From Edaphobacter sp. 12200R-103 (GTDB lineage Bacteria; Acidobacteriota; Terriglobia; Terriglobales; Acidobacteriaceae), in NCBI RefSeq assembly GCF_010093025.1, contig NZ_CP048114.1:3844001-3908000 (forward strand): a stretch of DNA of 64,000 bases. Reading direction: 5' to 3'. Every line of letters begins with the position of its first letter. The stretch's first letter is position 1. Both the position numbers and the translations under genes were made by a program. The notes beneath the pieces were generated by a model that worked only from the letters and a program-made list of their open reading frames with translations, made no database searches and had not been told where the DNA came from. This document shows, in pieces, positions 1 through 64,000 of the stretch.

Positions 1-569
1 ATCCCCGCCTTGAACTCCGGAGAATAGATGAAGCGCATCAGATTAGCGGGCTGAGGGTTGGCCGCGGCTGCCTTTTCGATCTGGGCCCGGAGCTCCCCGT
101 CGAAGGTAGCCATATTATGCAGGCCGAAGCGGGCCACCAGCCCGGCGATCGCCATAGCGACACCAATGGAGGCGATGAGGGTAAGTCCCACCAGAACGCC
201 GATCTTCGCGCCGACCATGGCATCCATCAGGGCCTGGGGCCGACGGCGTTGGTAGAGCGTAAGAGCCACGACCGAGGCGCTGATGGTCCACAGCCAGTTG
301 ATGAAAGAGAAGGCCGGAAGGCGAGTCGAGGCGACGCTGAGGACTGCTGCCACGAGGGCGACCATCATGGCGCAAAGGATGGCCGCTTTCCAGTCGATCT
401 GTTGTGGATGCGGCGGCGGAAGGACGCCGGTTGAGGCTTCTCCTGCCGCGGAGGCGGTCTCCAGAGCGTCGGAGAGATAGATCTGGGGAGCGCCGCAGTG
501 AGGGCAGAACGCAGGGGACTCGTCGCCCGAGAGCAGCGGTTCCTCGCACCGGTGGCAATACGCTTGCAT
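1..569 (-). CDS. Zinc-ribbon membrane protein (C-terminus beyond window)
   Basis: The frame opens with ATG at 569 and stays open to base 1, so the 3' end is outside the window; about 189 residues are visible. The N-terminus carries two CxxC pairs (C5/C8 and C22/C25), a typical treble-clef zinc ribbon. A short polar, Pro/Ala-rich linker follows, then three hydrophobic stretches at roughly residues 66-87, 92-112 and 131-153. This zinc-ribbon plus multi-pass layout is common in uncharacterised acidobacterial membrane proteins (YIP1-like or DUF families); no enzyme motif is visible. A gap of about 50 bp separates its start from the stop of the lipoprotein gene upstream on the same strand, so the two may be co-transcribed. 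The reading frame and the Cys pairs are seen directly; the function is unknown. Confidence 0.7.
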   Translation of the reverse strand, partial: MQAYCHRCEEPLLSGDESPAFCPHCGAPQIYLSDALETASAAGEASTGVLPPPHPQQIDWKAAILCAMMVALVAAVLSVASTRLPAFSFINWLWTISASVVALTLYQRRRPQALMDAMVGAKIGVLVGLTLIASIGVAMAIAGLVARFGLHNMATFDGELRAQIEKAAAANPQPANLMRFIYSPEFKAG

Positions 570-621
570 AGGTTCAAAACTATCCCATGCGAAAACCGGG
601 CGGCAAGCCGGGGCCGAATCG

Positions 622-1230
622 CTATTGGCGCTGATCGGGATTATCTCCGCCGACAGAGAGGTTTCCGGGAAGATCGAGGACGACCATGCCGAACTTCGTT
701 CCCGAGTCCTCCGGGTCGATGGCGACGATGCGCTGGTGCTGTTTGGAGCCGACCTTGAGTTCGATCTTTCCGTCCTGGTCGGCGCGGGCCGCAACATGCT
801 TCTTGTCGCCGTCTGAGCAGGTAAGCCCCTGGTCGGTCTCGATGGGGTTTCCGACGGGCTTGTCGTGGTCGCATTGGATAACCGTGCCGTAGCGCTTCAT
901 GGCATCACGGTAGAAATCGGTGACCTTTTCCGGAGTGTCGGGGGTGCGATAGCTGACGGCCTTGACGCGCAGTTGAAATTTGCCGAAGCTCAGGTTGACG
1001 TCTGCCGAACCGTTGTTCTTGTCCTTCTTGACGATCTCTGCGCCGGGATAGACGGGAAGCCCGAAGCCGGTGGCTTCCCGCTTGTCGCTGGTCTTGACCT
1101 CGACGCCACCGAAGGGAGTTGCCACCTTTACATTCTTGCTGTCGCCGTGGTCATCGGCGGCGACGCGGCAACCGCTGAGAGGAGCCACGGAGAGAAGTGT
1201 CACTGCAAGAGCTATTGTCTTTGGACTCAT
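622..1230 (-). CDS. Predicted lipoprotein, unknown function
   Basis: This is a 202-residue protein with a lipoprotein signal: Met-Ser-Pro-Lys, a hydrophobic run, then the lipobox LSGC with C21 as the lipidated residue. The mature part is hydrophilic and probably exported, anchored in the cytoplasmic or outer membrane. It has a central stretch (GLPVYPGAEIVKK) also seen in unannotated acidobacterial exported proteins; no catalytic motif is recognised. Upstream in-frame starts at 1257 and 1515 exist, but only the ATG at 1230 has a good ribosome site (AAGGAAAGG about 8 bases before it) and puts the signal peptide at the very N-terminus. It is transcribed divergently from the MerR-type gene at 1497. 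Confidence 0.7.
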   Translation of the reverse strand: MSPKTIALAVTLLSVAPLSGCRVAADDHGDSKNVKVATPFGGVEVKTSDKREATGFGLPVYPGAEIVKKDKNNGSADVNLSFGKFQLRVKAVSYRTPDTPEKVTDFYRDAMKRYGTVIQCDHDKPVGNPIETDQGLTCSDGDKKHVAARADQDGKIELKVGSKQHQRIVAIDPEDSGTKFGMVVLDLPGNLSVGGDNPDQRQ

Positions 1231-1496
1231 TCCGGTCAGCCTTTCCTTCAAAGTCATACGTCTTTGAGCTGTACGAAGTTCCTGGTCCGCACGGGACTTT
1301 GAGACCTGTGGAGTTGCAGCAGTCTGCGGATGCAAGGAAGTGAAGCCTGCCCACACCGTTGCGAAAGATGCCACTGGACGGGCAAGAGGAGGATACAGGA
1401 AGGACCCAAAAGTGTTCCGCAAAAGAAATGACGTATTGGATTGTCCCTGTACTGTCCTATACTTAGGGAAGGGCAAAGGCATTTCTGGAGCGCAGC

Positions 1497-2000
1497 ATGT
1501 CGCAGCACCAGACAATTCGAAGCAAAACGGCGCCTTCCGGAGCAGAGATTCCGGATAAGTTGTACTTCCGCATTGGAGAGGTGGCGCGGCTTTGCGATGT
1601 TCCGGCCTATGTTCTTCGCTTCTGGGAGAGTGAGTTTCCCCAGCTGAAGCCCCATAAAGGGGGCACCGGCCAGAGGCTGTATCGCCGCCGCGATGTTGAG
1701 GCCGTCCTGCACATCAAATCGCTGCTTTACGACGAGGGATATACCATCTCCGGCGCGCGGCAGGCGATCAGGATCGAACAGAAGCAGAAGGCGCCGCAAC
1801 TTGCCCTGGACATGGACATGGCACGGCCAGCGGATTCCTCCCGGCAGCTTCGCAAGCTGCAGAAAGAGATGCGGGAGCTGGTGGCGCATCTCTCCCGTCC
1901 GCCTGCGCGAAGCGCCGTTCACAGTATTCGGCCGCCACGTGCCTCCTCTGCGCCACGCAGGACTTCAAAGGACGAGCTCTTTCGTCCGGACGGCGAATAG
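1497..2000 (+). CDS. MerR-family transcriptional regulator
   Basis: This 167-residue protein has a MerR-type winged helix at about residues 22-90: FRIGEVARLCDVPAYVLRFW, then the wing region with RLYRRRDV and the following helix HIKSLLYDEGYTISGARQAI. MerR proteins bind the spacer of sigma70 promoters as dimers. The C-terminal half is a short Lys/Arg-rich helix (about 115-135) and a basic tail without a Cys metal site or drug-binding domain, so the inducer is not predictable. It matches the small, ligand-less MerR proteins common next to ihfA or tRNA genes in other bacteria, but neither is present here. A possible promoter, TTGGAT and TATACT separated by 16 bases, lies at 1436-1463. The nearest candidate target is the divergent lipoprotein gene. 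Confidence 0.8.
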   Translation: MSQHQTIRSKTAPSGAEIPDKLYFRIGEVARLCDVPAYVLRFWESEFPQLKPHKGGTGQRLYRRRDVEAVLHIKSLLYDEGYTISGARQAIRIEQKQKAPQLALDMDMARPADSSRQLRKLQKEMRELVAHLSRPPARSAVHSIRPPRASSAPRRTSKDELFRPDGE

Positions 2001-2337
2001 CAGGACTGTTTCCCACGTTCTAAATTCCAGAGTTTGACGAAAGAATCACAGGATGTGATAGCATCCGGCTTTCGCCGGAGGGGGCCGCTGTGACCGTGCC
2101 ACCCCTGGGAGGATCGAGCGAGCGTACGACATTGGGACTGCACGAGCGAAAGTGGGGTGTCGCCGTGAAGCAAATGGACGTTAGACCGGCATTGCCAGCG
2201 AAGACTCCAGGGTGCATGCGCCCCCAGTGTGGTTCTGCCATTTTCCTTTTCTCGACAGAAGATATTTCTGCATTCCGATCAGCGGCACGGAACGCCACTT
2301 ACAACCCAAATCCAGAGGGAGATATGGAGGGTAGAGT
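2001..2337 (+). other. Intergenic region and leader of the EF-G-like gene
   Basis: No convincing gene is seen. A short perfect hairpin (TCCGGC, loop TTTC, GCCGGA) lies near 2065-2080 and could end the MerR transcript, but no T-run follows. Further on, CACCCC near 2100 and GGGGTG near 2155 could pair across about 50 bases. The end carries a good ribosome site (GGAGGG seven bases before the ATG at 2338). The length hints at an untranslated leader, but no known riboswitch class was recognised. Confidence 0.35.
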
Positions 2338-4497
2338 ATGAGGGTCTATGCGGGAAACGAGATCCGCAATGTTGCGGTTGTGGGGCATGCGCATAGTGGA
2401 AAGACATCGCTCATAGCAGCCATGCTGCATGCCGCCAGGATGACTCCCCAGTTGGGCCGGGTCGAGGATGGGTCTGCCGTGACTGCATACGATGATGAGG
2501 AGATCGCCCGGCAGACGACGATGTCGAATGCGGTCGCCTTCGCGGAGTGGAATGGAGTAAAGGTGAACTTGATCGATACTCCGGGCTTTCATATGTTCGT
2601 CCACGAGGCACGCGCGGCCATGATGCCGGCCGAGTCTGCGCTAATCGTTGTCAATGCCTGCGCCGGCATTGAGACGATGACGGATCGCGTATGGAAGTAC
2701 GCGATGGAAGTAGCTCTTCCGCGCGCCATTGTGGTGAACCAGGTGGATCATCCCAAGATGGGTGGGCAGGAAGGCCGAAGACGGATGATCGACGCCATGC
2801 GCGCGCGATGGGGCCGGCAGGTAGTTCCGCTGGAGTTGCCCATTATCGATGAGCAGGGCTTTCATGGCGTGGTGGATCTGGTCACGATGAAGTCGTATCT
2901 CTACCAGGCAGACGGGAGCGGACGCGGGGAGCCCGGCGGGATTCCTGCTGCACTGGAGGGCGAGAGCCGCGAGGCGCACGAGGAGCTGGTGGAGCTGGTG
3001 GCCGAGGGCAAAGACGAGCTGATGGAGGAGTTTTTCCGCGAAGGGACGATTCCGGAAGAACATCTGATCCAGGCTTTGCACGAGGCGATTCGCGAAGACA
3101 GGGTCTTTCCGGTGCTGTACACCAGCGGCCTGAAAAATATAGGCACCGACCATCTGCTGGACTTTCTTAAGATCTATGCTCCTGCCCCGGTGGAGCGTGA
3201 GCCGATAGCCGCCCGCGCGGCGAGCCTGATGCCTGCCGGACACAGCAACGGCGAAGCAAAACCAGGCGATGAGCTGACACAGGAAGAGATGGTGATGCGG
3301 CCCATTACAGACGAGGAGCCGCTGGCTCTTTACGTCTACAAGACGATGACCGATCCGTTCGCAGGCCGAATCTCGTTCTTCAAGGTTGTCAGCGGGGTTG
3401 CGAAGAACGATACGGCGGTCGAGAACTTTACGCGTCACGAGATGGAGCGTCTTCTGCATCTCTCGGTGATGCAGGGCCGCAAGCCGACGGAGATTCCTGA
3501 ACTGCACGCCGGCGATCTTGGGGCTGTGCCAAAGCTGCGCTCGACGTTGAGCGGCGACACGCTGGGAGACAAGGCGCACGAGATCTTTCTTGAGCCGGTG
3601 GCGATGCCCGAGCCGGTGATGACTTATGCGATCGAGCCGAAGTCGCGTGCGGACGAAGACAAGCTTGCCCCGGCCTTGCACAAACTGATGGAAGAGGATC
3701 TGATGGTGCGCTTCTTCCGCGACCCTGCGACAGGAGAGTTTCTTGTGGCAGGTGCGGGACAGACGCATATCGAGGCGATCGTCTCCAAACTAAAGAAGCG
3801 ATACCACACCGAGGTGACGTTGAAGGCCCCGAAGGTACCGTATCGCGAGACGATACGCGGTCAGGCGGAGGCCCAGGGAAGACACAAGAAGCAGACCGGA
3901 GGTCATGGCCAGTTTGGCGATTGCAAGATTCGGATGGAACCTCTGCCGCGCGGAAGCGGGATCGTCTTCGTCAACAGCATCTTTGGCGGCGCAATTCCGA
4001 AGCAGTTTATTCCTGCGGTGGAGAAAGGAATCTACGAATCGGCCGCTCGTGGTTTTCTTGCAGGATGTCCGGTGGGAGACTTCAAAGTGACGCTGCTGGA
4101 TGGCAGTTATCACGACGTGGACTCCAGCGAGATGTCGTTCAAGCTGGCAGCGCATCTTGCCTTTCGCAAATGCATGGAACAGGCCAAGCCAGCATTGCTG
4201 GAGCCGGTGATGCGGGTGGAGGTAGAAGCTCCGGAGGAGTTTGCGGGAGTGTTAATGGCGGACCTGAACAGTCGTCGTGGTCGCGTTCAGGGCATGGAGG
4301 CCTCCGGTGCGGGTACCTTGATTCGCGCTGAGGTTCCCATGGCCGAGATGCTCAGCTACGGTTCGTCGCTGACTGCGATGACGCAGGGACGCGGCACCTT
4401 CAGGATGGATACAGACCATTACGATCTTGTCCCGCAACAACTCACAGAAAAGATTATTGCCACCGTAAAGAGGCCTTCGGCGGAGTATGACGCCTGA
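2338..4497 (+). CDS. Elongation factor G-like translational GTPase (EF-G2 type)
   Basis: This 719-residue cytoplasmic GTPase has the domain order of EF-G. G1 is GHAHSGKTS at residues 16-24, G3 is DTPG at 80-83 and G4 is NQVD at 134-137. Domain II follows near 310-400 and the EF-G domain IV signature region (RETIRGQAEAQGRHKKQTGGHGQFGDC) near 500-530. Canonical EF-G has AHIDAGKTT and NKMD; the variant G1 and the NQVD in place of NKxD mark this as the EF-G-like paralogue group, whose role (translocation, recycling or stress) is not settled. It appears monocistronic: 169 bp follow before the ABC gene. The start is fixed by GGAGGG upstream. I am sure of the family, less so of the exact cellular job. 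Confidence 0.9.
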   Translation: MRVYAGNEIRNVAVVGHAHSGKTSLIAAMLHAARMTPQLGRVEDGSAVTAYDDEEIARQTTMSNAVAFAEWNGVKVNLIDTPGFHMFVHEARAAMMPAESALIVVNACAGIETMTDRVWKYAMEVALPRAIVVNQVDHPKMGGQEGRRRMIDAMRARWGRQVVPLELPIIDEQGFHGVVDLVTMKSYLYQADGSGRGEPGGIPAALEGESREAHEELVELVAEGKDELMEEFFREGTIPEEHLIQALHEAIREDRVFPVLYTSGLKNIGTDHLLDFLKIYAPAPVEREPIAARAASLMPAGHSNGEAKPGDELTQEEMVMRPITDEEPLALYVYKTMTDPFAGRISFFKVVSGVAKNDTAVENFTRHEMERLLHLSVMQGRKPTEIPELHAGDLGAVPKLRSTLSGDTLGDKAHEIFLEPVAMPEPVMTYAIEPKSRADEDKLAPALHKLMEEDLMVRFFRDPATGEFLVAGAGQTHIEAIVSKLKKRYHTEVTLKAPKVPYRETIRGQAEAQGRHKKQTGGHGQFGDCKIRMEPLPRGSGIVFVNSIFGGAIPKQFIPAVEKGIYESAARGFLAGCPVGDFKVTLLDGSYHDVDSSEMSFKLAAHLAFRKCMEQAKPALLEPVMRVEVEAPEEFAGVLMADLNSRRGRVQGMEASGAGTLIRAEVPMAEMLSYGSSLTAMTQGRGTFRMDTDHYDLVPQQLTEKIIATVKRPSAEYDA

Positions 4498-4666
4498 GAT
4501 GGATTGCCTCCGGAGTGACTCAGCCTGCTCAGTAGGTTAGGGTATTTGGAAAGCCGGTTGCAATGAAGTGCCGAGATGCGATGGGTGTTGGAAACCAACG
4601 CCATCATGCATTTGCGCATCCATCAGGTAAAGTCCGTGGGGAGAAACTGTCGATAAAGACCTGGAT

Positions 4667-6493
4667 ATGAACGAACTCCAAAGTCCTGCAAAGGCTCAGA
4701 GCCCCTGGCTGGAGCGGCTGCGGGCGCTTCGCAATGTTCCCCCTGTGCTGCACATCCTGTGGGAGTCCGGACCGTGGGTCGTCACCTGGGGCCTTATCCT
4801 TCGTGTCATAGTGGCTGTGCTGCCCTTTGGTATCGCAAAGGTCGCGGCAATCATTCTCGGTGACATTGCGAATGTTCTTCATGGGCAGACATTGCCTGAG
4901 AACTTCTGGATTCTGGTAGCGACCGAAGTCGGACTCAATGTCGTTTTCGGTTTGTTGACGCGCGCCATCGACTACTCTGATGCGCTGCTTGCAAATCGAT
5001 ATACGCAACATGTCAGTGTGCGCGTAATGGATCAGGCAGCCCGCCTAGATTTGACGACATATGAAAATCCAGTCTTCTACGACAGGCTGGAGCGTGCTCG
5101 CGTTCAAGCGACGGATCGCCTTATATTGATTCAGCAGCTGGGTCGATTGGTCCAGCAAGTGATTACGACGCTCGTTTTCTCTGCGGCACTCGCATTCGCT
5201 TCTCCATGGCTCGTGCTTCTGCTGGGACTGGGAGTTCTGCCCTCTTTTCTGGGGGAGACTCACTTTGCCTTTCTGGGATATGCAAAAAACTTTCGCCAGA
5301 CTCCCGCCAAGCGGCAGATGGAATATCTGCGTCAAGTAGCGGGCAGCCGTGAGGGAGCCAAAGAGGTCAAGCTCTTTGGACTCCACCGTTTCTTCACAGA
5401 ACGTTTCCAGGTGCTCGCTAACCAGATCTATCGCGAGGATGTCGCTTTAGCGAGATCGAAGCTCTTTATCGGTGGCCTGCTGGGGATCATTGGGACCCTG
5501 GGCTACTACGGTGCTTATGTCTATGTCGTTTGGCGTACTCTTGGGGGGCATTACGACATTGCCCAGTTTTCATTTCTCACAGCGTCCATTCAGCAGGCCA
5601 GTTCAAATCTGCAGCAGGTATTCTCAACAGCCTCGGGTATTGCGGACCAGGCGTTGTTCCTGACGGATCTGCTGGCGTTCTTCGAAATGAAGTCGATTGT
5701 GGATGCAAACCCGCAGGGCCGCAAATTCCCTGAGCATCTTCAGGAGGGGTTCGAGTTTCGCAACGTCTCCTTTGCGTATCCGGGCACGACTCGGCGGGTG
5801 TTGAAGAACTTCAACATGAAGCTGCGGCGCGGGGAACGAATTGCGCTGATCGGCGAGAATGGCCAGGGCAAGACGACAATTGTGAAGTTGATCACGCGTC
5901 TCTACGATCCGACCGAAGGGCAGATTCTGTTGGATGGCGTAGATCTGCGCGAGTATTCGCTGGAGGACCTTCATCGCAATATCGGAGTAATCTTCCAGGA
6001 CTTCGTTCGATTCGAGATGTCGGCGCGAGAGAATATTGCGATCGGTCGTATCGATCACATCAATAGCCAGCCGGAGATTGAGATGGCTGCACATAAGAGC
6101 CTGGCCGATGACGTAGTTGCTAAACTTGCCGGAGGTTACGATCAGATGCTGGGTCGTAGATTTGAAGGCGGCGTCGAGCTCTCCGGAGGAGAGTGGCAGA
6201 AGATTGCGCTGGCAAGGGCGTATCTGCGCGATGCGCAGCTTCTCATTCTGGACGAGCCGACGGCAGCACTGGATGCCCGCAGCGAGCTGGAAGTGTTTGA
6301 GCGCTTTGCAGAGCTTACGGAGGGGAAGATGGCCCTTCTGATCTCGCATCGCTTCTCGACGGTTCGTATGGCAGATCGTATTGTCGTTCTTTCTGGCGGT
6401 CAGCTGATTGAAGAGGGCAATCACGAAGAGTTAATGGCAGCGAACGGTGTATATGCAGGGATGTTTGAGATGCAGGCGGCCAGCTATCGTTAA
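4667..6493 (+). CDS. ABC transporter, fused permease and ATPase (possible NdvA-like glucan exporter)
   Basis: This 608-residue half-transporter has an N-terminal membrane domain with several hydrophobic helices (about residues 35-340) and a C-terminal nucleotide-binding domain. Walker A GENGQGKTT is at 396-404, the signature LSGGEWQ at 505-511, and Walker B LLILDEP with D529 precedes the D-loop; the H-loop SHR follows. Such exporters work as dimers. The gene ends 72 bp before the cyclic-glucan-synthase-like gene on the same strand. In rhizobia the ABC half-exporter NdvA/ChvA moves cyclic beta-1,2-glucan made by NdvB/ChvB across the inner membrane. Export of the neighbour's product is therefore the natural guess, resting on adjacency and architecture only; a lipid or peptide exporter cannot be excluded. 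Confidence 0.85.
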   Translation: MNELQSPAKAQSPWLERLRALRNVPPVLHILWESGPWVVTWGLILRVIVAVLPFGIAKVAAIILGDIANVLHGQTLPENFWILVATEVGLNVVFGLLTRAIDYSDALLANRYTQHVSVRVMDQAARLDLTTYENPVFYDRLERARVQATDRLILIQQLGRLVQQVITTLVFSAALAFASPWLVLLLGLGVLPSFLGETHFAFLGYAKNFRQTPAKRQMEYLRQVAGSREGAKEVKLFGLHRFFTERFQVLANQIYREDVALARSKLFIGGLLGIIGTLGYYGAYVYVVWRTLGGHYDIAQFSFLTASIQQASSNLQQVFSTASGIADQALFLTDLLAFFEMKSIVDANPQGRKFPEHLQEGFEFRNVSFAYPGTTRRVLKNFNMKLRRGERIALIGENGQGKTTIVKLITRLYDPTEGQILLDGVDLREYSLEDLHRNIGVIFQDFVRFEMSARENIAIGRIDHINSQPEIEMAAHKSLADDVVAKLAGGYDQMLGRRFEGGVELSGGEWQKIALARAYLRDAQLLILDEPTAALDARSELEVFERFAELTEGKMALLISHRFSTVRMADRIVVLSGGQLIEEGNHEELMAANGVYAGMFEMQAASYR

Positions 6494-6565
6494 CGCTACC
6501 TCGCAAGAGCATGACGGGCATCCGAGATGCATCTGAAGATCACAGGAAGTTGAGTCAGAGGTTCG

Positions 6566-9500
6566 ATGGCATTGTCTGAAGATTTAACGTCGGCACACGC
6601 CGCCCCATTAACGGCACCGATCCAGGAGACTGCGGCCACAGGGCTGCCTGAGGAGCCCACGATTGGAGAAGCGGAGCTCAAGCGGCATGCTAATGAGCTG
6701 GCGCAGCGGCTTCGCGCGCAAAGGCCGGGCAAGAGCCAGGAAGATCTGATTCGTTATCTTGATCATCTGCGCAAGTGGCTTGCCGCTCGCGTGCCCATCT
6801 GGAAGCAGGGGACGTCCACCAGCGAACTTACTCCCAAGCTGGAGCTGGTGGAGAGCGCGAGGATGTTTGAGTCGGTGATCCCCCGGGGAGAAGGGGCTGC
6901 CACGATGTTCAAGGATGTTCCGGTGGCGGAGCTTCCGCCCGTGGGCATGCTGCCGCAGGTCATTCATCTTGCCGGAAGCTATCTGACGGCGGTGGATGGG
7001 ATATGGTCTCCGCGAACGCTGTCTCTCTATGTGGAACAGGTGCAGCTCCACCACCCCCTGCGGTTGCGGGAGATTGAGCTGCTGCCGGATGCACTGAGGA
7101 TCTCGCAGCTGGAGTTCATCCTGAACCGCGCAGACGCCGCCTTTGCGCAGGGTGAGCTGCCCCCCATCGAGCAGTCGCCGTTCTCGGCGCCGATTCACAG
7201 CCTGCGGCGCATGAACCAGATCGAATGGAGAGATATTCTCGAGCCGCTTGTGGCCTTCGATCCTGTGCTGCGTCTCGATCCCGTCGGTGTCTTCGCTCTG
7301 ATGGAGGAAGAGACGCGCGCGGCGTATCGCCTGCGCATCGCCGAGCTTGCCAGGCATGCGGATACCAACGAGGTCCAGACTGCCCAGGTCGCGCTTGAGC
7401 TTGCGCAGACGGCAGCTCACACGGAGTATTCCGATCCTCGGATGGCGAAGAGGAAGTCGCATATCGGTTATTACCTCTTTGCCGACGGCATTCGGGAGCT
7501 GAAGCTCCGCATCGGCTTCCGTCCGTCGCCCATGGAGAGGCTGCAGGAGTGGGTAAGCGCCTATAACGAAGAGTTCTACATTCTGGGAACTTTCATCCTC
7601 GCGCTCTTATTGATTACGGCGATCATACTGCCGCTGGTGCCTCATCATGACTTCTGGCCGGTGATGGCGGCGCTGCTGCTGGCGCTGCTGCCGGCGACGC
7701 AGGGAGCAGTCGATCTTGTTAACGGCATCGTCGTCATGCTGATGAAGACCGAGGCTCTTCCGAAGCTCGATTTCTCGAAGGGCATTCCACGCGAAGCTGC
7801 GACGCTGGTCGTGGTGCCGACGCTGCTGATGAATGAGAAGCAGGTTGAAGAGCTGGTGGATGAGCTTGAAGCCCGGTACCTTTCCAACCAGGATCCCAAC
7901 CTGCACTTCGCCTTGCTGACGGACCTTCCGGATACGGCGGCGCGTCCGCCGCAGGTGGACGAAGGACCGTTGGTGGATCATGCGGCGAGGTTGATTGACC
8001 ATCTGAACCGGAAGTATGCCGATCGCCAGGCAGGTTCGTTTCTGCTGCTCCACCGGCATCGTGCTTTCAATGCTCGGCAGGGTGTATGGATGGGCTGGGA
8101 GCGCAAGCGCGGCAAGCTGCTCGACCTGAATCGGCTGCTGGAGGAAGAGCATGACAGCTTCCCCCGCAAGGCTGGTCCATTGGGAGTGCTGGAACGCATC
8201 CGGTATGTCATTACGCTGGACTCCGATACACAGCTTCCGAAGGGCACGGCGGCACGCATGATCGGCACGATGATCCATCCTCTCAACCAGGCGATCATCC
8301 ATCCGAAGCTGCGGACGGTAACGGCGGGATATGGCATTCTGCAGCCGCGAGTGGGTGTGAGCGTATCGTCGGCATCGCGCTCGCGTCTGGCGGCGCTGTA
8401 CTCCGGGGAAACGGGCTTCGATGTCTATGCGCGGGCTGTCTCGGATGCCTACCAGGATCTATTCGGTGAGGGAATCTTTACCGGCAAGGGCATCTACGAT
8501 GTCAGCGCGTTCCACGCGGTTCTGAATCATCGTTTTCCACGCAACGCTCTGCTCTCGCACGACCTGATTGAAGGAGCGTATGCGCGCGCCGGTCTGGTCT
8601 CCGATATCGAGGTCATCGACGATTATCCATCGCACTATCTCGCGCACATGAAGCGCAAGCATCGCTGGGTGCGTGGCGACTGGCAGATTCTCCGCTGGCT
8701 TTTTAATGTTGTGCCGGACGAGTATGGCCGGCTGGTCGTGAATCCCATCAGTACGATCTCGCGCTGGAAGATTCTGGATAATCTGCGCCGCAGCCTGATT
8801 GAGCCGATTGCGTTTCTGCTGTTCGTTTTTGGATGGTTCTTCCTGCCGGGCGGAGGGCTGTACTGGACCGTCGCTGTGCTGGTACTGATATTGCTCCCCG
8901 GACTGGTACAACTGGGATTCTACCTAGGCCGGGCGCTCTTCCGGCACAGCTTCGCGGCATTGCGCGATGGGGCAAGGACGTTTCTCTCTTCCCTTGCCAT
9001 AACGCTGCTGAACCTGATCTTCCTTCCGCATCACATGCTGCTGTCACTCGATGCGATCATCCGTTCGCTCGTGCGCATCTTCCTTTCAGGAAACAATCTT
9101 CTGGATTGGGAGACGGCGGCGCAGTCGGAGAGCAGCGCGGGACGTGGATCGCTCGATACATATCTCAAGCTGTCTCCGCTTATCTCCCTAACCATTGCTC
9201 TAGGGCTTGCGCTAGCCCGTCCTGCATCGCTCTTTGCGGCAGCTCCCGTGCTGGTACTGTGGGCTCTCGCTCCTGCAGTAGCCACCTGGGTCAACTCCCC
9301 TCCGCGAGCGGAAGAAGGGCCACTGAAGAAGGCGGATCGTGAGTTCCTAGAGCGGCAGGCGCTTCTGATCTGGAGATACTTCCTGGAGTTCGGTGGCCCC
9401 GAAAATCATTGGCTGATTCCCGACAATGTAGAGGAGAGGGAGACCTACCAGGTCAGGAAGCTTTCTCCAACTAACCTGGGAATGCTGATTAATGCACGCC

Positions 9501-10933
9501 AGGCGGCCTGTGAGTTTGGCTTTGTGACGCCGGAGTGGTTTGCCTCGGCGACGCTGGGAACGTTCGATACCTACGACAAGCTCGAGAAACAGCGCGGGCA
9601 TATCTACAACTGGTATGACATCGAGACGCTGCAGCCGATCTCTCCTAGAATCGTCTCGGCAGTGGATAGCGGGAACCTCGCCGCTTCGTTTTACTCCATG
9701 CATTCGGGAGTTCTGGAGATGCTGAAACGGCCATTCCTGCAGGAGGAATGGCTGGCGACAAGGGACGAAAGCGACGGTGGGGATTGGGCGGAAGCCGAGA
9801 GGCGTCGCGCTCGCGAGAACTGGAGGGGTTTTGCGGAGAATTATGCTCCCTGGCGTTCTGCCCGCTTTGCTTCTCTCTTCCAGGGTGCTACGCTTGTCGC
9901 GCAGCCGGAGTCGTTGACGCTGTCGAAGGCGCTCGGCTACATCAACGATCTTGACGCGAAACTTGCAACCGTCGCGGGCAGTGCAGAACTGCAGCGGCTT
10001 GCGGGCGAGCTGCGCGAGCTGTTGCCGGCTGCAAAGGCCCGCATCACCAGGTTGTGCGAGGATCTCCAGTCGATCGCAGCGCGAGCGAATCGTTATGCGG
10101 ACCAGATGCAGTATGGTTTCCTGCTGGTCAAATCGCGGAATCTGCTCTCGATCGGTTATGACGGCGTGACGGGTGAGCTCTACGGAGCCTGCTACGACCT
10201 GCTGGCGTCCGAGGCCAGGATGGCATTCTTCCTTGCCGTTGCAAAGGGAGATATCCCGCAGGAGTCGTGGTTCCGCCTCGATCGGTCCCATCTTCTGGTG
10301 AAGGGACGCGCCTGCCTGCTCTCGTGGACGGGCACGATGTTCGAGTACATGATGCCGTCACTCTGGATGCGTCCTTACGCGAATACTTTGATTACCCGCT
10401 CGCTGGAGTCGGCCCTGCGGATTCAGCGCGATCATGTAAGAAACATGCCGTGGGGTATCTCGGAATCGGGATTCGCCAGGACCGACCCGGCCGGGCGATA
10501 CGGATACCAGGCGTGGGGCATTCCGCAGATCGCGTTGAAGTACGGCGCGGAGGATGGCCCTGTGATCTCACCCTATTCCACGTTTCTTGCGCTGGGGCTT
10601 CTACGGGACGATGCGGTGGCGAACCTGCGTCGCATGGCGACTATGGGATGGGTCGGCGACTACGGCTTTTACGAAGCTGCTGACTATACAGAAGGACGGG
10701 AGCCGCAGATGGTGCGGTCCTGGATGGCTCATCATCAGGGGATGAGTCTGCTTGCTCTGACGAATCTGCTTCGCGAAGGGGCCTTCCAGCGATGGTTCCA
10801 CAGTACGCCCATCGTCCGGGCGACGGAGCTGTTGTTGCACGAGAAGCCCTTGAGTAAGGAGGCTAAAGGAGAACTGGATGAGGCTACCGTGGAGAAAGCG
10901 CCTCCTGCTGAGGGACAATCCAGGGTGGCCTGA
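6566..10933 (+). CDS. Cyclic beta-1,2-glucan synthase-like protein: GT84 plus GH189-like (glycoamylase) domains, no GH94
   Basis: This 1455-residue membrane protein has an N-terminal soluble region (about 1-330) and paired membrane helices near 336-390. A GT84-type glycosyltransferase core follows, with LDSDTQ at about 551-556, an SHDLIEG motif and the RKHRWVRGDW segment. More membrane helices lie near 740-910, then a glycoamylase/GH189-like domain from about 920 to 1440 with the family stretches SPTNLG, HIYNWYD, VDSGNLA and MPWGISES. In ChvB/NdvB synthases the GT84 part elongates UDP-glucose-derived beta-1,2 chains, the GH189 part cyclises them, and a C-terminal GH94 part controls chain length. 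Those proteins have about 2800 residues. This one stops cleanly after the GH189-like domain, so it may make linear or differently sized glucans. AGAGG lies just before the ATG. Confidence 0.8.
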   Translation: MALSEDLTSAHAAPLTAPIQETAATGLPEEPTIGEAELKRHANELAQRLRAQRPGKSQEDLIRYLDHLRKWLAARVPIWKQGTSTSELTPKLELVESARMFESVIPRGEGAATMFKDVPVAELPPVGMLPQVIHLAGSYLTAVDGIWSPRTLSLYVEQVQLHHPLRLREIELLPDALRISQLEFILNRADAAFAQGELPPIEQSPFSAPIHSLRRMNQIEWRDILEPLVAFDPVLRLDPVGVFALMEEETRAAYRLRIAELARHADTNEVQTAQVALELAQTAAHTEYSDPRMAKRKSHIGYYLFADGIRELKLRIGFRPSPMERLQEWVSAYNEEFYILGTFILALLLITAIILPLVPHHDFWPVMAALLLALLPATQGAVDLVNGIVVMLMKTEALPKLDFSKGIPREAATLVVVPTLLMNEKQVEELVDELEARYLSNQDPNLHFALLTDLPDTAARPPQVDEGPLVDHAARLIDHLNRKYADRQAGSFLLLHRHRAFNARQGVWMGWERKRGKLLDLNRLLEEEHDSFPRKAGPLGVLERIRYVITLDSDTQLPKGTAARMIGTMIHPLNQAIIHPKLRTVTAGYGILQPRVGVSVSSASRSRLAALYSGETGFDVYARAVSDAYQDLFGEGIFTGKGIYDVSAFHAVLNHRFPRNALLSHDLIEGAYARAGLVSDIEVIDDYPSHYLAHMKRKHRWVRGDWQILRWLFNVVPDEYGRLVVNPISTISRWKILDNLRRSLIEPIAFLLFVFGWFFLPGGGLYWTVAVLVLILLPGLVQLGFYLGRALFRHSFAALRDGARTFLSSLAITLLNLIFLPHHMLLSLDAIIRSLVRIFLSGNNLLDWETAAQSESSAGRGSLDTYLKLSPLISLTIALGLALARPASLFAAAPVLVLWALAPAVATWVNSPPRAEEGPLKKADREFLERQALLIWRYFLEFGGPENHWLIPDNVEERETYQVRKLSPTNLGMLINARQAACEFGFVTPEWFASATLGTFDTYDKLEKQRGHIYNWYDIETLQPISPRIVSAVDSGNLAASFYSMHSGVLEMLKRPFLQEEWLATRDESDGGDWAEAERRRARENWRGFAENYAPWRSARFASLFQGATLVAQPESLTLSKALGYINDLDAKLATVAGSAELQRLAGELRELLPAAKARITRLCEDLQSIAARANRYADQMQYGFLLVKSRNLLSIGYDGVTGELYGACYDLLASEARMAFFLAVAKGDIPQESWFRLDRSHLLVKGRACLLSWTGTMFEYMMPSLWMRPYANTLITRSLESALRIQRDHVRNMPWGISESGFARTDPAGRYGYQAWGIPQIALKYGAEDGPVISPYSTFLALGLLRDDAVANLRRMATMGWVGDYGFYEAADYTEGREPQMVRSWMAHHQGMSLLALTNLLREGAFQRWFHSTPIVRATELLLHEKPLSKEAKGELDEATVEKAPPAEGQSRVA

Positions 10934-10982
10934 CGGATGTCTTCTGCCCGAAGCAGCGTAGGCGCTCCAGGCAAAAGACAGG

Positions 10983-11049
10983 GATCCTTCGCCTGCGGCT
11001 CAGAATGACGGCCTCCTCACTTTTGCGATGACGGCCTGCCCACCTTTGC
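10983..11049. repeat. Intergenic repeat fragment plus a 22/23-bp imperfect tandem repeat
   Basis: Between two convergent genes, bases 10983-11009 read as a degenerate copy of the element also found at 30401-30431; both share the core TTCGxCTGCG...GCTCAGxATGAC. Immediately after, two near-identical units lie head to tail at 11005-11026 and 11027-11049, both beginning ATGACGGCCT and ending TTTGC. There is no coding potential and no clear terminator in this 124-bp gap. Confidence 0.55.
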
Positions 11050-11058
11050 TAGAGCCGT

Positions 11059-12369
11059 TTAATAATTTCTGAAGCCGGCAAGCTTCAAGGCGTTGGGGGG
11101 TTCAGGGTTTGCCATAAAGTGCTTCCAGACGAAGCCGGAACGGTAGTTCTCGATCATCAAGACACTGATGCCGAGGTCGATGCCGAGGACGTCCGCGTCA
11201 TACCATGCCAGGTCAGGATGGAATGCATCGCACGGGCCATACCTCCCCCAGGCATACTGGCCGAACTTTTCCTTAAGGGAGCGAAGCACGCGCAGGCAGT
11301 CTTCCGGCAGGAAGGGCATCGATCCCGCCGTGGCGCACGGAACTACGCTTCCGTCGATCGGTCCCATCAACGGTGGCCCTCCCCATGCGGTGTAACCATG
11401 CATCCAGTCGGAGGCGGTCAGCCCCCAATAGTCGTCGGTGTAGCCGCGGTTCAGGCTGAGGCAGAATGCCTTGTGCGCTCGGACGGCGGTGACGGAGTTT
11501 GCAAAGTAGTCTGCGTAGGAGTCCCGCTTCCGGTAGAAGTCGAACCAGGCGTGGGAATACAGGTGGATAAAGAGCGGATCGTGGCCGCTGATGAAATGAA
11601 ACTTCTCGAACCTGACACGCGGTCGCGAGAAGTTCTTCCAGAAGGAAGGATCGATGGGATGCGTCGGGGATCCGATCGCCAGCAGATACATCATCATCAT
11701 CTCTGCATAGTGATCCCATCGCGGCGTCAGGAATCCAGTCGCCGGAAGCCAACCCAGCGCGAAGGTCTGCCCGTTGTTGAGCATCCAGGGCCAGTCGACG
11801 CGGTTGTAAATCTGGGTGGCGAGATCGGTGATCTTAGGGTCTTTGAAGTATGCGCGGCAGGTAAGGATTCCGCACAGAAAGATCGCTGTATCGATCGGCG
11901 AGACCTCGACATTGAGCAGCGGAAGTCCTGTTTTGACATCGTTGAAGTGGTAGTAGAAGCCATGCTCGGTTGGCATCGGCTTCAAGTGGAACTGAAGGGT
12001 GGCGATGACACGTCGCCGGATTCGATCGGATGGGAGATACTTCCGGCTGTCTGCAATGCAGAGAGCGGTAAGACCGAATCCCGTAGCCGCGATACTGGAC
12101 GCAAAGCGGGGGTCCATTTGTCCTGCGGGCAGATGATTGTTGGCGCGGTCCAGTATCTGTCCGGTCGCGGGATCTGCCTGTTCATAAAAGTAGAGGCAGG
12201 CCTGCCGCTCCATCTCATCGAGAAAGGCGGTAGCGTCGGGATCGAGCCGCGCCGGTCGCGGGGCCGCCAGGGCGGTGTTCTCGAGAGACGGAAACGCCAG
12301 GCCGCCGAGAAGAGAGCCACCAATCCATTGCAACGCTCTTCGGCGCGTGAGCGCGCGCGAAGGAATCAT
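11059..12369 (-). CDS. GH144-like (glycoamylase fold) enzyme, probable Tat-exported endo-beta-1,2-glucanase
   Basis: This protein of about 436 residues starts at the ATG at 12369, preceded by AGGAC at good spacing; a start 15 codons upstream is possible. The N-terminus has a twin-arginine signal (TRRRALQWIGG, hydrophobic core, cleavage near TALA), so the enzyme is probably folded before export. The rest is one alpha/alpha-barrel glycoamylase domain (Pfam PF10091 type), with segments such as FLDEMERQACLYFYEQ, GFGLTAL and the C-terminal DVLGIDLGISVLMIENYRSG typical of GH144. GH144 enzymes cut linear beta-1,2-glucan to sophoro-oligosaccharides. It follows the GH39 gene by 52 bp on the same strand and converges on the glucan-synthase-like gene, whose GH189-like domain has the same fold. 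Substrate is inferred from family and context. Confidence 0.78.
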   Translation of the reverse strand: MIPSRALTRRRALQWIGGSLLGGLAFPSLENTALAAPRPARLDPDATAFLDEMERQACLYFYEQADPATGQILDRANNHLPAGQMDPRFASSIAATGFGLTALCIADSRKYLPSDRIRRRVIATLQFHLKPMPTEHGFYYHFNDVKTGLPLLNVEVSPIDTAIFLCGILTCRAYFKDPKITDLATQIYNRVDWPWMLNNGQTFALGWLPATGFLTPRWDHYAEMMMMYLLAIGSPTHPIDPSFWKNFSRPRVRFEKFHFISGHDPLFIHLYSHAWFDFYRKRDSYADYFANSVTAVRAHKAFCLSLNRGYTDDYWGLTASDWMHGYTAWGGPPLMGPIDGSVVPCATAGSMPFLPEDCLRVLRSLKEKFGQYAWGRYGPCDAFHPDLAWYDADVLGIDLGISVLMIENYRSGFVWKHFMANPEPPNALKLAGFRNY

Positions 12370-12421
12370 CGTCGTCCTGGCGTCTTCATGATGAATTGTG
12401 AGCCCGCCGAGCACCCTGAGA

Positions 12422-14074
12422 TTAGCGCGTCGCCTTTCCGTTGTTGATGATGATTACGACCAACCCCTGAGGGGGAACCTGGAGCTGCAAACGCCCGTCC
12501 TGGAGCTTCGTGGTCTCTGGAGCAGCCGGCCGACCCGCCTCGCGTAATTGAACGATCTGTTCTCGCGAGGGAAATGCAGGCCGGCCCATCTCGTCATACT
12601 TCTTGATCACATTGCCGTGATTCTCGTCGAGTCGCAGAACGGTAGCCATAGCGGACGACGATACTCCGGCTATCTGCAGTGTAAATGCACGGTCTGGACC
12701 ACGGGTAACGGGCGGCGCGGTGTACGCTGCTCCCGTTCCGTCGGGAGCAGCGTAGTTCCAGAGCGCCACTGCGATAGAGCCGTCACTGCGCCGCGTCGCC
12801 AGGGCAGAATCGGACTGGAGCGGAATGCGCTGATCCCCCAGCTGGTGCAACATGGCAAAGGCGTTGAAGGCGGGTTTGGGAATACCGTGCTCCGCCAGAA
12901 TGCCGAATCCTCCGTAGAAGGGCGTTCGGACGACACCCTGCTCTTCGAAGACATCGGAGAAGGTCCAGTAGCTCATGGCTTCGGTCAGACCATCGCACTG
13001 GCTGATGGTCGTGGCGAGCCATGGCCCCATGTAGGTGGTGTCGGTGACGTTTGGCTCGTTGGCATAGCTGGCGTTGTATTCGCTGAAGATAAGCGGCAGC
13101 GAAGGAAACGGCGAAGCTGCGATCTCGTCATGCACCTTGCGGACCGCTCTGCATACCATGCGGTCGCGTGGAATCGCCTCATCGGTGTGGAAGACATCCT
13201 TCGCTGTGTCGTTGGCGTAGACGTGGCTGGTAACGAAGTCGACCGGGATGTTCTTCTCCTTGCAGTGGCGAAGGAAGTCGCTGGTCCACGCTGCCTGTGC
13301 TGTGGAAGGGCCGCCGACTCGCAGCCGCGAGTTGACCTTCTTGATCGCGAGTGCCGTGTGATCGTAAAGCTCAAAGTAGCTCTCCTGTGCCGGAGTGCCC
13401 TTCCAGAAATCGATGTTCGGCTCGTTCCACACCTCGAAGTCCCAGTGAGAGACCTCATCGAGGCCGTAACGGTCGACCAGGTGATGGACAAACGCGGTGA
13501 TCATCGCGTCCCACTGGGTGTAATCACGCGGAGGGTTAACGTTGGGACGATACCAGAACGGGTGTGACGCCTCCGGCTGCGAGGAAAGTTTGCGGGGCAT
13601 GAAGCTGAGTTCGACGAACGGACGCACCCCCTGCTCGAGCAGACCATCGTAGATCTGATCGATATAGGAGAAGTTATAGATTCCGGCGTTGTCGTTCGAA
13701 GCCTGGTCTTGCGCGCCGCGCATCTGGGCAAACTGGACGGGCTTACGGTCCGGGTCGTAGAGTCCCACTTCATCGTCGAAGATGCCATGAAACCGCACGC
13801 TGCGAAGCTCCGTAACGCGCTTAACGGTCTGGAGATCGCGGCGATATCCGTCGCGCAGCGACAGGATCGCTCGTCCTGATCCAAACATCTGTTCCCAGAA
13901 GTGTGGAAAGGGAGTCGTTTTGGCATGGGCATCGATCCGGATAGCTGTCGTTCCGGGATCTGTGATCTGCGCACCGATGGCAGGCAAGCTTGTCAATGCA
14001 AACGCTCCCAGGGTAAACAGGCTCAACCGTATGGCAAGTCGATCATAGAAGCGCTTCTTTTGGCAGGCAGGCAT
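12422..14074 (-). CDS. Secreted GH39-type glycosidase (copy A)
   Basis: This 550-residue protein has a signal peptide ending near residue 35 (PAIGA, then Q). The clan GH-A barrel carries the acid/base glutamate in FEVWNEPN (E218) and the nucleophile in IFSEYN (E332), followed by a small beta-sandwich to the C-terminus. GH39 members include beta-xylosidases and alpha-iduronidases, and bacterial relatives act on varied beta-glycosides; the substrate is not fixed by the sequence. It is the first gene of a minus-strand pair with the GH144-like gene and diverges from the TonB receptor gene at 14447, sharing the region that holds the LacI-type palindrome. A clear paralogue lies at 30471-31982; the two share the stretches TPFPHFWE.MFGSGRA and GGP near the active site. 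Confidence 0.85.
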   Translation of the reverse strand: MPACQKKRFYDRLAIRLSLFTLGAFALTSLPAIGAQITDPGTTAIRIDAHAKTTPFPHFWEQMFGSGRAILSLRDGYRRDLQTVKRVTELRSVRFHGIFDDEVGLYDPDRKPVQFAQMRGAQDQASNDNAGIYNFSYIDQIYDGLLEQGVRPFVELSFMPRKLSSQPEASHPFWYRPNVNPPRDYTQWDAMITAFVHHLVDRYGLDEVSHWDFEVWNEPNIDFWKGTPAQESYFELYDHTALAIKKVNSRLRVGGPSTAQAAWTSDFLRHCKEKNIPVDFVTSHVYANDTAKDVFHTDEAIPRDRMVCRAVRKVHDEIAASPFPSLPLIFSEYNASYANEPNVTDTTYMGPWLATTISQCDGLTEAMSYWTFSDVFEEQGVVRTPFYGGFGILAEHGIPKPAFNAFAMLHQLGDQRIPLQSDSALATRRSDGSIAVALWNYAAPDGTGAAYTAPPVTRGPDRAFTLQIAGVSSSAMATVLRLDENHGNVIKKYDEMGRPAFPSREQIVQLREAGRPAAPETTKLQDGRLQLQVPPQGLVVIIINNGKATR

Positions 14075-14446
14075 CGTCCGAATTCATCTCCACGTTCTAT
14101 TTCTTCAACTTAAGATGCGGATTCAGCTAAACCGTCTCCTGTATTCCACAAAAGGGCTGTTGTCCGTATCCAGAGGACACCCATTGCCGAGAGCCGCGAA
14201 TCTGGCCGCCCCGCATTCGCTTTCGAGGAGACATATCAGGACATTTCTGTATGGAAATTTCTTCCTGGGAGGCGTCTTGCAGATTTTTTTAAATTCATGC
14301 TTGACGAAGCCTCTTCGCGTCCTGCTTAATTGCAAGCGCAATTTTATGTCCGGTTTAGACAAACGTTTGTCTATTTTGAAATACAGCTCCCATCAGAGGT
14401 GCGGGAACGGCAGCCGGATTGAGGCAATTTTTACGGAGGCAACATC
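14075..14446. promoter_or_regulatory. Divergent promoter region between GH39 and the TonB receptor
   Basis: This 372-bp region holds no gene. On the plus strand TTGACG (14301-14306) and CTTAAT (14325-14330), 18 bases apart, form a plausible sigma70 promoter for the receptor gene. The 18-bp palindrome at 14356-14373 would sit about 20 bases after the transcription start. The sequence before position 14280 shows no further recognisable element; the minus-strand promoter for GH39 was not pinned down. Confidence 0.5.
14356..14373. promoter_or_regulatory. LacI-type operator, perfect 18-bp palindrome
   Basis: TAGACAAACGTTTGTCTA is its own reverse complement, with the central CG step typical of LacI/GalR-family operators. 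An identical copy occurs at 22043-22060 before the GH3 operon, next to the only LacI-family gene of the window. It lies 74 bp before the receptor ATG and just after the predicted promoter, a position where a bound repressor would block transcription. Confidence 0.8.
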
Positions 14447-17400
14447 ATGAAACGCTATTCCATATGGCTCCTGACGGTCTGGGCGGTGCTATGTCTGGCA
14501 GGAACGCAGGATACTGCGCATGCCCAGAGTATGAACGCCGGCGATATTCGAGGCATTGTGACGGACCCCAGCGGCGCCGCGATCCCCGATGTTACTGTCA
14601 CGGTTCTCAACAAGAACACGGGAGTGTCGAAAAATTTCAACACCAACCAGGACGGTCTGTACGATACCTCCTCTATTGTTCCGGGCACCTACGAGCTGAC
14701 CTTCAGCAAAGATGGATTTCAGAAGTTTGTCCGGTCCGGAATCACCATTCAGGTAGGTAATGTCACCGTCAATGCGCAGCTCAGTGTGGGTGCCGTAACG
14801 GAACAGGTCGTCGTGAATACCGATTTGCCCCTGCTCTCTACCGAGAACGCCGAGCAGACCACGACGCTGGAAGCCAAGACTATGGCGGAGCTTCCTCAAA
14901 CAGGAACGCCGAACTGGGAGAACTTTACCATTCTGGTGCCAGGCGCAACGGGTGCGCCCGGCGGATCTCAGGGAGCTAAGAGCCCGGGACAGGAAGTGGC
15001 GGTCAACGGAAATCTCCCGTTTAGCACGGTTCTTGCGGACGGCGCTGCCATTACGCTGCCTTCCAGCGCTAACGCCGATGTGATGATCTTCGAGACCATC
15101 CAGGAAGTAAAGGTCAGTGCTTCGGCATTTTCTGCCCAGTATGGGGTTGGCGGCATCATGTTCAACCAGATCAGCAAGGGCGGAACGAACAGCTTCCATG
15201 GATCGGCCTATGAGTACTTTCAGAACGATGCCCTGAACGCTGCCAGCTATGCATTCGCCCACAAGACCAGGCAGCAGGCGATTGCCAAGGTTCGTTACAA
15301 CAATTTTGGTTTCTCGGTAGGCGGACCGATCTTCAAAAAGAGACTCTTCTTCTTCTTCGATTACGACAAGATCATCAATCATGGCGCTGCAGCGCAGGGG
15401 TACAGAACCGTTCCTACGGATGCGATGCTGAATGGCGACTTTACTGGTCTGCCTACCATCTATGACCCGGCCACTACGGTTCTGACTCAGGCAACCGGGA
15501 CTCGGCCGCTGCCCGGAGTTGCCGGCCAGACTCAGAAGTGCCCCTGTTACGACCGTCTCTCTTTCGCGCAGGAGTATGGCAATGGAAACAGGATTCCCGC
15601 GAGCCGGCTGGACCCGGTGGCCAAGGCTTCCGGGGCGCTCTTCCCCAGGCCCAATACTCCTCCGACCATCGCCAGCAATGGTCTTCCGCAGAATAATTTT
15701 TTCTATAACGTTCCCAACTCGCAGCCGTTCCAGAAGTTCTTTGGCCGGGCGGACTTCGACATCACGAGCAATAACCGTCTGACCATGACGGAGACAGCAA
15801 GCGATAATCCGGCCTTTTCCAATGGCGAGGGCTTCTGTCCTATCAACTGCCAGTCGCAGGACGTCAGCAGACACAACGCCCAGATTACCGATGTGTGGAC
15901 GATTTCACCGAATGTCATCAATGAGCTACGGGTTGGTTATACCAACCAGATGAACTACTTTGTTCCCGCCTCGCTGGGCGAAGGTTATCCGGCAAAGCTG
16001 GGATGGCAGTTTGCGAAAGCTGACGTTTTACCGCAGTACAACATCAACCAGTTCTATACGATTCAGCCTGCAATCAATGCAGTCTACAAAGAGCACGTCT
16101 ACGACCCCTCGGATGTTGTCACCCTTATCCGCGGCAAGCACATTCTCCACTTTGGTGGTGAATTCCTGTTCTTCCGCGACAATTCCACTGCCTGGGGAAA
16201 TATCAATCCGGGCATCATGACCTACACCGGCCAATACACAGCTTCGACGAATGTAACGAATGGTACCGGGTTGTCGTACGCCGACTTCCTTCTAGGTCAG
16301 ACAGAGAAGTGGAGTGCGCAGGTGACGCCGGAGTATGGCGGGCGTATGCGGTTACCCCAGGTGTTTGTCCAGGACGATTACAAAGTCACGCCAAACCTCA
16401 CCCTCAACCTCGGTCTTCGTTATCAGATTCAGTCGGGCTGGGGTGAAGTGAAGGGTAATATGCGGGCCTTCGATCCGAAGGTTCAGAATCCGGCGACCGG
16501 CACCATGGGAGCCATGTGGTATGGCTCGACAAAGGCGAATGGGCGTACGACGTTGCAGGCTCCTGTCTACAACACGTTTCTTCCCCGTGTAGGTTTTGCG
16601 TGGCTGATGCATCCTGACACGACGCTTCGCGGCGGGTTCGGTCTGTATGCCTACAACTGGAGTCTGGATACCTACGGCGGTGGTATGGGAGGAGCGTTTG
16701 GCACGCAGGGCAACCTTGAAGACCAGGCGCCCAATGTAAATCCGGTCGTTGTGCTGGGATCGTCCGGCGCAAATCTGCCGTACCTGAATGCGACGACTGC
16801 CCCGGAGGGATTCAACGGACAGCAGGTGTCCTACAACCAGTATCACTCTCCTGTGGGTGGTTCCTATCAGTGGAACCTGAGTCTGCAGAAACAGGTGGGA
16901 TCGGATTTGGTGATGGAACTGGCCTATGTCGCCAGCCACGGTCACGATCTGCCGTTTCCTGTGGATATCAACCAGGTTCATAAAGAGAACCTGACGCCAA
17001 ATGACACGGGTGCTCGACCGTACCCGCAGTATCGCGGGATTCAGGGCAGCACCAACAATGCGCTATCAAACTACAACTCGCTCCAGGCGATCATTCAGAA
17101 GCGCATGTCGCATGGTTTGAGCTTCAACTTCAGCTATGTCTGGTCACACTTTATGAGCGACATGGATTCGTCTGGATGGGGAAGCCGGGCGGGCGCCCAG
17201 AACTATCAGGACGCCTACAACCCCAGGGCGAACTATGCAAACTCGAACTTTGACGTGAGAAACGCCTTTAAAGGCAACGTGGTGTATCAGCTTCCTTTCG
17301 GGAGAGGACGCCAGTTCCTGAACAACAACATGTTCCTGGATGAGGTGATTGGTGGATGGCAGGCTTCGGGCACACTCACACTTCTGAGCGGCCAGCCCTT

Positions 17401-17827
17401 CACGGTGTACATGGACCAAAATGCATCGTCGTACACGCTTACCTCCAATGGCAGGTGGTATCCCAACCTGGTTGGAACACCCACGTTGTCGAATCGTGGG
17501 GCTTTCCATGGAACGAACCAGTGGTTCAACGAGGCGGCTTATGCGCAGCCGACTCCAGGAACCCTGGGCACGAATGGCAGGAATTCGCTGAATGGGCCCG
17601 GACTGAGCAACGTGAACTTCTCGCTTGGCAAGTCGTTCTCTATCTGGGAGAACGTGAAGTTCCAGGTACGGGCGGATGCCAGCAACATCTTCAATCATCC
17701 GAGCTTCGGGTTGCCCAACGGTGCCCTTACGCTCACTTCAGGAGCCGTCAACACCGGAACTTCGACCATCCGATCGACTACGGTCGGCGGTCGTACGATG
17801 CAGTTGAGCGGCCGCATCACGTTCTAA
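14447..17827 (+). CDS. TonB-dependent receptor, Oar-like, with N-terminal carboxypeptidase-regulatory domain
   Basis: This 1126-residue outer-membrane protein has a signal peptide cut near residue 26 (AHA, then Q). A CarboxypepD-regulatory beta-sandwich (about 33-115: GIVTDPSGAAIPDVTVTV) follows, then a plug domain (about 130-240) and a large beta-barrel ending in a C-terminal aromatic residue (RITF). Such receptors import oligosaccharides or chelates with TonB/ExbBD energy, and they are greatly expanded in Acidobacteriota. Control by the palindrome at 14356 links it to the LacI regulator and the GH3-GH5-GH30 operon, so a beta-glucan oligosaccharide is the likely cargo. GGAGG lies seven bases before the ATG. 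A strong terminator follows at 17836. The barrel class is certain; the substrate is inferred. Confidence 0.9.
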   Translation: MKRYSIWLLTVWAVLCLAGTQDTAHAQSMNAGDIRGIVTDPSGAAIPDVTVTVLNKNTGVSKNFNTNQDGLYDTSSIVPGTYELTFSKDGFQKFVRSGITIQVGNVTVNAQLSVGAVTEQVVVNTDLPLLSTENAEQTTTLEAKTMAELPQTGTPNWENFTILVPGATGAPGGSQGAKSPGQEVAVNGNLPFSTVLADGAAITLPSSANADVMIFETIQEVKVSASAFSAQYGVGGIMFNQISKGGTNSFHGSAYEYFQNDALNAASYAFAHKTRQQAIAKVRYNNFGFSVGGPIFKKRLFFFFDYDKIINHGAAAQGYRTVPTDAMLNGDFTGLPTIYDPATTVLTQATGTRPLPGVAGQTQKCPCYDRLSFAQEYGNGNRIPASRLDPVAKASGALFPRPNTPPTIASNGLPQNNFFYNVPNSQPFQKFFGRADFDITSNNRLTMTETASDNPAFSNGEGFCPINCQSQDVSRHNAQITDVWTISPNVINELRVGYTNQMNYFVPASLGEGYPAKLGWQFAKADVLPQYNINQFYTIQPAINAVYKEHVYDPSDVVTLIRGKHILHFGGEFLFFRDNSTAWGNINPGIMTYTGQYTASTNVTNGTGLSYADFLLGQTEKWSAQVTPEYGGRMRLPQVFVQDDYKVTPNLTLNLGLRYQIQSGWGEVKGNMRAFDPKVQNPATGTMGAMWYGSTKANGRTTLQAPVYNTFLPRVGFAWLMHPDTTLRGGFGLYAYNWSLDTYGGGMGGAFGTQGNLEDQAPNVNPVVVLGSSGANLPYLNATTAPEGFNGQQVSYNQYHSPVGGSYQWNLSLQKQVGSDLVMELAYVASHGHDLPFPVDINQVHKENLTPNDTGARPYPQYRGIQGSTNNALSNYNSLQAIIQKRMSHGLSFNFSYVWSHFMSDMDSSGWGSRAGAQNYQDAYNPRANYANSNFDVRNAFKGNVVYQLPFGRGRQFLNNNMFLDEVIGGWQASGTLTLLSGQPFTVYMDQNASSYTLTSNGRWYPNLVGTPTLSNRGAFHGTNQWFNEAAYAQPTPGTLGTNGRNSLNGPGLSNVNFSLGKSFSIWENVKFQVRADASNIFNHPSFGLPNGALTLTSGAVNTGTSTIRSTTVGGRTMQLSGRITF

Positions 17828-17835
17828 CGATGATT

Positions 17836-17867
17836 GGGATGGCGAGTAATCGCCATCCCACTTTTTT
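17836..17867 (+). terminator. Intrinsic terminator after the TonB receptor
   Basis: A perfect 10-bp stem (GGGATGGCGA at 17836-17845, TCGCCATCCC at 17850-17859) with loop GTAA is followed by ACTTTTTT. It begins nine bases after the receptor stop codon and insulates the receptor from the TPR gene at 17904. Confidence 0.93.
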
Positions 17868-17903
17868 CCCTCCACTGCCGCTCGGCGGGCGTATGGTCGT
17901 GAG

Positions 17904-19085
17904 ATGAAGGTCCGGGCTGTCTTTCTGTTCTTCTGTCTCTCTGTTGCAAATTGCGGCATGGCCCAGCAGGCTGCTTCTGCCGGCGAGGCCAGCGCCCATC
18001 AGCAACGGGCACATCAATATTTGAATCAGAAAAAAACAGACCTGGCGGCGAAAGAGTTCGCTGCAGTTCTCGCGACTGATCCGAAGAATCTGGATGCGCA
18101 GGCCAATCTTGGGGTTTTGCTTTACTTCAAGAAGGATTATGAGGGCGCCGAACCGCATCTTCGGAGTGCCGTCGAACAGAAGCCCGACCTGACGAAGATT
18201 CGTGCGCTTCTGGGCATGTGTGAGCGGCGTCTCGGAAAGATGGACGATGCCAGGAAGGATCTGGAGGCGGTCGTTGGCCAGCTTGACGACCCCAGCATCC
18301 GCACGGAAGTTGGCCTTGAGCTGATTGAGATGGACACGGCCAGCCACGATCTTCCGCGCGCCGCTTCCGTTGTGGAGCTGCTGCGTCAGAAGAGTCCTGC
18401 CGATCCTCGCGTCCTGTACGCAGCCTACCGAATCTATACCGACCTCGCCGGTGAGGCGCTGCTGGGCCTTTCGCTGGCGGCTCCGGACTCCGGCCAGATG
18501 TACCAGGCCATCGCGCACGAACTGGTGCAGCAACGTGACATGAATGGCGCCATCACCGATTTTCGTAAGGCGATCGCGGCAAATCCCGATCTGCCGGGAA
18601 TCCATTACGAGTTGGGAGAGGCCCTTCATTCCTCCGACGATCTAACCCTGCGCGCCGAGGCCGAAGAGCAGTACAAGATGGCGGTTGCCGCCAATCCATC
18701 CGACGAAAAAGCCATTACGCGCCTGGGAGATGTGGCCTTCGACAAGGGTGACCTCGATGGCGCTGCTGTTTCCTACAAGAAGGCTCTGGCGCTGGCGCCT
18801 GGCGATGCAGATGCGCTGATCGGACTGGCGCGGGTCTATACCGAGAAAAACGATCTTCAGGCCGCCGCTCCATTGCTGGAGCGCGTCGTGAACGCAGACG
18901 TATCGAATGTGCAGGCTCACTACAGGCTCAGCGTCGTTTATCGCAGGCTGAAACGGCCTGAAGATGCCAAACGCCAGCTGGAGCAGTACCAGAAGTACAA
19001 GGAGATGAAGGAGAAGCTAAGAAAGATCTACAAGAACCTGCGGCTCGAAGACACAGATGCCTCGCCGGACAACGAGGGGCGCTGA
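17904..19085 (+). CDS. Exported TPR-repeat protein
   Basis: This 393-residue protein has an N-terminal signal peptide (MKVRAVFLFFCLSVANCGMAQQ; the VANC could also be read as a lipobox) and about eight tetratricopeptide repeats covering residues 30-375. Examples are the units starting near AHQYLNQKKTDLAAKEF, ANLGVLLYFKKDYEGAEPHL and AITRLGDVAFDKGDLDGAAVSYKKAL. The end is a Lys-rich helix and an acidic tail. TPR solenoids are protein-binding scaffolds. Its stop overlaps the start of the CRTAC1-like gene by one base (TGATG), so the two are translationally coupled; the same pairing recurs in Acidobacteriota. The partner is therefore probably the FG-GAP protein, both acting in the periplasm. The detailed role is unknown. 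Confidence 0.85.
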   Translation: MKVRAVFLFFCLSVANCGMAQQAASAGEASAHQQRAHQYLNQKKTDLAAKEFAAVLATDPKNLDAQANLGVLLYFKKDYEGAEPHLRSAVEQKPDLTKIRALLGMCERRLGKMDDARKDLEAVVGQLDDPSIRTEVGLELIEMDTASHDLPRAASVVELLRQKSPADPRVLYAAYRIYTDLAGEALLGLSLAAPDSGQMYQAIAHELVQQRDMNGAITDFRKAIAANPDLPGIHYELGEALHSSDDLTLRAEAEEQYKMAVAANPSDEKAITRLGDVAFDKGDLDGAAVSYKKALALAPGDADALIGLARVYTEKNDLQAAAPLLERVVNADVSNVQAHYRLSVVYRRLKRPEDAKRQLEQYQKYKEMKEKLRKIYKNLRLEDTDASPDNEGR

Positions 19086-20818
19086 TGGGTATCCGGTACG
19101 ACGGGCAGTTCTGGTTCTGCATTGCTGTTGGCCTGTTTTGCTGTCGATTTGCGGCAACGCAAACGAGTCCTGCTGGGGCTGCGGGCCCTCCGGGGAGAGC
19201 TCCTGAACTGGTCGATATCACTGCATCCACGCAGATCCATTTCGAGCACCTGGCCAGCCCCGAGCAGAGATACATCGTCGAATCGATGGGTGGAGGCGTT
19301 GCGCTGCTGGACTACGACGGCGACGGGTGGCTCGATATCTACTTTACGAATGGCCCGAGTGTCGCGATGGCTCTCGAAGGAAAGAAGGCCAGGAGCGCTC
19401 TCTACAGGAACAACCACGATGGAACTTTTTCCGACGTCTCGGCCAAGGCGGGCGTAGAGTACCCCTGCTGGGCTATGGGAGCAGCGACCGGCGACTACAA
19501 CAATGATGGGCATCCCGATCTGGTGGTGAGTTGCTTTGGAGGTGTCATCCTCTACCGTAATAACGGCGACGGCACGTTTACCGATGTCACAAAGCAGACG
19601 GGCCTGGATAAGGACACTGGCTGGGCGACCGGCGTCACGTTCGGAGACTACGACGGCGATGGCAAGGTGGATCTGTTTGTGCCGCACTATGTCGACTTTG
19701 ACCTGAAAGATCTTCCCACCTTCGGATCCCGTAAGACCTGCCAGTACCACGAGGTTCCGGTTCAATGCGGTCCTCGCGGACTCAAGGGCTATCCAGATAC
19801 GCTCTACCACAATAACGGCGACGGTACTTTTACCGAGGTGGCAAGGTCAGCCGGTGTCGACGATGCCAAACGATTCTTCGGACTTGGAGCTGTATGGTCC
19901 GACTTCGATAACGACGGGAAGATCGATCTGTTTGTGGGCAACGATGGAGAGCCAAACTACCTGTACCACAATGAAGGAGGCGGCCACTTTCGCGAGGTCG
20001 GATACGATGCCGGCGTTGCCGTTAGCGACGACGGAATCGAGCAGGCCAACATGGGGCTTGCTCTCGGTGACTACATGCACACCGGTCGCATGAGCGCTGC
20101 GATTACGCATTTCAGCGACGAATATGCTGTTCTGTACCGCAACGATGGCAACCTGAGCTTTAGCGAAGTGTCGCATGCAGCCGGTATTGCGCGCCCGACG
20201 GAACGCTTCGTCGGATGGGGAGACGCCTTTGTCGATCTGGACAATTCCGGATGGCTCGATCTTGTCCTGGTGAACGGTCATGTCTATCCGCAGGTCGACA
20301 ATGCAGCCGTGGGGACTGCCTACCGCGAGCCCAAGCTGGTCTTCGAGAACCAGCGCAATGGCACCTTTAAAGATGTGAGTGCGCGGATAGGGGCAGTGGT
20401 TACGACCCCGCAGGTAAGCCGGGGAATGGCGGTTGGGGATCTCTTTAATCGCGGCAGGCTCGACCTGGTTATTGAAAACTTAACGGGGGGACCCCTGATC
20501 CTGGAAGCCAGACCGAATCCATCCAATCACTGGATCAGCATCGCCCTCGAAGGCACCCCATCAAACCGGATGGCATTGAACGCGCGTGTTTTTGTTACGG
20601 CTGGCGGCATGCGACAGATGGATGAAGTTCGTAGCGGAGGCAGCTATCTTTCCCAGAGCGACACGCGGCTCCACTTTGGACTCGGATCTGCCAGCCGCGT
20701 CGATAAGCTGGAGATCCGATGGCCTGACGGAAGCTCACAGGTCTTTCAGAATGTAGCGGGTGACCGTTTCTATCAGATTCGGGAAGGGCAAAAACTCACC
20801 GAGGAAGCGAATCATTAA
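19085..20818 (+). CDS. CRTAC1-family secreted protein with FG-GAP repeats and ASPIC/UnbV domain
   Basis: This 577-residue protein has a signal peptide (about 1-27) and a seven-bladed FG-GAP/integrin-like propeller. Calcium-type loops such as DYDGDGWLD, DYNNDGHPD, DYDGDGKVD, DFDNDGKID and DLDNSGWLD are spaced along residues 75-400. The C-terminal ASPIC/UnbV module (about 495-570) contains LEIRWPDGSSQ and FYQIREGQKL. Such proteins are thought to bind Ca2+ and carbohydrate or protein ligands at the cell surface; no enzyme activity is established. It is co-translated with the TPR protein. Its stop overlaps the stop of the convergent lacI-type gene by four bases (20815-20818), so no room is left for a separate terminator. 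Confidence 0.88.
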   Translation: MGIRYDGQFWFCIAVGLFCCRFAATQTSPAGAAGPPGRAPELVDITASTQIHFEHLASPEQRYIVESMGGGVALLDYDGDGWLDIYFTNGPSVAMALEGKKARSALYRNNHDGTFSDVSAKAGVEYPCWAMGAATGDYNNDGHPDLVVSCFGGVILYRNNGDGTFTDVTKQTGLDKDTGWATGVTFGDYDGDGKVDLFVPHYVDFDLKDLPTFGSRKTCQYHEVPVQCGPRGLKGYPDTLYHNNGDGTFTEVARSAGVDDAKRFFGLGAVWSDFDNDGKIDLFVGNDGEPNYLYHNEGGGHFREVGYDAGVAVSDDGIEQANMGLALGDYMHTGRMSAAITHFSDEYAVLYRNDGNLSFSEVSHAAGIARPTERFVGWGDAFVDLDNSGWLDLVLVNGHVYPQVDNAAVGTAYREPKLVFENQRNGTFKDVSARIGAVVTTPQVSRGMAVGDLFNRGRLDLVIENLTGGPLILEARPNPSNHWISIALEGTPSNRMALNARVFVTAGGMRQMDEVRSGGSYLSQSDTRLHFGLGSASRVDKLEIRWPDGSSQVFQNVAGDRFYQIREGQKLTEEANH

Positions 20819-21885
20819 GGAATCACGGTGTGGCGGGCGACCTTCTTCTTTGCTGACTCCCGCGCTGGAGCTGTCGACTCCCGCACGATCAGCTCAGGCT
20901 CCACCTGGACGGAATCCGGAATCGCTTCGCCGCTCAGCTTCTTTAGTAGCAGCTGTGCCGCCGTGGCGCCCATCTTCTGCAAGGGCTGCCGGATGGTCGT
21001 CAGGCTGGGTACCTGGTACGCAGCTGACTGAATATCATCGAAACCGAGGACGGAGACGTCGTCAGGTACCCGCAGGCCCGACTCATGCAGCGCCCGGATG
21101 GTCCCCATCGCCGCGACGTCATTGAAGCAGAGCACTGCAGTGAAGGGCCGCCCGCTCTTGATCAGTTTGCGGATCCCGGGATAGCTGATCTCTGGCGAAT
21201 GAGAGTCCTTGGATAGATAGATCATCAGCTCTTCATGCAGCTCCATCCCTAGCTCGCGTGCGGCGTTAAGGCTGGCGAACCATCTTGTATCCGCATCTGA
21301 GCTGAAGGGCTGCCCATGCATAAAGGCGATCTTTCTGTGGCCAAGCTCGCGCAGATGAGCCAAAGAAAGCCGCGCCGCATGATCCTCGTCGAGGAAGACG
21401 TTTGAGACCCCGGGAAGCACGTTGTGCCCCGCAACCGTCACCGTAGGCAGCGGCGGCGGCTCATCGAGATGCGTGTCGATGGCGACGATGCCATCCACTC
21501 CCCTGGCGCGAAGCAGACTGGGATAGGCATTGACCAATTCCTTACGGTGGCGATGGTGCACGGTGAAGTAAAAATAATCCTTCCCCATCAAAAGATCGCC
21601 AACGCCGGACAGCACCTGTGAGTGATAGCCTTCGCCCAGCTCGGGAAGCAGGATGCCGATCGTCTGCATACGCTTGCCCTGCAGGGTCCGAGCGATCATG
21701 CTGGGCCTGTAGTTGAACTTCTCCGCCGCCGCCTTCACTCGCGCCCGTGTCGATTCGGGAATGGAACGGCCGGGAGTGTTATTCAGGACGAAGGATACCG
21801 TTGACGGGCTCAGGCCAAGATATTCGGCCAGCATCTTCAGATTTGCGTGGCGAGGCCCATTAGCGTTCGGTGGCGGCTTTTGCAT
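20815..21885 (-). CDS. LacI-family transcriptional repressor
   Basis: This 356-residue protein has an N-terminal LacI helix-turn-helix at about 15-36 (NLKMLAEYLGLSPSTVSFVLNN) and the hinge helix with ARTLQGKRMQTIGILLP. A periplasmic-binding-protein-like sensor domain of two lobes then runs to the end (ELGHRKIAFMHG, CFNDVAAMG, DDVSVLGFDDI). LacI regulators of glycoside hydrolase genes usually release DNA on binding a sugar from the pathway. It is divergent from the GH3-GH5-GH30-GH55-like operon. The shared intergenic region holds the palindrome at 22043, which is repeated exactly at the TonB receptor promoter, so it probably controls both and perhaps GH39-GH144. No inducer is predictable beyond a beta-gluco-oligosaccharide guess. 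Confidence 0.92.
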   Translation of the reverse strand: MQKPPPNANGPRHANLKMLAEYLGLSPSTVSFVLNNTPGRSIPESTRARVKAAAEKFNYRPSMIARTLQGKRMQTIGILLPELGEGYHSQVLSGVGDLLMGKDYFYFTVHHRHRKELVNAYPSLLRARGVDGIVAIDTHLDEPPPLPTVTVAGHNVLPGVSNVFLDEDHAARLSLAHLRELGHRKIAFMHGQPFSSDADTRWFASLNAARELGMELHEELMIYLSKDSHSPEISYPGIRKLIKSGRPFTAVLCFNDVAAMGTIRALHESGLRVPDDVSVLGFDDIQSAAYQVPSLTTIRQPLQKMGATAAQLLLKKLSGEAIPDSVQVEPELIVRESTAPARESAKKKVARHTVIP

Positions 21886-22034
21886 GGCGAAACGTACTAC
21901 GTTAACAACGGCAATGGCTTAACAATAGCAGCGAAGTTCGAAAGATCAATTGGCGACACCGACAGATCCGGCATCAGTCTGCGGAAGCCTGTCTTTCTGA
22001 AATACGAAGAGGCGCGGATTTTGGTTCCAGATAA

Positions 22035-22060
22035 TAGACAAATAGACAAACGTTTGTCTA
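22035..22060. promoter_or_regulatory. LacI-type operator before the GH3 operon, with an extra half site
   Basis: The perfect palindrome TAGACAAACGTTTGTCTA occupies 22043-22060 and is identical to the one at 14356. An additional direct copy of the left half, TAGACAAA, lies immediately before it at 22035-22042. The site is 158 bp from the repressor start codon and 110 bp from the GH3 start, so both operon repression and autoregulation are possible. Confidence 0.82.
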
Positions 22061-22170
22061 AACTTGTCCGACCGTGCTTCTCCAAAATAGCTGTCGTGCC
22101 GCCTTCGGGGGCCGTCACCGCTGCTGGCCTTGTGGTACGAAATCTCGCGAATCCTGGAGTATTGTTCAAG

Positions 22171-24492
22171 ATGGCCTCGCTCTCTCTCGGTTCCCAATCG
22201 CGCCGGTTTTTATTCGCGGGTGTCTTGTGTTGTCTTTTGTTTGCTGCGGACCACGTAACAGCGGCTGCTGATAAAGTTACGCATACTCGCCAGGGCTCAA
22301 CCACCGATGCGGACCACTTCGTCGATGCCCTGCTGGCCAGGATGACTCTCCAGGAAAAGATCGGGCAGATGTCGCAGATTGCTCTGAATTCTCCTGAGGG
22401 ACCCAAGCGAGATGAACTGATCCTCCACGGAGAGGTTGGCTCCATGCTCTTTGTTCGCGATCCCCAGGAGATCAATCGCCTGCAGCATCTTGCGGTCGAG
22501 AAGAGCCGCCTTCACATCCCCATCCTCTTCGGATTTGACGTGGTGCATGGGTATCGCACCGTCTATCCCGTGCCGCTGGCTCTCGCGGCCTCGTGGGATC
22601 CTGCCACGGTCGAGAAGGCCCAAAGGATGGCTGCGCGCGAGGCAAGCTCCGTCGGAATCCGCTGGACCTTTGCCCCCATGGTCGATATTGCGCGCGATCC
22701 CCGGTGGGGGCGAATGATGGAAGGGGCAGGTGAAGATCCTTATCTCGGCTCCCGCATGGCCGAGGCTCAGGTGCGCGGCTTTCAGGGAGACGATCTCAGC
22801 GCCCCGGACAGCATCATGGCCTGCGTCAAGCACTTTGCCGGTTACGGCGCGGCAGTCGGCGGTCGCGATTATGACTCCTCCGACATCTCTGACGAGCAGA
22901 TGCAGAATATCTATCTGCCGCCATTCCATGCGACTGTCCATGCGGGAGCGGCTTCCGTTATGAGCGCCTACATGGACCTCAACGGCGTTCCGGCCACAGG
23001 GAATCGATGGCTCCTGCACGATGTCTTGCGGAAAGACTGGGGATTCCATGGCCTTGTCGTCAGCGACTGGGACTCTGTTCCCAGCCTCGTTACGCACGGT
23101 TTCGCCGCAACTCCTGAGGATGCGGCTGTTCGCGCCGTCAATGCGGGGGTTGATATGGAGATGACCTCGACATCCTTTCGCACCTACCTGGCCGATGCTG
23201 TGAAGAAGAAGCTGGTCACCGAAAGTACCATCGACGATGCTGTGCGATCGATTCTGCTCGCGAAATACAAGTTAGGGTTGTTCAAGAACCCGTACGTCTC
23301 CCTGGAGCGCTCGCAGAAGGAACTTGTCTCTCCGGAGCAGCGCAGTGTTTCCCGCGCTATCGCTGCGAAAACAGCAGTGCTGCTTCGGAACGAGAACCAT
23401 CTTCTTCCGCTCAAGAAAGATCTGCGCACGATTGCGCTGATCGGGCCGCTCATCGAATCGCAACCCGACGTAATGGGCTCCTGGAGCCTGGGGGCTCACC
23501 CGCAGGACACGGTGACAGTCGTGGAAGGACTCAAGCGTTCGCTTGCGTCCACTGGAACAAAGCTGCTCGCGACAAAAGGCGTTGAGATCGAACGCGGTCA
23601 ACCTTCCATCTTCGACGATCAGTTTCCCAGCCCCAAGCCAACTCTGACGACCGATGCGCAGAAGCAGGCAGAGTTCAACCACGCTATCGATCTCGTCAGG
23701 CAGGCGGATGTCGCGGTGCTGGTCCTTGGCGAGGCCCAGACGATGAGTGGAGAGCGTGCTTCACGATCCACGCTTACGCTGCCTGGAAAGCAGGAGCAGT
23801 TACTGGAAGCCGCCGTAGCGACCGGCAAGCCGCTTGTACTGGTCCTGGTGAACGGCCGTCCGCTCAACATCACCTGGGCCTCTCAGCACGTGCCGGCGAT
23901 TCTCGATGTGTGGTATCCGGGAACGGAAGCTGGGGACGCTATTGCGGACCTGCTCTTCGGCGATGCCGTGCCGGGCGGTAAGCTGCCTGTCACCTGGCCG
24001 CGCAGTGTGGGCCAGGTGCCCATCTACTATGCGCGAAATCTTACGCAGATTCCCAACGATCCTGACACCCGCTACTGGGACGGCTCCAGCGCCCCGCTCT
24101 ATCCTTTCGGTTATGGACTCAGCTATACGACCTTCTCCCTGTCGGATTTGAGGACGAGCGCGAAGGCAGTTCAGGCGGGAGAATCGGTGGATGTTTCGAT
24201 CGATGTACGGAACACCGGAAGCGTTATCGCCGACGAGGTGGTGCAGCTTTATACGCATCAGCGTGCAGGTTCTGCCTCGCGACCGGTCCGGGAGCTGAAG
24301 GGGTTTCGCCGGATTACCCTGAAGCCGAGCGAGCGCCAGACGGTTACCCTTAAGCTCGACACGCATGATCTTGGATTTTGGAGCACGCAGACCCGCAGCC
24401 GGTCGATTGAGCCTGGAGTGTTCGATCTCTGGGTGGGAACCGACTCAAACGCAACTGAGCACACAACCCTGGAAGTTACGCCGCAACGTTAG
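22171..24492 (+). CDS. GH3 periplasmic beta-glucosidase (BglX-like)
   Basis: The protein has 773 residues from the ATG at 22171. The open frame extends back to 21847, but that would read through the operator and bury the signal peptide, so the later start is chosen. A signal peptide (residues 1-33) leads into the GH3 barrel with KHFAGYG and the nucleophile aspartate D299 in VVSDWDSV. The alpha/beta sandwich (about 390-600) follows, then a C-terminal fibronectin-III-like domain ending DLWVGTDS. BglX-type enzymes release glucose from cello-, laminari- or sophoro-oligosaccharides. It is the first gene of a four-enzyme operon (gaps of 30, 42 and 26 bp) under the LacI operator. Linkage preference is not readable from sequence, but its neighbours suggest beta-1,3/1,6 or beta-1,2 linkages. 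Confidence 0.9.
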   Translation: MASLSLGSQSRRFLFAGVLCCLLFAADHVTAAADKVTHTRQGSTTDADHFVDALLARMTLQEKIGQMSQIALNSPEGPKRDELILHGEVGSMLFVRDPQEINRLQHLAVEKSRLHIPILFGFDVVHGYRTVYPVPLALAASWDPATVEKAQRMAAREASSVGIRWTFAPMVDIARDPRWGRMMEGAGEDPYLGSRMAEAQVRGFQGDDLSAPDSIMACVKHFAGYGAAVGGRDYDSSDISDEQMQNIYLPPFHATVHAGAASVMSAYMDLNGVPATGNRWLLHDVLRKDWGFHGLVVSDWDSVPSLVTHGFAATPEDAAVRAVNAGVDMEMTSTSFRTYLADAVKKKLVTESTIDDAVRSILLAKYKLGLFKNPYVSLERSQKELVSPEQRSVSRAIAAKTAVLLRNENHLLPLKKDLRTIALIGPLIESQPDVMGSWSLGAHPQDTVTVVEGLKRSLASTGTKLLATKGVEIERGQPSIFDDQFPSPKPTLTTDAQKQAEFNHAIDLVRQADVAVLVLGEAQTMSGERASRSTLTLPGKQEQLLEAAVATGKPLVLVLVNGRPLNITWASQHVPAILDVWYPGTEAGDAIADLLFGDAVPGGKLPVTWPRSVGQVPIYYARNLTQIPNDPDTRYWDGSSAPLYPFGYGLSYTTFSLSDLRTSAKAVQAGESVDVSIDVRNTGSVIADEVVQLYTHQRAGSASRPVRELKGFRRITLKPSERQTVTLKLDTHDLGFWSTQTRSRSIEPGVFDLWVGTDSNATEHTTLEVTPQR

Positions 24493-24522
24493 TGGAACCG
24501 TTCGCTACGAGGGATCGCAACC

Positions 24523-25743
24523 ATGTTTGTTCGCCAGCTTCTTGCTATCGTCATGCTTTCGCTCGCTTCGCTGACAGCGAGCGCGCAGTTTGCACACACT
24601 CAAGGAAAACAGATCGTCGACGGCAGCGGAAAGCCTCTCCTGCTGCGAGGAACGAGTCTGGGCAACTGGATGGTTCCCGAGGGATACATGTGGCTTTTCG
24701 ATGGAGGACCACAGTCGGCCCGCGAGATCGAGGACCTCGTTCTGGAGCTTCTCGGACCGGAAAAGTCGCAACAGTTCTGGCAGGAGTATCGCGAGAGCTA
24801 TGTAACGCGCGCCGACATTCACCTGCTCCATCAGGCCGGCTTCAACTCGATTCGAATTCCGATGCATTACAAGTTTTTTGAGACAGAAGATGCTGAAGGC
24901 TTTCGTCTCGTGGATCGAGTCGTCAGTTGGGCGCACGAGGAAGGGCTTTACGTCATCCTCGACATGCATGCAGCTCCCGGAGGGCAGACCGGCACCAATA
25001 TTGATGACAGCCACGGCTATCCCTGGTTATTCGACAGCCCCATGGAGCAGGCTCATCTGGTAACTGTATGGGAGCGGATCGCGCGCCATTACCAGAACAA
25101 CCCAACAGTGCTTGGCTACGACCTGCTCAACGAGCCTATTCCGCACTATCCATCGTTACGCCCGTTGAATGCGAAACTCGAACCTCTCTATAAGAAGCTG
25201 GCAATTGCCATTCGTGGGATCGACAAGCACCACATCTTCTTCCTCGGAGGCGCGCAGTGGGATACCAATTTCTCGGTCTTCGGTGCGCCGTTTGACAGCA
25301 ATACAGCCTACAGCCTGCATAAATATTGGATGCCGGTAGAACAGTCCGCCGTACAGAGCTATGTTGATTTTCGCAACCGGTACAACGTTCCGCTGTGGCT
25401 CGGTGAATCCGGCGAAAACACCGATGAGTGGATCTCGCAGTTCCGTCAGCTGCTTGAAAAGAACGATATCGGCTGGGCGTTCTGGCCGTACAAGAAGCTT
25501 GAAAAGAACTCGGCGGTTGTCACCGTTACGCCACCCGAGGGATGGGACAAGATCGTAGCCTTTGCAAAGCTCCCCAGAGGCATGGCCAATGTGGAAGCTC
25601 GTCTGAAGGTCCGCCCGGATCAGGAGACGATCAATCGCGCCTTTGACGGCCTGCTCCAGAACATAAAGTTAGAACATTGCCACATCAACCAGGGGTATCT
25701 CTCCGCCCTTGGCCTCAAACAGGTTTCTGCGGACAACAGATAA
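24523..25743 (+). CDS. Secreted GH5 glycosidase (exo-beta-glucanase type)
   Basis: This 406-residue protein has a signal peptide cut near TASA, then Q (residue 21/22). It is a GH5 barrel with the start signature LLRGTSLGNWM, the RIPMHYKFF strand, the acid/base E204 in YDLLNEP and the nucleophile E295 in LWLGESGE. The LRG...GNW opening resembles exo-beta-1,3-glucanases and glucocerebrosidase-like GH5 members more than cellulases. The C-terminus after residue 385 is a short tail without a binding module. It lies 30 bp after the GH3 gene and 42 bp before the GH30 gene. Together they could strip beta-1,3/1,6-glucans such as fungal wall polymers, which is inferred from gene content. Confidence 0.85.
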   Translation: MFVRQLLAIVMLSLASLTASAQFAHTQGKQIVDGSGKPLLLRGTSLGNWMVPEGYMWLFDGGPQSAREIEDLVLELLGPEKSQQFWQEYRESYVTRADIHLLHQAGFNSIRIPMHYKFFETEDAEGFRLVDRVVSWAHEEGLYVILDMHAAPGGQTGTNIDDSHGYPWLFDSPMEQAHLVTVWERIARHYQNNPTVLGYDLLNEPIPHYPSLRPLNAKLEPLYKKLAIAIRGIDKHHIFFLGGAQWDTNFSVFGAPFDSNTAYSLHKYWMPVEQSAVQSYVDFRNRYNVPLWLGESGENTDEWISQFRQLLEKNDIGWAFWPYKKLEKNSAVVTVTPPEGWDKIVAFAKLPRGMANVEARLKVRPDQETINRAFDGLLQNIKLEHCHINQGYLSALGLKQVSADNR

Positions 25744-25785
25744 AAATTTCGGCTCGAAGCGGTCGATAAAACTTGGAGGACTTGA

Positions 25786-27189
25786 ATGACACGAAGAGAT
25801 CTCTCGATCTGGTGCGCTGCGCTGGTTATGGCTTTTGCACCGGTATCCCTCAGCGCCCAGCAGGCCTCCCTCTGGCTGACCACGCCGGACCGCTCCGCGC
25901 TGCTGCAGAAGCAGCCGGGCAGTCTCTCGTTTTCTGAAAGCGCCGCCCAGGGGCAGTTGATCGATGTCGATGACAGGCAGAGGTACCAGACGATCGATGG
26001 TTTTGGCTTTGCGCTCACAGGCGGCAGCGCCCAGTTGATCGCCCACATGGATGCGGAGTCCCGCGTGGCCTTGCTGAAGGAATTGTTTTCGACCGAAGGA
26101 AATGGTATCGGTGTCAGTTATCTGCGGGTCAGTGTAGGTTCGTCTGACATGAACGACCATGTCTACTCCTACGATGATCTTCCCACGGGGCAGACCGATG
26201 TGAAGATGGAGGAGTTCAGTCTCGATCCGGACCGTGCAGACGTCATTCCAGTCCTCAAACAGATTCTGACCATCAATCCGAAGATCAAGATTCTCGCGTC
26301 GCCATGGTCTGCTCCGCTCTGGATGAAGACGACTGGCGTGGCGCGCGGTGGGGTGCTGAAGCCGGAGTACTTTGATGCCTATGCGCTCTACTGGGTCAAG
26401 TACGTCCAGGGCATGAAGGCCGAAGGCATCAACATTGATGCCATGACCATACAGAACGAGCCGCTGAACGAGAAGAACACGCCCAGCATGCTGATGCTTG
26501 AATCGGAGCAGGCGGACTTTATCGCAAGCCATCTGGGACCGGCCTTCAAGAAGGCAGGTATCAAGACCAAGGTCGTTCTCTACGACCACAACCTCGACCA
26601 CCCGGCCTACCCTCTCGCCATCCTGAAAGATAAGAAGGCAAATAAGTATGTGGATGGCACGGGATTCCATCTCTATGGCGGAACGGTTGAGGCGTTTGAC
26701 CAGGTTCACAATGCTTTCCCGAAGAAGAATCTCTACTTTACAGAGCAGTCGGTAACAGAGCGTCCCGGCACAGCCGAGATGCGTATCGCACAGCCTGTTG
26801 CCCAGATCGTGATTGGGGCGACGCGGCACTGGAGCAGGAACGTTCTGCTATGGAACCTTGCGGCTGACCCGCAGGCAGGCCCGCACACCAATAACGGCGG
26901 TTGCTCCGGCTGCTATGGCGCTCTGACGATCGACGGCAACAAGGTAACTCGGCTTGTGGCGTACTACACCATCGCGCAGGCATCGAAGTTTGTACCAGAC
27001 GGTTCGGTGCGGATCAACTCGCAGCCCTCAGATGCTCTTCCGAATGTGGCGTTCGAGACTCCGGATGGTAAAACGGTGCTTCTGGTGGCAAACACCGCAA
27101 CTGCACAGGCTGAGTTTGGTGTGAAGTTTCATGGAAAGATCTTCAAAACGTCCCTGCCTGCCGGATCGGTGGGGACCTATGTCTGGTAA
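25786..27189 (+). CDS. Secreted GH30 glycosidase (beta-1,6-glucanase or glucosylceramidase type)
   Basis: This 467-residue protein has a signal peptide (about 1-24, SLSA, then Q). The GH30 barrel with its side beta-sandwich shows the N-terminal QTIDGFGFALTGG, SPWSAPLWMK, the acid/base E225 in TIQNEPLNE and the nucleophile E320 in YFTEQSV, followed by RNVLLWNLA and the closing beta-strand TSLPAGSVGTYVW. Sequence style points to subfamily 1 or 3 (glucosylceramidase, endo-beta-1,6-glucanase) and not to the xylanase subfamily 8. GGAGG lies before the ATG. Third gene of the LacI-controlled operon. Confidence 0.87.
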   Translation: MTRRDLSIWCAALVMAFAPVSLSAQQASLWLTTPDRSALLQKQPGSLSFSESAAQGQLIDVDDRQRYQTIDGFGFALTGGSAQLIAHMDAESRVALLKELFSTEGNGIGVSYLRVSVGSSDMNDHVYSYDDLPTGQTDVKMEEFSLDPDRADVIPVLKQILTINPKIKILASPWSAPLWMKTTGVARGGVLKPEYFDAYALYWVKYVQGMKAEGINIDAMTIQNEPLNEKNTPSMLMLESEQADFIASHLGPAFKKAGIKTKVVLYDHNLDHPAYPLAILKDKKANKYVDGTGFHLYGGTVEAFDQVHNAFPKKNLYFTEQSVTERPGTAEMRIAQPVAQIVIGATRHWSRNVLLWNLAADPQAGPHTNNGGCSGCYGALTIDGNKVTRLVAYYTIAQASKFVPDGSVRINSQPSDALPNVAFETPDGKTVLLVANTATAQAEFGVKFHGKIFKTSLPAGSVGTYVW

Positions 27190-27215
27190 GAACCTTTGAG
27201 GGAGAGGCCGAGAGG

Positions 27216-30194
27216 ATGAGCAGAAGATTCTGGTTGAGCATTGCGAGTGCTGCAGTTGTGATGGCGTCCACGGTTTCGTGGGCTTCGGAGTCGTTCTATC
27301 GACTGCGGTTGGACGATAAGAAAGCTGTCTCCCTCACGCGCAACCAGGACGGTCTGCACGGAGATGGCATCGGCGATGATACAGACGCGATTCAGCAGGC
27401 CATCGACAAGGTACAGGAGACGACCGGACAGGGCATCGTCTTTTTGCCGGAGGGCCGCTACAGGATCTCGAAGACGATCTTTCTCTGGCCGGGGGTGCGG
27501 CTGATCGGATGGGGCGCGCATCGGCCCGCTCTTGTGCTCGGGAAGAATACGCCGGGCTATCAGGACGGCATGGGTTACATGCTGATGTTCACGGGCAACC
27601 GTCCGCACACGAATGCAGCGCCGATCCGGCAGGGAAGACCGCAGCCGCCGATCCCAGGTGTCGTGCCGTTGAATCCTTCTATCGCGGATGCGAATCCGGG
27701 AACGTTCTACTCCGCAGTCAGCAATATTGACTTTGATATCGAGGACGGGAATCCTGCAGCGGTAGGCGTGCGGTTTCACGCCGCGCAGCACTGCTATCTC
27801 ACGCACATCGACTTCCACATCGGGTCGGGTCTGGCCGGAATTCACGACGCCGGAAACGAGTCTGAGGACCTTCACTTCTACGGTGGTCAATATGGCATCA
27901 TGACGCGCAAGCCCTCGCCGGGATGGCAGTTTACGCTGCTCGATTCGACCTTCGAAGGTCAGAGCAAGGCTGCCATCAAGGAGCATGAAGCAGGTTTGAC
28001 GCTCATCCGTGCGCATATCAGCAAGACCCCGACTGCTATCTCCATCGATCCGACATACGCGGAGGAGCTTTGGGTGAAGGATTCGCAGTTTGAAGATCTC
28101 ACCGGTCCGGCCGTGATCGTCAGCAACGATCGTGGACTGCGCACCGAGATCAATCTAGAAGACGTCGTCTGCCGCCACGTTCCCACTCTCGCGATGTTCC
28201 GCGAGAGTGGGAATACGCTGCCGGGTCGGGGAGAGATGTACCGCGTCAACGCTATGACACACGGCCTCACTTTTGTCTCTCCTTCTGCGCAGGGCGAGGT
28301 GAAGACTCACTACGATGCCAGCTCGCTCAGTTCGATGCCCGCACCTGTGGCATCCGATATTGCGAAGCTTCCGCCGCAGGAGAGCTGGGTCAACCTGCAG
28401 ACGCTGGGCGCGAAGGGCGACGGAACGACTGATGATACTGCGGCGATCCGCCAAGCGATTGCGTCGCATCGTGCGATCTATATTCCGTCAGGCCGTTACA
28501 TCGTCACCGACACCATCACGCTTCGCCCCGATACGGTGCTGATCGGGTTGAATCCGTCGACGACGCAGTTTGATATTCCGGATTCAACCCCGGCGTTCCA
28601 GGGGCCCGGTTCCCCCAAGCCGCTTCTGGAAACTCCCAAGGGCGGAACGAACATCGTGACCGGCATCGGGCTTTACACCAACGGAATCAACAGCCGCGCC
28701 GTAGCGGCGAAGTGGATGGCGGGCAAGGATTCTTTGATGGACGATGTCCGTTTTCTGGGAGGACACGGCACCTTTGTGCCCGACATGTCGCCTATCTATA
28801 ACAACACTCATACAGCCGATACGGACATTCATCGCCGCTGGGATAGCCAGTATCCGAGCCTGTGGGTGACGGACGGCGGCGGCGGAACCTTCGCTAATAT
28901 TTGGACGCCAAGCACATTTGCCCAGGCGGGCATGATGATTTCGAACACGACGACTGAAGGTCGTGTCTATGAGCTTTCGAGCGAGCACCATGTTCGCAAC
29001 GAGGTCAAGATCGATCACGCCTCCAACTGGAAGATCTACGCGCTGCAGACGGAAGAGGAGCGGGGAGAAGGGCCGTTCTGCCTGCCGTTGTCGATTGAGA
29101 ACTCCAGCAACATCACGGTTGCGAACTATCACAGCTATCGGGTTGTGAGCAGCTATCAACCCTTCCTGAATGCGATCCACGTGGCGAACTCGCACAATAT
29201 TCGCCTGCGCAACATTCACGTCTATGGTGACAACAAGGTCTCCTTCGACAACTCCGTGGTAGTCGAGGACGGAGAGCCGGAGCTTGTCCGCAACCGTGAG
29301 TTCGCCTGGATGACGATCGATACTTCAAAGGCCGATCACGAGGCGGCTGCGGCGAAGTCTTCGTCCGTACTGGCGCAGGGTGCAGAGGTGAAGCGGCTCA
29401 CGGGAGGCTTCTACAACATCTCCGGCGCCGCGGTCGATCCTGCGGGACAGCTTTATTTTGTCGACGCGCACTGGCAGCGCATCTATCGCTGGCTGCCGGA
29501 ACAGAACCGCGCAGAGATTGTTCGGGACAGCCCGCTCGACCCGGTGCAACTTGCCTTCGACAAGGCTGGTGATCTGATGGTGGTCTCTTATGACGGCGAC
29601 GGGACGGTGTACAGCTTCCGGCCCGATGCACTGGACCAGGAGGTCACGCTACTGAAACCCGAGAAGGCCACAGCACGAGAAGGCGCGACGTCTGTACTGC
29701 CTTTGAATTACTGGAGGAATGAGAACGATTTTGTAACGGCTATTTCAGCTGCAAAACCGTACCAGTATGTCTCGCCGGATGGCTCGACTTTTATTCCTGC
29801 GGGAGCGGATTTTGCTAAAGGTGCGCTCTACTACGGCATCAAGATGGCTGACGTGCTGCGTGCTTTTGGGCTGGGAAGAGCCGAGCCGGGCAAACTCTTT
29901 TACGTCAGCGACGAAAGTTATCAGAAGACGTACGCAGCCGAGGTCGGTCCGGATGGCACGCTGAAGAACCTTAAGCTGTTTGCGGAAGCTGGCGGCGAGA
30001 GCGTCACACAGGATGCAAAAGGGAACGTCTACATCGCGGCAGGCCAGGTTTATGTCTACAACCCCGCAGGTGAGCTGATCGATATGATCAAGGTCCCGGA
30101 GCGCCCGATTGATCTCGTGTTTGGGGGCAAGGATGGGAAGACGTTATTCATCCTGGCTCGGACTTCGCTTTATAGCGTGCAGGTCAAGGAGTAG
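27216..30194 (+). CDS. Double beta-helix protein (GH55/pectate-lyase-superfamily type) fused to SMP-30-like propeller
   Basis: This 992-residue secreted protein has a signal peptide near 1-27 (VSWAS, then E). Two parallel beta-helix repeats each begin with the hallmark GDGxxDDTxAIxxAI, at about 51-65 and again near 400-415. This tandem arrangement is known from GH55 exo-beta-1,3-glucanases and other Pectate_lyase_3 proteins. From about residue 730 the sequence changes to a gluconolactonase/SMP-30-like beta-propeller (GAAVDPAGQLYFVDAHWQRIYRW, VQLAFDKAGDLMVVSYDGDGTVYSF, DAKGNVYIAAGQVYVYNPAGE). I recognise the folds but cannot assign catalytic residues; exo-beta-1,3-glucanase activity would fit the operon. 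It is the last gene of the GH3 operon and converges on GH39 copy B across a repeat-filled gap. Confidence 0.75.
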   Translation: MSRRFWLSIASAAVVMASTVSWASESFYRLRLDDKKAVSLTRNQDGLHGDGIGDDTDAIQQAIDKVQETTGQGIVFLPEGRYRISKTIFLWPGVRLIGWGAHRPALVLGKNTPGYQDGMGYMLMFTGNRPHTNAAPIRQGRPQPPIPGVVPLNPSIADANPGTFYSAVSNIDFDIEDGNPAAVGVRFHAAQHCYLTHIDFHIGSGLAGIHDAGNESEDLHFYGGQYGIMTRKPSPGWQFTLLDSTFEGQSKAAIKEHEAGLTLIRAHISKTPTAISIDPTYAEELWVKDSQFEDLTGPAVIVSNDRGLRTEINLEDVVCRHVPTLAMFRESGNTLPGRGEMYRVNAMTHGLTFVSPSAQGEVKTHYDASSLSSMPAPVASDIAKLPPQESWVNLQTLGAKGDGTTDDTAAIRQAIASHRAIYIPSGRYIVTDTITLRPDTVLIGLNPSTTQFDIPDSTPAFQGPGSPKPLLETPKGGTNIVTGIGLYTNGINSRAVAAKWMAGKDSLMDDVRFLGGHGTFVPDMSPIYNNTHTADTDIHRRWDSQYPSLWVTDGGGGTFANIWTPSTFAQAGMMISNTTTEGRVYELSSEHHVRNEVKIDHASNWKIYALQTEEERGEGPFCLPLSIENSSNITVANYHSYRVVSSYQPFLNAIHVANSHNIRLRNIHVYGDNKVSFDNSVVVEDGEPELVRNREFAWMTIDTSKADHEAAAAKSSSVLAQGAEVKRLTGGFYNISGAAVDPAGQLYFVDAHWQRIYRWLPEQNRAEIVRDSPLDPVQLAFDKAGDLMVVSYDGDGTVYSFRPDALDQEVTLLKPEKATAREGATSVLPLNYWRNENDFVTAISAAKPYQYVSPDGSTFIPAGADFAKGALYYGIKMADVLRAFGLGRAEPGKLFYVSDESYQKTYAAEVGPDGTLKNLKLFAEAGGESVTQDAKGNVYIAAGQVYVYNPAGELIDMIKVPERPIDLVFGGKDGKTLFILARTSLYSVQVKE

Positions 30195-30286
30195 CCTCCT
30201 CAGCAGCGGAAGTGAGAGGCTCAGTTTTTGGGATGAGATTGTGTTCCTTCAAGCGCCAGGTCTGAGGCTGTGGTCATGGGAGGCGG

Positions 30287-30431
30287 TTCGAGCTTTGCTC
30301 GAATGAATCCCATCTTTGCGACGATGAGATCGTCGCGAAGATGGGGCACCCGGTTTGTGGCGATGCGCAGGTGTGTATTGGCGAGTGGGTCGAAACCGCA
30401 GATTCTTCGACTGCGCTCCGCTCAGGATGAC
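30287..30431. repeat. Intergenic repeat cluster: two hairpins and an acidobacterial-type repeat
   Basis: In the gap between convergent genes lie three structures. A perfect 7-bp hairpin (TTCGAGC, TTT, GCTCGAA) is at 30287-30303. A 17-bp inverted repeat with one mismatch (CCCATCTTTGCGACGAT at 30309-30325, its partner at 30329-30345) has loop GAG. An element at 30401-30431 has the core TTCGACTGCG...CTCAGGATGAC and resembles 10983-11009. I recall very similar elements scattered between genes in Acidobacteriaceae genomes. The long hairpin may also serve as a bidirectional transcription end, though it lacks a T-run. Confidence 0.6.
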
Positions 30432-30470
30432 ACCCTGTTACTTTCTATAGCCACCGTCCGTGAAATGAAG

Positions 30471-31982
30471 TTAGTGAATGATGATGAGGACGAGGGCGTT
30501 GGGTTCCAAGCTTACGGCTAGCTGATTGTCTTTGAGGCGGGTCTGCTCCGGAGTTGGGAGCGCTGTGGCTTGATTGAGTTGCTCGACCTGTTTTGGAGTG
30601 GGGTAGTCGGGCTTACCGATCTTTGCGTACTCGGGGAGGACGTTTCCGTGTTCGTTGTCGACGCGCTGGATGGATACGGTGGCGTCTGCAGGGATGCCTT
30701 GCAGGGTGAGCGTTATGCTGCGGGTTTTGCCATTGCGCAGGGATTCGGGGGCGGGATCGACGAGGTTCCAGAGGGCGATCTTCAGTTGGCCGTTTGCTGA
30801 TCTGGTGACGATGATGTCCTTCGCCGGATTGGCAATGCGGCGATCGCCGAGTTGATGGAGCAGGGCAAAGTCATAGTAGCTGGGTTTGTTGACGCCGAAC
30901 TCGGCACGCAGGCCAAACTGCCCGATGAAGGGTCTCGGACCGGGGCCGCCCTCTTCGAAGACGTCGGAGAAGGTCCAGAAGGACATCATGTCGACCATGC
31001 CGTCGCACTGACGCACGGTGTTGGCGAGAGCAGGCCCGACGAAGGTGGTGTCGCGGGACTGGTTGTGGCCGGCGACGTTCCACTCGGTCCAGAAGAGCGG
31101 AAGGGTGGGTTTGCCGACGGCCTTCATCTGGTTGCGGACTTTTTCGACGGCGCGACAAACTTGCTGGTCCATGGGGAGATCTTTGGGCACGCCGGGATCA
31201 TCGGGGAACATGTTTTCGACAGTGTCGTCAGCGTAGCCGTGGGTGGAGACGAAATCGACGGGGATCTGGTTTTCAGATGTGTGCTTGAGGAATGCCGGAA
31301 CCCATTGCGCGGCGGCGGTTGCAGGGCCGCCAACGCGCAGGCGCGGGCTGACGGCCTTCAGGTCGCGGGCGGTGTGGTCGTAGAGCTCGAAGTAGCTTCG
31401 CTGGCGGGGAATGCCGCCCCAGAAGTCGATGTTGGGCTCGTTCCAGACCTCGAAGTACCACTGCGAGACCTCGTCGATGCCGTAGCGGTTAACGAGGTTT
31501 TTGGCGAAGGCGGTGATCAGGCCGTCCCACTTCTCCATGGACTTGGGCGGAGAGACGTTCTGCTTGTACCAGAAGGGGTGAAGGGCGTCGGGGTTGAAGG
31601 CGAGCTTCTTCGGCATGAAGCTGATCTCGACGACGGGGCGGACGCCGTTGGCGAGCAGGTTGTCGTAGATCTGGTCGACGTAGGCGAAGTTGTAGACGGG
31701 GTTGCCGCGCTCGTCCTCGTTGTAGACGCCGAGTTCGTCGTGGAGGATGGCGTGGAAGCGGACGTAACGGAAGCCGGTGACCTGCTTCACGGCCTTGAGA
31801 TCGTTGAGGTAGTTCTGGCGGAGGACGAGAGCAGCGCGGCCGGAGCCGAACATCTCTTCCCAGAAGTGAGGAAAGGGCGTGGTGGGGGCGTTGGCGTTGA
31901 TCTGGATGGTTTGCTGGGCGAAGAGGGGAAGGCAGAGAAACAATAGAAGAACTTTTAAAGCACAAAGCTGGGTAAGGTTCAT
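30471..31982 (-). CDS. Secreted GH39-type glycosidase (copy B)
   Basis: This 503-residue protein has a signal peptide (MNLTQLCALKVLLLFLCLPLFAQQ). The GH39-like barrel has acid/base E182 in FEVWNEPN and nucleophile E300 in LFWTEWN, then a C-terminal beta-sandwich. It matches copy A (12422-14074) throughout, including HLLxHQLGD-like and ALVLIIIH-type C-terminal stretches, so the pair are recent or conserved paralogues attached to two different TonB receptor systems. It is the third gene of the minus-strand receptor operon, but an intrinsic terminator lies 23 bases before its ATG and its ribosome site is weak, so its expression may be set lower than that of the receptor. Substrate unknown; a beta-glycoside is likely. 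Confidence 0.85.
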   Translation of the reverse strand: MNLTQLCALKVLLLFLCLPLFAQQTIQINANAPTTPFPHFWEEMFGSGRAALVLRQNYLNDLKAVKQVTGFRYVRFHAILHDELGVYNEDERGNPVYNFAYVDQIYDNLLANGVRPVVEISFMPKKLAFNPDALHPFWYKQNVSPPKSMEKWDGLITAFAKNLVNRYGIDEVSQWYFEVWNEPNIDFWGGIPRQRSYFELYDHTARDLKAVSPRLRVGGPATAAAQWVPAFLKHTSENQIPVDFVSTHGYADDTVENMFPDDPGVPKDLPMDQQVCRAVEKVRNQMKAVGKPTLPLFWTEWNVAGHNQSRDTTFVGPALANTVRQCDGMVDMMSFWTFSDVFEEGGPGPRPFIGQFGLRAEFGVNKPSYYDFALLHQLGDRRIANPAKDIIVTRSANGQLKIALWNLVDPAPESLRNGKTRSITLTLQGIPADATVSIQRVDNEHGNVLPEYAKIGKPDYPTPKQVEQLNQATALPTPEQTRLKDNQLAVSLEPNALVLIIIH

Positions 31983-32004
31983 TCGACCAATACTTTCTCT
32001 GAAG

Positions 32005-32032
32005 AAAAGGCGCCCATGAAGGCGCCTTTTTT
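32005..32032. terminator. Intrinsic terminator between the small secreted protein and GH39 copy B
   Basis: GGCGCC (32009-32014), loop CATGAA, GGCGCC (32021-32026), flanked by AAAA on the left and TTTTTT on the right, gives a hairpin that can extend to 10 bp and is bidirectional. On the minus strand it follows the stop of the 138-residue gene by 12 bases and precedes the GH39 start by 23. Confidence 0.85.
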
Positions 32033-32044
32033 AGAAAGACCTGA

Positions 32045-32461
32045 CTATATAGGGCTAATTCCGCCACCGAAATCTCCTGCAACGTTTTGTCGAACTTCGG
32101 AGTTTTGGTAAATGAAACCGCCTCCTTCATCGTAAATAGCGAAGAGAGTGTATTCCCCAGGACTGATAGAGAGATTTAGATGACAACTCGCCGAACCATC
32201 GTTGCCTAGAATGCTGCTGCAAGAACCGAAGCAAGATGATGGAGGTTGTCCTCCAAGAGTGTAAGTACAAAGTTCTACTGTTACACTTCCAACCGAAACA
32301 CCCGTAAGGTTGTCAGTCTGGTAAACAGTTGTGCTAATCTCCGGAAACGGTCCTCCTGGAATGCTATTGAAAATGATTGTTGTAGGAATCTGTTGAGCGC
32401 GGATTGGATTATTCATAAATAGCCACATAAACGTAAAAAGGATAAGCGTTAGTCTATTCAT
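32045..32461 (-). CDS. Small secreted protein of unknown function, Cys-containing
   Basis: This is a 138-residue protein with a signal peptide (MNRLTLILFTFMWLFMNNPIRA, then Q). The mature part looks like an all-beta domain rich in Ser, Thr, Gly and aromatic residues. It has four cysteines within about 32 residues (LCTYTL...SSCFGSC...SCHL) that could form two disulphides. No family is recognised. Base composition is visibly more AT-rich than the neighbours. It begins 20 bp after the receptor stop on the same strand and ends at a strong terminator, so it is co-transcribed with the receptor. By position it could be a surface glycan-binding partner (a SusD/E-like role) or a minor accessory protein; this is only inference. 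Confidence 0.7.
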   Translation of the reverse strand: MNRLTLILFTFMWLFMNNPIRAQQIPTTIIFNSIPGGPFPEISTTVYQTDNLTGVSVGSVTVELCTYTLGGQPPSSCFGSCSSILGNDGSASCHLNLSISPGEYTLFAIYDEGGGFIYQNSEVRQNVAGDFGGGISPI

Positions 32462-32481
32462 TGTCGGTGCCCTTTCAATAA

Positions 32482-35400
32482 TCAGAAGCTGAGCCGGGCC
32501 TGGAATTCAATGGTTCGTGAAGCAAGGGCCGTTTTGGCTTGGCCGAAGTTGGTGCTAGTGATCGTCGTATTGTCATCTCCGGTATTGAACGGAGTTATGT
32601 TGGTCTGATTGAAAACATTAAAGAACATGGCGCGAACTGTCAGACCAGCGTTCTCGCCGAAGATGGTGTTGTGAGGAATGCCGAAGGTTTTCTGGGCATC
32701 CATATCGGTGTCGAAGTAGTTTGGACCGCGAACACTGTTGCGTCCGACACCGGGAGGCGGAGGGGTTCCGAGCGCGGGGTAGGTGGGGACGGTGTAGTAG
32801 GCGAGCCCTCCGTTTGGGAACTGGCCTGCATTCTTGAAGGTGTCGTTGCTGGTGTCGCCAGTTCCTCTTGCAATCTGGGTGCCGGGACGAAGTGTGCAGT
32901 AGTTGCTGCCGACGTAGACGACGTTGCATCCGGTGTTGGAGTAGACGGGAGTCCAGGGAAAACCTGTGTGATACTGGACGATCCCACTGATTTGGAGACC
33001 TCCAAAAATGCCCTCAAGCAGACGATTATTGGGAAAGAACTTCGGGGCGTAAGTGCCGAAGAGCTTGGCGTTGTGGGTGATGTCGTAGTCCGCCGGCCCA
33101 TAGGCAAAGCGGTTGTCGTAGGGATACTGATCGATGTAGTAGTCCTGGGACGCTGTATCCATAATCTTGCCCCAGCGATATTGTCCGGTGATCGAAAAAT
33201 TATGCGACATATCGTGTCGGATCTCAGCGAGAAACGCATGTGAACTGGCGGTCGCGTCATTGGAGTAATAGCTGAGCGAGCTGATGGATGGATTCAGATT
33301 TGGGTAGTAGATCCAGTTAAGATTGTTTTGCCGGGTATAGTGGCGCGAGATACTTCCTTGATAGCCGGCGCTAAGAACCCAACGAGGGGCCACTGCGTAC
33401 TCTACTCCCAGCGACATCTTGTAAGTCATCGGTGTTGGCAGATCCTGCTGGATACCGGTGATCTGGAGAGGTGCGCCTCCAATTGGCAGTCCGTTGGAGC
33501 CGAAGGTTGCAATGGCAGCAGGATTCGATGGGTAGCCATTGATATCTGTCGGGCTGCCTGATGCGGAGTACTGGACTCCAGGGCAGTTGGTCAGCGTCGT
33601 ATCGAGACACACAGCATTGACGTTCGTGACGAGCGGAGGATTCGAGCGTCCGTTCAGTGTGACGGCTTGCTGCATTCTGTTGTATGCGATACCAAAACCA
33701 CCTCGAACAACGGCTAGATGATTGGAAGAAGGATTGATAGAGTATGCAAAGCCGACCTGCGGTCCCCAGTTATTTGGGCTGGTCTTATAGAGATCGCCAC
33801 CGACCTTCATCGTGAGACCGGTAAGGGTCTGCGCCCCCATGCCGAGAACGGGATTGCTAATGTTTCCATTCTTTTCTGTAGTGGGAGCGAAGTATTCCCA
33901 TCTCATTCCAAGATTCAGAGTGAGGTTTGCGTTTACACGCCAGTCGTCCTGAATGAAACCGGCATAGATGTAAGAACGGATGTATTTGGTGGCTGTGGTC
34001 GGCGCGCCGGTGATGGGGTTAAAGATTCCGTTCAACTGGCGAGGCTTATCGTTAGCGAGTTCCCAGAGATTGCGGAAGTTGTAGACGGGAATGGCCGCAC
34101 CGCTCATGCTGTCATTGTCGAGTTCGCGATAGCCATCGAAGCCGAAGCGAATATTATGCGACCGCCAAGTTTTCGTCATGGTGTCGCGGAGGTTATAGGT
34201 CGTCTGGGCGAAGTTACCCGGACCGGGAGCACCGAGATATTGAAATTTGTTTGAGGTGATACCGCCGATGGTATCCAGTTTGGCCTGGGGAAGACCAAAG
34301 GGCTCCTGTGAGTTGGAGGCGATTTCGTTAAAGTACCAGCGCACCGCATTCAGCCGGAATTCGTTGAGCAGGGTAGGGTTGAAGATATGATTCCAGAGCG
34401 CTGCATGTGAGTATGCGAGACGGTCTGAATTCCATAGATTTGCGGTGCGATTGGGCCCGTTAAAAGAAGTTGTTGAGGTAGGGACCCAATAGATGGTGTA
34501 AGCAATCAGATCGCGAGGGTTAAGCTGCCAGTCCAGGCGGCCATTGAATTGCTGATATGTACTGTGCGTTGGATTGATGGTGTTTGCATAAAACAGATCA
34601 GGAACTCCATCAAAGCCGCCACCGATACCGGGAGCATTATTACTGACGAAAGAGGGGTCGGAGTTTCCAAGAGAGGTGGGGAGAGGTGATCCTACATCGA
34701 GAGCCGTTCCATCGTTATAGGGAACGTCGTGGCAGTATGGGGCGGGGATACTGGCAAAGGCACAGTTGGAGGAGTGGGCGACGGAGGCATAGTTGACGCT
34801 CTCGCCGGGGTAACCGGCAATTGCTGCGGAGACACCACCCTGCTTTCCCTGAGCGACGAGCTGGTCAAATTCCGGAGTCTCATACCACTGAGTGTCCTGA
34901 GTTTTCCCGCTGGCACGAAGTTCTTCATAGGAGAAGAAGAAGAAGACGTGGTTCTTCCAGATCGGACCTCCAACGCTGCCACCGAGCTGATTGAATTGAT
35001 TGTTGTCGCGCTTGAGCTGGTTCTTGTCGCCCTCGGAGCCAGGACCGTTCCATCGCTGGTAGGCATTGAGGCCAGGACGATGAAATTTGAAGAATGCACT
35101 TCCATGGAAATCGTTGGTACCGTTTTTGGAGACGATGAGAACCTGTGCACCGCTGTTGCGGCCATTCGTTGCATCGTAGGGACTGGTCTGCGTCTGGATT
35201 TCTTTTACGGATTCCTGGTTGGGGGTAATGACAGCAGCTCCGCCCCATGCGAGTGAGTTGACCTGGCTGCCGTCGATCTGGAAGGAATTCCCAGAGACAC
35301 GCACACCATTAGCCTGGGTCTGGACTCGATTTTCGACTGCAAAGATGCTGGCTCCAGCACCGCTGGCACCGCTGCCGCCAATGCCTCCATTGCCAGGAAG

Positions 35401-35961
35401 GGAATAGCTTCCTCCACCGCCCTGCTGAGATCCATCACCAAGTGCACCAGGAGTAAGGCGTAGGAGCTGGTAGGGATCGCGATTGGAGGAGGGCAGCGTT
35501 TGCAGCTGCTGGGCAGAGATGGTGCCGGAGATGGTGCCGGTGGCGGTGTTGATGGCCGGTGCGGTATCGGTGACAGTGATGGATTGCTGTCCGCCCGCAG
35601 CCTCAAGCGAGATGTTGAGGCCCTGCATGGTTTCGCCGGCGATGTTGACGTTGTCGACGGTCTTGGTGGCGAAGCCTTGTGCCTCAACGGTAATGGTGTA
35701 GGGGGCGGGTGCGAGTCGGTTAAAGGTGTAGTTTCCGGCGCCGTCCGTGGCGCCTTTCTGTGTCTGGTTCGTTTCCTTATCGACGATGGTGATTGCGGCA
35801 TCGGGAACGACGGCTCCTGTGGGGTCGGTCACTGTGCCTTGAAGGCCAGCGCGATATTGCGCGTGAGCGAACCTTGCCGGAAGGCATAACAAGATGACGA
35901 CGGACAGAAGAACGATGAAGAGATTTTTTGTGGAAGGGGAAAGATCCAGATGGGTTTTCAT
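32482..35961 (-). CDS. TonB-dependent receptor, Oar-like (second system)
   Basis: This protein of about 1159 residues starts at the ATG at 35961, which has GGAG six bases upstream; an in-frame start 29 codons earlier lacks a signal peptide. The signal peptide ends near residue 34 (AHA, then Q). A carboxypeptidase-regulatory domain (GTVTDPTGAVVPDAAITIVD) comes first, then a plug with a Gly/Ser-rich insertion (GGGGSYSLPGNGGIGGSGASGAG) and a beta-barrel ending in EFQARLSF. It differs in detail from the receptor at 14447, so the substrates probably differ. It heads an operon with the small secreted protein and GH39 copy B. No copy of the LacI-type palindrome was seen before it, so its control is separate. 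Confidence 0.9.
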   Translation of the reverse strand: MKTHLDLSPSTKNLFIVLLSVVILLCLPARFAHAQYRAGLQGTVTDPTGAVVPDAAITIVDKETNQTQKGATDGAGNYTFNRLAPAPYTITVEAQGFATKTVDNVNIAGETMQGLNISLEAAGGQQSITVTDTAPAINTATGTISGTISAQQLQTLPSSNRDPYQLLRLTPGALGDGSQQGGGGSYSLPGNGGIGGSGASGAGASIFAVENRVQTQANGVRVSGNSFQIDGSQVNSLAWGGAAVITPNQESVKEIQTQTSPYDATNGRNSGAQVLIVSKNGTNDFHGSAFFKFHRPGLNAYQRWNGPGSEGDKNQLKRDNNQFNQLGGSVGGPIWKNHVFFFFSYEELRASGKTQDTQWYETPEFDQLVAQGKQGGVSAAIAGYPGESVNYASVAHSSNCAFASIPAPYCHDVPYNDGTALDVGSPLPTSLGNSDPSFVSNNAPGIGGGFDGVPDLFYANTINPTHSTYQQFNGRLDWQLNPRDLIAYTIYWVPTSTTSFNGPNRTANLWNSDRLAYSHAALWNHIFNPTLLNEFRLNAVRWYFNEIASNSQEPFGLPQAKLDTIGGITSNKFQYLGAPGPGNFAQTTYNLRDTMTKTWRSHNIRFGFDGYRELDNDSMSGAAIPVYNFRNLWELANDKPRQLNGIFNPITGAPTTATKYIRSYIYAGFIQDDWRVNANLTLNLGMRWEYFAPTTEKNGNISNPVLGMGAQTLTGLTMKVGGDLYKTSPNNWGPQVGFAYSINPSSNHLAVVRGGFGIAYNRMQQAVTLNGRSNPPLVTNVNAVCLDTTLTNCPGVQYSASGSPTDINGYPSNPAAIATFGSNGLPIGGAPLQITGIQQDLPTPMTYKMSLGVEYAVAPRWVLSAGYQGSISRHYTRQNNLNWIYYPNLNPSISSLSYYSNDATASSHAFLAEIRHDMSHNFSITGQYRWGKIMDTASQDYYIDQYPYDNRFAYGPADYDITHNAKLFGTYAPKFFPNNRLLEGIFGGLQISGIVQYHTGFPWTPVYSNTGCNVVYVGSNYCTLRPGTQIARGTGDTSNDTFKNAGQFPNGGLAYYTVPTYPALGTPPPPGVGRNSVRGPNYFDTDMDAQKTFGIPHNTIFGENAGLTVRAMFFNVFNQTNITPFNTGDDNTTITSTNFGQAKTALASRTIEFQARLSF

Positions 35962-36326
35962 CACTGCTCCTGAAAAGGGAGCGGTCTTACGTGCGTGACC
36001 GATACTCCGGTTGTTCTGTTTATCGTGACCGGCGGAGGTGCAGAACACATGCAGACTCGCTCGGGCGCGCGGCTGTTTCGTGAGCCAGACGATGCTTCTG
36101 TGGTCTTAACCCGGGAGATCGTTCAGCGAGGGAGGATGCGGAAACGAACAGCCGCCAAATGACACAAATGAAAGAGCCTCCATGAGCGACGCGTGCATAT
36201 ACGGCGTACATCCTGGGTGCTTAACCACAACAGATGCAGAAAACGGCCATCGGGTCGATTCAGCAGAACAAATTTTTTTTGAGGTAACTCTAATCAGGCC
36301 AAGGAGAAACAGAAGACCGTGTGGCC

Positions 36327-37301
36327 TTACCGGCAGCAACGGAAGCCGATATTTGAGCTTGAGCTGTCCGGAGTGTTCGAGCTTCGCGCGGCGACGCGGT
36401 AGCGGTTGCAGTACGACTTGTGGCAGAGGAACGAGCCGCCCTTCATCACCTTGGCGGCACCCGCCGGGGGGCCGGTGGGATTGTCGCGTCTCGCGGTGCG
36501 ATGGTATTCGTTGTCGAACCAGTCAGCGCACCACTCCCAGGTGTTGCCGGTCATCGAATAGAGGTCGAAGCCGTTGGGCGGGAAGGCATCGACCGGGCAG
36601 GTTCCGCGGTAGCCGTCGTCTCCGGTGTCCTCACGGGGAAACTCACCCTGCCATATGTTGCATCGATGTTCGCCGTCGGGACGCAGCTTGTCTCCCCAGG
36701 GGTAGAGCTTCTGAACCAGACCGCCACGGGCAGCGTACTCCCATTCCGCTTCGGTTGGCAGGCGCTGACCGCTCCACTTGCAGTATGCCTGGGCATCGTT
36801 CCACGAGATGTGAACGACGGGATAGTTACTTCGGCCATCGAAGTTGGAGCCTGGTCCCTCGGGGGCTTTCCAGCAAGCTCCGGGGACCTTGCACCACCAT
36901 GGCGCGGCGGCGACGGTATCTTCGACGAGGGTAGAGAAGCGCGAGGGCGGAATGTGTGCCCAGAAGACGAAGGACCAGCCGAAGACCTCAGCTTCAGTCC
37001 TGTATCCGGTGGCATCGATGAACTGCTGGAAGAGATCGTTGGTGACCGGATAGCGATCCATCAGGAAGGGCGCCAGGGTAACTTCACGCACCGGGCCCTC
37101 TCCGTCGGCGGAAAAGGCATCCGTGTAGTCGGTTCCCATCAGGAAGCTGCCGCCGGCGAGAGGGACCATACGTCCGAGAATCTCCGCGGGCACCTGGGAG
37201 GCTACGGACGACTGCGCGACGATGTGCTCGCCTGTGCGCTCAGAGGCAGGAGTGCAGCACGGCTTTGCGGACTTGTTGCCCGGAAGGTTGGAGCAGGTCA
37301 T
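36327..37301 (-). CDS. Formylglycine-generating enzyme (sulfatase-activating, SUMF1/FGE type)
   Basis: This 324-residue protein starts at the ATG at 37301 behind GAGGGG. The FGE-sulfatase fold runs from about residue 45 (MVPLAGGSFLMGTDY) to the end, with RLPTEAEWEYAARGG and NTWEWCADWF. The C-terminal GSFLCHKSYCNRYRVAAR has both copper-binding active-site cysteines five residues apart (about C293 and C298). These cysteines separate true FGE, which oxidises the Cys of sulfatase CxPxR motifs to formylglycine, from EgtB-like or other relatives. The N-terminus contains KPCCTPASER, loosely like a sulfatase motif. No sulfatase gene is in the window, so the client must lie elsewhere. No signal peptide is visible. 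Confidence 0.9.
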   Translation of the reverse strand: MTCSNLPGNKSAKPCCTPASERTGEHIVAQSSVASQVPAEILGRMVPLAGGSFLMGTDYTDAFSADGEGPVREVTLAPFLMDRYPVTNDLFQQFIDATGYRTEAEVFGWSFVFWAHIPPSRFSTLVEDTVAAAPWWCKVPGACWKAPEGPGSNFDGRSNYPVVHISWNDAQAYCKWSGQRLPTEAEWEYAARGGLVQKLYPWGDKLRPDGEHRCNIWQGEFPREDTGDDGYRGTCPVDAFPPNGFDLYSMTGNTWEWCADWFDNEYHRTARRDNPTGPPAGAAKVMKGGSFLCHKSYCNRYRVAARSSNTPDSSSSNIGFRCCR

Positions 37302-37402
37302 CACTTCCCCTCTACAACTCTAAGTCTAGCGCGTTGAGGGAAGAGTCTCGAAGATGGGCTTTTAACCGCTGGGAGCGTCGGGGGGTCTGAATACGGCGCT
37401 AT

Positions 37403-38971
37403 TCAAGCAGATATCGCTGGTCGATTCCTTTGCCGTTTTGCCGGGGCTACGGAGGGTGAGCCGGGCTCAATCAGCAGCCAGGCAGTGATAGCGCCTGTCA
37501 CCGCAAGACCGGTTGCAATCCAGATTACTGTACGGTAGCCGATTAGGAAGGACTGCATGACTGCATGCTGAACGGCAGGGTCCGGGCTATGGGCAGCCCC
37601 AAGCTGGGGTCGGGCAAAATCAATTTGGGCACGAGTCTTTGCACTCAACGTCAGATGAGAGAGGTGTTGATCCAGCGAATGGTTGAAGACTGTGACCAGA
37701 ACCGCACCGAAGACGGCCACTGCAAGCAAAGAAGCCAGCCGAGAGATCGCGTTGTTTACTCCTGAGGCCAGGCCTGCCTCTGAGTCCGGAACGGCGTTCA
37801 TCACTGTTGTCGTCAACGGGGCAACGCTGATCGTCATTCCCAAACCCATGACCACGACAGCGGGAAAAAATGTGAACCAGTAACTGCCATTTTGCGGCGC
37901 AACTGCGAATAGGGAAAAGCCGCAGGCGGCAACGAGCGGCCCTATTGTGAGCGGTAGTCGCGATCCGTAGCGCGTCACTAAGCCACCTGCCCAGCGTGAA
38001 AGCCCAAACATGATGGCGATGAAAGGCAGAAAAGCAGCTCCTGCCTCTGTTGCTGTGTAGTGTTGGATCTGGATCAGATCCAACGGAAAGAAGAACATCA
38101 ATCCGCCAAGTCCTGCATAGAGAAAGAATGTCAGCAGATTCGCGCCTGTAAAGTTTCGCGATCGAAACAGCCTGAGGGAGATCATCGGCGCGGCAGACCT
38201 ATCTTCGACAGCAAAAAATGCGGCCAAGGCAATCAAGCCCAGAGCTACTGAGGCGCTGATGAGATGGTAGTCATGGCGGGCGCGAGCTGGCCATTCAATC
38301 AACGCGTATGTGACTCCGCCAAGTCCCAGCGTCGCCAAGGCGGCGCCAACCCAGTCCAGCTGAGGGGGAGCCTTATTATTACGGCTTTCCGGCACTCTGG
38401 CAGCCAGCAGAATGACCGCCAACGCAAGTGGAAGATTCAGGAAAAAGACCCAACGCCATGTGAAGTGTTCGATCAGCCAGCCGCCGATGACTGGCCCAAT
38501 AGCCGCAGTAATGGCGGAGAACCCCGACCAGGTCCCAATTGCCTGACCTCTTGTGTCTTCGGGAAAGGACGCTGTAATCAGTGCAAGGCTTCCGGGTACC
38601 AGCATGGCTGCCCCCACACCTTGAATCGATCGTGCCCAGATCAGCATGCCGATGTTCTGAGCCAGGCCGCACCACGCAGAGGCGGCTGCAAAGACGGCAA
38701 CACCGACGACATAGACCTTGCGCCGGCCCAGGTGATCCCCGAGGGAGCCACCTACGAGCAGTAACGCCGCCAGCATCAGGGCGTACGATTCGACGACCCA
38801 CTGGACGTCTGAGATAGAGGCATGCAAGGAATTCTGCAATGCGGGAAGTGCAACATTGACGGCAGTTCCATCGATGAAGGCCATGCTCGATCCAAGGATC
38901 GTGGCTGCAAGCACGGTACGTCCGTGTACATCCAAATTCGAGCCGTCACCGTCCATCTGCACAACTTCCAT
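37403..38971 (-). CDS. MFS exporter, DHA2 (EmrB/QacA) family, 14 membrane helices
   Basis: This 522-residue permease shows TM1 with the DHA2 signature SSMAFIDGTAVNVALPAL, motif A in GGSLGDHLGRRKVY, motif C-like VGAAMLVPGSLALITA and GPVIGGWLIEHFTWRWVFFLNLP, then further helices to a short basic tail. Family members are proton antiporters for drugs, dyes, bile salts or siderophores. No membrane-fusion partner or TolC-like gene is adjacent, so a stand-alone exporter is likely. A 54-residue gene ends 45 bp upstream on the same strand. Confidence 0.9.
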   Translation of the reverse strand: MEVVQMDGDGSNLDVHGRTVLAATILGSSMAFIDGTAVNVALPALQNSLHASISDVQWVVESYALMLAALLLVGGSLGDHLGRRKVYVVGVAVFAAASAWCGLAQNIGMLIWARSIQGVGAAMLVPGSLALITASFPEDTRGQAIGTWSGFSAITAAIGPVIGGWLIEHFTWRWVFFLNLPLALAVILLAARVPESRNNKAPPQLDWVGAALATLGLGGVTYALIEWPARARHDYHLISASVALGLIALAAFFAVEDRSAAPMISLRLFRSRNFTGANLLTFFLYAGLGGLMFFFPLDLIQIQHYTATEAGAAFLPFIAIMFGLSRWAGGLVTRYGSRLPLTIGPLVAACGFSLFAVAPQNGSYWFTFFPAVVVMGLGMTISVAPLTTTVMNAVPDSEAGLASGVNNAISRLASLLAVAVFGAVLVTVFNHSLDQHLSHLTLSAKTRAQIDFARPQLGAAHSPDPAVQHAVMQSFLIGYRTVIWIATGLAVTGAITAWLLIEPGSPSVAPAKRQRNRPAISA

Positions 38972-39016
38972 GCGCTTCTCTTTGCTACACCATATCTGCT
39001 GTAGTTTTGAATCTTT

Positions 39017-39181
39017 CTATTCGTCTGCGCGTTGGAAGCGCAGTTGCTGATTTTTGAGGAGTAATTCGCAAACAAGGGCCTGGAGTCGCGCGATGACCTC
39101 TTGAAGCTCCTCGAAATATTCCTCAGAATCGGATCCTATCGTTGCAGATACGCGGCCTTGTTGAGGTGTTTGTAAGCTCAT
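39017..39181 (-). CDS. Small predicted coiled-coil protein (54 residues)
   Basis: An ATG at 39181 opens 54 codons to a TAG at 39017. The product begins MSLQTPQQGR and then forms one amphipathic helix (EEYFEELQEVIARLQALVCELLLKN) with heptad-like Leu/Ile spacing. It fills most of the 307-bp gap between the DHA2 exporter and the universal stress protein gene, on the same strand as both. The ribosome site is weak. Composition and helix pattern look protein-like, but the short length makes this a tentative call; no family is recognised. Confidence 0.4.
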   Translation of the reverse strand: MSLQTPQQGRVSATIGSDSEEYFEELQEVIARLQALVCELLLKNQQLRFQRADE

Positions 39182-39278
39182 TGGCTATGCTCGCCGACTA
39201 AAGTCGCCGCCTCCGATCTGAATCCGGGTTATATTTTGAGATCCAGCCCCTACGATATCCTCTGTCCTGAATCTTGAG

Positions 39279-39698
39279 CTATCTGATCCCTAGCAGTGCG
39301 CAGGGGACACGCTCTGCAACTTCCTGTGCGGTACGGCCAATCATCAAACTATGTTTAGGCATACCAATAATAAGAAGGTCGGATTGGTTATGCTTTGCGG
39401 CCTCCAGGATGCTTTCCACTTCATCTCCCTTTGAGAGCTCAGCCTCGATGGCAAGCCCAACGTCTTCTGCGAATTCGCGCGCCTTCGCTTGCAGCCCGAT
39501 GTATCTGGTCCGCATTTCGTCAGTCCACCGTATATAAGGAGCAGCCGAAGTGGAAAAGGAAAAATAAATAGGGGCAGGTTCAATGACACTGACGATGGTG
39601 AGACTGGCGTTCAATGATTTTGCCAATTCAACTGCTGCCTGTAATGCTCTGCCAGCCTCGGGGGACTCATCGAAGGCGACTGTGATTTTTCTGAACAT
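39279..39698 (-). CDS. Universal stress protein (UspA family)
   Basis: This 139-residue single Usp domain opens with FRKITVAFDESPEAGRALQAAVELAKSLNASLTIVSVIEP and closes with SDLLIIGMPKHSLMIGRTAQEVAERVPCALLGIR. The ATP-binding variants carry GxxGxxxxxxxxxG(S/T). Here the glycine-rich loop reads GMPKHSLMIGRTAQ, so it is degenerate and ATP binding is doubtful. Usp proteins are cytoplasmic stress factors with poorly known roles. It lies 77 bp after the SDR gene on the same strand, at the end of the stress-type run. Confidence 0.85.
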   Translation of the reverse strand: MFRKITVAFDESPEAGRALQAAVELAKSLNASLTIVSVIEPAPIYFSFSTSAAPYIRWTDEMRTRYIGLQAKAREFAEDVGLAIEAELSKGDEVESILEAAKHNQSDLLIIGMPKHSLMIGRTAQEVAERVPCALLGIR

Positions 39699-39775
39699 GT
39701 CTTTCCTCTTATTCAGTTACGACGCATAAGCGTTTTGAATTTCATTTGGGACAAAGGGCGATCAAGATCTCCTTA

Positions 39776-40528
39776 TCAGGTAAGTCCGAGGCCGCCGTCG
39801 ACACCGAAGATCTGTCCTGTAACCCATTCGTTTTCCGGGTTTGCAAATGAGAGAATCCAGCGAGCTACCTCATCGGGTAAACCGCGGCGTCCGAGAGGAA
39901 TCTGCTTCTGCTCATGTTGTTTTACCGATTCGGCTTGCTCTGCAGTGAGACCCATCATGCCTGTGAGAGCGCCAGACTCTGTCGGACCTACAGCAATTGC
40001 GTTGACACGGATACCTGCTGGGGCCAGCTCCAGCGCCCAGGCGCGAGTCAGGTATTCGAGAGCAGCTTTGCTCGCTCCATAATGGGAGAGGCCGGCGCCT
40101 GCTTTCGATCCGTACGTGCTCGATATATTGATGATCGATCCCTTCGCCTCTTTGAGATGCGGTAACGCCTCTTTTGCAAGAAGGGAGGGTCCTAAGACGT
40201 TGACGGCGAAGATGTCGGTGATGCGGTCAGCGCTGACCTCTGCCAGCGGCATGATGGCGCCTGCACCGGCATTATTTACGAGGACGTCCAGTCTTCCCCA
40301 TCGCTCGATGGCGCTGGAGACTGTCCGGAAGGCATCCTCCGGTCTGGATGTATCGGCTACAACGGGCTCAATGTGGGGATGATCCTGGGAGGCCTCATCC
40401 AGGCGTTCTGCCCGCCTGCCGGTGATCAGTACGTGCGCTCCCGCGGCAGCAAACTGAAAGGCGGACGATCGTCCAATTCCCGAGCTTCCGCCTGTGACGA
40501 TCACAACTTTATCTTGAAAAGCATTCAT
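39776..40528 (-). CDS. Short-chain dehydrogenase/reductase (SDR)
   Basis: This protein has 250 residues from the ATG at 40528; the frame is open 80 codons further up but that extension has no family similarity. The classical SDR motifs are present: cofactor loop TGGSSGIG at 12-19, NNAG at 85-88, catalytic S137, Y150 and K154 in SHYGASK, and the C-terminal VTGQIFGVDGGLGLT. R38/R39 after the second strand (ITGRRAERLD) favour NADP. The substrate is unknown. It follows the alpha/beta hydrolase by 52 bp in the minus-strand run that starts at the NmrA-like gene; oxidoreductases are frequent ECF41 neighbours. Confidence 0.88.
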   Translation of the reverse strand: MNAFQDKVVIVTGGSSGIGRSSAFQFAAAGAHVLITGRRAERLDEASQDHPHIEPVVADTSRPEDAFRTVSSAIERWGRLDVLVNNAGAGAIMPLAEVSADRITDIFAVNVLGPSLLAKEALPHLKEAKGSIINISSTYGSKAGAGLSHYGASKAALEYLTRAWALELAPAGIRVNAIAVGPTESGALTGMMGLTAEQAESVKQHEQKQIPLGRRGLPDEVARWILSFANPENEWVTGQIFGVDGGLGLT

Positions 40529-40580
40529 AGCGTTCTCATCAAAAGCGTGGCAGGTTGGGCGACCTGCCACGGCAAAAGAG

Positions 40581-41426
40581 TTACGCGGCTCTGCTGGCAT
40601 TTTGAACTGATTGCAGAAACTCCAGCAGATCGGCGTTAATTCGATCAGCATGCGTTGTGGTGAGGCCATGCGGCAGGCCGGGATAATAGATCTTCTTCGC
40701 TCCCTTGATGAGTTGCGCCGATTTTCTTCCAGTGTCATTGATCGGCACGATCTGATCATCTTCACCATGCATAATCAGTGTGGGCACGTCGAATTTCTTG
40801 AGATCCTCAGTGAAGTCAGTCTCGGAGAATGCTTTAATGCAGTCGTAGATGTTTTTGAGCCCGCCCTGCATACTCCACAACCAGAATTGATCCAGTGTCC
40901 CTTGTGAGACATTTGCGCCCGGCCGATTCGCCCCGTAGAACGGTTGGGCAAAGTCTTTATAGAACTGCGAGCGGTCCTTTGTAAGGCCTGCGCGCGACTG
41001 GTCAAACACTTCGATAGGAATCCCCTCCGGATTGGAAGCGGATTTCAGCATGATCGGTGGTACGGCGGCGATCAGTACGGCTGCGGCAACTCGCTTTGTA
41101 CCGTGGCGCCCGATATAGCGTGCGACCTCGCCTCCACCAGTTGAATGGCCGACCAGTGTAACGTCTTTGAGATCAAGCGCCTCAATAACGGCAGCCAGAT
41201 CGTCGGCGTATCCATTCATGTCATTTCCGGACCATGCTTGACCGGAGCGGCCATGCCCCCGACGATCGTGGGCAACAACACGGAAACCTCGCTCCGCAAG
41301 GAAGTGTAGCTGGCTGTCCCATGCGTCGGAGTTTAGTGGCCAGCCGTGCGAAAACGTAACGACGGGGCCGCTGCCCCAGTCTTTGTAATAGATGGTCGTC
41401 CCATCTTTCGCCGTAATCGTGCTCAT
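40581..41426 (-). CDS. Alpha/beta hydrolase (non-haem chloroperoxidase-like)
   Basis: This 281-residue cytoplasmic enzyme has the nucleophile elbow GHSTGGG with S95, the acid D224 in HGEDDQIVP and the base H253 in GLPHGL. The oxyanion region [11 protein letters not shown] and the DRRGHGRS loop are typical of the cofactor-free haloperoxidase/esterase subgroup. These enzymes are esterases with perhydrolase side activity; the halogenating label is historical. It sits between the cupin and the SDR genes on the same strand, in the stress-type run. Confidence 0.88.
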
Positions 41427-41476
41427 GTGGATCGTTCTCCTCGAGATTCGTGCAGCAAGAATCCTGCGATTTGTGT

Positions 41477-41866
41477 TTACTTCACGGGTGTCAGCACCGG
41501 AGCGCCCTTGTCCTTCACCAGAAACACAACAAATTTCGCTGGCTTGGTTTTGCTTGCGTTCCGGCCAACGACATGAACGTCATTGGGGCCTTCGTAGAAG
41601 CTCTGGCCAGGCGTCAGGGTGACTTCTTTCCCGCCCTTGACCTGCATCACAATCGAGCCTTCCAGCACGTAAACAAATGCGTGTGCATTGTGACGATGTA
41701 TTGGATCGGAAGCTCCCGGCGGATAAACAACCGTGATGATCAAACCTTCTTTGCCGGGAAAATCAGATAGATCTTTCGACATGACTTCAGTCACCTTGGC
41801 TTCCTGCGCTGGCAGCCAAGCGGGACTAAGGCATATGAGACACAAAATAAGCTTTGCGATCTTCAT
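41477..41866 (-). CDS. Exported single-domain cupin
   Basis: This 129-residue protein starts at the ATG at 41866 with AGGAG four bases upstream; a GTG four codons earlier overlaps that ribosome site and is rejected. The signal peptide ([20 protein letters not shown], then Q) is followed by one cupin barrel. Motif 1 is [16 protein letters not shown] and motif 2 is [17 protein letters not shown], giving His metal ligands. Exported small cupins of this type are common beside stress or redox genes; the reaction is unknown. A hairpin lies between it and the NmrA-like gene upstream. Confidence 0.82.
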
Positions 41867-41904
41867 GGATCTCCTCACTGTTTCTTCTGTTCTATTTGGT
41901 AGGA

Positions 41905-41938
41905 ATGGAAGCCGAGCTCAGCAAGGCTCGGCTTCCAT
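41905..41938 (-). terminator. Strong hairpin after the NmrA-like gene
   Basis: ATGGAAGCCGAGC (41905-41917) and GCTCGGCTTCCAT (41926-41938) form a perfect 13-bp stem with an 8-base loop. It begins 3 bases after the NmrA-like stop and ends 39 bases before the cupin start. No long T-run follows on the minus strand, so it may attenuate or stabilise the transcript without fully ending it. Confidence 0.6.
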
Positions 41939-41940
41939 CT

Positions 41941-42774
41941 TTAGCGAGAGGCAACTGACGCGCTTGCTGGGGATGAGGGGCTTGCATTTGCGGGCTGCTT
42001 TACAGACTGAGCAAGCCACGCTTCAAAACGCGTTTCGCCCAATCTGGCGTCCTTCCCAGGCACCAACGTGCGATCGTCAACTTCAACCCCGAAGTAACCG
42101 GCAGCAGGATCGGCGATTACCTTGCGTGGATCATTGTGCGCAGCGAGGCCCAGTCGCACGAATTCGTCGATGCGGAACTGTTGAGGTCCGCCCACTTCAA
42201 CGATCCCGTTGACTGGTGCGCCAACCGCAACCCGCCCGACGGCAGAGGCTACATCGTCGGCCGCCATGGGCTGGATGAGCACGGGCGCCACTCGAACTGT
42301 TGTGCCGTCGCTTGAAGTATCGGCAATGCTCTTGACGAACTCGAAGAACTGGGTCGCGTGGACAATCGAAAACGGGATCGAAGACTCCTGAATCAGCTTC
42401 TCCTGCGCGAGCTTCGCCCGGAAGTATCCGCGAATCGTCTTTTCCCCATCAGAAGGCCGTGGCGTGGCCAGGCGATCCGTCCCTACAACCGACAGTGCAA
42501 CGTAATGCTGCACGCCAGCGGCCTTTCCGTATTGAATGAGGTTGCGCGTGGCGGTATTGAAAAAGTTCATGGCAACTGTCTCCTCGAAAGAGGGAGAGTT
42601 CGATACGTCCACTACAACGGAGGCTCCTTTCAGCACTTCTGCGAGTCCCTCACCGGTAATAGTATTGACGCCTGTATTGGGGGATGCTGGTACAGCATCG
42701 TGTCCGTGCTCGCGAAGCTTGCTGACAAGTTTCGATCCAATGAGACCAGTGCCGCCGATAACGATGACTTTCAT
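41941..42774 (-). CDS. NmrA-like NAD(P)-binding protein (atypical SDR/epimerase type)
   Basis: This 277-residue protein has an N-terminal Rossmann motif GGTGLIG at 7-13, the acidic/hydrophobic VVVDVSNSPSF, the stretch ALSVVGTDR and a YFRAKLAQEKLIQESSIPFSIVHATQFFEF segment typical of NmrA/HSCARG-like proteins and NAD(P)H:quinone oxidoreductases. Such proteins act as redox sensors or quinone reductases. A ribosome site (GGAAGGGAG) precedes the ATG. An ECF41-type promoter element lies 54 bases before the start, and epimerase/oxidoreductase genes are the classic ECF41 partners, so sigma-factor control is likely. Confidence 0.85.
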   Translation of the reverse strand: MKVIVIGGTGLIGSKLVSKLREHGHDAVPASPNTGVNTITGEGLAEVLKGASVVVDVSNSPSFEETVAMNFFNTATRNLIQYGKAAGVQHYVALSVVGTDRLATPRPSDGEKTIRGYFRAKLAQEKLIQESSIPFSIVHATQFFEFVKSIADTSSDGTTVRVAPVLIQPMAADDVASAVGRVAVGAPVNGIVEVGGPQQFRIDEFVRLGLAAHNDPRKVIADPAAGYFGVEVDDRTLVPGKDARLGETRFEAWLAQSVKQPANASPSSPASASVASR

Positions 42775-42827
42775 GATTTACTCCCTTCCTTCCAATGGCA
42801 TTTTTCGCGCCTGCCGTTGTACTCACT

Positions 42828-42856
42828 AAGACCGGATAACTCGCCATTTTGTGACG
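42828..42856 (-). promoter_or_regulatory. ECF41-type promoter element before the NmrA-like gene
   Basis: Read on the minus strand: CGTCACA (42856-42850), 16 bases, then GGTCTT (42833-42828). The same pattern occurs at 45303-45331 and, with TGTCTT, at 45274-45246. The published ECF41 consensus has TGTCACA as the -35 element and a CGTC-like -10. Confidence 0.65.
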
Positions 42857-42999
42857 TGATGCCCAATCTTTCATCGGTCTGGTCGAGAGGTATCCACACC
42901 TGGCTGGAAAGAGCTTGTCTCGTAGGTCGAGAGAATCGCTGGAGATGGGAGTCTGACGAGAATGTTCTGAGTTAGGCAGTCGAACAATCTTCTTCGCCG

Positions 43000-44343
43000 T
43001 CAAGATGCCAGCAAATCGCTAAGTGTTTTTCGCGGGCGCCATTCCTGATGGCTTCGACGAAAGGATGTCTCGTCTTTATCCACGAGTCCGACCAAAACTT
43101 CGCTCACAATCCGGCCACCAACCGGGCCAAGCCGATGACCACCTGTACAGACGTCAGCTTCGCGGAGGATGTAGTACCACAGGGGAGTTTCGCCAGCCCA
43201 CCCTGTTGAAGCGATGCCAACCTGCTCTGGAGTGAGAGGGATGATGCCAAGATGACGGGCCACTGCTTCGCCGGACGGCAGTCCAACCCCCTGCCCTCGT
43301 TGCAGATCGCGAACGGCGAGAGAATGATAATCTTCGATCTCGCACTCGCCGGTGACGGCCTCCGGTAATTCAATCAGCGGCCGCACTAACGTTCCATCGA
43401 TCTTTTTTGCACGTTGCGCCGATGTCACGCCCGGTGCATCGAAAAGTAGTTTCCAGTTGACGGCATGCTGGCGCGGAACAGAGCGAAATCCCAGAAGGTC
43501 AGGAAAGAGCGGCAAGGGATTGGTTTGTAAATTTAATCGGTAGCGATGACGGATCTGAGAATGTCCGTACCGATAGGCTGCATCGGCAAATTCCAGCGGT
43601 ATGCCTCCCCGATGACCAGAATGGAACCATTGCGGACCCTCTTGAAGCACCTGGTCTGCAAGCGTTGGTCCGACAAGAGCAGGCAGGAATTCGTTGAGGA
43701 CGATCCATTGGTAGTGCCATCGCAACTGTCGAGCCGCTTCATCGAACAGATGATCATCGGCAACCCTCGCCCTTCTAGCTTCATCCACGAACGAATTGTG
43801 GGCCTTCAGCATAGCGAGATGCAGTTGCGAAATCAGCATGTGAGAGTCGTTCCGAGGGTCACCTATGATCGCAGTCTCTTCTCCGTTTCTCTGAAGATCC
43901 GCTTCTTCCACTCCGAGCAGGAACTTCGCAGGATCGTCGCGTTGATAGAGGAACGGGTGCCCCGTTGGTCCGTCGCCGTACAGGCATTCAAGATTAAGTT
44001 GCGGACTGCGTGCGTTGCGTAACTTTTCCGTATTCGTGTGAGATTGCAAAGTGGAGCGGTCCGCCGTGATATCGTGAGCCACAAACTGACCGAAGATAGG
44101 CCAGCCGGCCGCAGCCTCGCTGAGGGAATCGGGAGCATCATCGGTGTCCGTGCAATCGCAGATGCCGCCTGCACGACCCAGCGCACGCAGGAATTGTTCG
44201 TTAGCCCGAAAGGATGGCAGCTCTGGGAACAATCGGACGTACATTGTGGGATCAAGCGGTGCATCGATTGCCACGTTGGCTCGTGCCGGAGCCAGGCAAT
44301 GATTTCGAACTGATGCGCTTTTTGGGCTCATAATTTCCTTCAT
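43000..44343 (-). CDS. Animal-type haem peroxidase (cyclooxygenase/peroxidase superfamily)
   Basis: This 447-residue protein has the peroxidase-cyclooxygenase layout: distal histidine in GQFVAHD (H90, followed by D91), the calcium/haem region with RNGEETAIIGDPRNDSHMLISQLHLAMLKAHN, and the proximal histidine H261 in YRYGHSQIRHRYRL. There is no signal peptide. Bacterial members oxidise halides, phenols or fatty acids; this short single-domain form has no added domains. An alternative start at the fifth codon has a better ribosome site (AAGGAA). It follows the TMEM175-like gene by 22 bp, in a run preceded by an ECF41-type promoter, which fits an oxidative-stress role. Confidence 0.85.
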   Translation of the reverse strand: MKEIMSPKSASVRNHCLAPARANVAIDAPLDPTMYVRLFPELPSFRANEQFLRALGRAGGICDCTDTDDAPDSLSEAAAGWPIFGQFVAHDITADRSTLQSHTNTEKLRNARSPQLNLECLYGDGPTGHPFLYQRDDPAKFLLGVEEADLQRNGEETAIIGDPRNDSHMLISQLHLAMLKAHNSFVDEARRARVADDHLFDEAARQLRWHYQWIVLNEFLPALVGPTLADQVLQEGPQWFHSGHRGGIPLEFADAAYRYGHSQIRHRYRLNLQTNPLPLFPDLLGFRSVPRQHAVNWKLLFDAPGVTSAQRAKKIDGTLVRPLIELPEAVTGECEIEDYHSLAVRDLQRGQGVGLPSGEAVARHLGIIPLTPEQVGIASTGWAGETPLWYYILREADVCTGGHRLGPVGGRIVSEVLVGLVDKDETSFRRSHQEWRPRKTLSDLLAS

Positions 44344-44365
44344 TCTTCTTTGTTCGGATTCTCGG

Positions 44366-44968
44366 CTACCGAGGGTCGATCGTCAGGCTCTGTGAAAGCT
44401 CGAGACGCCTCTCGATACGCCGATCCGGAATCAGCCAGATTAGTGCGGCAACCACAAGAACCGTCTGTGCCATCCACGAAGAATGCAGAGTGGCAGCAAT
44501 CGCTACGATGTATAGCAGCGGCGACAATTTTCCTTTCCAGTCGTGCCCAATAGCTTTCTTTAGGATTGAATTCGACCCCTGGGACCGAATGATCGCCTGT
44601 TGAAGCAGGTAATATGCAATTGCAGCCATCAATAACACTATCCCGTAGAGCGCAGTGGGCAGTGCCGTGAAATGGTTTTCCCCCATCCACCCAGTTGTGA
44701 ATGGAAACAACGAAAGCCAGAACAGCAGATGCAGATTGGCCCAAAGTATCGATCCTGTTACCGCTGCACAGACATGCAGCATATGATGATGATTATTCCA
44801 ATAGATGCCGACATAGAAAAAGCTCAGGATGTAACTGAGAAATATGGGTAGGAGCGGCCTCAAATCGCTAAAACTACTGCCGTGCGGCACCTTCATCTCC
44901 AACACCATGATTGTGATAATGATTGCTATGACTCCGTCGCTAAATGCTTCCAGTCTTCCCGCGGTCAT
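44366..44968 (-). CDS. TMEM175-like (DUF1211) membrane protein, probable potassium channel
   Basis: This 200-residue protein has six hydrophobic segments and the family hallmark RLEAFSDGVIAIIITI at residues 5-20 in TM1 (consensus RxxxFSDGVxAI). Bacterial members are six-helix tetrameric K+-selective leak channels related to lysosomal TMEM175. Also visible is the His cluster NNHHHMLH after TM2. It overlaps the upstream 74-residue frame by four bases (ATGA), and GGAG for its own start lies inside that frame. The peroxidase gene follows at 22 bp. Confidence 0.85.
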   Translation of the reverse strand: MTAGRLEAFSDGVIAIIITIMVLEMKVPHGSSFSDLRPLLPIFLSYILSFFYVGIYWNNHHHMLHVCAAVTGSILWANLHLLFWLSLFPFTTGWMGENHFTALPTALYGIVLLMAAIAYYLLQQAIIRSQGSNSILKKAIGHDWKGKLSPLLYIVAIAATLHSSWMAQTVLVVAALIWLIPDRRIERRLELSQSLTIDPR

Positions 44969-45189
44969 TTATTCTCCTGTGAACTTCCCACCCAGCACAT
45001 TATGAGCCCACCCAGCACAGCGTCCGGAATGAAGTAGTGCGCTACTAGCCACGAGGGCGCTGACGCCATACTCGGTATTACGATTCCGGAAGATTCCAGT
45101 TGGTCGATCTGGCCTTTCATAATCACTCGATACGGCGATGCCGATTGAGCGGAATCCAGCGAGTCTGCCTGCTGCAAATGGATCTGCAT
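44965..45189 (-). CDS. Small ORF coupled to the TMEM175-like gene (74 residues)
   Basis: A 74-codon frame starts at the ATG at 45189, about 57 bases after an ECF41-type -10 element, and ends in an ATGA overlap with the channel gene. The product has a polar N-terminus and one hydrophobic stretch near the C-terminus (LVAHYFIPDAVLGGLIMCWVG). No family is recognised. It could be a real small membrane-associated protein or a leader frame that couples translation of the channel; position supports translation more than sequence does. Confidence 0.4.
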   Translation of the reverse strand: MQIHLQQADSLDSAQSASPYRVIMKGQIDQLESSGIVIPSMASAPSWLVAHYFIPDAVLGGLIMCWVGSSQENK

Positions 45190-45245
45190 CTTTTGCCTCC
45201 GGGCAAGATATGGAAGCGAGGCACAATCAGGCCCTGTCTGCTGTC

Positions 45246-45274
45246 AAGACAAGACAGACTTGCAAAATGTGACA
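45246..45274 (-). promoter_or_regulatory. ECF41-type promoter element driving the 74-residue/TMEM175/peroxidase run
   Basis: On the minus strand TGTCACA (45274-45268), 16 bases, then TGTCTT (45251-45246). Spacing equals that of the two sibling elements at 42828 and 45303. The first start codon of the run is about 57 bases downstream, the same distance as at the NmrA-like gene. Confidence 0.6.
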
Positions 45275-45302
45275 ACGAGATACGTTCGCAAAATAAAAAG
45301 GT

Positions 45303-45331
45303 TGTCACAAAATAATGGATTGCCCGGTCTT
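45303..45331 (+). promoter_or_regulatory. ECF41-type promoter element facing the sigma-factor run
   Basis: TGTCACA (45303-45309), 16 bases, then GGTCTT (45326-45331). It shares GTCACAAAAT at the -35 side and CCGGTCTT at the -10 side with the element before the NmrA-like gene, a longer match than the core motif alone requires. Confidence 0.65.
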
Positions 45332-45591
45332 TAGCAATACGACATGCAACTGGTGAGGGATCTGGGGTCTCGACCATCTGTGATGAAAGGCCAGTGCTTG
45401 TCAGGTTCGAGTTTGCCATGGTCTGCATTCTGGCTGTGGCTGCAGGATGCATGCGCAGAGGAGCTGGGTTTTCGCGATTTCTCCAGCTTGTCTTCGGTGA
45501 AGGAGAATCGCAGCCAACCGAGGAACTCTGCGTCTGCATTAACGATTTACTCAACTGCTGGTTTGCCCCTCAACGGCATCAGGAGGAAGAA

Positions 45592-45858
45592 ATGGCCGAG
45601 GTGTATCTACACAAAGATGAGATCATCGTGGTTCGGACGGAGGATTATTACGAGGAACAGGCCAGCCAGGAAGAGATATATCTCGAAGAGACGGAGGAAG
45701 ACCTTCGCATGATCCTGGAATTTGATGATCCGTCTCCAGCTCCAGACGAGAATCTCCGTGAGCAACGAGAGCATGCAGCGGAAGAGCTGATCACTGGCGA
45801 TTCCGATGATCCTCCTCTTAGTGACGAAGCGATCGATGAGATCCTCGGGACCACTTGA
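45592..45858 (+). CDS. Small highly acidic protein of unknown function (88 residues)
   Basis: The start at 45592 is chosen because AGGAGG sits five bases before its ATG. The product begins MAEVYLHKDEIIVV and is then extremely rich in Glu and Asp (EDYYEEQASQEEIYLEETEEDL, and EEL...DSDDPPLSDEAIDEIL), with little hydrophobic core, so it is probably extended or helical and may bind a basic partner. The frame is open to 45394, giving a 154-residue alternative with a lipoprotein-like N-terminus but no ribosome site. It lies 55 bp before the ECF41 gene, so it could be a sigma-associated regulator. This is context only; no family is known to me. Confidence 0.55.
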   Translation: MAEVYLHKDEIIVVRTEDYYEEQASQEEIYLEETEEDLRMILEFDDPSPAPDENLREQREHAAEELITGDSDDPPLSDEAIDEILGTT

Positions 45859-45913
45859 AATTGGCTATCCTCGGATCGATTCCGAGCATATTAAATCTGT
45901 CACGAGATAGACT

Positions 45914-46861
45914 ATGACTATTGCAATGACAGAAGAATCAACGCCGGAAATGCTTTCATCGGGTCTTAGCTCGGGAGCTGGAGAATACGACGATGCTCTC
46001 TTAGCTTTTTCCGAGGTGCGTCCGCGTTTGTTCGGTATCGCTTACCGCATGCTTGGAAGTGCGGCTGAGGCTGAGGATATAACCCAAGATGTTTGGTTGC
46101 GATGGCAAGCTACTGATCGCAGCGTAGTCGAAAATCCGCCGGCATTTCTGGCGACGATAACGACACGAATGTGTATCAATTTCGCTCAGAGCGCCAGGTC
46201 CCGCCGAGAAATCTATGTTGGTCCGTGGCTTCCTGAGCCGGTGGACACCAGCAGCGATCCATTGTTGGGTGCAGAACGTGGAGAAGCATTGGAGTTGGCG
46301 GTCCTGCTTCTCTTAGAGAAGCTATCTCCTACGGAACGCGCCGCTTATGTTCTGCGCGAAGCATTCGATTACTCCTATCGCCAGATTGCGGATATCCTGC
46401 AAATGGAAGAGCCAAATATCCGCCAGCTGGTCTCCCGCGCACGTAAACATATTTCAAATGGGCGACGTACACCTGTTAGCTCGGATGAACAACGGCGGCT
46501 TCTGGAAATCTTTATTGATGCCGCCCAGAAGGGAGATATTTCCGCGCTGGAAGATCTCTTTGCGGAGGATGTCGTCTCCTATTCGGATGGCGGGGGCGTT
46601 ATACGTACTGCGGCTCGGGCCTTGATCTCTGGCCGCGAGCGCGTTGCAAAGTTCATCACAGCCTTCGCCTCACATTTCTGGGCAGGCGTGTCGCTTAGGT
46701 GGCTCAATGTCAATGGGCAAATATCCGTTCTTATATCGCATGGAGGTATGCCAGCTACTATGGTGATGATTGATGCTTCGGCAGAAGGCATTCATCAAGT
46801 TATGTGGATTATGAGACCTAGCAAGCTGACTGCAGTTTCTGCTGTAAGAAGCATTGCGTGA
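45914..46861 (+). CDS. ECF41-type sigma factor with fused SnoaL-like C-terminal domain
   Basis: This 315-residue protein has region 2 near 35-95 (FGIAYRMLGSAAEAEDITQDVWLRW) and region 4 near 125-182 (LSPTERAAYVLREAFDYSYRQIADIL...NIRQLVSRARKH). The linker carries WLPEP at 105-109, an ECF41 hallmark. The C-terminal SnoaL-like domain (about 190-310) includes DGGGV at 225-229, matching the DGGGK region that tunes activity in this group. ECF41 factors have no classical anti-sigma factor; the fused domain does that job. Three promoter elements of the matching class lie within 3.1 kb upstream. It follows the acidic 88-residue gene on the same strand. Confidence 0.92.
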   Translation: MTIAMTEESTPEMLSSGLSSGAGEYDDALLAFSEVRPRLFGIAYRMLGSAAEAEDITQDVWLRWQATDRSVVENPPAFLATITTRMCINFAQSARSRREIYVGPWLPEPVDTSSDPLLGAERGEALELAVLLLLEKLSPTERAAYVLREAFDYSYRQIADILQMEEPNIRQLVSRARKHISNGRRTPVSSDEQRRLLEIFIDAAQKGDISALEDLFAEDVVSYSDGGGVIRTAARALISGRERVAKFITAFASHFWAGVSLRWLNVNGQISVLISHGGMPATMVMIDASAEGIHQVMWIMRPSKLTAVSAVRSIA

Positions 46862-46925
46862 TTGCGATGCGTTGTTAACGCCATGGCTCGACCGCAAAGG
46901 CATCGTCTTCTGATTGAGCGAATGT

Positions 46926-46952
46926 GAGCCATCACGATCATTGTGATGGCTC
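46926..46952. terminator. Bidirectional hairpin terminator between ECF41 and dps
   Basis: GAGCCATCAC (46926-46935), loop GATCATT, GTGATGGCTC (46943-46952): a perfect 10-bp stem in the gap of about 100 bp between convergent genes. The T-run is weak on both strands (CTTACTCTT to the right), so efficiency is uncertain. Confidence 0.75.
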
Positions 46953-46959
46953 CTTACTC

Positions 46960-47481
46960 TTAATCGCGGCTCGTTTCGTAAAGGAACCAGGCGCGCCGTT
47001 GGGTCTCATCAATCCAGTTTTCTAGAACACTGGTTGTAGCTACATCCCCGGCGGCATCGCAGAGATCATGCAAGCTCTTCATACTAAGGACAAGCGCCTT
47101 ATTGTCCTCCCAAAGTTCACTGAGCATATCCTGGGGAGTAACGTAGTCTGCATCGTTGTCCTCGATGCGCTTGATCTGTGCGATGTGCCGGATAGACCGC
47201 AGTGTTGTACCACCGATCTTGCGAGCCCTTTCCGCGATGTCGTCAGTCATCGCGAAGAGTTGGTCTCCATGTTCATCCAGCAAAAGATGGTAGTCGCGAA
47301 AGTGAGGTCCGCTCATGTGCCAGTGAAAATTTTTTGTCTTTATATACAAGGCAAAGACATCCGCCAGCAAGACTGTAAGGGCACCAGAAATTTCTTTTAC
47401 GGATTCCGATGCGATATCTGTATGTTGCGTGTGAGCCGCTATCCTACGGTCCTCTAACTCCCGCTTCGATTCCTTAATCAT
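46960..47481 (-). CDS. dps: Dps-family DNA-binding ferritin-like protein
   Basis: This 173-residue protein has the inter-subunit ferroxidase ligands in canonical spacing: H53 (FHWH), H65 and D69 (HLLLDEH), D80 and E84 (DDIAER). Dps forms 12-subunit shells that oxidise Fe2+ with H2O2, store iron and protect DNA. The N-terminal tail MIKESKRELEDRR is charged and could contact DNA. It converges on the ECF41 gene. Its place among peroxidase, NmrA and sigma-factor genes supports an oxidative-stress island. No ECF41-type element was found in its upstream gap (47482-47646), so it may be controlled otherwise. Confidence 0.92.
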   Translation of the reverse strand: MIKESKRELEDRRIAAHTQHTDIASESVKEISGALTVLLADVFALYIKTKNFHWHMSGPHFRDYHLLLDEHGDQLFAMTDDIAERARKIGGTTLRSIRHIAQIKRIEDNDADYVTPQDMLSELWEDNKALVLSMKSLHDLCDAAGDVATTSVLENWIDETQRRAWFLYETSRD

Positions 47482-47646
47482 TTTCTCCCTTTCGGTGTAA
47501 GTGCATGGTCACGTCTACTGCGACTTCTGGTCCTGACAGGGCAATAGCCTGTCGCGCCAAATCAATATTTTACGTCGGCATCTTTGACGCCACGTTGAAT
47601 CCGCTTTGCGCGGAGATGCTTCGAGGCCTCAAATAAGCGCGGAATA

Positions 47647-48363
47647 TCAGCTTCCCAGCGCAACACTCATGCGACTTGAGGATGCTGCTTCTGAGACGAA
47701 GAAGCACTCTAGCTCAGCAAGATTTCCATTTTGAGCTGCGCAGGTAAATATCTCTATAAGATCCTGTCGTTCTATGCGTTTTGGTTGTGTCCAGGAAACC
47801 CCGGCAATTCGTTTGCGTGCGCGAGTGAGCAGTTGCCGAACATTTGGCTCAGTCAAGCGAAGGAGCTCAGCGATCGTGCAATAGGAGTAGTCGAAGGCTT
47901 CCCGAAGAATATATGCTGCTCGCTCCGCCGGGCGCAGCTTTTCGAGCAACATGATGACTGCAGATTTCAACGCCTCATTACGTTCAGCACTTAGACTTGG
48001 ATCGGCGGCGATATCAATTGGCTCAAACAGCCACTCGCCGAAATATATCTCACGGCGCAGCCGGGCGGATTGATACAGGTTCATACATATTCGTATAGTC
48101 GTGGTCCTTAAGAAGGCGGAAGGATCGAGAACCCTGCTCCGATTTGTAGTCTGCCAACGCAGCCAAACCTCCTGGACAATATCCTCAGCTTCCGCTGCGC
48201 TTCCGGTCATGCGGTATGCGAGACCGAAAAGGCTACGACGTATCTTGAGGAATGCAGGGAGTCCATCATAGCCATTAGACTCTACTTTAGAGGGAAGTTG
48301 AGAATCGGCCGGTGATAGAAAACCATCTATGGAGCTGGACTGCATCTTCTCAGGCTGAGTCAT
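47647..48363 (-). CDS. ECF41-like sigma factor lacking the C-terminal regulatory domain
   Basis: The start at 48363 has AAGGAG about six bases upstream; an open extension to 48486 lacks one. The product has 238 residues. Region 2 (LFGLAYRMTGSAAEAEDIVQEVWLRW) and region 4 (LRPAERAAYILREAFDYSYCTIAELL...NVRQLLTRARKR) clearly match the sigma factor at 45914. The linker has WLFEP in place of WLPEP. After IFTCAAQNGNLAELECFF, where the SnoaL-like domain should begin, the protein ends within 16 residues and has no DGGGK-like motif. The bases beyond the stop gave no obvious continuation when I looked, so this seems a true truncation. Loss of the domain alters activity in studied ECF41 proteins. Confidence 0.85.
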   Translation of the reverse strand: MTQPEKMQSSSIDGFLSPADSQLPSKVESNGYDGLPAFLKIRRSLFGLAYRMTGSAAEAEDIVQEVWLRWQTTNRSRVLDPSAFLRTTTIRICMNLYQSARLRREIYFGEWLFEPIDIAADPSLSAERNEALKSAVIMLLEKLRPAERAAYILREAFDYSYCTIAELLRLTEPNVRQLLTRARKRIAGVSWTQPKRIERQDLIEIFTCAAQNGNLAELECFFVSEAASSSRMSVALGS

Positions 48364-48542
48364 TTGGAACTCCTTCCCTACGACGGTGATTGGAGTATCC
48401 GGTTTCTTCGAATGGATGAAAATCCCCATTCGACGCAGTAAATTTACCTCTTTTGGATACCGATATAGGCCCCTGGATTGTTTCAATGAAACTGAGCTAC
48501 CAATCGTGATCGGTTCAGGAGGATTGTGGCCGCATTTTTAAA

Positions 48543-48911
48543 CTAACCTTTGGGAGGTAGCTCTAAAAGTCTTCTTCCGAAGATGCGGGAGTCTATGGAG
48601 TATGCTCCAGGTCCTAATACCGAAACGATTCCGCAGCCAACGATAGAAGTGATCAGCCGAAAATAATCTCCACCGGGATAGACAAGAACTCCTATTCCGA
48701 GAAGCGCTGAAAGCAGAGAGAAGTAAGGAGTCAACAGGCCAAGGCATAAAAACAGTGAAGCCAGAATGAATCCTAGTAACACCCAGAGGGGAGTTCCCAA
48801 TGCCAAACTGCTCATAGCGTTGATGATTGTCGTCGCAGCCACAAAAAAACGTAGTACCAGAAGCGCTACTCCTACCAGACCGGTAGGAAACATAGAGAAC
48901 AGTCTCTGCAC
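48543..48911 (-). CDS. Small four-helix membrane protein (DoxX-like)
   Basis: This 122-residue protein has four hydrophobic segments: LVGVALLVLRFFVAATTIINA, PLWVLLGFILASLFLCLGLLTPYFSLLSALLGIGVLV and a last one near LITSIVGCGIVSVLGPGAYSID. The R in the first helix, the central LGLLTP turn and the closing GPGAYSID(S/A)R resemble DoxX/DUF4260-like proteins, which occur in redox and respiratory contexts. A longer frame in another phase overlaps it but has no such pattern. It is divergent from the response regulator gene; the 245-bp gap shows no recognisable operator. Confidence 0.7.
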   Translation of the reverse strand: MQRLFSMFPTGLVGVALLVLRFFVAATTIINAMSSLALGTPLWVLLGFILASLFLCLGLLTPYFSLLSALLGIGVLVYPGGDYFRLITSIVGCGIVSVLGPGAYSIDSRIFGRRLLELPPKG

Positions 48912-49156
48912 ACTGGAAGGTTAGCGGCCGGCAAGCTGAGCGGGCAATCTCAAAAGTAGGGGTTCGTGGAGGCTCTTTAGAATCCGGGACAAGAGATGTT
49001 CTGGCGTATCGTTGAATTTTCATATTATTTTGGGGATAACGTGGAACTGAGAAATTCGAACCGTTCAAAGTTCTCGAATGCCGACATATTGCAAAATCAA
49101 ATGGTTAGAGTAATGCCTTTTATGAGGAGAACGGGAACCATAGGAGGTGGAACCCT

Positions 49157-49780
49157 ATGACGAAAAAAATCAGAATTCTTGCTGTTGATGATCATCCTCT
49201 GCTTCGCGAAGGGATAGCTGCGACCATCGGCAGTGAAGAAGACATAGAACTCGTTGCAGATGCAGTCAATGGACGGGAAGCCATCGAACTCTTCCGTCAC
49301 CATCGTCCTGACGTCACATTGATGGATTTACAGATGCCAGATATGAACGGGATCGAAGCGATCGTGGCTATACGAAAGGAATTCCCGACTGCTCGTTTTG
49401 TTGTGCTTACTACCTATCAAGGCGACGTACAGGCTGTCCGCGCCCTTAGGGCAGGGGCCTCCGGATATCTCCTCAAGAGCATGTTGCGGAAGGATCTTTT
49501 AGACACAATTCGCGCAGTGCATGCCGGAAAACGAAGAATACCGCCCGAGATTGCATCCGAGCTGGCGAATTACATGATGGAAGATGCTTTGACGGAGAGG
49601 GAGATCGAAGTATTGCGACGAGTTGCTTCCGGGAATTCCAATAAGATCATCGGTGCGCAGCTAAACGTTTCTGAAGCCACTATCAAGGGGCATATGAAGA
49701 GCATTCTTTCGAAGCTGGGAGCAAACGATCGCACCCATGCGGTGACCATTGCTATCAAACGCGGTTTCATCGACGGTTAG
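49157..49780 (+). CDS. NarL/FixJ-type response regulator
   Basis: This 207-residue protein has a receiver domain with the acidic pocket D11/D12, phosphoacceptor D57 (TLMDLQMPDMNG), the conserved Thr in LTTYQ and Lys in YLLKSM. The C-terminal LuxR-type helix-turn-helix (about 145-205) is LTEREIEVLRRVASGNSNKIIGAQLNVSEATIKGHMKSIL. AGGAGGTGG precedes the ATG. The gene converges on the propeller histidine kinase with only six bases between stops, so the two probably form one two-component system even though they are not co-transcribed. Its targets are unknown. Confidence 0.92.
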   Translation: MTKKIRILAVDDHPLLREGIAATIGSEEDIELVADAVNGREAIELFRHHRPDVTLMDLQMPDMNGIEAIVAIRKEFPTARFVVLTTYQGDVQAVRALRAGASGYLLKSMLRKDLLDTIRAVHAGKRRIPPEIASELANYMMEDALTEREIEVLRRVASGNSNKIIGAQLNVSEATIKGHMKSILSKLGANDRTHAVTIAIKRGFIDG

Positions 49781-49786
49781 GGAGAA

Positions 49787-52700
49787 TTATCTGCCTGAAC
49801 CCAGAAGTCGTTTGACCCAGTGCCAATGCAATTTTTTGCTATTGAGCGGATATGCGATCGCTCCTGGAATCGTGAGCTCGATTTCAGTACCAGCACCCTC
49901 CTGGCTCCAGATCTTTAGCTGACCGCCGATCTTCTGGGCTCGCTCACGCATACCAGGAAGTCCCCAATGTCCATCACGGCCACGAAGCAGCACAGCATGA
50001 TTGATTCCAACGCCGTCATCGCGAACTCTGAGCCGTAGGCGGCTATGATCGTAGGTGATTTCGACCTCGATTTTCGAGGATTTCGAGTGTTGAAAGGCAT
50101 TCGTCAATGCTTCCTGCCCGATCCTGTATACCTCGTTGCCGACTGTTGCATCCAGAGGCTGCTGTGGCCCGATGACGCTAAGGCTGAAGCGGATCGCATA
50201 ATCCTGCCGAAGCTCTTCTCCGCATGCAGCCAGCCTGTCCGGCAGCTCATTGGCAGATGTTTCATCCTGCCGAAGATCATGAACGCGCTCTCTTCCCTCG
50301 AGTAGCACTTCGTCCGCTCGATCAAGCACTTTTCCCATCAGATGCCGCGCAGGATGGTCCTCGGGAATTGCTTTCATCACGGAGTCAAAACGCAATACGA
50401 GACCCTGAAAGCCCTGCAGGAGTGTGTCGTGTAACTCTCTGGCGATGCGCACCCGCTCTTCCAGCCGTGCACTGAGACGTTGTTGGACCTGTGCGGTAGC
50501 CCGCTTCAGCCGCAGCAGGTAGAGCAACCAGAGGCATCCTGCCAAGGCGATCGCGCAGAAGATCCGGAACCACGCTGTCTGATCGAACGCAGGCAACACG
50601 ACAAAGTGCAGCGTCGATCCGACCTCATTCCAGACTCCGTCGTTGTTACAGGCGATCACGTGGAATTGATAGGAGCCGGGATCAAGATTTGTGTAAAAGG
50701 CCTCCCGACGGGTTCCTGCATCCTGCCACTCTTTGTCTTGCCCCTCGAGCTTATAGCGAAAGCGAACTCTTTCAGGAATCGTAAGACTTGTGGCTGCGTA
50801 TGCTATTTGCAAGTTTCTGGTTCGGGGCGGCAGCTTCAACAAAGTGGAAGGGCTGTATTTCCTGCCATTGGCGGCTACGGACTCGATCAATACGGGCGGT
50901 GGCACGGCATTCCGTACAATCCGCCTGGGGTCGATCCAGGCTAATCCTTTCGTCGTGGCGAACCAGATACGGCCATCTGTTGTTTGCGCAGCCGAGGGTG
51001 ATGCGAGGGATCCCCGAAGTTCTGACGTCAATCCATCCAGTAGACCGAAACTCTCGAATTTCACTTTAGCCGAGTTCAGATGTCTAAGTTGATCTTCGCG
51101 AATATGAATGATTCCTCGATTTTCGGAGAACCAGAGATCGTTATGGGAATCGACAACGATTCCCGAAACGCCACCAAAGGTGCTGCCATCGGATGGGCTC
51201 ACCTTCTGAAAGCGGTGGCCATCAAAGACCTCCAGTCCATACTCACCACCGACCCAGATGTTCTTTGCCTGGCCTTGGATAGACGTGATGGCGCCTGACT
51301 GGACCCCGTCCTTGCCAGAGAAAATCCTGATCCTGTCTCCATCCAGGATGGCAATTTTGTTCACGAATCCGAACCAGATGCGTCCCTCTGCATCAGTAAA
51401 TTCCGAGGTTGCGGTGCCCTGCGGACCACCCAGTCTCGCAAGAGTAGTCCAACCAGCCTTTTCTAATCGAAACGTCCCCGAATCCATGGATACCCATAAC
51501 CGGCCTGACCGATCTTGAGTGATCGCTTTAACGCGCGATTGTAGGTTTACAGAGACGCCACCAGTTGTTGGTAAATCGATTCGGCGCAGCATCAATCCCT
51601 CTCCTACAACCATAGAACGGTCATAGTTGTAGGTCAGAGATCTCTGCTTTGAATCGCTCGTGACTAAATGTTCGTCAGCGAGGCGAAAGATAGACCACGG
51701 TGTTGCAAACCATATAACGCCATTCGGATCGCGATAGATACAGTCAATGTATCTATCGCGTAACTGCATGGCGACCTTATCGTTTTTGATCTTCAACAAA
51801 ACCTGAGGACCGATGCCTGACGCCCACAGCCCATCCTGGTTATCCGCTGTCAGTGCGCTTGTCGTAAAAGAATGCAGGGACGGGATGGCCAAGGTGTCGA
51901 GGTTCGTAACCGGCTGAACGGGAATCGAGACGACGGGGCTCTGCCGGAAACGATCCAGCCCATCACTGGTGCCAATCCAAAGATTGCCTTCGCGATCCTG
52001 TAAAACACAGTTCACGTAATCGCTTGTAAGGCCATTCTGTGTTGTGAATGCCTCTACCTCGGAATCGCGGATCTGCCATGCAGACGGACCTTTAATCTTA
52101 GGTTGGTGGAGACGGTCCGGGTATGGAACACGTCGAATTCCATTACCCAGGCTGGTAATCCAAAGGCTTCCTTGATTATCAAATGTGATTGCCTGGGATC
52201 CCACAAGAATAGCAGGCTCCTGCTTTGTGCCACTTTTTCCAGGCAACGGGACGGATCGTACTCCGTAGCCTGTTTCTGCCATCCACAATGTGCCATCAGG
52301 CGATTCGGCGAAGTTTTTGACACGGAGTAGACCCCGCGCGGCTATCTGAAACCGATTCTCTCCCGGCGCGAGATATGCGACCGTCGTTGGCGTCCCCACC
52401 CAGACTGTACCGGCGCGATTCACAAAAACTGTGTTGGCTGGGCCAGTGAACCCCCAATCAGTTCCAATCTTTCTCCAATGTGCTCCATCCAGGAGAGCGA
52501 TCCCATCCTTTCCGGCCGCTATCCAAATCCTGCTCTGTTGGTCGCGCGCAAATGCTAACACCGCACCGGAGGGAAGCCCATCCGACTTGCCATAGTCGAT
52601 TATCCTTCCATTCTTAATAAAGCTGACCCCGCCGTACCAATAGCCCACCCATAGGCCACCATCCGGTGTCGAAAATAAAGAGACTACATTACGCTGTGGA

Positions 52701-52990
52701 AAGGGCTGGCCGGATTCCGGCTTATAAGGTTCAAATTGAATTCCATCGAAACGAAATAGTCCGGTTGCTGTGCCTAACCACAAATATCCATCTGTAGTTT
52801 GGGCAAGCGCATGCACCTGGCCTGGCGCCCCTTCGATGTAATTCCAGGCGGTGTGGTAGAGCTGGTCGATCATGCGATCACGATCTATCCCGTACATGGG
52901 AAGGCAGAAAAGAAGAATCCATCCGTAGATCCATGCTCGTCTCCTTTTGGAGACGGTTGGCTTCTTTCTCTGCTGAACACTCTCAGTCAT
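49787..52990 (-). CDS. Propeller-type sensor histidine kinase (Reg_prop, Y_Y_Y, HisKA_3, HATPase)
   Basis: This 1067-residue protein has an N-terminal membrane anchor (about 20-36). About fourteen short blades then run to residue 700, each with a (L/I)W(I/V/F) core such as DGYLWLGTATGLFRFDG and EGNLWIGTSDGLDRF, enough for two seven-bladed propellers. A Y_Y_Y domain (about 725-795), a second membrane helix (about 807-830) and a HisKA_3 domain with H854 in ARELHDTLLQGF follow. The HATPase part has NAFQHSKSSKIE, DDGVGI and GLPGMRERA. The sensor part is periplasmic; related proteins in Bacteroidota and Acidobacteriota sense polysaccharide fragments. It lacks the fused AraC regulator of hybrid systems, so the adjacent response regulator is the likely partner. 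Confidence 0.9.
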   Translation of the reverse strand: MTESVQQRKKPTVSKRRRAWIYGWILLFCLPMYGIDRDRMIDQLYHTAWNYIEGAPGQVHALAQTTDGYLWLGTATGLFRFDGIQFEPYKPESGQPFPQRNVVSLFSTPDGGLWVGYWYGGVSFIKNGRIIDYGKSDGLPSGAVLAFARDQQSRIWIAAGKDGIALLDGAHWRKIGTDWGFTGPANTVFVNRAGTVWVGTPTTVAYLAPGENRFQIAARGLLRVKNFAESPDGTLWMAETGYGVRSVPLPGKSGTKQEPAILVGSQAITFDNQGSLWITSLGNGIRRVPYPDRLHQPKIKGPSAWQIRDSEVEAFTTQNGLTSDYVNCVLQDREGNLWIGTSDGLDRFRQSPVVSIPVQPVTNLDTLAIPSLHSFTTSALTADNQDGLWASGIGPQVLLKIKNDKVAMQLRDRYIDCIYRDPNGVIWFATPWSIFRLADEHLVTSDSKQRSLTYNYDRSMVVGEGLMLRRIDLPTTGGVSVNLQSRVKAITQDRSGRLWVSMDSGTFRLEKAGWTTLARLGGPQGTATSEFTDAEGRIWFGFVNKIAILDGDRIRIFSGKDGVQSGAITSIQGQAKNIWVGGEYGLEVFDGHRFQKVSPSDGSTFGGVSGIVVDSHNDLWFSENRGIIHIREDQLRHLNSAKVKFESFGLLDGLTSELRGSLASPSAAQTTDGRIWFATTKGLAWIDPRRIVRNAVPPPVLIESVAANGRKYSPSTLLKLPPRTRNLQIAYAATSLTIPERVRFRYKLEGQDKEWQDAGTRREAFYTNLDPGSYQFHVIACNNDGVWNEVGSTLHFVVLPAFDQTAWFRIFCAIALAGCLWLLYLLRLKRATAQVQQRLSARLEERVRIARELHDTLLQGFQGLVLRFDSVMKAIPEDHPARHLMGKVLDRADEVLLEGRERVHDLRQDETSANELPDRLAACGEELRQDYAIRFSLSVIGPQQPLDATVGNEVYRIGQEALTNAFQHSKSSKIEVEITYDHSRLRLRVRDDGVGINHAVLLRGRDGHWGLPGMRERAQKIGGQLKIWSQEGAGTEIELTIPGAIAYPLNSKKLHWHWVKRLLGSGR

Positions 52991-53331
52991 AGGGTGAAAT
53001 GATCTTGGACAATCGAATGGCGTGAGGAAAAGAGGTCAGCTCACTGGATGTCATGGAAACAACAGAAGTTGTGCCGACATGCAACCTCATTTTTACCTCA
53101 TCAGAGACATTAGAACAGTTTTCCGAGGGCGAAGATAAGTGCAGGCGCGCTCTCTAACAAATTGCGATAGCAGCATGCGAGTATTACGGTAATTCGCCGG
53201 CGCATACATCCGTCCGAAGCTGAGGATCTCGATCGAGAGCATGCCATCAGATGATATGACGAAAGCCAGTTATTCAAAGTCCACATTTATCCTTGTATAA
53301 GCCCCGGTTACGTACCGCGATGGGAGGACGC
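52991..53331 (+). promoter_or_regulatory. Divergent intergenic region before the kinase and glpP-like genes
   Basis: No gene is supported. A plausible sigma70 promoter for the glpP-like gene is TTCAAA (53273-53278), 17 bases, TATAAG (53296-53301). A perfect 12-bp palindrome TCTCGATCGAGA lies at 53227-53238, 34 bp before that -35. A looser dyad ATTAC/GTAAT occurs a little upstream. The stretch 52991-53160 shows nothing recognisable. Confidence 0.45.
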
Positions 53332-53940
53332 ATGGCAAGCAAAGGAATTCTTCGCCAGGATAAGCACGAGATACATCCACTGGCAGGCAAGACCCTGATC
53401 GAAGCGCCGATTATTGCAGCGGTTAATGATCCCAGCGCCTTTGAAGTTGCGTTAGAGAGCCCTCCACGGGCAGTGTATCTGCTAACCGGTAATCCTCTTT
53501 CTTTACCCGCGATGCTTCGACGGGCAGCGGAGAGAGGGAAACAGTGCTTGGTGAATATTGACTTTCTTGACGGCCTTGCGCGCGATAAGTTTGCGGTCGA
53601 ATTTCTGGCGAGTCACGATGTCGCGGGAATTGTTTCAACACGTTTCGAGATTCTAAAGGCGGCGCGGTCCTTCGGGCTGATTACGATCCAGCGAACTTTT
53701 AGCCTTGATACAGCGGCGGTGGCTGCTACAGTGCGATCATTGTCGCAGTTTCTTCCGGATGCTGTTGAGGTGCTGCCTGCAATGGCAGCACCCAAGGTTT
53801 CACGACGCTTATTGAAAGATCATCCGGGATTGCGAATTATCGGTGGTGGATTGATCGAAACCGTTAGAGAGATCGAAGATCTTCTGGCTGCGGGAATTGA
53901 TGCTGTCTCTGTAAGCGATCAGCGTCTATGGCTTATTTGA
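53332..53940 (+). CDS. glpP: GlpP-like RNA-binding antiterminator
   Basis: This protein has 202 residues from the ATG at 53332, which has GGGAGG four to five bases upstream. A more upstream ATG at 53293 would overlap the predicted -10 box and is rejected. The TIM-barrel-like GlpP fold is recognised from PIIAAVNDPSAFEVALESPPRAVYLLTGNPLSLPAMLRRA, KQCLVNIDFLDGLARDKFAVEFLA, GIVSTRFEILKAARSFGLITIQRTF and the C-terminal DAVEVLPAMAAPKV...IIGGGLIETVREIEDLLAAGIDAVSVSDQRLW. In Bacillus GlpP binds leader RNA with glycerol-3-phosphate and prevents termination upstream of glp genes. No glp gene is here; the convergent polyol-type operon has a terminator in its leader and is the likely target. Confidence 0.88.
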   Translation: MASKGILRQDKHEIHPLAGKTLIEAPIIAAVNDPSAFEVALESPPRAVYLLTGNPLSLPAMLRRAAERGKQCLVNIDFLDGLARDKFAVEFLASHDVAGIVSTRFEILKAARSFGLITIQRTFSLDTAAVAATVRSLSQFLPDAVEVLPAMAAPKVSRRLLKDHPGLRIIGGGLIETVREIEDLLAAGIDAVSVSDQRLWLI

Positions 53941-54982
53941 TGATGTTCCGGTGCGCAAGGACCTCAGGATTTGCGCAGTAGCGCAACGTTCCGTTCTGGA
54001 GGTAGCTTTGCAGCTCTTCTGCAGCAATCCGTGTGGCCTTGATTGCGGCCTGCTTTGTGCCCCCGGCGATATGGGGCGTCATGATGAAGTTGGGAAGTTG
54101 TAGAAGGGGTGAGCCGGATGGAAGCGGTTCTTCAGGAAAGACGTCTGCCGCGGCTGCGAACAGATGGCCGGAACGAAGAGCCTGTTCAACGGCATCATAG
54201 TCCATAAGTGTTCCACGAGCGCAGTTCACCACCACTGCTCCGGGCCGGAGTTTAGCAATCTGAGCTGCGCCGAGAATATTGCGGGTTTCTGCAGTTTCGC
54301 GCGCGTGGAGAGAGACAACATTCGAACGTTCCAGCAACTCATCAAGGTGGTTTACCTGTACCACGGGGTCTCCGTCGCCGATTTGAGCGTACGGGTCATA
54401 GCAGAGGACGGTTGCGCCAAATCCATTCAGGATGCGGGCTACGATGTTGCCGATTGCGCCGTAGCCTATGAGTCCCACGGTTGCAGTTTCTAGTTCAAAA
54501 CCAGCTGTATCCCAGGTGTAGTCTCCCTTCCACTGGCCGCGACGGATGGCGGCGTCAGTCTGTGGGATGAAGCGAAGCGCACTGAGCAGCAGCGCAATGG
54601 TATGTTCGGCGGTTGCTGCAGCATTGCGTGCGGGCGTATAGGCAATGGCGATGCCGTACTCTGTGGCGGCGTGAATGTTTACATTGACTGGGCCACCACG
54701 GCACACAATAAAGAGTTTGAGGCCTTTTGCTCGTTCCATCACGCGCTGCGTTAGAGGAGCATGATGTGCGATGCAGATCGAGACTCCCTGAAGCGCATCG
54801 ATCATCTGCTCTTCAGAGCCGGAGGCTTCGCGAACCTCAGCGATATTGCGGAACGGCTCAATTGGAAAAGGAGTTGATGCTTCGACGATCTCAAACCGAT
54901 TAACCAACGCCCCAAGCGAAGCGCGCATGAGTCGGGGAGAGATAAAGTGGTCTCCAATAACGAGGAGCTTTTCTTGTGTCAT
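53933..54982 (-). CDS. D-isomer-specific 2-hydroxyacid dehydrogenase
   Basis: This 349-residue enzyme has an NAD-binding loop GYGAIG at 173-178 and the catalytic triad R256 (NCARGTL), E285 (VFPEEP) and H304 (TPHIAGGT), as in phosphoglycerate or glycerate/hydroxypyruvate dehydrogenases. There is no C-terminal ACT domain, so it is not a full SerA. It is the last gene of the five-gene operon and its stop overlaps the stop of the convergent glpP-like gene by eight bases. In the pathway it could oxidise or reduce a 2-hydroxy or 2-oxo acid made from the imported substrate; the actual compound cannot be read from the sequence. Confidence 0.88.
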   Translation of the reverse strand: MTQEKLLVIGDHFISPRLMRASLGALVNRFEIVEASTPFPIEPFRNIAEVREASGSEEQMIDALQGVSICIAHHAPLTQRVMERAKGLKLFIVCRGGPVNVNIHAATEYGIAIAYTPARNAAATAEHTIALLLSALRFIPQTDAAIRRGQWKGDYTWDTAGFELETATVGLIGYGAIGNIVARILNGFGATVLCYDPYAQIGDGDPVVQVNHLDELLERSNVVSLHARETAETRNILGAAQIAKLRPGAVVVNCARGTLMDYDAVEQALRSGHLFAAAADVFPEEPLPSGSPLLQLPNFIMTPHIAGGTKQAAIKATRIAAEELQSYLQNGTLRYCANPEVLAHRNIIK

Positions 54983-55000
54983 TGATGATTGATCTCCTTC

Positions 55001-55615
55001 TCAGGGAAGTAACAAGGGCGCATTGAAAGATAAAAGGCTGATGACAGGATCTTTTATTTCTACTTCAGTGACGGTGCAGTTGTGGAATACGGGAAATACA
55101 TGCCGATAGCGTGACAGAGGGATATCAAGCGCCTGGCAGAGAATCAGACGGAGAAGTGTGCTGTGAGCCACGACAAGAGCCTGCCCGTCTGGAGGCGTTG
55201 CGGCTGCGATGGAACGCAGTGCAGTCAGGCCTCGTTTTGCAGCCGCAACGGGGTCTTCGCCATCGGGAAAGTGATGATGGACTGGATCTAGGCGAAAGGC
55301 TGCGAGCGCTTCAGGCATTGCAGCTTCCATCTCAGAGACCGTAAGGCCTTCTCCTCGTCCGAAGTCCAACTCCACAAGTCGATCTTCAATCTGTAGCGGA
55401 AGGCCTAGAGCATCGGCAGCGGGTGTCGCTGTTTCGATAGCACGGGATAACGGGGAAGACCAGACAGCTTGAATATCGGCTTTTGTAGCCCATTGTGCAA
55501 GACGAACCGCCTGCTGTTTCCCTTTGTCTGTGAGAGCAATATCGGTTTGGCCGGCGTACCGGTTCTCGGCATGCCAGATTGTTTCTCCATGACGAGCAAG
55601 AAAGAGGTGGCTCAT
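55001..55615 (-). CDS. Histidine phosphatase (phosphoglycerate-mutase-like)
   Basis: This 204-residue branch-1 histidine phosphatase has ARHGET at 7-12 with phosphoacceptor H9, the second Arg in SSPLSRAIETA, an acidic LVELDFGRGEG loop and the second His in VVAHSTLLR. It is a single domain of typical length for PhoE/GpmB/CobC-like phosphatases. Its start overlaps the stop of the upstream FGGY kinase by four bases (ATGA), showing translational coupling. A phosphatase in the same operon as two sugar kinases suggests removal of a toxic phosphorylated intermediate or control of flux; the substrate is unknown. Confidence 0.88.
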   Translation of the reverse strand: MSHLFLARHGETIWHAENRYAGQTDIALTDKGKQQAVRLAQWATKADIQAVWSSPLSRAIETATPAADALGLPLQIEDRLVELDFGRGEGLTVSEMEAAMPEALAAFRLDPVHHHFPDGEDPVAAAKRGLTALRSIAAATPPDGQALVVAHSTLLRLILCQALDIPLSRYRHVFPVFHNCTVTEVEIKDPVISLLSFNAPLLLP

Positions 55616-57075
55616 AGAGTTGCACCCTGGAGAGTAGCGGATGCGATTGAACTATCAATCCATCCTCTTTTTTCAAGTTCGCTGACGAACCTTCGATACT
55701 GTTCGAAGTACATTGATGATTGTCCCGTTGGTTCGATGATTGTTTCGATATGCACCATGCGCTTTGCGACACGGTCCAGAGTGTCTGCGGACGATGCGGC
55801 GAGTACAGCCATGCCAAATGCGGCTTCTGCAATAGCGGGAACAATCAGAGGACGACAAAGAACGTCTGCGCGGATTTGATTGAAAGCGTCGCTTTTCGTC
55901 GCGCCGCCGGAGATGAAGAAATCGCCATTCTTCGGAACCCCGTTGACGGCCATGACATCGACGCAGAGCCTCTCCGTGCAGGCTATACCTTCGAGAATCG
56001 CGCGATATCTGGTGTCTTCCGAATCGATCACTCCGAGCGTGAACCCAGTTGCGTCGGGGTTCGCAAAGGGAAAGCGTTCTCCAAGACCGCTCAGTGGATA
56101 CATGACGACACAGGAGGGAGGCGAGGTTTTGGCAGAAAGGTTCAGCTTTGGAAGGTCTTCGCTTTTAAATTCCTTCGCTATGATCCCTGCGCCTACGCTG
56201 GATGCTCCACCAGGAAGCCACATTCCATCTGGAGAGCGATGTGAATAGATGACGCCATGCGGGTCGCACAAAAGACGTGGTGTCACTCCCTTCAATACAA
56301 GCGTAGTGCCGATGACAGAATTCCAGCTGCCCAGAGCAACAGCACCAGAGGCGATCTGTGAGGCACAGCCATCGGTCATGCCTGAGTAGATGGGAGTTCC
56401 AGCGGGAATGCCAGTCTCTTCAGTTGCGTGATGTCCAGTTTCTCCGATGCGAACGCCGGGACGGACAACCTCTGGCAGGACAGCCGGATCGATTTTCAGG
56501 GATTGCAGTACGTCTTCGGGCCATCGATCACTCAGCTGATCGTATCCAGTTTTCAGGGCATGACTGGTGTCTGTCGCGAGCATTGTTCCGGCCAGACGAG
56601 CGTTGATGAAGTCATTTTGATGAAGGATGCGATTGCCGGAATGAATCAAACCGTGGTTTGAAAGCCACACGATTTTAGGCAGAGCCCAGGAGGGCTGCAT
56701 CCGATAGCTCATCCGTTGCCAGACATCGTTTCCGATATGGTTGACGTCTTTGGCTTCCACCACCGCCCTGCCATCGTCATACATCAAGGCGGGTCCACTG
56801 GGGCGGAGTTGAGAATCCGTAACGACAATGGTTCCCGACGTCGCATCGACGGCAATGCCTAAAATGGGTACTCTGGCAAGCTGTGTTGTTACCTGCTTGC
56901 AACCGATACAGACTGCACGCCACCATTCTTCTGCATTTTGTTCGTGACGATTGTTTTCTCTTGAACTGGTGAGTGGCGCTGACGCGGCTGCAACCACCCA
57001 GCCATCTTCCGTAACTGCCATCACCTTGACGCTTTGTGTCCCCAGGTCGATGCCAAGATAGACCGAATCCTTCAT
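55612..57075 (-). CDS. FGGY-family carbohydrate kinase (copy 1)
   Basis: This 487-residue kinase of the FGGY fold has the N-terminal ATP-binding loop GIDLGTQSVKV, the substrate region MYDDGRA, the catalytic-base region SGMTDGCASQIASGAV and the C-terminal ATPase motif FFISGGATKSDAFNQIRADVL. It overlaps by four bases with the other FGGY kinase upstream and with the phosphatase downstream. FGGY kinases phosphorylate sugars and polyols (xylulose, ribulose, glycerol, erythritol, AI-2). The two copies in this operon are only distantly similar, so they probably act on different compounds or in sequence. Confidence 0.9.
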   Translation of the reverse strand: MKDSVYLGIDLGTQSVKVMAVTEDGWVVAAASAPLTSSRENNRHEQNAEEWWRAVCIGCKQVTTQLARVPILGIAVDATSGTIVVTDSQLRPSGPALMYDDGRAVVEAKDVNHIGNDVWQRMSYRMQPSWALPKIVWLSNHGLIHSGNRILHQNDFINARLAGTMLATDTSHALKTGYDQLSDRWPEDVLQSLKIDPAVLPEVVRPGVRIGETGHHATEETGIPAGTPIYSGMTDGCASQIASGAVALGSWNSVIGTTLVLKGVTPRLLCDPHGVIYSHRSPDGMWLPGGASSVGAGIIAKEFKSEDLPKLNLSAKTSPPSCVVMYPLSGLGERFPFANPDATGFTLGVIDSEDTRYRAILEGIACTERLCVDVMAVNGVPKNGDFFISGGATKSDAFNQIRADVLCRPLIVPAIAEAAFGMAVLAASSADTLDRVAKRMVHIETIIEPTGQSSMYFEQYRRFVSELEKRGWIDSSIASATLQGATL

Positions 57076-58541
57076 CGGTCACCTCGAAGCACGCGCCACT
57101 GCGAGGATGCGGAATCGCGCAATGAAAGCCATGTTTTATAGCGTGTCGTAAAGGTGTCATTTTCATGCGCTCGAGGCGTAAATGTGCTGGCCTCTGTCTC
57201 GAGGTGGAGGCTACTGTCCGTCTGAGATGTTGCTGTACGAGCCCATAGAAAAGCTCCTCGTGCGCCGTGCTCCGCGCTTCCAGGCCGAATCACATTCACC
57301 CCGATGACATCTGCAATCATCTGGCACCAGAGATCGCTGTTCGCTCCGCCTCCGGAGACACGAACGTCTTGCAGGGTGGAATCGGAAGTGCGCTCGAGAC
57401 ATTCGCGGATGACGAACGTGAGGCCTTCGTACAGGGCGTGACAGATTTGCGATGGCGAGCTATGAAACGACAGGTTATGAAAGCTGCCACTAGCCTTTGG
57501 TTCAAGAAAGGGGGCTCGTTCTCCGGCGGACGACAGGTAAGGAAGAAAGAAAGGGTTTTCTTTCGAGATACACGCTGATTGCGCGAACCGCTGAAGTTGT
57601 TGTTGATCATCGTTCGCGAGAAGTTTGGATCCCCAGCGTAGTGCCTCACAGCCAGTGAGCGTGGGCATGGCACGGAGAAACTGCCCGTCTTCCAAGGCAA
57701 TAGTAGTTCCAGAGGCAGACTGGTCGAGATCGATAGTTGGAAGAATCGTCTCCGTGCAGATGGTAGTGCCGAGAATGACACAAGCCTGTGTGGAAGTGTT
57801 TACGCCACATCCAATGGCAGTTGTGACGATGTCATAGGGGGCCATCAGCACAGGTGTACCTATAGGGATACCCATCTGCTGAGCTGCAGTGGGGGTGAGC
57901 GTCGCGATGAGATCATCCGCCTGCGAGATTGGGGGCAGCTTCTCCATATATCGTTCCAGCCCAAATAGCTTAAGCAGCTCATCGGAGTAGCATCGCTTTT
58001 TTACATCGCAAAAAGGATTAGAAGCGTCGGAAAGGTCGGCGATAGAACGACCGGTCATGCGGGAAAAAAGCCATCCGTTGCAAGTGAGCACCCAGCGTGC
58101 CTGCACAAGCGTCTGCGGTTCATGTTGGGAGAGCCAGCTGAGAATCGCATTCGGCAATCCGGCATACGATGCCGATCCGGAGATGCCGAAAGCATGATCG
58201 ATGATGCCTTCTTTGTGCCAGCGCTCGATAATTTTATGCGCGCGCCCGTCATTCCAAAGAATAGCGTTTCGAACTGGATTGCCATGAGAATCGACGAGCC
58301 AGCAGCCATCTCCCTGTGCTGTGGATACGATGCCGGTGATCGGCTCCGCACATCGCTCAACGACCTGGCGAACGACCGATACGACAGAGCGCCAGACGTC
58401 CAGTGGGTTCTGCTCTGAGTAATCCTTATGAGGCCGCAACAGTTCTGTGCTGGCACGTGCGAGTGCGAGTTCCTTGCCTGTATCGCTGAAGGCAATTGCT
58501 TTAATCACTGTTGTTCCCGCATCAATTGCGATCCAGGCCAT
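57072..58541 (-). CDS. FGGY-family carbohydrate kinase (copy 2)
   Basis: This 489-residue FGGY kinase opens with AIDAGTTVIKAIAFSDTGKE. It has WNDGRA in the substrate region, MAPYDIVTTAIGCGV around the predicted catalytic Asp, and the C-terminal motif VRVSGGGANSDLWCQMIADVIG. The start codon directly abuts the stop of the MFS permease gene, and the stop overlaps the start of kinase copy 1 by four bases. Compared with kinase 1 it has a different N-terminal loop (DAGTT versus DLGTQ), arguing for separate specificity. Substrate unknown; the permease family suggests a pentitol, tetritol or related ketose. Confidence 0.9.
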   Translation of the reverse strand: MAWIAIDAGTTVIKAIAFSDTGKELALARASTELLRPHKDYSEQNPLDVWRSVVSVVRQVVERCAEPITGIVSTAQGDGCWLVDSHGNPVRNAILWNDGRAHKIIERWHKEGIIDHAFGISGSASYAGLPNAILSWLSQHEPQTLVQARWVLTCNGWLFSRMTGRSIADLSDASNPFCDVKKRCYSDELLKLFGLERYMEKLPPISQADDLIATLTPTAAQQMGIPIGTPVLMAPYDIVTTAIGCGVNTSTQACVILGTTICTETILPTIDLDQSASGTTIALEDGQFLRAMPTLTGCEALRWGSKLLANDDQQQLQRFAQSACISKENPFFLPYLSSAGERAPFLEPKASGSFHNLSFHSSPSQICHALYEGLTFVIRECLERTSDSTLQDVRVSGGGANSDLWCQMIADVIGVNVIRPGSAEHGARGAFLWARTATSQTDSSLHLETEASTFTPRAHENDTFTTRYKTWLSLRDSASSQWRVLRGDR

Positions 58542-59810
58542 TTAAATCTCCACTGTTCTTTCGTCAGGAATTGTGAGGGTCCATGCCATCAGGCTGCTCA
58601 ACAGGTACAGTCCTGCAAAGATCCACATCAGACCGCCAATTCCAACAGTGTGATAGAAGATGCGCACCAGGCCCGGTCCCACGAGCATGGCGCCGCCTGC
58701 CCCGAGACTAAGCAGAGAAAGTGCCTCGCCGCGATTCTCAGGAGCAAGCATGGGAGCGAGCGCGGAGAGGGGTACGTAGCCGGCCAGGGTAGCCCCATAC
58801 AGCATACCTACCACAATGCTGAGACCGTAACTTCCAGTAGCCAGCGGCACATAATAAAGTGCGAGTGTGGTAACAGTACATCCCAGTCCACCGCAGATGG
58901 CTACGGTTTGACGCCAACCCATCCGATCACCGATAAGGCCGAAGAGCAGGTTCCACACAATATTAGAAAGGAAGATCGCACTGAGCAGTGTGAGAAATTG
59001 CGCCTGGGTCAAGCCGATCCGGTCCTGAAAAAATGCAGGGAGAATAATGAAGAATCCAAACTCGGGTGCGGTATTGATGACGCGGACAATGCATGCAATT
59101 CCGGTCTTTGGTTTTCGCCACGCGAGGGTGACAGAGTGCAGGAGCGCTCGAAAAGGTTTTTCATTTTCAGAGACGAGGCGGGAAGCACCTTGCGGTTCAC
59201 GGACCCCGATGAGCAGAACCACTCCTCCTGCGAGGGCGAGCAGCGTCGCAAGCCATAACGTCCCGTATTGGCCGATCCGGGGGATTGAAAGTCGTGCAAC
59301 CTGTGATCCCAGCGTAGGGAGTCCGCCGGTAAATGCAAACCAGAACCAGCCCATGGCAGAGGCTAGCCTTTGCTTGGGGGCGGCAACCGTGATCCATACA
59401 AGAAATCCAAAGGCAAAGAGCGGATAACCGAGACCGCGGAGGCCATAGGTGGTCAGGATAGCTGGATAGGACGCGTGCCGTAATCCGAGCGTCAGAAAAA
59501 GCGTCTGAAAGAAGAGCCACAACAAGAGGCCGACTTTGATGACGCGCCGAGGCCCCCATACATCGGAGAGAGAGCCGGAGAGCCATCCGGCAAGTGCAGC
59601 CATCGCTCCGTAAAAAGAAGAAATTGCGGCGGCTCCATCGATAGAAAGGCCGCGGCTCACAAGATAAGGGGTCAGGAATCCGGATTCGACGCCGTCACCG
59701 ATCATGAACAGCAGCAGACCTACAAATCCCCACCTCAATACATGAGGTATGCCGATCGTATCGAGGCCTGATGGAGTATCTGCTGCCGAGTTCTCTCTGA
59801 GTGAAACCAT
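58542..59810 (-). CDS. MFS permease, RbtT/DalT polyol-type family
   Basis: This 422-residue, 12-helix permease has motif A in GWLSGSLSDVWGPRRVIK and a second-half copy in LLFGLIGDRMGWRQT. The long loop between helices 6 and 7 (GVREPQGASRLVSENEKPF) and overall style resemble the RbtT/DalT/CsbX group that imports ribitol, arabinitol or keto-acids by proton symport; assignment to that group is by recall, not alignment. It is the first gene of the operon. The 5' leader of about 100 bases contains a terminator and a competing hairpin. The ribosome site (GGGG seven to four bases before ATG) is modest. Confidence 0.85.
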   Translation of the reverse strand: MVSLRENSAADTPSGLDTIGIPHVLRWGFVGLLLFMIGDGVESGFLTPYLVSRGLSIDGAAAISSFYGAMAALAGWLSGSLSDVWGPRRVIKVGLLLWLFFQTLFLTLGLRHASYPAILTTYGLRGLGYPLFAFGFLVWITVAAPKQRLASAMGWFWFAFTGGLPTLGSQVARLSIPRIGQYGTLWLATLLALAGGVVLLIGVREPQGASRLVSENEKPFRALLHSVTLAWRKPKTGIACIVRVINTAPEFGFFIILPAFFQDRIGLTQAQFLTLLSAIFLSNIVWNLLFGLIGDRMGWRQTVAICGGLGCTVTTLALYYVPLATGSYGLSIVVGMLYGATLAGYVPLSALAPMLAPENRGEALSLLSLGAGGAMLVGPGLVRIFYHTVGIGGLMWIFAGLYLLSSLMAWTLTIPDERTVEI

Positions 59811-59846
59811 AGACCCCGCAAATCAGCCGTTTTCTCTTGTGAGCGT

Positions 59847-59894
59847 AAAAAGCCGCCCCATCCCCATGACAACTCATGAGTGTGGGGCGGCTTT
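59847..59894 (-). terminator. Leader terminator (attenuator) of the polyol-type operon
   Basis: On the minus strand AAAGCCGCCCCA (59894-59883) pairs perfectly with TGGGGCGGCTTT (59860-59849), 12 bp, and the T-run continues to 59847 (TTTTT in all). The 22-base loop itself can fold into a 5-bp hairpin (CATGA/TCATG). It lies inside the 5' leader, 36 bp before the permease start codon and about 20 bases after the predicted transcription start, the position of an attenuator and not of an end-of-gene terminator. Confidence 0.85.
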
Positions 59895-59908
59895 CGATTC
59901 TCTGCCGC
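59887..59908 (-). promoter_or_regulatory. Possible antiterminator hairpin in the operon leader
   Basis: GCGGC (minus strand 59908-59904) can pair with GCCGC (59891-59887), leaving a 12-base loop. The second arm is the core of the terminator's first strand, so the two structures exclude each other. With only five base pairs it would need a bound protein to win, as expected for a GlpP-like factor. Confidence 0.5.
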
Positions 59909-59919
59909 TGACGATCTGG

Positions 59920-59949
59920 ATAATGCAGGAAAATGGTGTGGACTGTCAA
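59920..59949 (-). promoter_or_regulatory. Sigma70-type promoter of the polyol-type operon
   Basis: Minus strand: perfect -35 TTGACA (59949-59944), 18-base spacer, -10 CATTAT (59925-59920, four of six). Predicted start near 59913 gives a leader of about 100 bases before the permease ATG at 59810. Confidence 0.6.
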
Positions 59950-60030
59950 TACGCGTACCGGTGCTATCAGAGCAGGAAGACTTTTGAGCGCGCAATTTAT
60001 CCTGAAGCGTCGAGAAGGAGATGCAAGACC

Positions 60031-62355
60031 ATGATGAAAAAGATCGCGATGCAGAAAAAGTGGATAGTGATGTGCATCGCAGGCGTAATTGTAGGGATTA
60101 GTGAAGGGCAGATGCATGCGGCAGAGGCGAAGACCGCGACGGAAGCCTTGGATTATGTCAGGCCCAACATTGGTGGCATCGGGCAGCTGCTCACAGCGAC
60201 GATTCCCTATGTGCAGTATCCCTATGGGATGGCGCGATTGGCTCCGATCACGACGCCGGGCATCAAGGATCGCTATCTTGCGGACAAAATCTACGGATTT
60301 CCTGCGGGGCTGGCGACGCTGATGATATCGACTGGGCCGGCGGACACCCATGTGAAGGGCTATGCATCGGAGTTTGATCATGATTTTGAGACCGCGACTC
60401 CTTATTACTATGCCGTGAACCTCGATACATGGAATGCAAAGGCGGAACTGACGGCAGGGGAGAAGAGCGCGTACTACCGGTTTACGTTTCCGGCGGCGAC
60501 GCATGCGCATGTCGCGCTGAGCCTGCAGGATCACGCTGAGATTGCGGTTGCAGGTGATCGTGTGGTGCAGGGGAGCGAGCGGGTTCGCGACAATATTGCC
60601 AGCACCTCAGGCACAGGAGGAGAGACGCGAGAGTATTTCTACGCGGAGTTTTCGCGCCCCGTCGCAAACTGGCAGACGTGGAAGGGCGACACCTTTTCGC
60701 ATGATGCGAAACAAAGCGGCGATGGCATCGGGTTTGTAACCGATGCTGCAGAGAAGCAGGGCGAGCAGGTGGAGGTTCGGGTCGGCATATCGTATATCAG
60801 CGTAGAGCAGGCGAAACGAAATCTGGAGGAGGATGCGAAGGGCCGCACCTTTAACGGAATGAAGGCTGCCGCGCGCGAGAAGTGGAACCAGGCGCTGGAT
60901 GGTATTCAGACGGTGGGAGGGACGGAGAAGGAACGTGCCATCTTCTACACGGCGCTGTGGCGGTCGATGGGGAGAATGACGGATATTACGGAAGGCCACC
61001 GCTACTTCAGTGGCTACGATCACGCAGTGCACGATGCGCAGCGGCATCACTTCTATGTCGATGATGGGTTGTGGGACACGTACCGCTCGCTGCATCCGCT
61101 ACAACTGCTTCTGGATCCGGTGCGGCAGCAGGATATGGTGCGATCGTACCTAAGGATGTACCAGCAAAGCGGATGGATGCCATCGTTTCCGTCGGTTGCC
61201 GGAGAGCGTGCGGTCATGATCGGTCACCATGCGGCGGCGCTGATCGCCGATATGTACGAGAAGGGATATCGGGACTTCGATGTGAACCTGGCGTATGAGG
61301 CGATGCGGAAGAATGAGACGGAGGCTACGATGCTTCCGTGGCGAAGGGGACCGCTGACCAGCCTGGACAAGGTGTACTTCGAGAAGGGATTCTTTCCGGC
61401 GCTGGCGTATGGCGAGAAGGAGAGCGTGCCGGAGGTTACGGAAGAGAGGCGACAGGCCGTATCCGTAACTCTGGAGAACGCCTATGACGCGTGGTGCGTC
61501 GCACAGCTGGCCAAGGCATTGGGCAAGACTGAGGATGCGGCGTATTTCACCAAACTCGCGCATAACTATGAAAACGTCTTCAACCCTGAGATTGGCTTCA
61601 TGGCTCCGCGCAGCGCAGATGGCAAGTGGGTGGAGCACTTCGATCCGAAGCTTGGAGGAGGGCAGGGAGGGCGCGATTACTTCACAGAGGTGAACTCGTG
61701 GCTGTACACGTTCCATGTGCAGCACGATGTTGCGGGGCTGGTACGGCTGATGGGTGGACGCGAGGCGTTTGCGAAGAGGCTGGACCGGCTGTTTGTAGAG
61801 CAGTATGGGACATCGAAGTATGCGTACCTTGGGCAGTTTCCAGATTCGACGGGACTGGTGGGGTTGTATGCGCAGGGGAACGAACCCAGCTTCCACATTC
61901 CCTACCTATACGACTTTGTTGGACAGCCTTGGAAGACGCAGAAGCATGTGCGGCAGTTGCTGGATGTCTGGTACGGGGATGGGCCGTTGGGAATTCCTGG
62001 AGACGACGACGGCGGCGAAACCTCGTCATGGTATGTGCTGAGCGCGATCGGATTTTATCCGGTCTGTCCAGGTAGTCCGGTGTATGAGATCGGGAGTCCG
62101 ATCTTCACAAAGAGCACCGTGCGGCTGGGCAATGGCAAGGAGTTCACCGTGCTTGCAAATGGCGCCTCGGCCCAGAACAAGTATATTCAATCGGCACGTT
62201 TGAACGGGAAGCCGCTGAACCGGCCGTGGTTCCGGCACTCGGAGATCGTAAATGGAGGCTTGTTGGAACTGGAGATGGGAGACAAGCCGAATGTGCAGTG
62301 GGGCAGCCGTCCAGAGGATGCTCCACCATCGATGAGTTCTCAACAGCCGAATTGA
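60031..62355 (+). CDS. GH92 family exo-alpha-mannosidase
   Basis: The protein has 774 residues from the ATG at 60031, with AAGGAG about ten bases upstream; a further ATG is the next codon. An open frame back to 59749 would run through the opposite operon's leader and is rejected. The signal peptide ends near MHAA. The N-terminal beta-sandwich (DYVRPNIGGIGQLLTATIPYVQYPYGM) and the catalytic alpha-barrel show DGLWDTYRS, GEKESVPEVTEERRQAVSVTLENAYDAWCVAQLAKALG and the GH92 signature GDDDGGETSSWYVLSAIGFYPVCPG from about residue 657. GH92 enzymes are Ca2+-dependent, inverting alpha-mannosidases acting on mannan or glycoprotein glycans. It is divergent from the polyol-type operon and convergent with the ClC gene. 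Confidence 0.9.
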   Translation: MMKKIAMQKKWIVMCIAGVIVGISEGQMHAAEAKTATEALDYVRPNIGGIGQLLTATIPYVQYPYGMARLAPITTPGIKDRYLADKIYGFPAGLATLMISTGPADTHVKGYASEFDHDFETATPYYYAVNLDTWNAKAELTAGEKSAYYRFTFPAATHAHVALSLQDHAEIAVAGDRVVQGSERVRDNIASTSGTGGETREYFYAEFSRPVANWQTWKGDTFSHDAKQSGDGIGFVTDAAEKQGEQVEVRVGISYISVEQAKRNLEEDAKGRTFNGMKAAAREKWNQALDGIQTVGGTEKERAIFYTALWRSMGRMTDITEGHRYFSGYDHAVHDAQRHHFYVDDGLWDTYRSLHPLQLLLDPVRQQDMVRSYLRMYQQSGWMPSFPSVAGERAVMIGHHAAALIADMYEKGYRDFDVNLAYEAMRKNETEATMLPWRRGPLTSLDKVYFEKGFFPALAYGEKESVPEVTEERRQAVSVTLENAYDAWCVAQLAKALGKTEDAAYFTKLAHNYENVFNPEIGFMAPRSADGKWVEHFDPKLGGGQGGRDYFTEVNSWLYTFHVQHDVAGLVRLMGGREAFAKRLDRLFVEQYGTSKYAYLGQFPDSTGLVGLYAQGNEPSFHIPYLYDFVGQPWKTQKHVRQLLDVWYGDGPLGIPGDDDGGETSSWYVLSAIGFYPVCPGSPVYEIGSPIFTKSTVRLGNGKEFTVLANGASAQNKYIQSARLNGKPLNRPWFRHSEIVNGGLLELEMGDKPNVQWGSRPEDAPPSMSSQQPN

Positions 62356-62417
62356 GTTCGGGGAGAGGCCGTTTCAAAGTCTGAGAAGAGCATCGCCGGA
62401 GAAATAGCGGGAGCGGC

Positions 62418-62444
62418 AGCGCTATCAGTTTTGTTGATAGCGCT
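62418..62444. terminator. Hairpin spanning the stop codon of the ClC gene
   Basis: AGCGCTATCA (62418-62427), loop GTTTTGT, TGATAGCGCT (62435-62444): a perfect 10-bp stem in the gap between convergent GH92 and ClC genes. It contains the ClC stop codon and last six codons. No T-run follows on either strand, so its efficiency as a terminator is uncertain. Confidence 0.45.
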
Positions 62445-64000
62445 TAAGGATGCTTTCAAGTGAAACAACTCCTTCGAGGGATCCACGAACAGCTCGGTTG
62501 GTCACAGGCAGCATTGGCCAACGCTGAAAATATGGAAGCGCGCTTGACAGCGGCAGATCCGGAAAGAGTATAGGAGTTCGCTCCGGCCCGAGCTTCTCCT
62601 CGAGGCGAACCGTATTGAAGGTGACCTGGTCGGCGAATGTTTCGACTGCCAGCGTATCCAGCTCCTGTTTCGTAGCGGTGTACCACAGGCCATCGCGGCA
62701 ATGAATCAAGACCGGGGATGAATCGTGAATCTTGCCGTATTTCGCTAACGAATCCATTGCTTTGGATATAGGTTCTGCTCCCGGGAGGATGGGGGCCACG
62801 ATCGGTTGCAAAGCATCTTCCAGATGCAGATCGCGCTCTTCGCGTTGCTCTTCCATGGAAGGCAGGTAGAGACCATCCTCGTGGGTCAGGACCTCGAAGA
62901 TAGGGACCGGGAGAAGGGACCGTGAGATCAGATAAGCGATCGTATTTGCAAGAATGACCGGAATGACAATGGAATAATTTCCGCTGACCTCGAGCACCAT
63001 AAAGACGGAGGTGAACGGCGCTCTCAAAAAGGCGGCAAAGAGAACTCCCATACCTACGAGGGCATACGATCCAACAGAACCTGTGAGGTGGGGAAAGAAG
63101 AGCTTCTCAAAGGAGCCGACGGAGGCTCCCAGCATCGCTCCGATAAACAATGTAGGAGCAAACATGCCACCGGGTGTTCCGCTAGAAAAGGACAAGGTTG
63201 TCGCGATAATTTTGAAGATGGCGAGTATCAGCAGCATCTTCCATGCAAACTGTGCGTGCATCGCCTGGTCGATGACATCGTAGCCGGCTCCCATCACCTG
63301 AGGTAGGCCGAAATAGCCGATGCAGCCTACAAGAAATCCTGCTGCTGCAGGCTGGAGCATCCGCAGAGAAGGCTTTGCGCTCTTCAACCTGGGACGAAGA
63401 TATTCCAGAAGCTTTGAGAAAGCGAGCGAGGCAATTCCCCCAAAGATCCCCAACACTGCATAAGCCAGCAATTCGCGTGGGTCGCGTAGATTGACTGCCG
63501 GTACGCGGAACATGGGTTCCGCTCCCCAAAACCAGCGCGCGACAACCACGCTCGAAATCGTCGCCAGGACGATTGAGCCCAGTATGCCTGCGCTCCACTG
63601 CCCGATCACCTCTTCGATAACGAAGAGGATTGCCGAGATAGGAGCGTTGAACGCCGCAGCAAGGCCCGCCGCCGCGCCTACCGGAGCGAAGATGCGCAGG
63701 CGCGCCTTGGAGAGCTTGAGCCTTCTGCCGATGAGTGAAGCCACACCGGCGCCGATCTGTAACGAAGGGTCTTCCGGTCCGAGCGAATGGCCGCCGCCGA
63801 TTGCCAGCGCAGAGAGGAGAAATTTGCCGCACACAGTGCGAAACGATATGTATCCGTTGTGGATATACATCGCAGCCTTGGTCTGATTAATGCCGCTGCC
63901 CTGTACATTCGGAAAGACGAAGCGGGTCAACAGTGCAACGATAAGTCCGACGACGGTCGGCACGATCAATAGTCTTGTCTGCCGAGGCCCTGGTAAAGAA
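62425..64000 (-). CDS. ClC-type chloride channel/transporter with C-terminal CBS pair (N-terminus beyond window)
   Basis: About 525 residues are visible; the frame is open to the right edge, so the true start lies outside. ClC motifs are GSGIN (anion site, helix D), GGGHSLGPEDPSLQIGAG (helix F region with the gating glutamate, in the GPEDP variant) and SSGTPGGMFAPTLFIGAMLGA (helix N). The cytoplasmic C-terminus from about 360 residues before the end carries two CBS-like halves separated by the stretch LLPVPIFEVLTHEDGLYLP and ending SLEGVVSLESILKRYQQ. Whether it is a channel or a 2Cl-/H+ exchanger cannot be told without the proton glutamate position being aligned. Confidence 0.88.
   Translation of the reverse strand, partial: SLPGPRQTRLLIVPTVVGLIVALLTRFVFPNVQGSGINQTKAAMYIHNGYISFRTVCGKFLLSALAIGGGHSLGPEDPSLQIGAGVASLIGRRLKLSKARLRIFAPVGAAAGLAAAFNAPISAILFVIEEVIGQWSAGILGSIVLATISSVVVARWFWGAEPMFRVPAVNLRDPRELLAYAVLGIFGGIASLAFSKLLEYLRPRLKSAKPSLRMLQPAAAGFLVGCIGYFGLPQVMGAGYDVIDQAMHAQFAWKMLLILAIFKIIATTLSFSSGTPGGMFAPTLFIGAMLGASVGSFEKLFFPHLTGSVGSYALVGMGVLFAAFLRAPFTSVFMVLEVSGNYSIVIPVILANTIAYLISRSLLPVPIFEVLTHEDGLYLPSMEEQREERDLHLEDALQPIVAPILPGAEPISKAMDSLAKYGKIHDSSPVLIHCRDGLWYTATKQELDTLAVETFADQVTFNTVRLEEKLGPERTPILFPDLPLSSALPYFQRWPMLPVTNRAVRGSLEGVVSLESILKRYQQN

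Follow-up and report, generated by a model that had tools for sequence, protein, structure and literature searches.

GlpP has a known role in glycerol regulation, and the substrates of polyol operons with RbtT/DalT permeases are ribitol and D-arabitol. In Bacillus subtilis, GlpP antiterminates glpD, glpFK and glpT; the 5' UTR that follows the promoter holds a site for GlpP as well as an intrinsic terminator (PMC9604022). Read by eye, Cytobacillus glpF and glpD have the same hairpin design upstream. The window analyzed here, a 64-kb stretch of the genome of the soil acidobacterium Edaphobacter sp. 12200R-103, resembles the B. subtilis system in having a GlpP-family protein and a leader with a promoter, a putative GlpP site and an intrinsic terminator. 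It differs in its target, which is not a set of glycerol genes but an operon for a permease, two FGGY kinases, a phosphatase and a hydroxyacid dehydrogenase; in its protein, which belongs to a separate acidobacterial clade; and in the genome's own glycerol operon, where no such leader was detected. On the strength of sequence comparison, we put the probability that this GlpP controls this operon through this leader at about 0.86.

The product of the glpP-family gene matched the profile PF04309 (G3P_antiterm) over its entire length (1–173 of 173; 3.6e-48; 163.7 bits, with a cut-off of 27) and is kin by sequence to proteins of solved structure (PDB 3KTS, 1.5e-22; 1VKF, 2.5e-20). This gene and the dehydrogenase gene, which ends the operon, overlap tail to tail by 8 bp. 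Within the operon, the genes overlap, abut or are separated by an 18-bp gap. The permease exceeds the cut-off for the RbtT/DalT family, yet the operon contains no polyol dehydrogenase; its 2-hydroxyacid dehydrogenase reached none of the cut-offs in an NCBIfam search. The operon probably serves another sugar alcohol, not glycerol. In one relative (G096), a permease of 48% identity adjoins genes for a mannitol dehydrogenase, a PfkB protein and an ALO-type oxidase.

Table 1. Features of the putative GlpP-controlled operon and its leader (positions in the window).
Feature	Position	Strand	Basis or remark
glpP-family antiterminator gene	53332..53940	+	PF04309; start codon at 53293, 53320 or 53332 (uncertain)
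MFS permease, RbtT/DalT/CsbX (polyol) family, operon gene 1	58542..59810	-	TIGR00897, 505 bits (cut-off 375)
FGGY kinase A	57072..58541	-	PF00370/PF02782; closest in sequence among solved structures: 2itm, xylulose kinase
FGGY kinase B	55612..57075	-	PF00370/PF02782; closest in sequence among solved structures: 5htn, "probable sugar kinase"; 2itm, xylulose kinase, lower
Histidine phosphatase (branch 1)	55001..55615	-	PF00300, 7.7e-54
D-isomer-specific 2-hydroxyacid dehydrogenase, final operon gene	53933..54982	-	PF02826, 1.1e-53
-35 box, TTGACA	59944..59949	-	sequence; kept in 6/6 polyol leaders
-10 box, CATTAT	59920..59925	-	sequence; 18-nt spacer after TTGACA
Anti-arm GCGGC, antiterminator 5' arm	59904..59908	-	pairs with 59887–59891
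Antiterminator loop AGAGAATCGAAA, rich in purines and presumably recognized by GlpP	59892..59903	-	conserved in relatives
Shared arm GCCGC	59887..59891	-	antiterminator 3' arm and part of terminator 5' arm
Intrinsic terminator, 12-bp stem AAAGCCGCCCCA/TGGGGCGGCTTT, 22-nt apical stretch	59849..59894	-	-34.8 kcal/mol alone; covariation
U-run of leader terminator	59847..59851	-	sequence

A preliminary description of this DNA had drawn a glpP-like gene converging on a five-gene operon, and a leader with a TTGACA/CATTAT promoter, a 12-bp terminator with a T-run, the permease ATG 36 bp further on, and a GCGGC/GCCGC hairpin that could compete with the terminator. The coordinates and the PF04309 match bear out the gene arrangement. 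Both promoter boxes lie where they had been placed, although the -10 box has only a loose match in two of the relatives (L036 and L095). The terminator reads as claimed, with the ATG at 59810 lying 36 nt past the end of the U-run at 59847. Competition between the hairpins is plausible as well: GCCGC is common to both stems, and the folds of successive prefixes of the leader switch with length, the antiterminator being present in the best fold at 28–56 nt and displaced by the terminator from about 60 nt. The leader folded better than all 200 shuffled sequences (z = -5.04), and a structural scan of the window returned this leader as its sole match. In a 10-kb scan, promoter-like sites (four, of which this promoter was the best, vs. 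6.7 in shuffles) and terminator-like sites (eight vs. 8.9) were not commoner than chance; the leader terminator is invisible to that scan because it takes only loops of 3–8 nt.

We envisage the following mode of control. A sigma-70-type promoter would drive transcription of a leader in which only one of two hairpins can form at a time; the earlier one, GCGGC-AGAGAATCGAAA-GCCGC, would be the binding site for the GlpP of the convergent gene. Ligand-loaded GlpP would hold this hairpin and thereby bar the shared arm from the terminator, permitting read-through into the operon. With the ligand absent, the far more stable terminator would win, and transcription would end near 59847. The same genome's glycerol operon would stand outside the control of this GlpP. 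For the ligand, we lean toward a compound that one of the two FGGY kinases of the operon makes by phosphorylation, e.g., a polyol phosphate.

The GlpP of the window sits in what we call the polyol clade (support 100/99), and each genome that has the polyol operon has one GlpP in this separate clade. Operon and leader occur together in six genomes; a permease of at least 70% identity occurs in five of 396 genomes, each with a polyol-clade GlpP. The operon, the leader and a convergent glpP are found together at L011, at L012 (on a contig shared with G330/L037), at L038 (in G291) and at L036 (in G354). In G096, which was first revealed by the RNA model described below, the operon and leader are on contig C8 and both glpP genes are on C11; control could therefore act in trans. 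Terriglobus albidus, too, carries this cluster. We propose that the GlpP examined here is a paralogue dedicated to the permease-kinase-kinase-phosphatase-dehydrogenase operon.

Where relatives have a GlpP of the glycerol type, this leader design is found upstream of glpK or glpD; the loci that show it are L005, L006, L007, L034, L040 and L114. At the Edaphobacter genome's own glpK-glpD-glpF genes (contig C1, 4135–4139 kb), a leader match was not found at E ≤ 1, and the polyol leader was the only strong match; a second match in this genome, at 3064555 (E = 0.005), with neither a promoter nor a U-run seen, was taken as chance. No leader match was found at glpK-glpD in any of the three whole-searched genomes that have only a polyol-type GlpP (G000, G291 and G330). 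Two genomes, G096 and G354, have two GlpPs each, from different clades, and their antiterminator loops are 12–13 nt long at the polyol operon vs. 15–18 nt at other leaders. The pairing of two clades with differing loop lengths in these genomes suggests two insulated signals.

A different account accepts that GlpP antiterminates the operon and keeps glycerol-3-phosphate as the ligand, such that the operon would belong to a glycerophosphate or glycerol response and have no inducer of its own. It departs from our preferred explanation in the ligand only, and the confidences that we attach to the two are not exclusive. The alignment is compatible with it, as nothing there points to a changed ligand site: 21 positions, taken irrespective of that site, distinguish the polyol clade from six acidobacterial glycerol GlpPs, and Listeria GlpP has two of them (F90 and R103) as well. 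Further, a second leader in L011 and L038 lies before a gene that has glpP after it, and the product of this gene in L038 is a type I phosphodiesterase, which could fit glycerophosphodiester scavenging. However, glycerol-3-phosphate as the ligand sits poorly with glpK-glpD lacking a leader match where only the polyol-type GlpP is present, with the retention of both clades and their distinct loop lengths in G096 and G354, and with a Streptomyces version of the module, where a regulator of the DeoR/GlpR type is present but a match to GlpP is not. We consider it unlikely.

The link between protein and leader was also assessed across genomes with a covariance model. Among 396 Acidobacteriota genomes, nine have a GlpP over the cut-off and nine have the leader (E ≤ 1e-4), with eight in common; six of the eight had supplied model rows, and the association (Fisher p = 5.8e-15) has p = 1.2e-4 without them. 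In a set of 61 relatives, the four with GlpP all had matches at E ≤ 1.1e-10, and the remaining 57 had none at this level; three of the four had contributed rows to the model. Eight matches came from outside the model rows, each before a fitting gene: glpD (G026 and G354), glpK (G322), the polyol operon (G330 and G096), a TonB receptor gene (G186) and, twice in G354, genes for secreted proteins. The correspondence is imperfect. G067 has a GlpP and no match at E ≤ 1e-4; its weaker matches are on contigs other than that of glpP, and a diverged leader-like stretch upstream of glpD was seen by eye only. G322 has its leader before glpK, yet GlpP was not found in the draft. Weak model matches arose in five GlpP-negative genomes (E from 5e-6 to 0.0075), and a search of 41 relatives for a 22-nt pattern with three mismatches hit, besides the window, seven places in six GlpP-negative genomes (vs. 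one in a reversed control). That leaders occur only near glpP is partly built in, because most loci were fetched for containing glpP.

These distributions bear on the notion that the leader is a metabolite-binding attenuator or riboswitch, or answers to another protein, and that GlpP is a bystander. Intrinsic terminators are common in leaders, and Rfam 15 had no match at E ≤ 1 on the leaders of four loci (L014, L041, L040 and L013), its three matches all lying elsewhere in L041; a riboswitch of a new kind is therefore conceivable. Nevertheless, leader and GlpP go together across the phylum, and the leader precedes glpK/glpD where GlpP is of the glycerol type; its 22-nt hairpin is small for an aptamer; and similar hairpins with AGAGA or GGAGA loops are present at E. 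coli and Enterococcus loci that have GlpP relatives. A bystander role for GlpP thus seems very improbable.

Conservation of the leader distinguishes its parts. L011, L012 and L038 share an unchanged 26-nt block, AGCGGCAGAGAATCGAAAGCCGCCCC, and differ in the spacer and the apical loop; the loop AGAGAATCGAAA is identical in the same three and similar in L036 and L095. The preliminary description looked to covariation of both hairpins. The terminator stem covaries in relatives; the antiterminator has only two pairs changed on both sides, a count that 38 of 500 shuffles also reach. The 100% pairing of anti-arm and shared arm is partly circular, because most rows came from scans that demanded it; in L011b, L040a and L005, the two arms change together. 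The idea that the hairpin simply blocks transcription or stabilizes the RNA, with unregulated read-through, would suit the strong 12-bp terminator stem, but we give it hardly any credence, as conservation extends to the loop of the antiterminator and not to the apical loop of the terminator, and the two arms co-change in those three leaders.

The earlier suggestion that GlpP commands a non-glycerol pathway by leader antitermination thus gains strong support from the conservation of operon and leader, the co-occurrence with GlpP, the like design before glpK/glpD where GlpP is of the glycerol type, the separate clade and the glycerol operon of the same genome, on which no leader was detected. 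What is new, and well supported by these comparisons, is a variant of GlpP antitermination in which a GlpP relative would act on a non-glycerol operon via a leader hairpin kept in relatives. The leader element constitutes a searchable RNA motif. The data also suggest that GlpP paralogues are split between glycerol and another pathway within the same cells.

Beyond the Acidobacteriota, a strict cross-phylum scan of 16 loci recovered only the leader of E. coli ygcW and two Enterococcus MFS leaders; a Klebsiella leader was found by scan. Others come from by-eye readings of intergenic stretches: E. coli yqcE, Cytobacillus glpF/glpD, an E. gilvus SDR gene, Vescimonas and Planococcus. The weakest of these are the Vescimonas and Planococcus leaders. 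Of 15 plasmid loci, eight were scanned only, and seven were read by eye, with a leader in five; the stretches read from S. clavuligerus (L046) and Peptoclostridium (L044) showed none. A possible kinship to the yoaDCB operon of B. subtilis was dropped, a literature search having given nothing useful.

The GlpP relative YgcP of E. coli K-12 (28% identity, 8.7e-27) offers a close parallel. Its gene converges on a non-glycerol operon, as here, and the nearby sugar kinase gene ygcE encodes a protein 24% identical to kinase B (1.9e-18). The leaders of the divergent ygcWUSRQ and yqcE-ygcE operons both have an AGAGA-loop hairpin with a 3' arm that starts a terminator. The ygc operons differ from the present one in their annotated dehydrogenases and flavoproteins. 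A search of the literature on YgcP and the ygc genes found no functional study; this uncharacterized protein now gains testable target leaders on both sides of ygcW/yqcE. With confidence only a little past even, we place GlpP as a branch in a larger family of antiterminators that bind RNA and would respond to the products of FGGY-type kinases (polyol or sugar phosphates); its members would have in common a single portable leader hairpin, with an AGAGA-type purine loop and a 3' arm shared with the terminator. In this acidobacterium and its relatives, a paralogue would have been re-specialized to the phosphate of a polyol other than glycerol; where it coexists with a glycerol GlpP, loop length would keep the two apart. 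YgcP would represent another branch.

A counterpart of the operon itself is found on two Streptomyces plasmids (L115 and L116), where genes for an MFS permease, two FGGY kinases, a histidine phosphatase and a 2-hydroxyacid dehydrogenase form the same module, with 41–55% identity. No GlpP match was found at either locus. Judged by position, the module is under an annotated DeoR/GlpR-family DNA-binding protein in L115 and under an ORF that appears DeoR-like by eye in L116. One conserved five-gene module is thus apparently governed by an RNA antiterminator in one setting and by a DeoR-type regulator in the other, an apparent swap that makes it a case of regulator replacement.

The five genes of the polyol operon overlap, abut or are 18 bp apart, and the last overlaps the oppositely oriented glpP-family gene by 8 bp. 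The genome is a single contig of 4.55 Mb, and the closest named matches of its GlpP, from Terriglobus albidus and an Acidobacteriaceae MAG, are 81% identical. In the leader, the promoter (TTGACA, spacer of 18, CATTAT) is followed by a hairpin with a 5-bp stem and a purine-rich loop of 12 nt, and then by a terminator with a 12-bp stem, the 5' arm of which includes the 3' arm of the small hairpin. Promoter, hairpins and genes were all found where the preliminary description had placed them. A divergent GH92 gene of the window was unmatched in the relatives' loci (L011, L012, L036–L038, L095).

Positions of features in the window and in the compared loci (L numbers)
Locus	Feature	Position	Strand	Remark
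Window	glpP-family gene	53332–53940	+	PF04309, 3.6e-48
Window	polyol operon	53933–59810	-	five genes
Window	gene 1, MFS permease		-	RbtT/DalT/CsbX family; TIGR00897, 505 bits (cut-off 375)
Window	genes 2 and 3, FGGY kinases		-	
Window	histidine phosphatase gene		-	
Window	last gene, D-2-hydroxyacid dehydrogenase		-	
Window	antiterminator hairpin	59887–59908		
Window	terminator	59849–59894		U-run to 59847
Window	GH92 gene	60031–62355		start by eye
L035	GlpP-type leaders	9559; 5761	-	
L035	TonB-receptor-like gene	5887–9642		OMP_b-brl_4
L033	GlpP-type leader	9525	-	
L092	GlpP-type leader	6302	-	
L093	GlpP-type leader	3500	-	
L094	GlpP-type leader	3219	+	
L011	second leader	7485	+	
L038	second leader	8040	+	
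L013	GlpP-type leader	8698	-	Terriglobia MAG
L041	ygcW/yqcE intergenic region	16275–16592		E. coli K-12
L115	five-gene module	6049–13317		Streptomyces
L116	five-gene module	5858–11921		Streptomyces
L117	four-gene module	6722–11317		Nonomuraea

When successive leader prefixes were folded, the small hairpin was part of the best structure at 28–56 nt, and from about 60 nt the terminator replaced it; folded alone, the two have energies of -7.3 and -34.8 kcal/mol. If a protein clamped the first hairpin, polymerase could read past the terminator. We put the probability that the window's GlpP controls the polyol operon through this leader at about 0.86, a judgment drawn from sequence comparison.

By its predicted features, the window leader is of the GlpP type: the same design occurs upstream of glpK or glpD at glycerol loci of relatives (L005, L006, L034, L040, L007 and glpD of Acidobacteriota genome G354). 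All matches of a structural scan over 418 kb of loci, which included overlapping copies and had mostly been selected for carrying glpP, were leaders lying no more than about 7 kb from such a gene. Looser scans yielded further leaders; matches that we did not accept were a chance-like one in L013 and others in L044, L045, L047, L048 and L050. Rfam gave no match on the leaders of four loci tested.

A covariance model of the terminator and upstream sequence was run on the 396 Acidobacteriota genomes also searched for PF04309. GlpP scored above the cut-off in nine and the leader at E ≤ 1e-4 in nine, eight having both (p 5.8e-15); three further genomes had sub-threshold GlpP matches and no leader. 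With the six genomes that supplied model rows removed (n = 390), two were common to the three GlpP and three leader genomes (p 1.2e-4). All eight matches outside the model rows lay upstream of a fitting gene: glpD (G026, G354), glpK (G322), the polyol operon (G330, G096), a TonB receptor (G186) and two secreted-protein genes (G354). The exceptions were G322, a draft genome with the leader at glpK in which no GlpP was found, and G067, which has GlpP, no model match at E ≤ 1e-4 and a diverged leader-like stretch recognized by eye only. Of 61 relatives, all four with GlpP (three being model-row donors) had matches at E ≤ 1.1e-10, and the remaining 57 had none at that level; five of the 57 gave weak ones (E 5e-6 to 0.0075).

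The leader appears to be a switch kept by selection. A 26-nt block, AGCGGCAGAGAATCGAAAGCCGCCCC, is the same as the window's in T. albidus (L012, the same contig as G330/L037), the MAG (L011) and G291 (L038), with the spacer and the terminator apical loop diverged; in G354 (L036) and G096 (L095) the loop varies, with AGAGA and the arms kept. Covariation of both hairpins had been proposed as a check. Across 14 aligned leaders it bore out the terminator stem (four pairs changed on both sides, reached by 0/500 shuffles) and was weaker for the antiterminator (two pairs, 38/500); pairing in 100% of rows was to some extent guaranteed, since most rows came from scans demanding it.

Does the same GlpP also serve the glycerol genes? 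When the four best candidates of each genome were scored, a permease at least 70% identical turned up in 5/396 genomes, every one GlpP-positive. One clade (100/99) takes one GlpP per polyol-operon genome (window, L011, L012, L036, L038 and L033, the second G096 copy), separate from the acidobacterial GlpPs adjoining glpK/glpD. G096 and G354 have one GlpP of each clade; their polyol leaders have loops of 12–13 nt, versus 15–18 nt in their other leaders. In G096 the entire operon, first revealed by its leader, lies on a different contig from both glpP genes, and thus the leader is retained without close linkage. The polyol leader is the sole strong model match in the window's genome, whose glpK-glpD-glpF, about 235 kb away, has no leader match. 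Neither do glpK and glpD in G291 and G330, making three of three genomes with only polyol-type GlpP. From these patterns, GlpP in the window's genome seems to control the polyol operon and not the glycerol genes.

The permease family points to a sugar alcohol as substrate, and so do the genes for mannitol dehydrogenase, PfkB and an ALO-type oxidase next to a G096 permease of 48% identity. Because the operon has no polyol dehydrogenase, it is a reasonable guess that one of its kinases phosphorylates the polyol first, as glycerol kinase does; in sequence the two kinases are similar to xylulokinase and to a "probable sugar kinase". We somewhat favor a GlpP ligand other than glycerol-3-phosphate. 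That GlpP antiterminates the polyol operon with glycerol-3-phosphate itself strikes us as rather unlikely. The alignment favors neither ligand, since the 21 positions separating polyol-clade from acidobacterial glycerol GlpPs are unplaced relative to the ligand site and two are common to Listeria GlpP. As our preference for another ligand is only slight, this alternative and control of the polyol operon through the leader are not mutually exclusive.

GlpP-type leaders stand before TonB-receptor-like genes as well (OMP_b-brl_4 in L035 and L092; a second L035 gene was assigned by eye), and before genes for secreted proteins that weakly match LTD or NHL, suggesting a regulon with an outer-membrane uptake branch. 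In L011 and L038 a second leader precedes one gene and then glpP; the one in L038 encodes a type I phosphodiesterase (PF01663), which suggests that glpP is autoregulated together with it. The L013 leader precedes enolase-superfamily (MR_MLE) and Abhydrolase_10 genes, divergent from glpP.

GlpP control of a non-glycerol operon via a leader, the central inference of the preliminary description, is well supported by comparison. We regard the finding as real and as a new form of GlpP antitermination, the antitermination itself being what we infer. Among the matches listed on GlpP leaders, GlpP outside glycerol, YgcP, ygc genes and PF04309, mostly abstracts and apart from the original B. subtilis GlpP work, none describes a non-glycerol target (PMC9604022, PMC3750489, PMC3997798 and PMC3946193 included).

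Annotated GlpP genes adjoin FGGY kinase or other non-glycerol genes in plasmid records from Klebsiella, S. clavuligerus and Enterococcus. The kinase-kinase-phosphatase-dehydrogenase module recurs in Actinomycetota; both Streptomyces loci share it, permease included, with the window at 41–55% identity. They carry a regulator of the DeoR/GlpR type, and no match to GlpP was found in them. Sugar phosphates are often the signals of such regulators. An RbtT-type permease was unmatched in the Nonomuraea locus. In E. coli, ygcP converges on ygcQRSUW, and the ygcW-yqcE region, present at ≥80% coverage in 4998/5426 genomes, has the window's leader design on both strands: two divergent leaders, each with an AGAGA-loop hairpin whose 3' arm begins the terminator. 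By this likeness, ygcWUSRQ and yqcE-ygcE are likely targets of YgcP, an uncharacterized GlpP relative.
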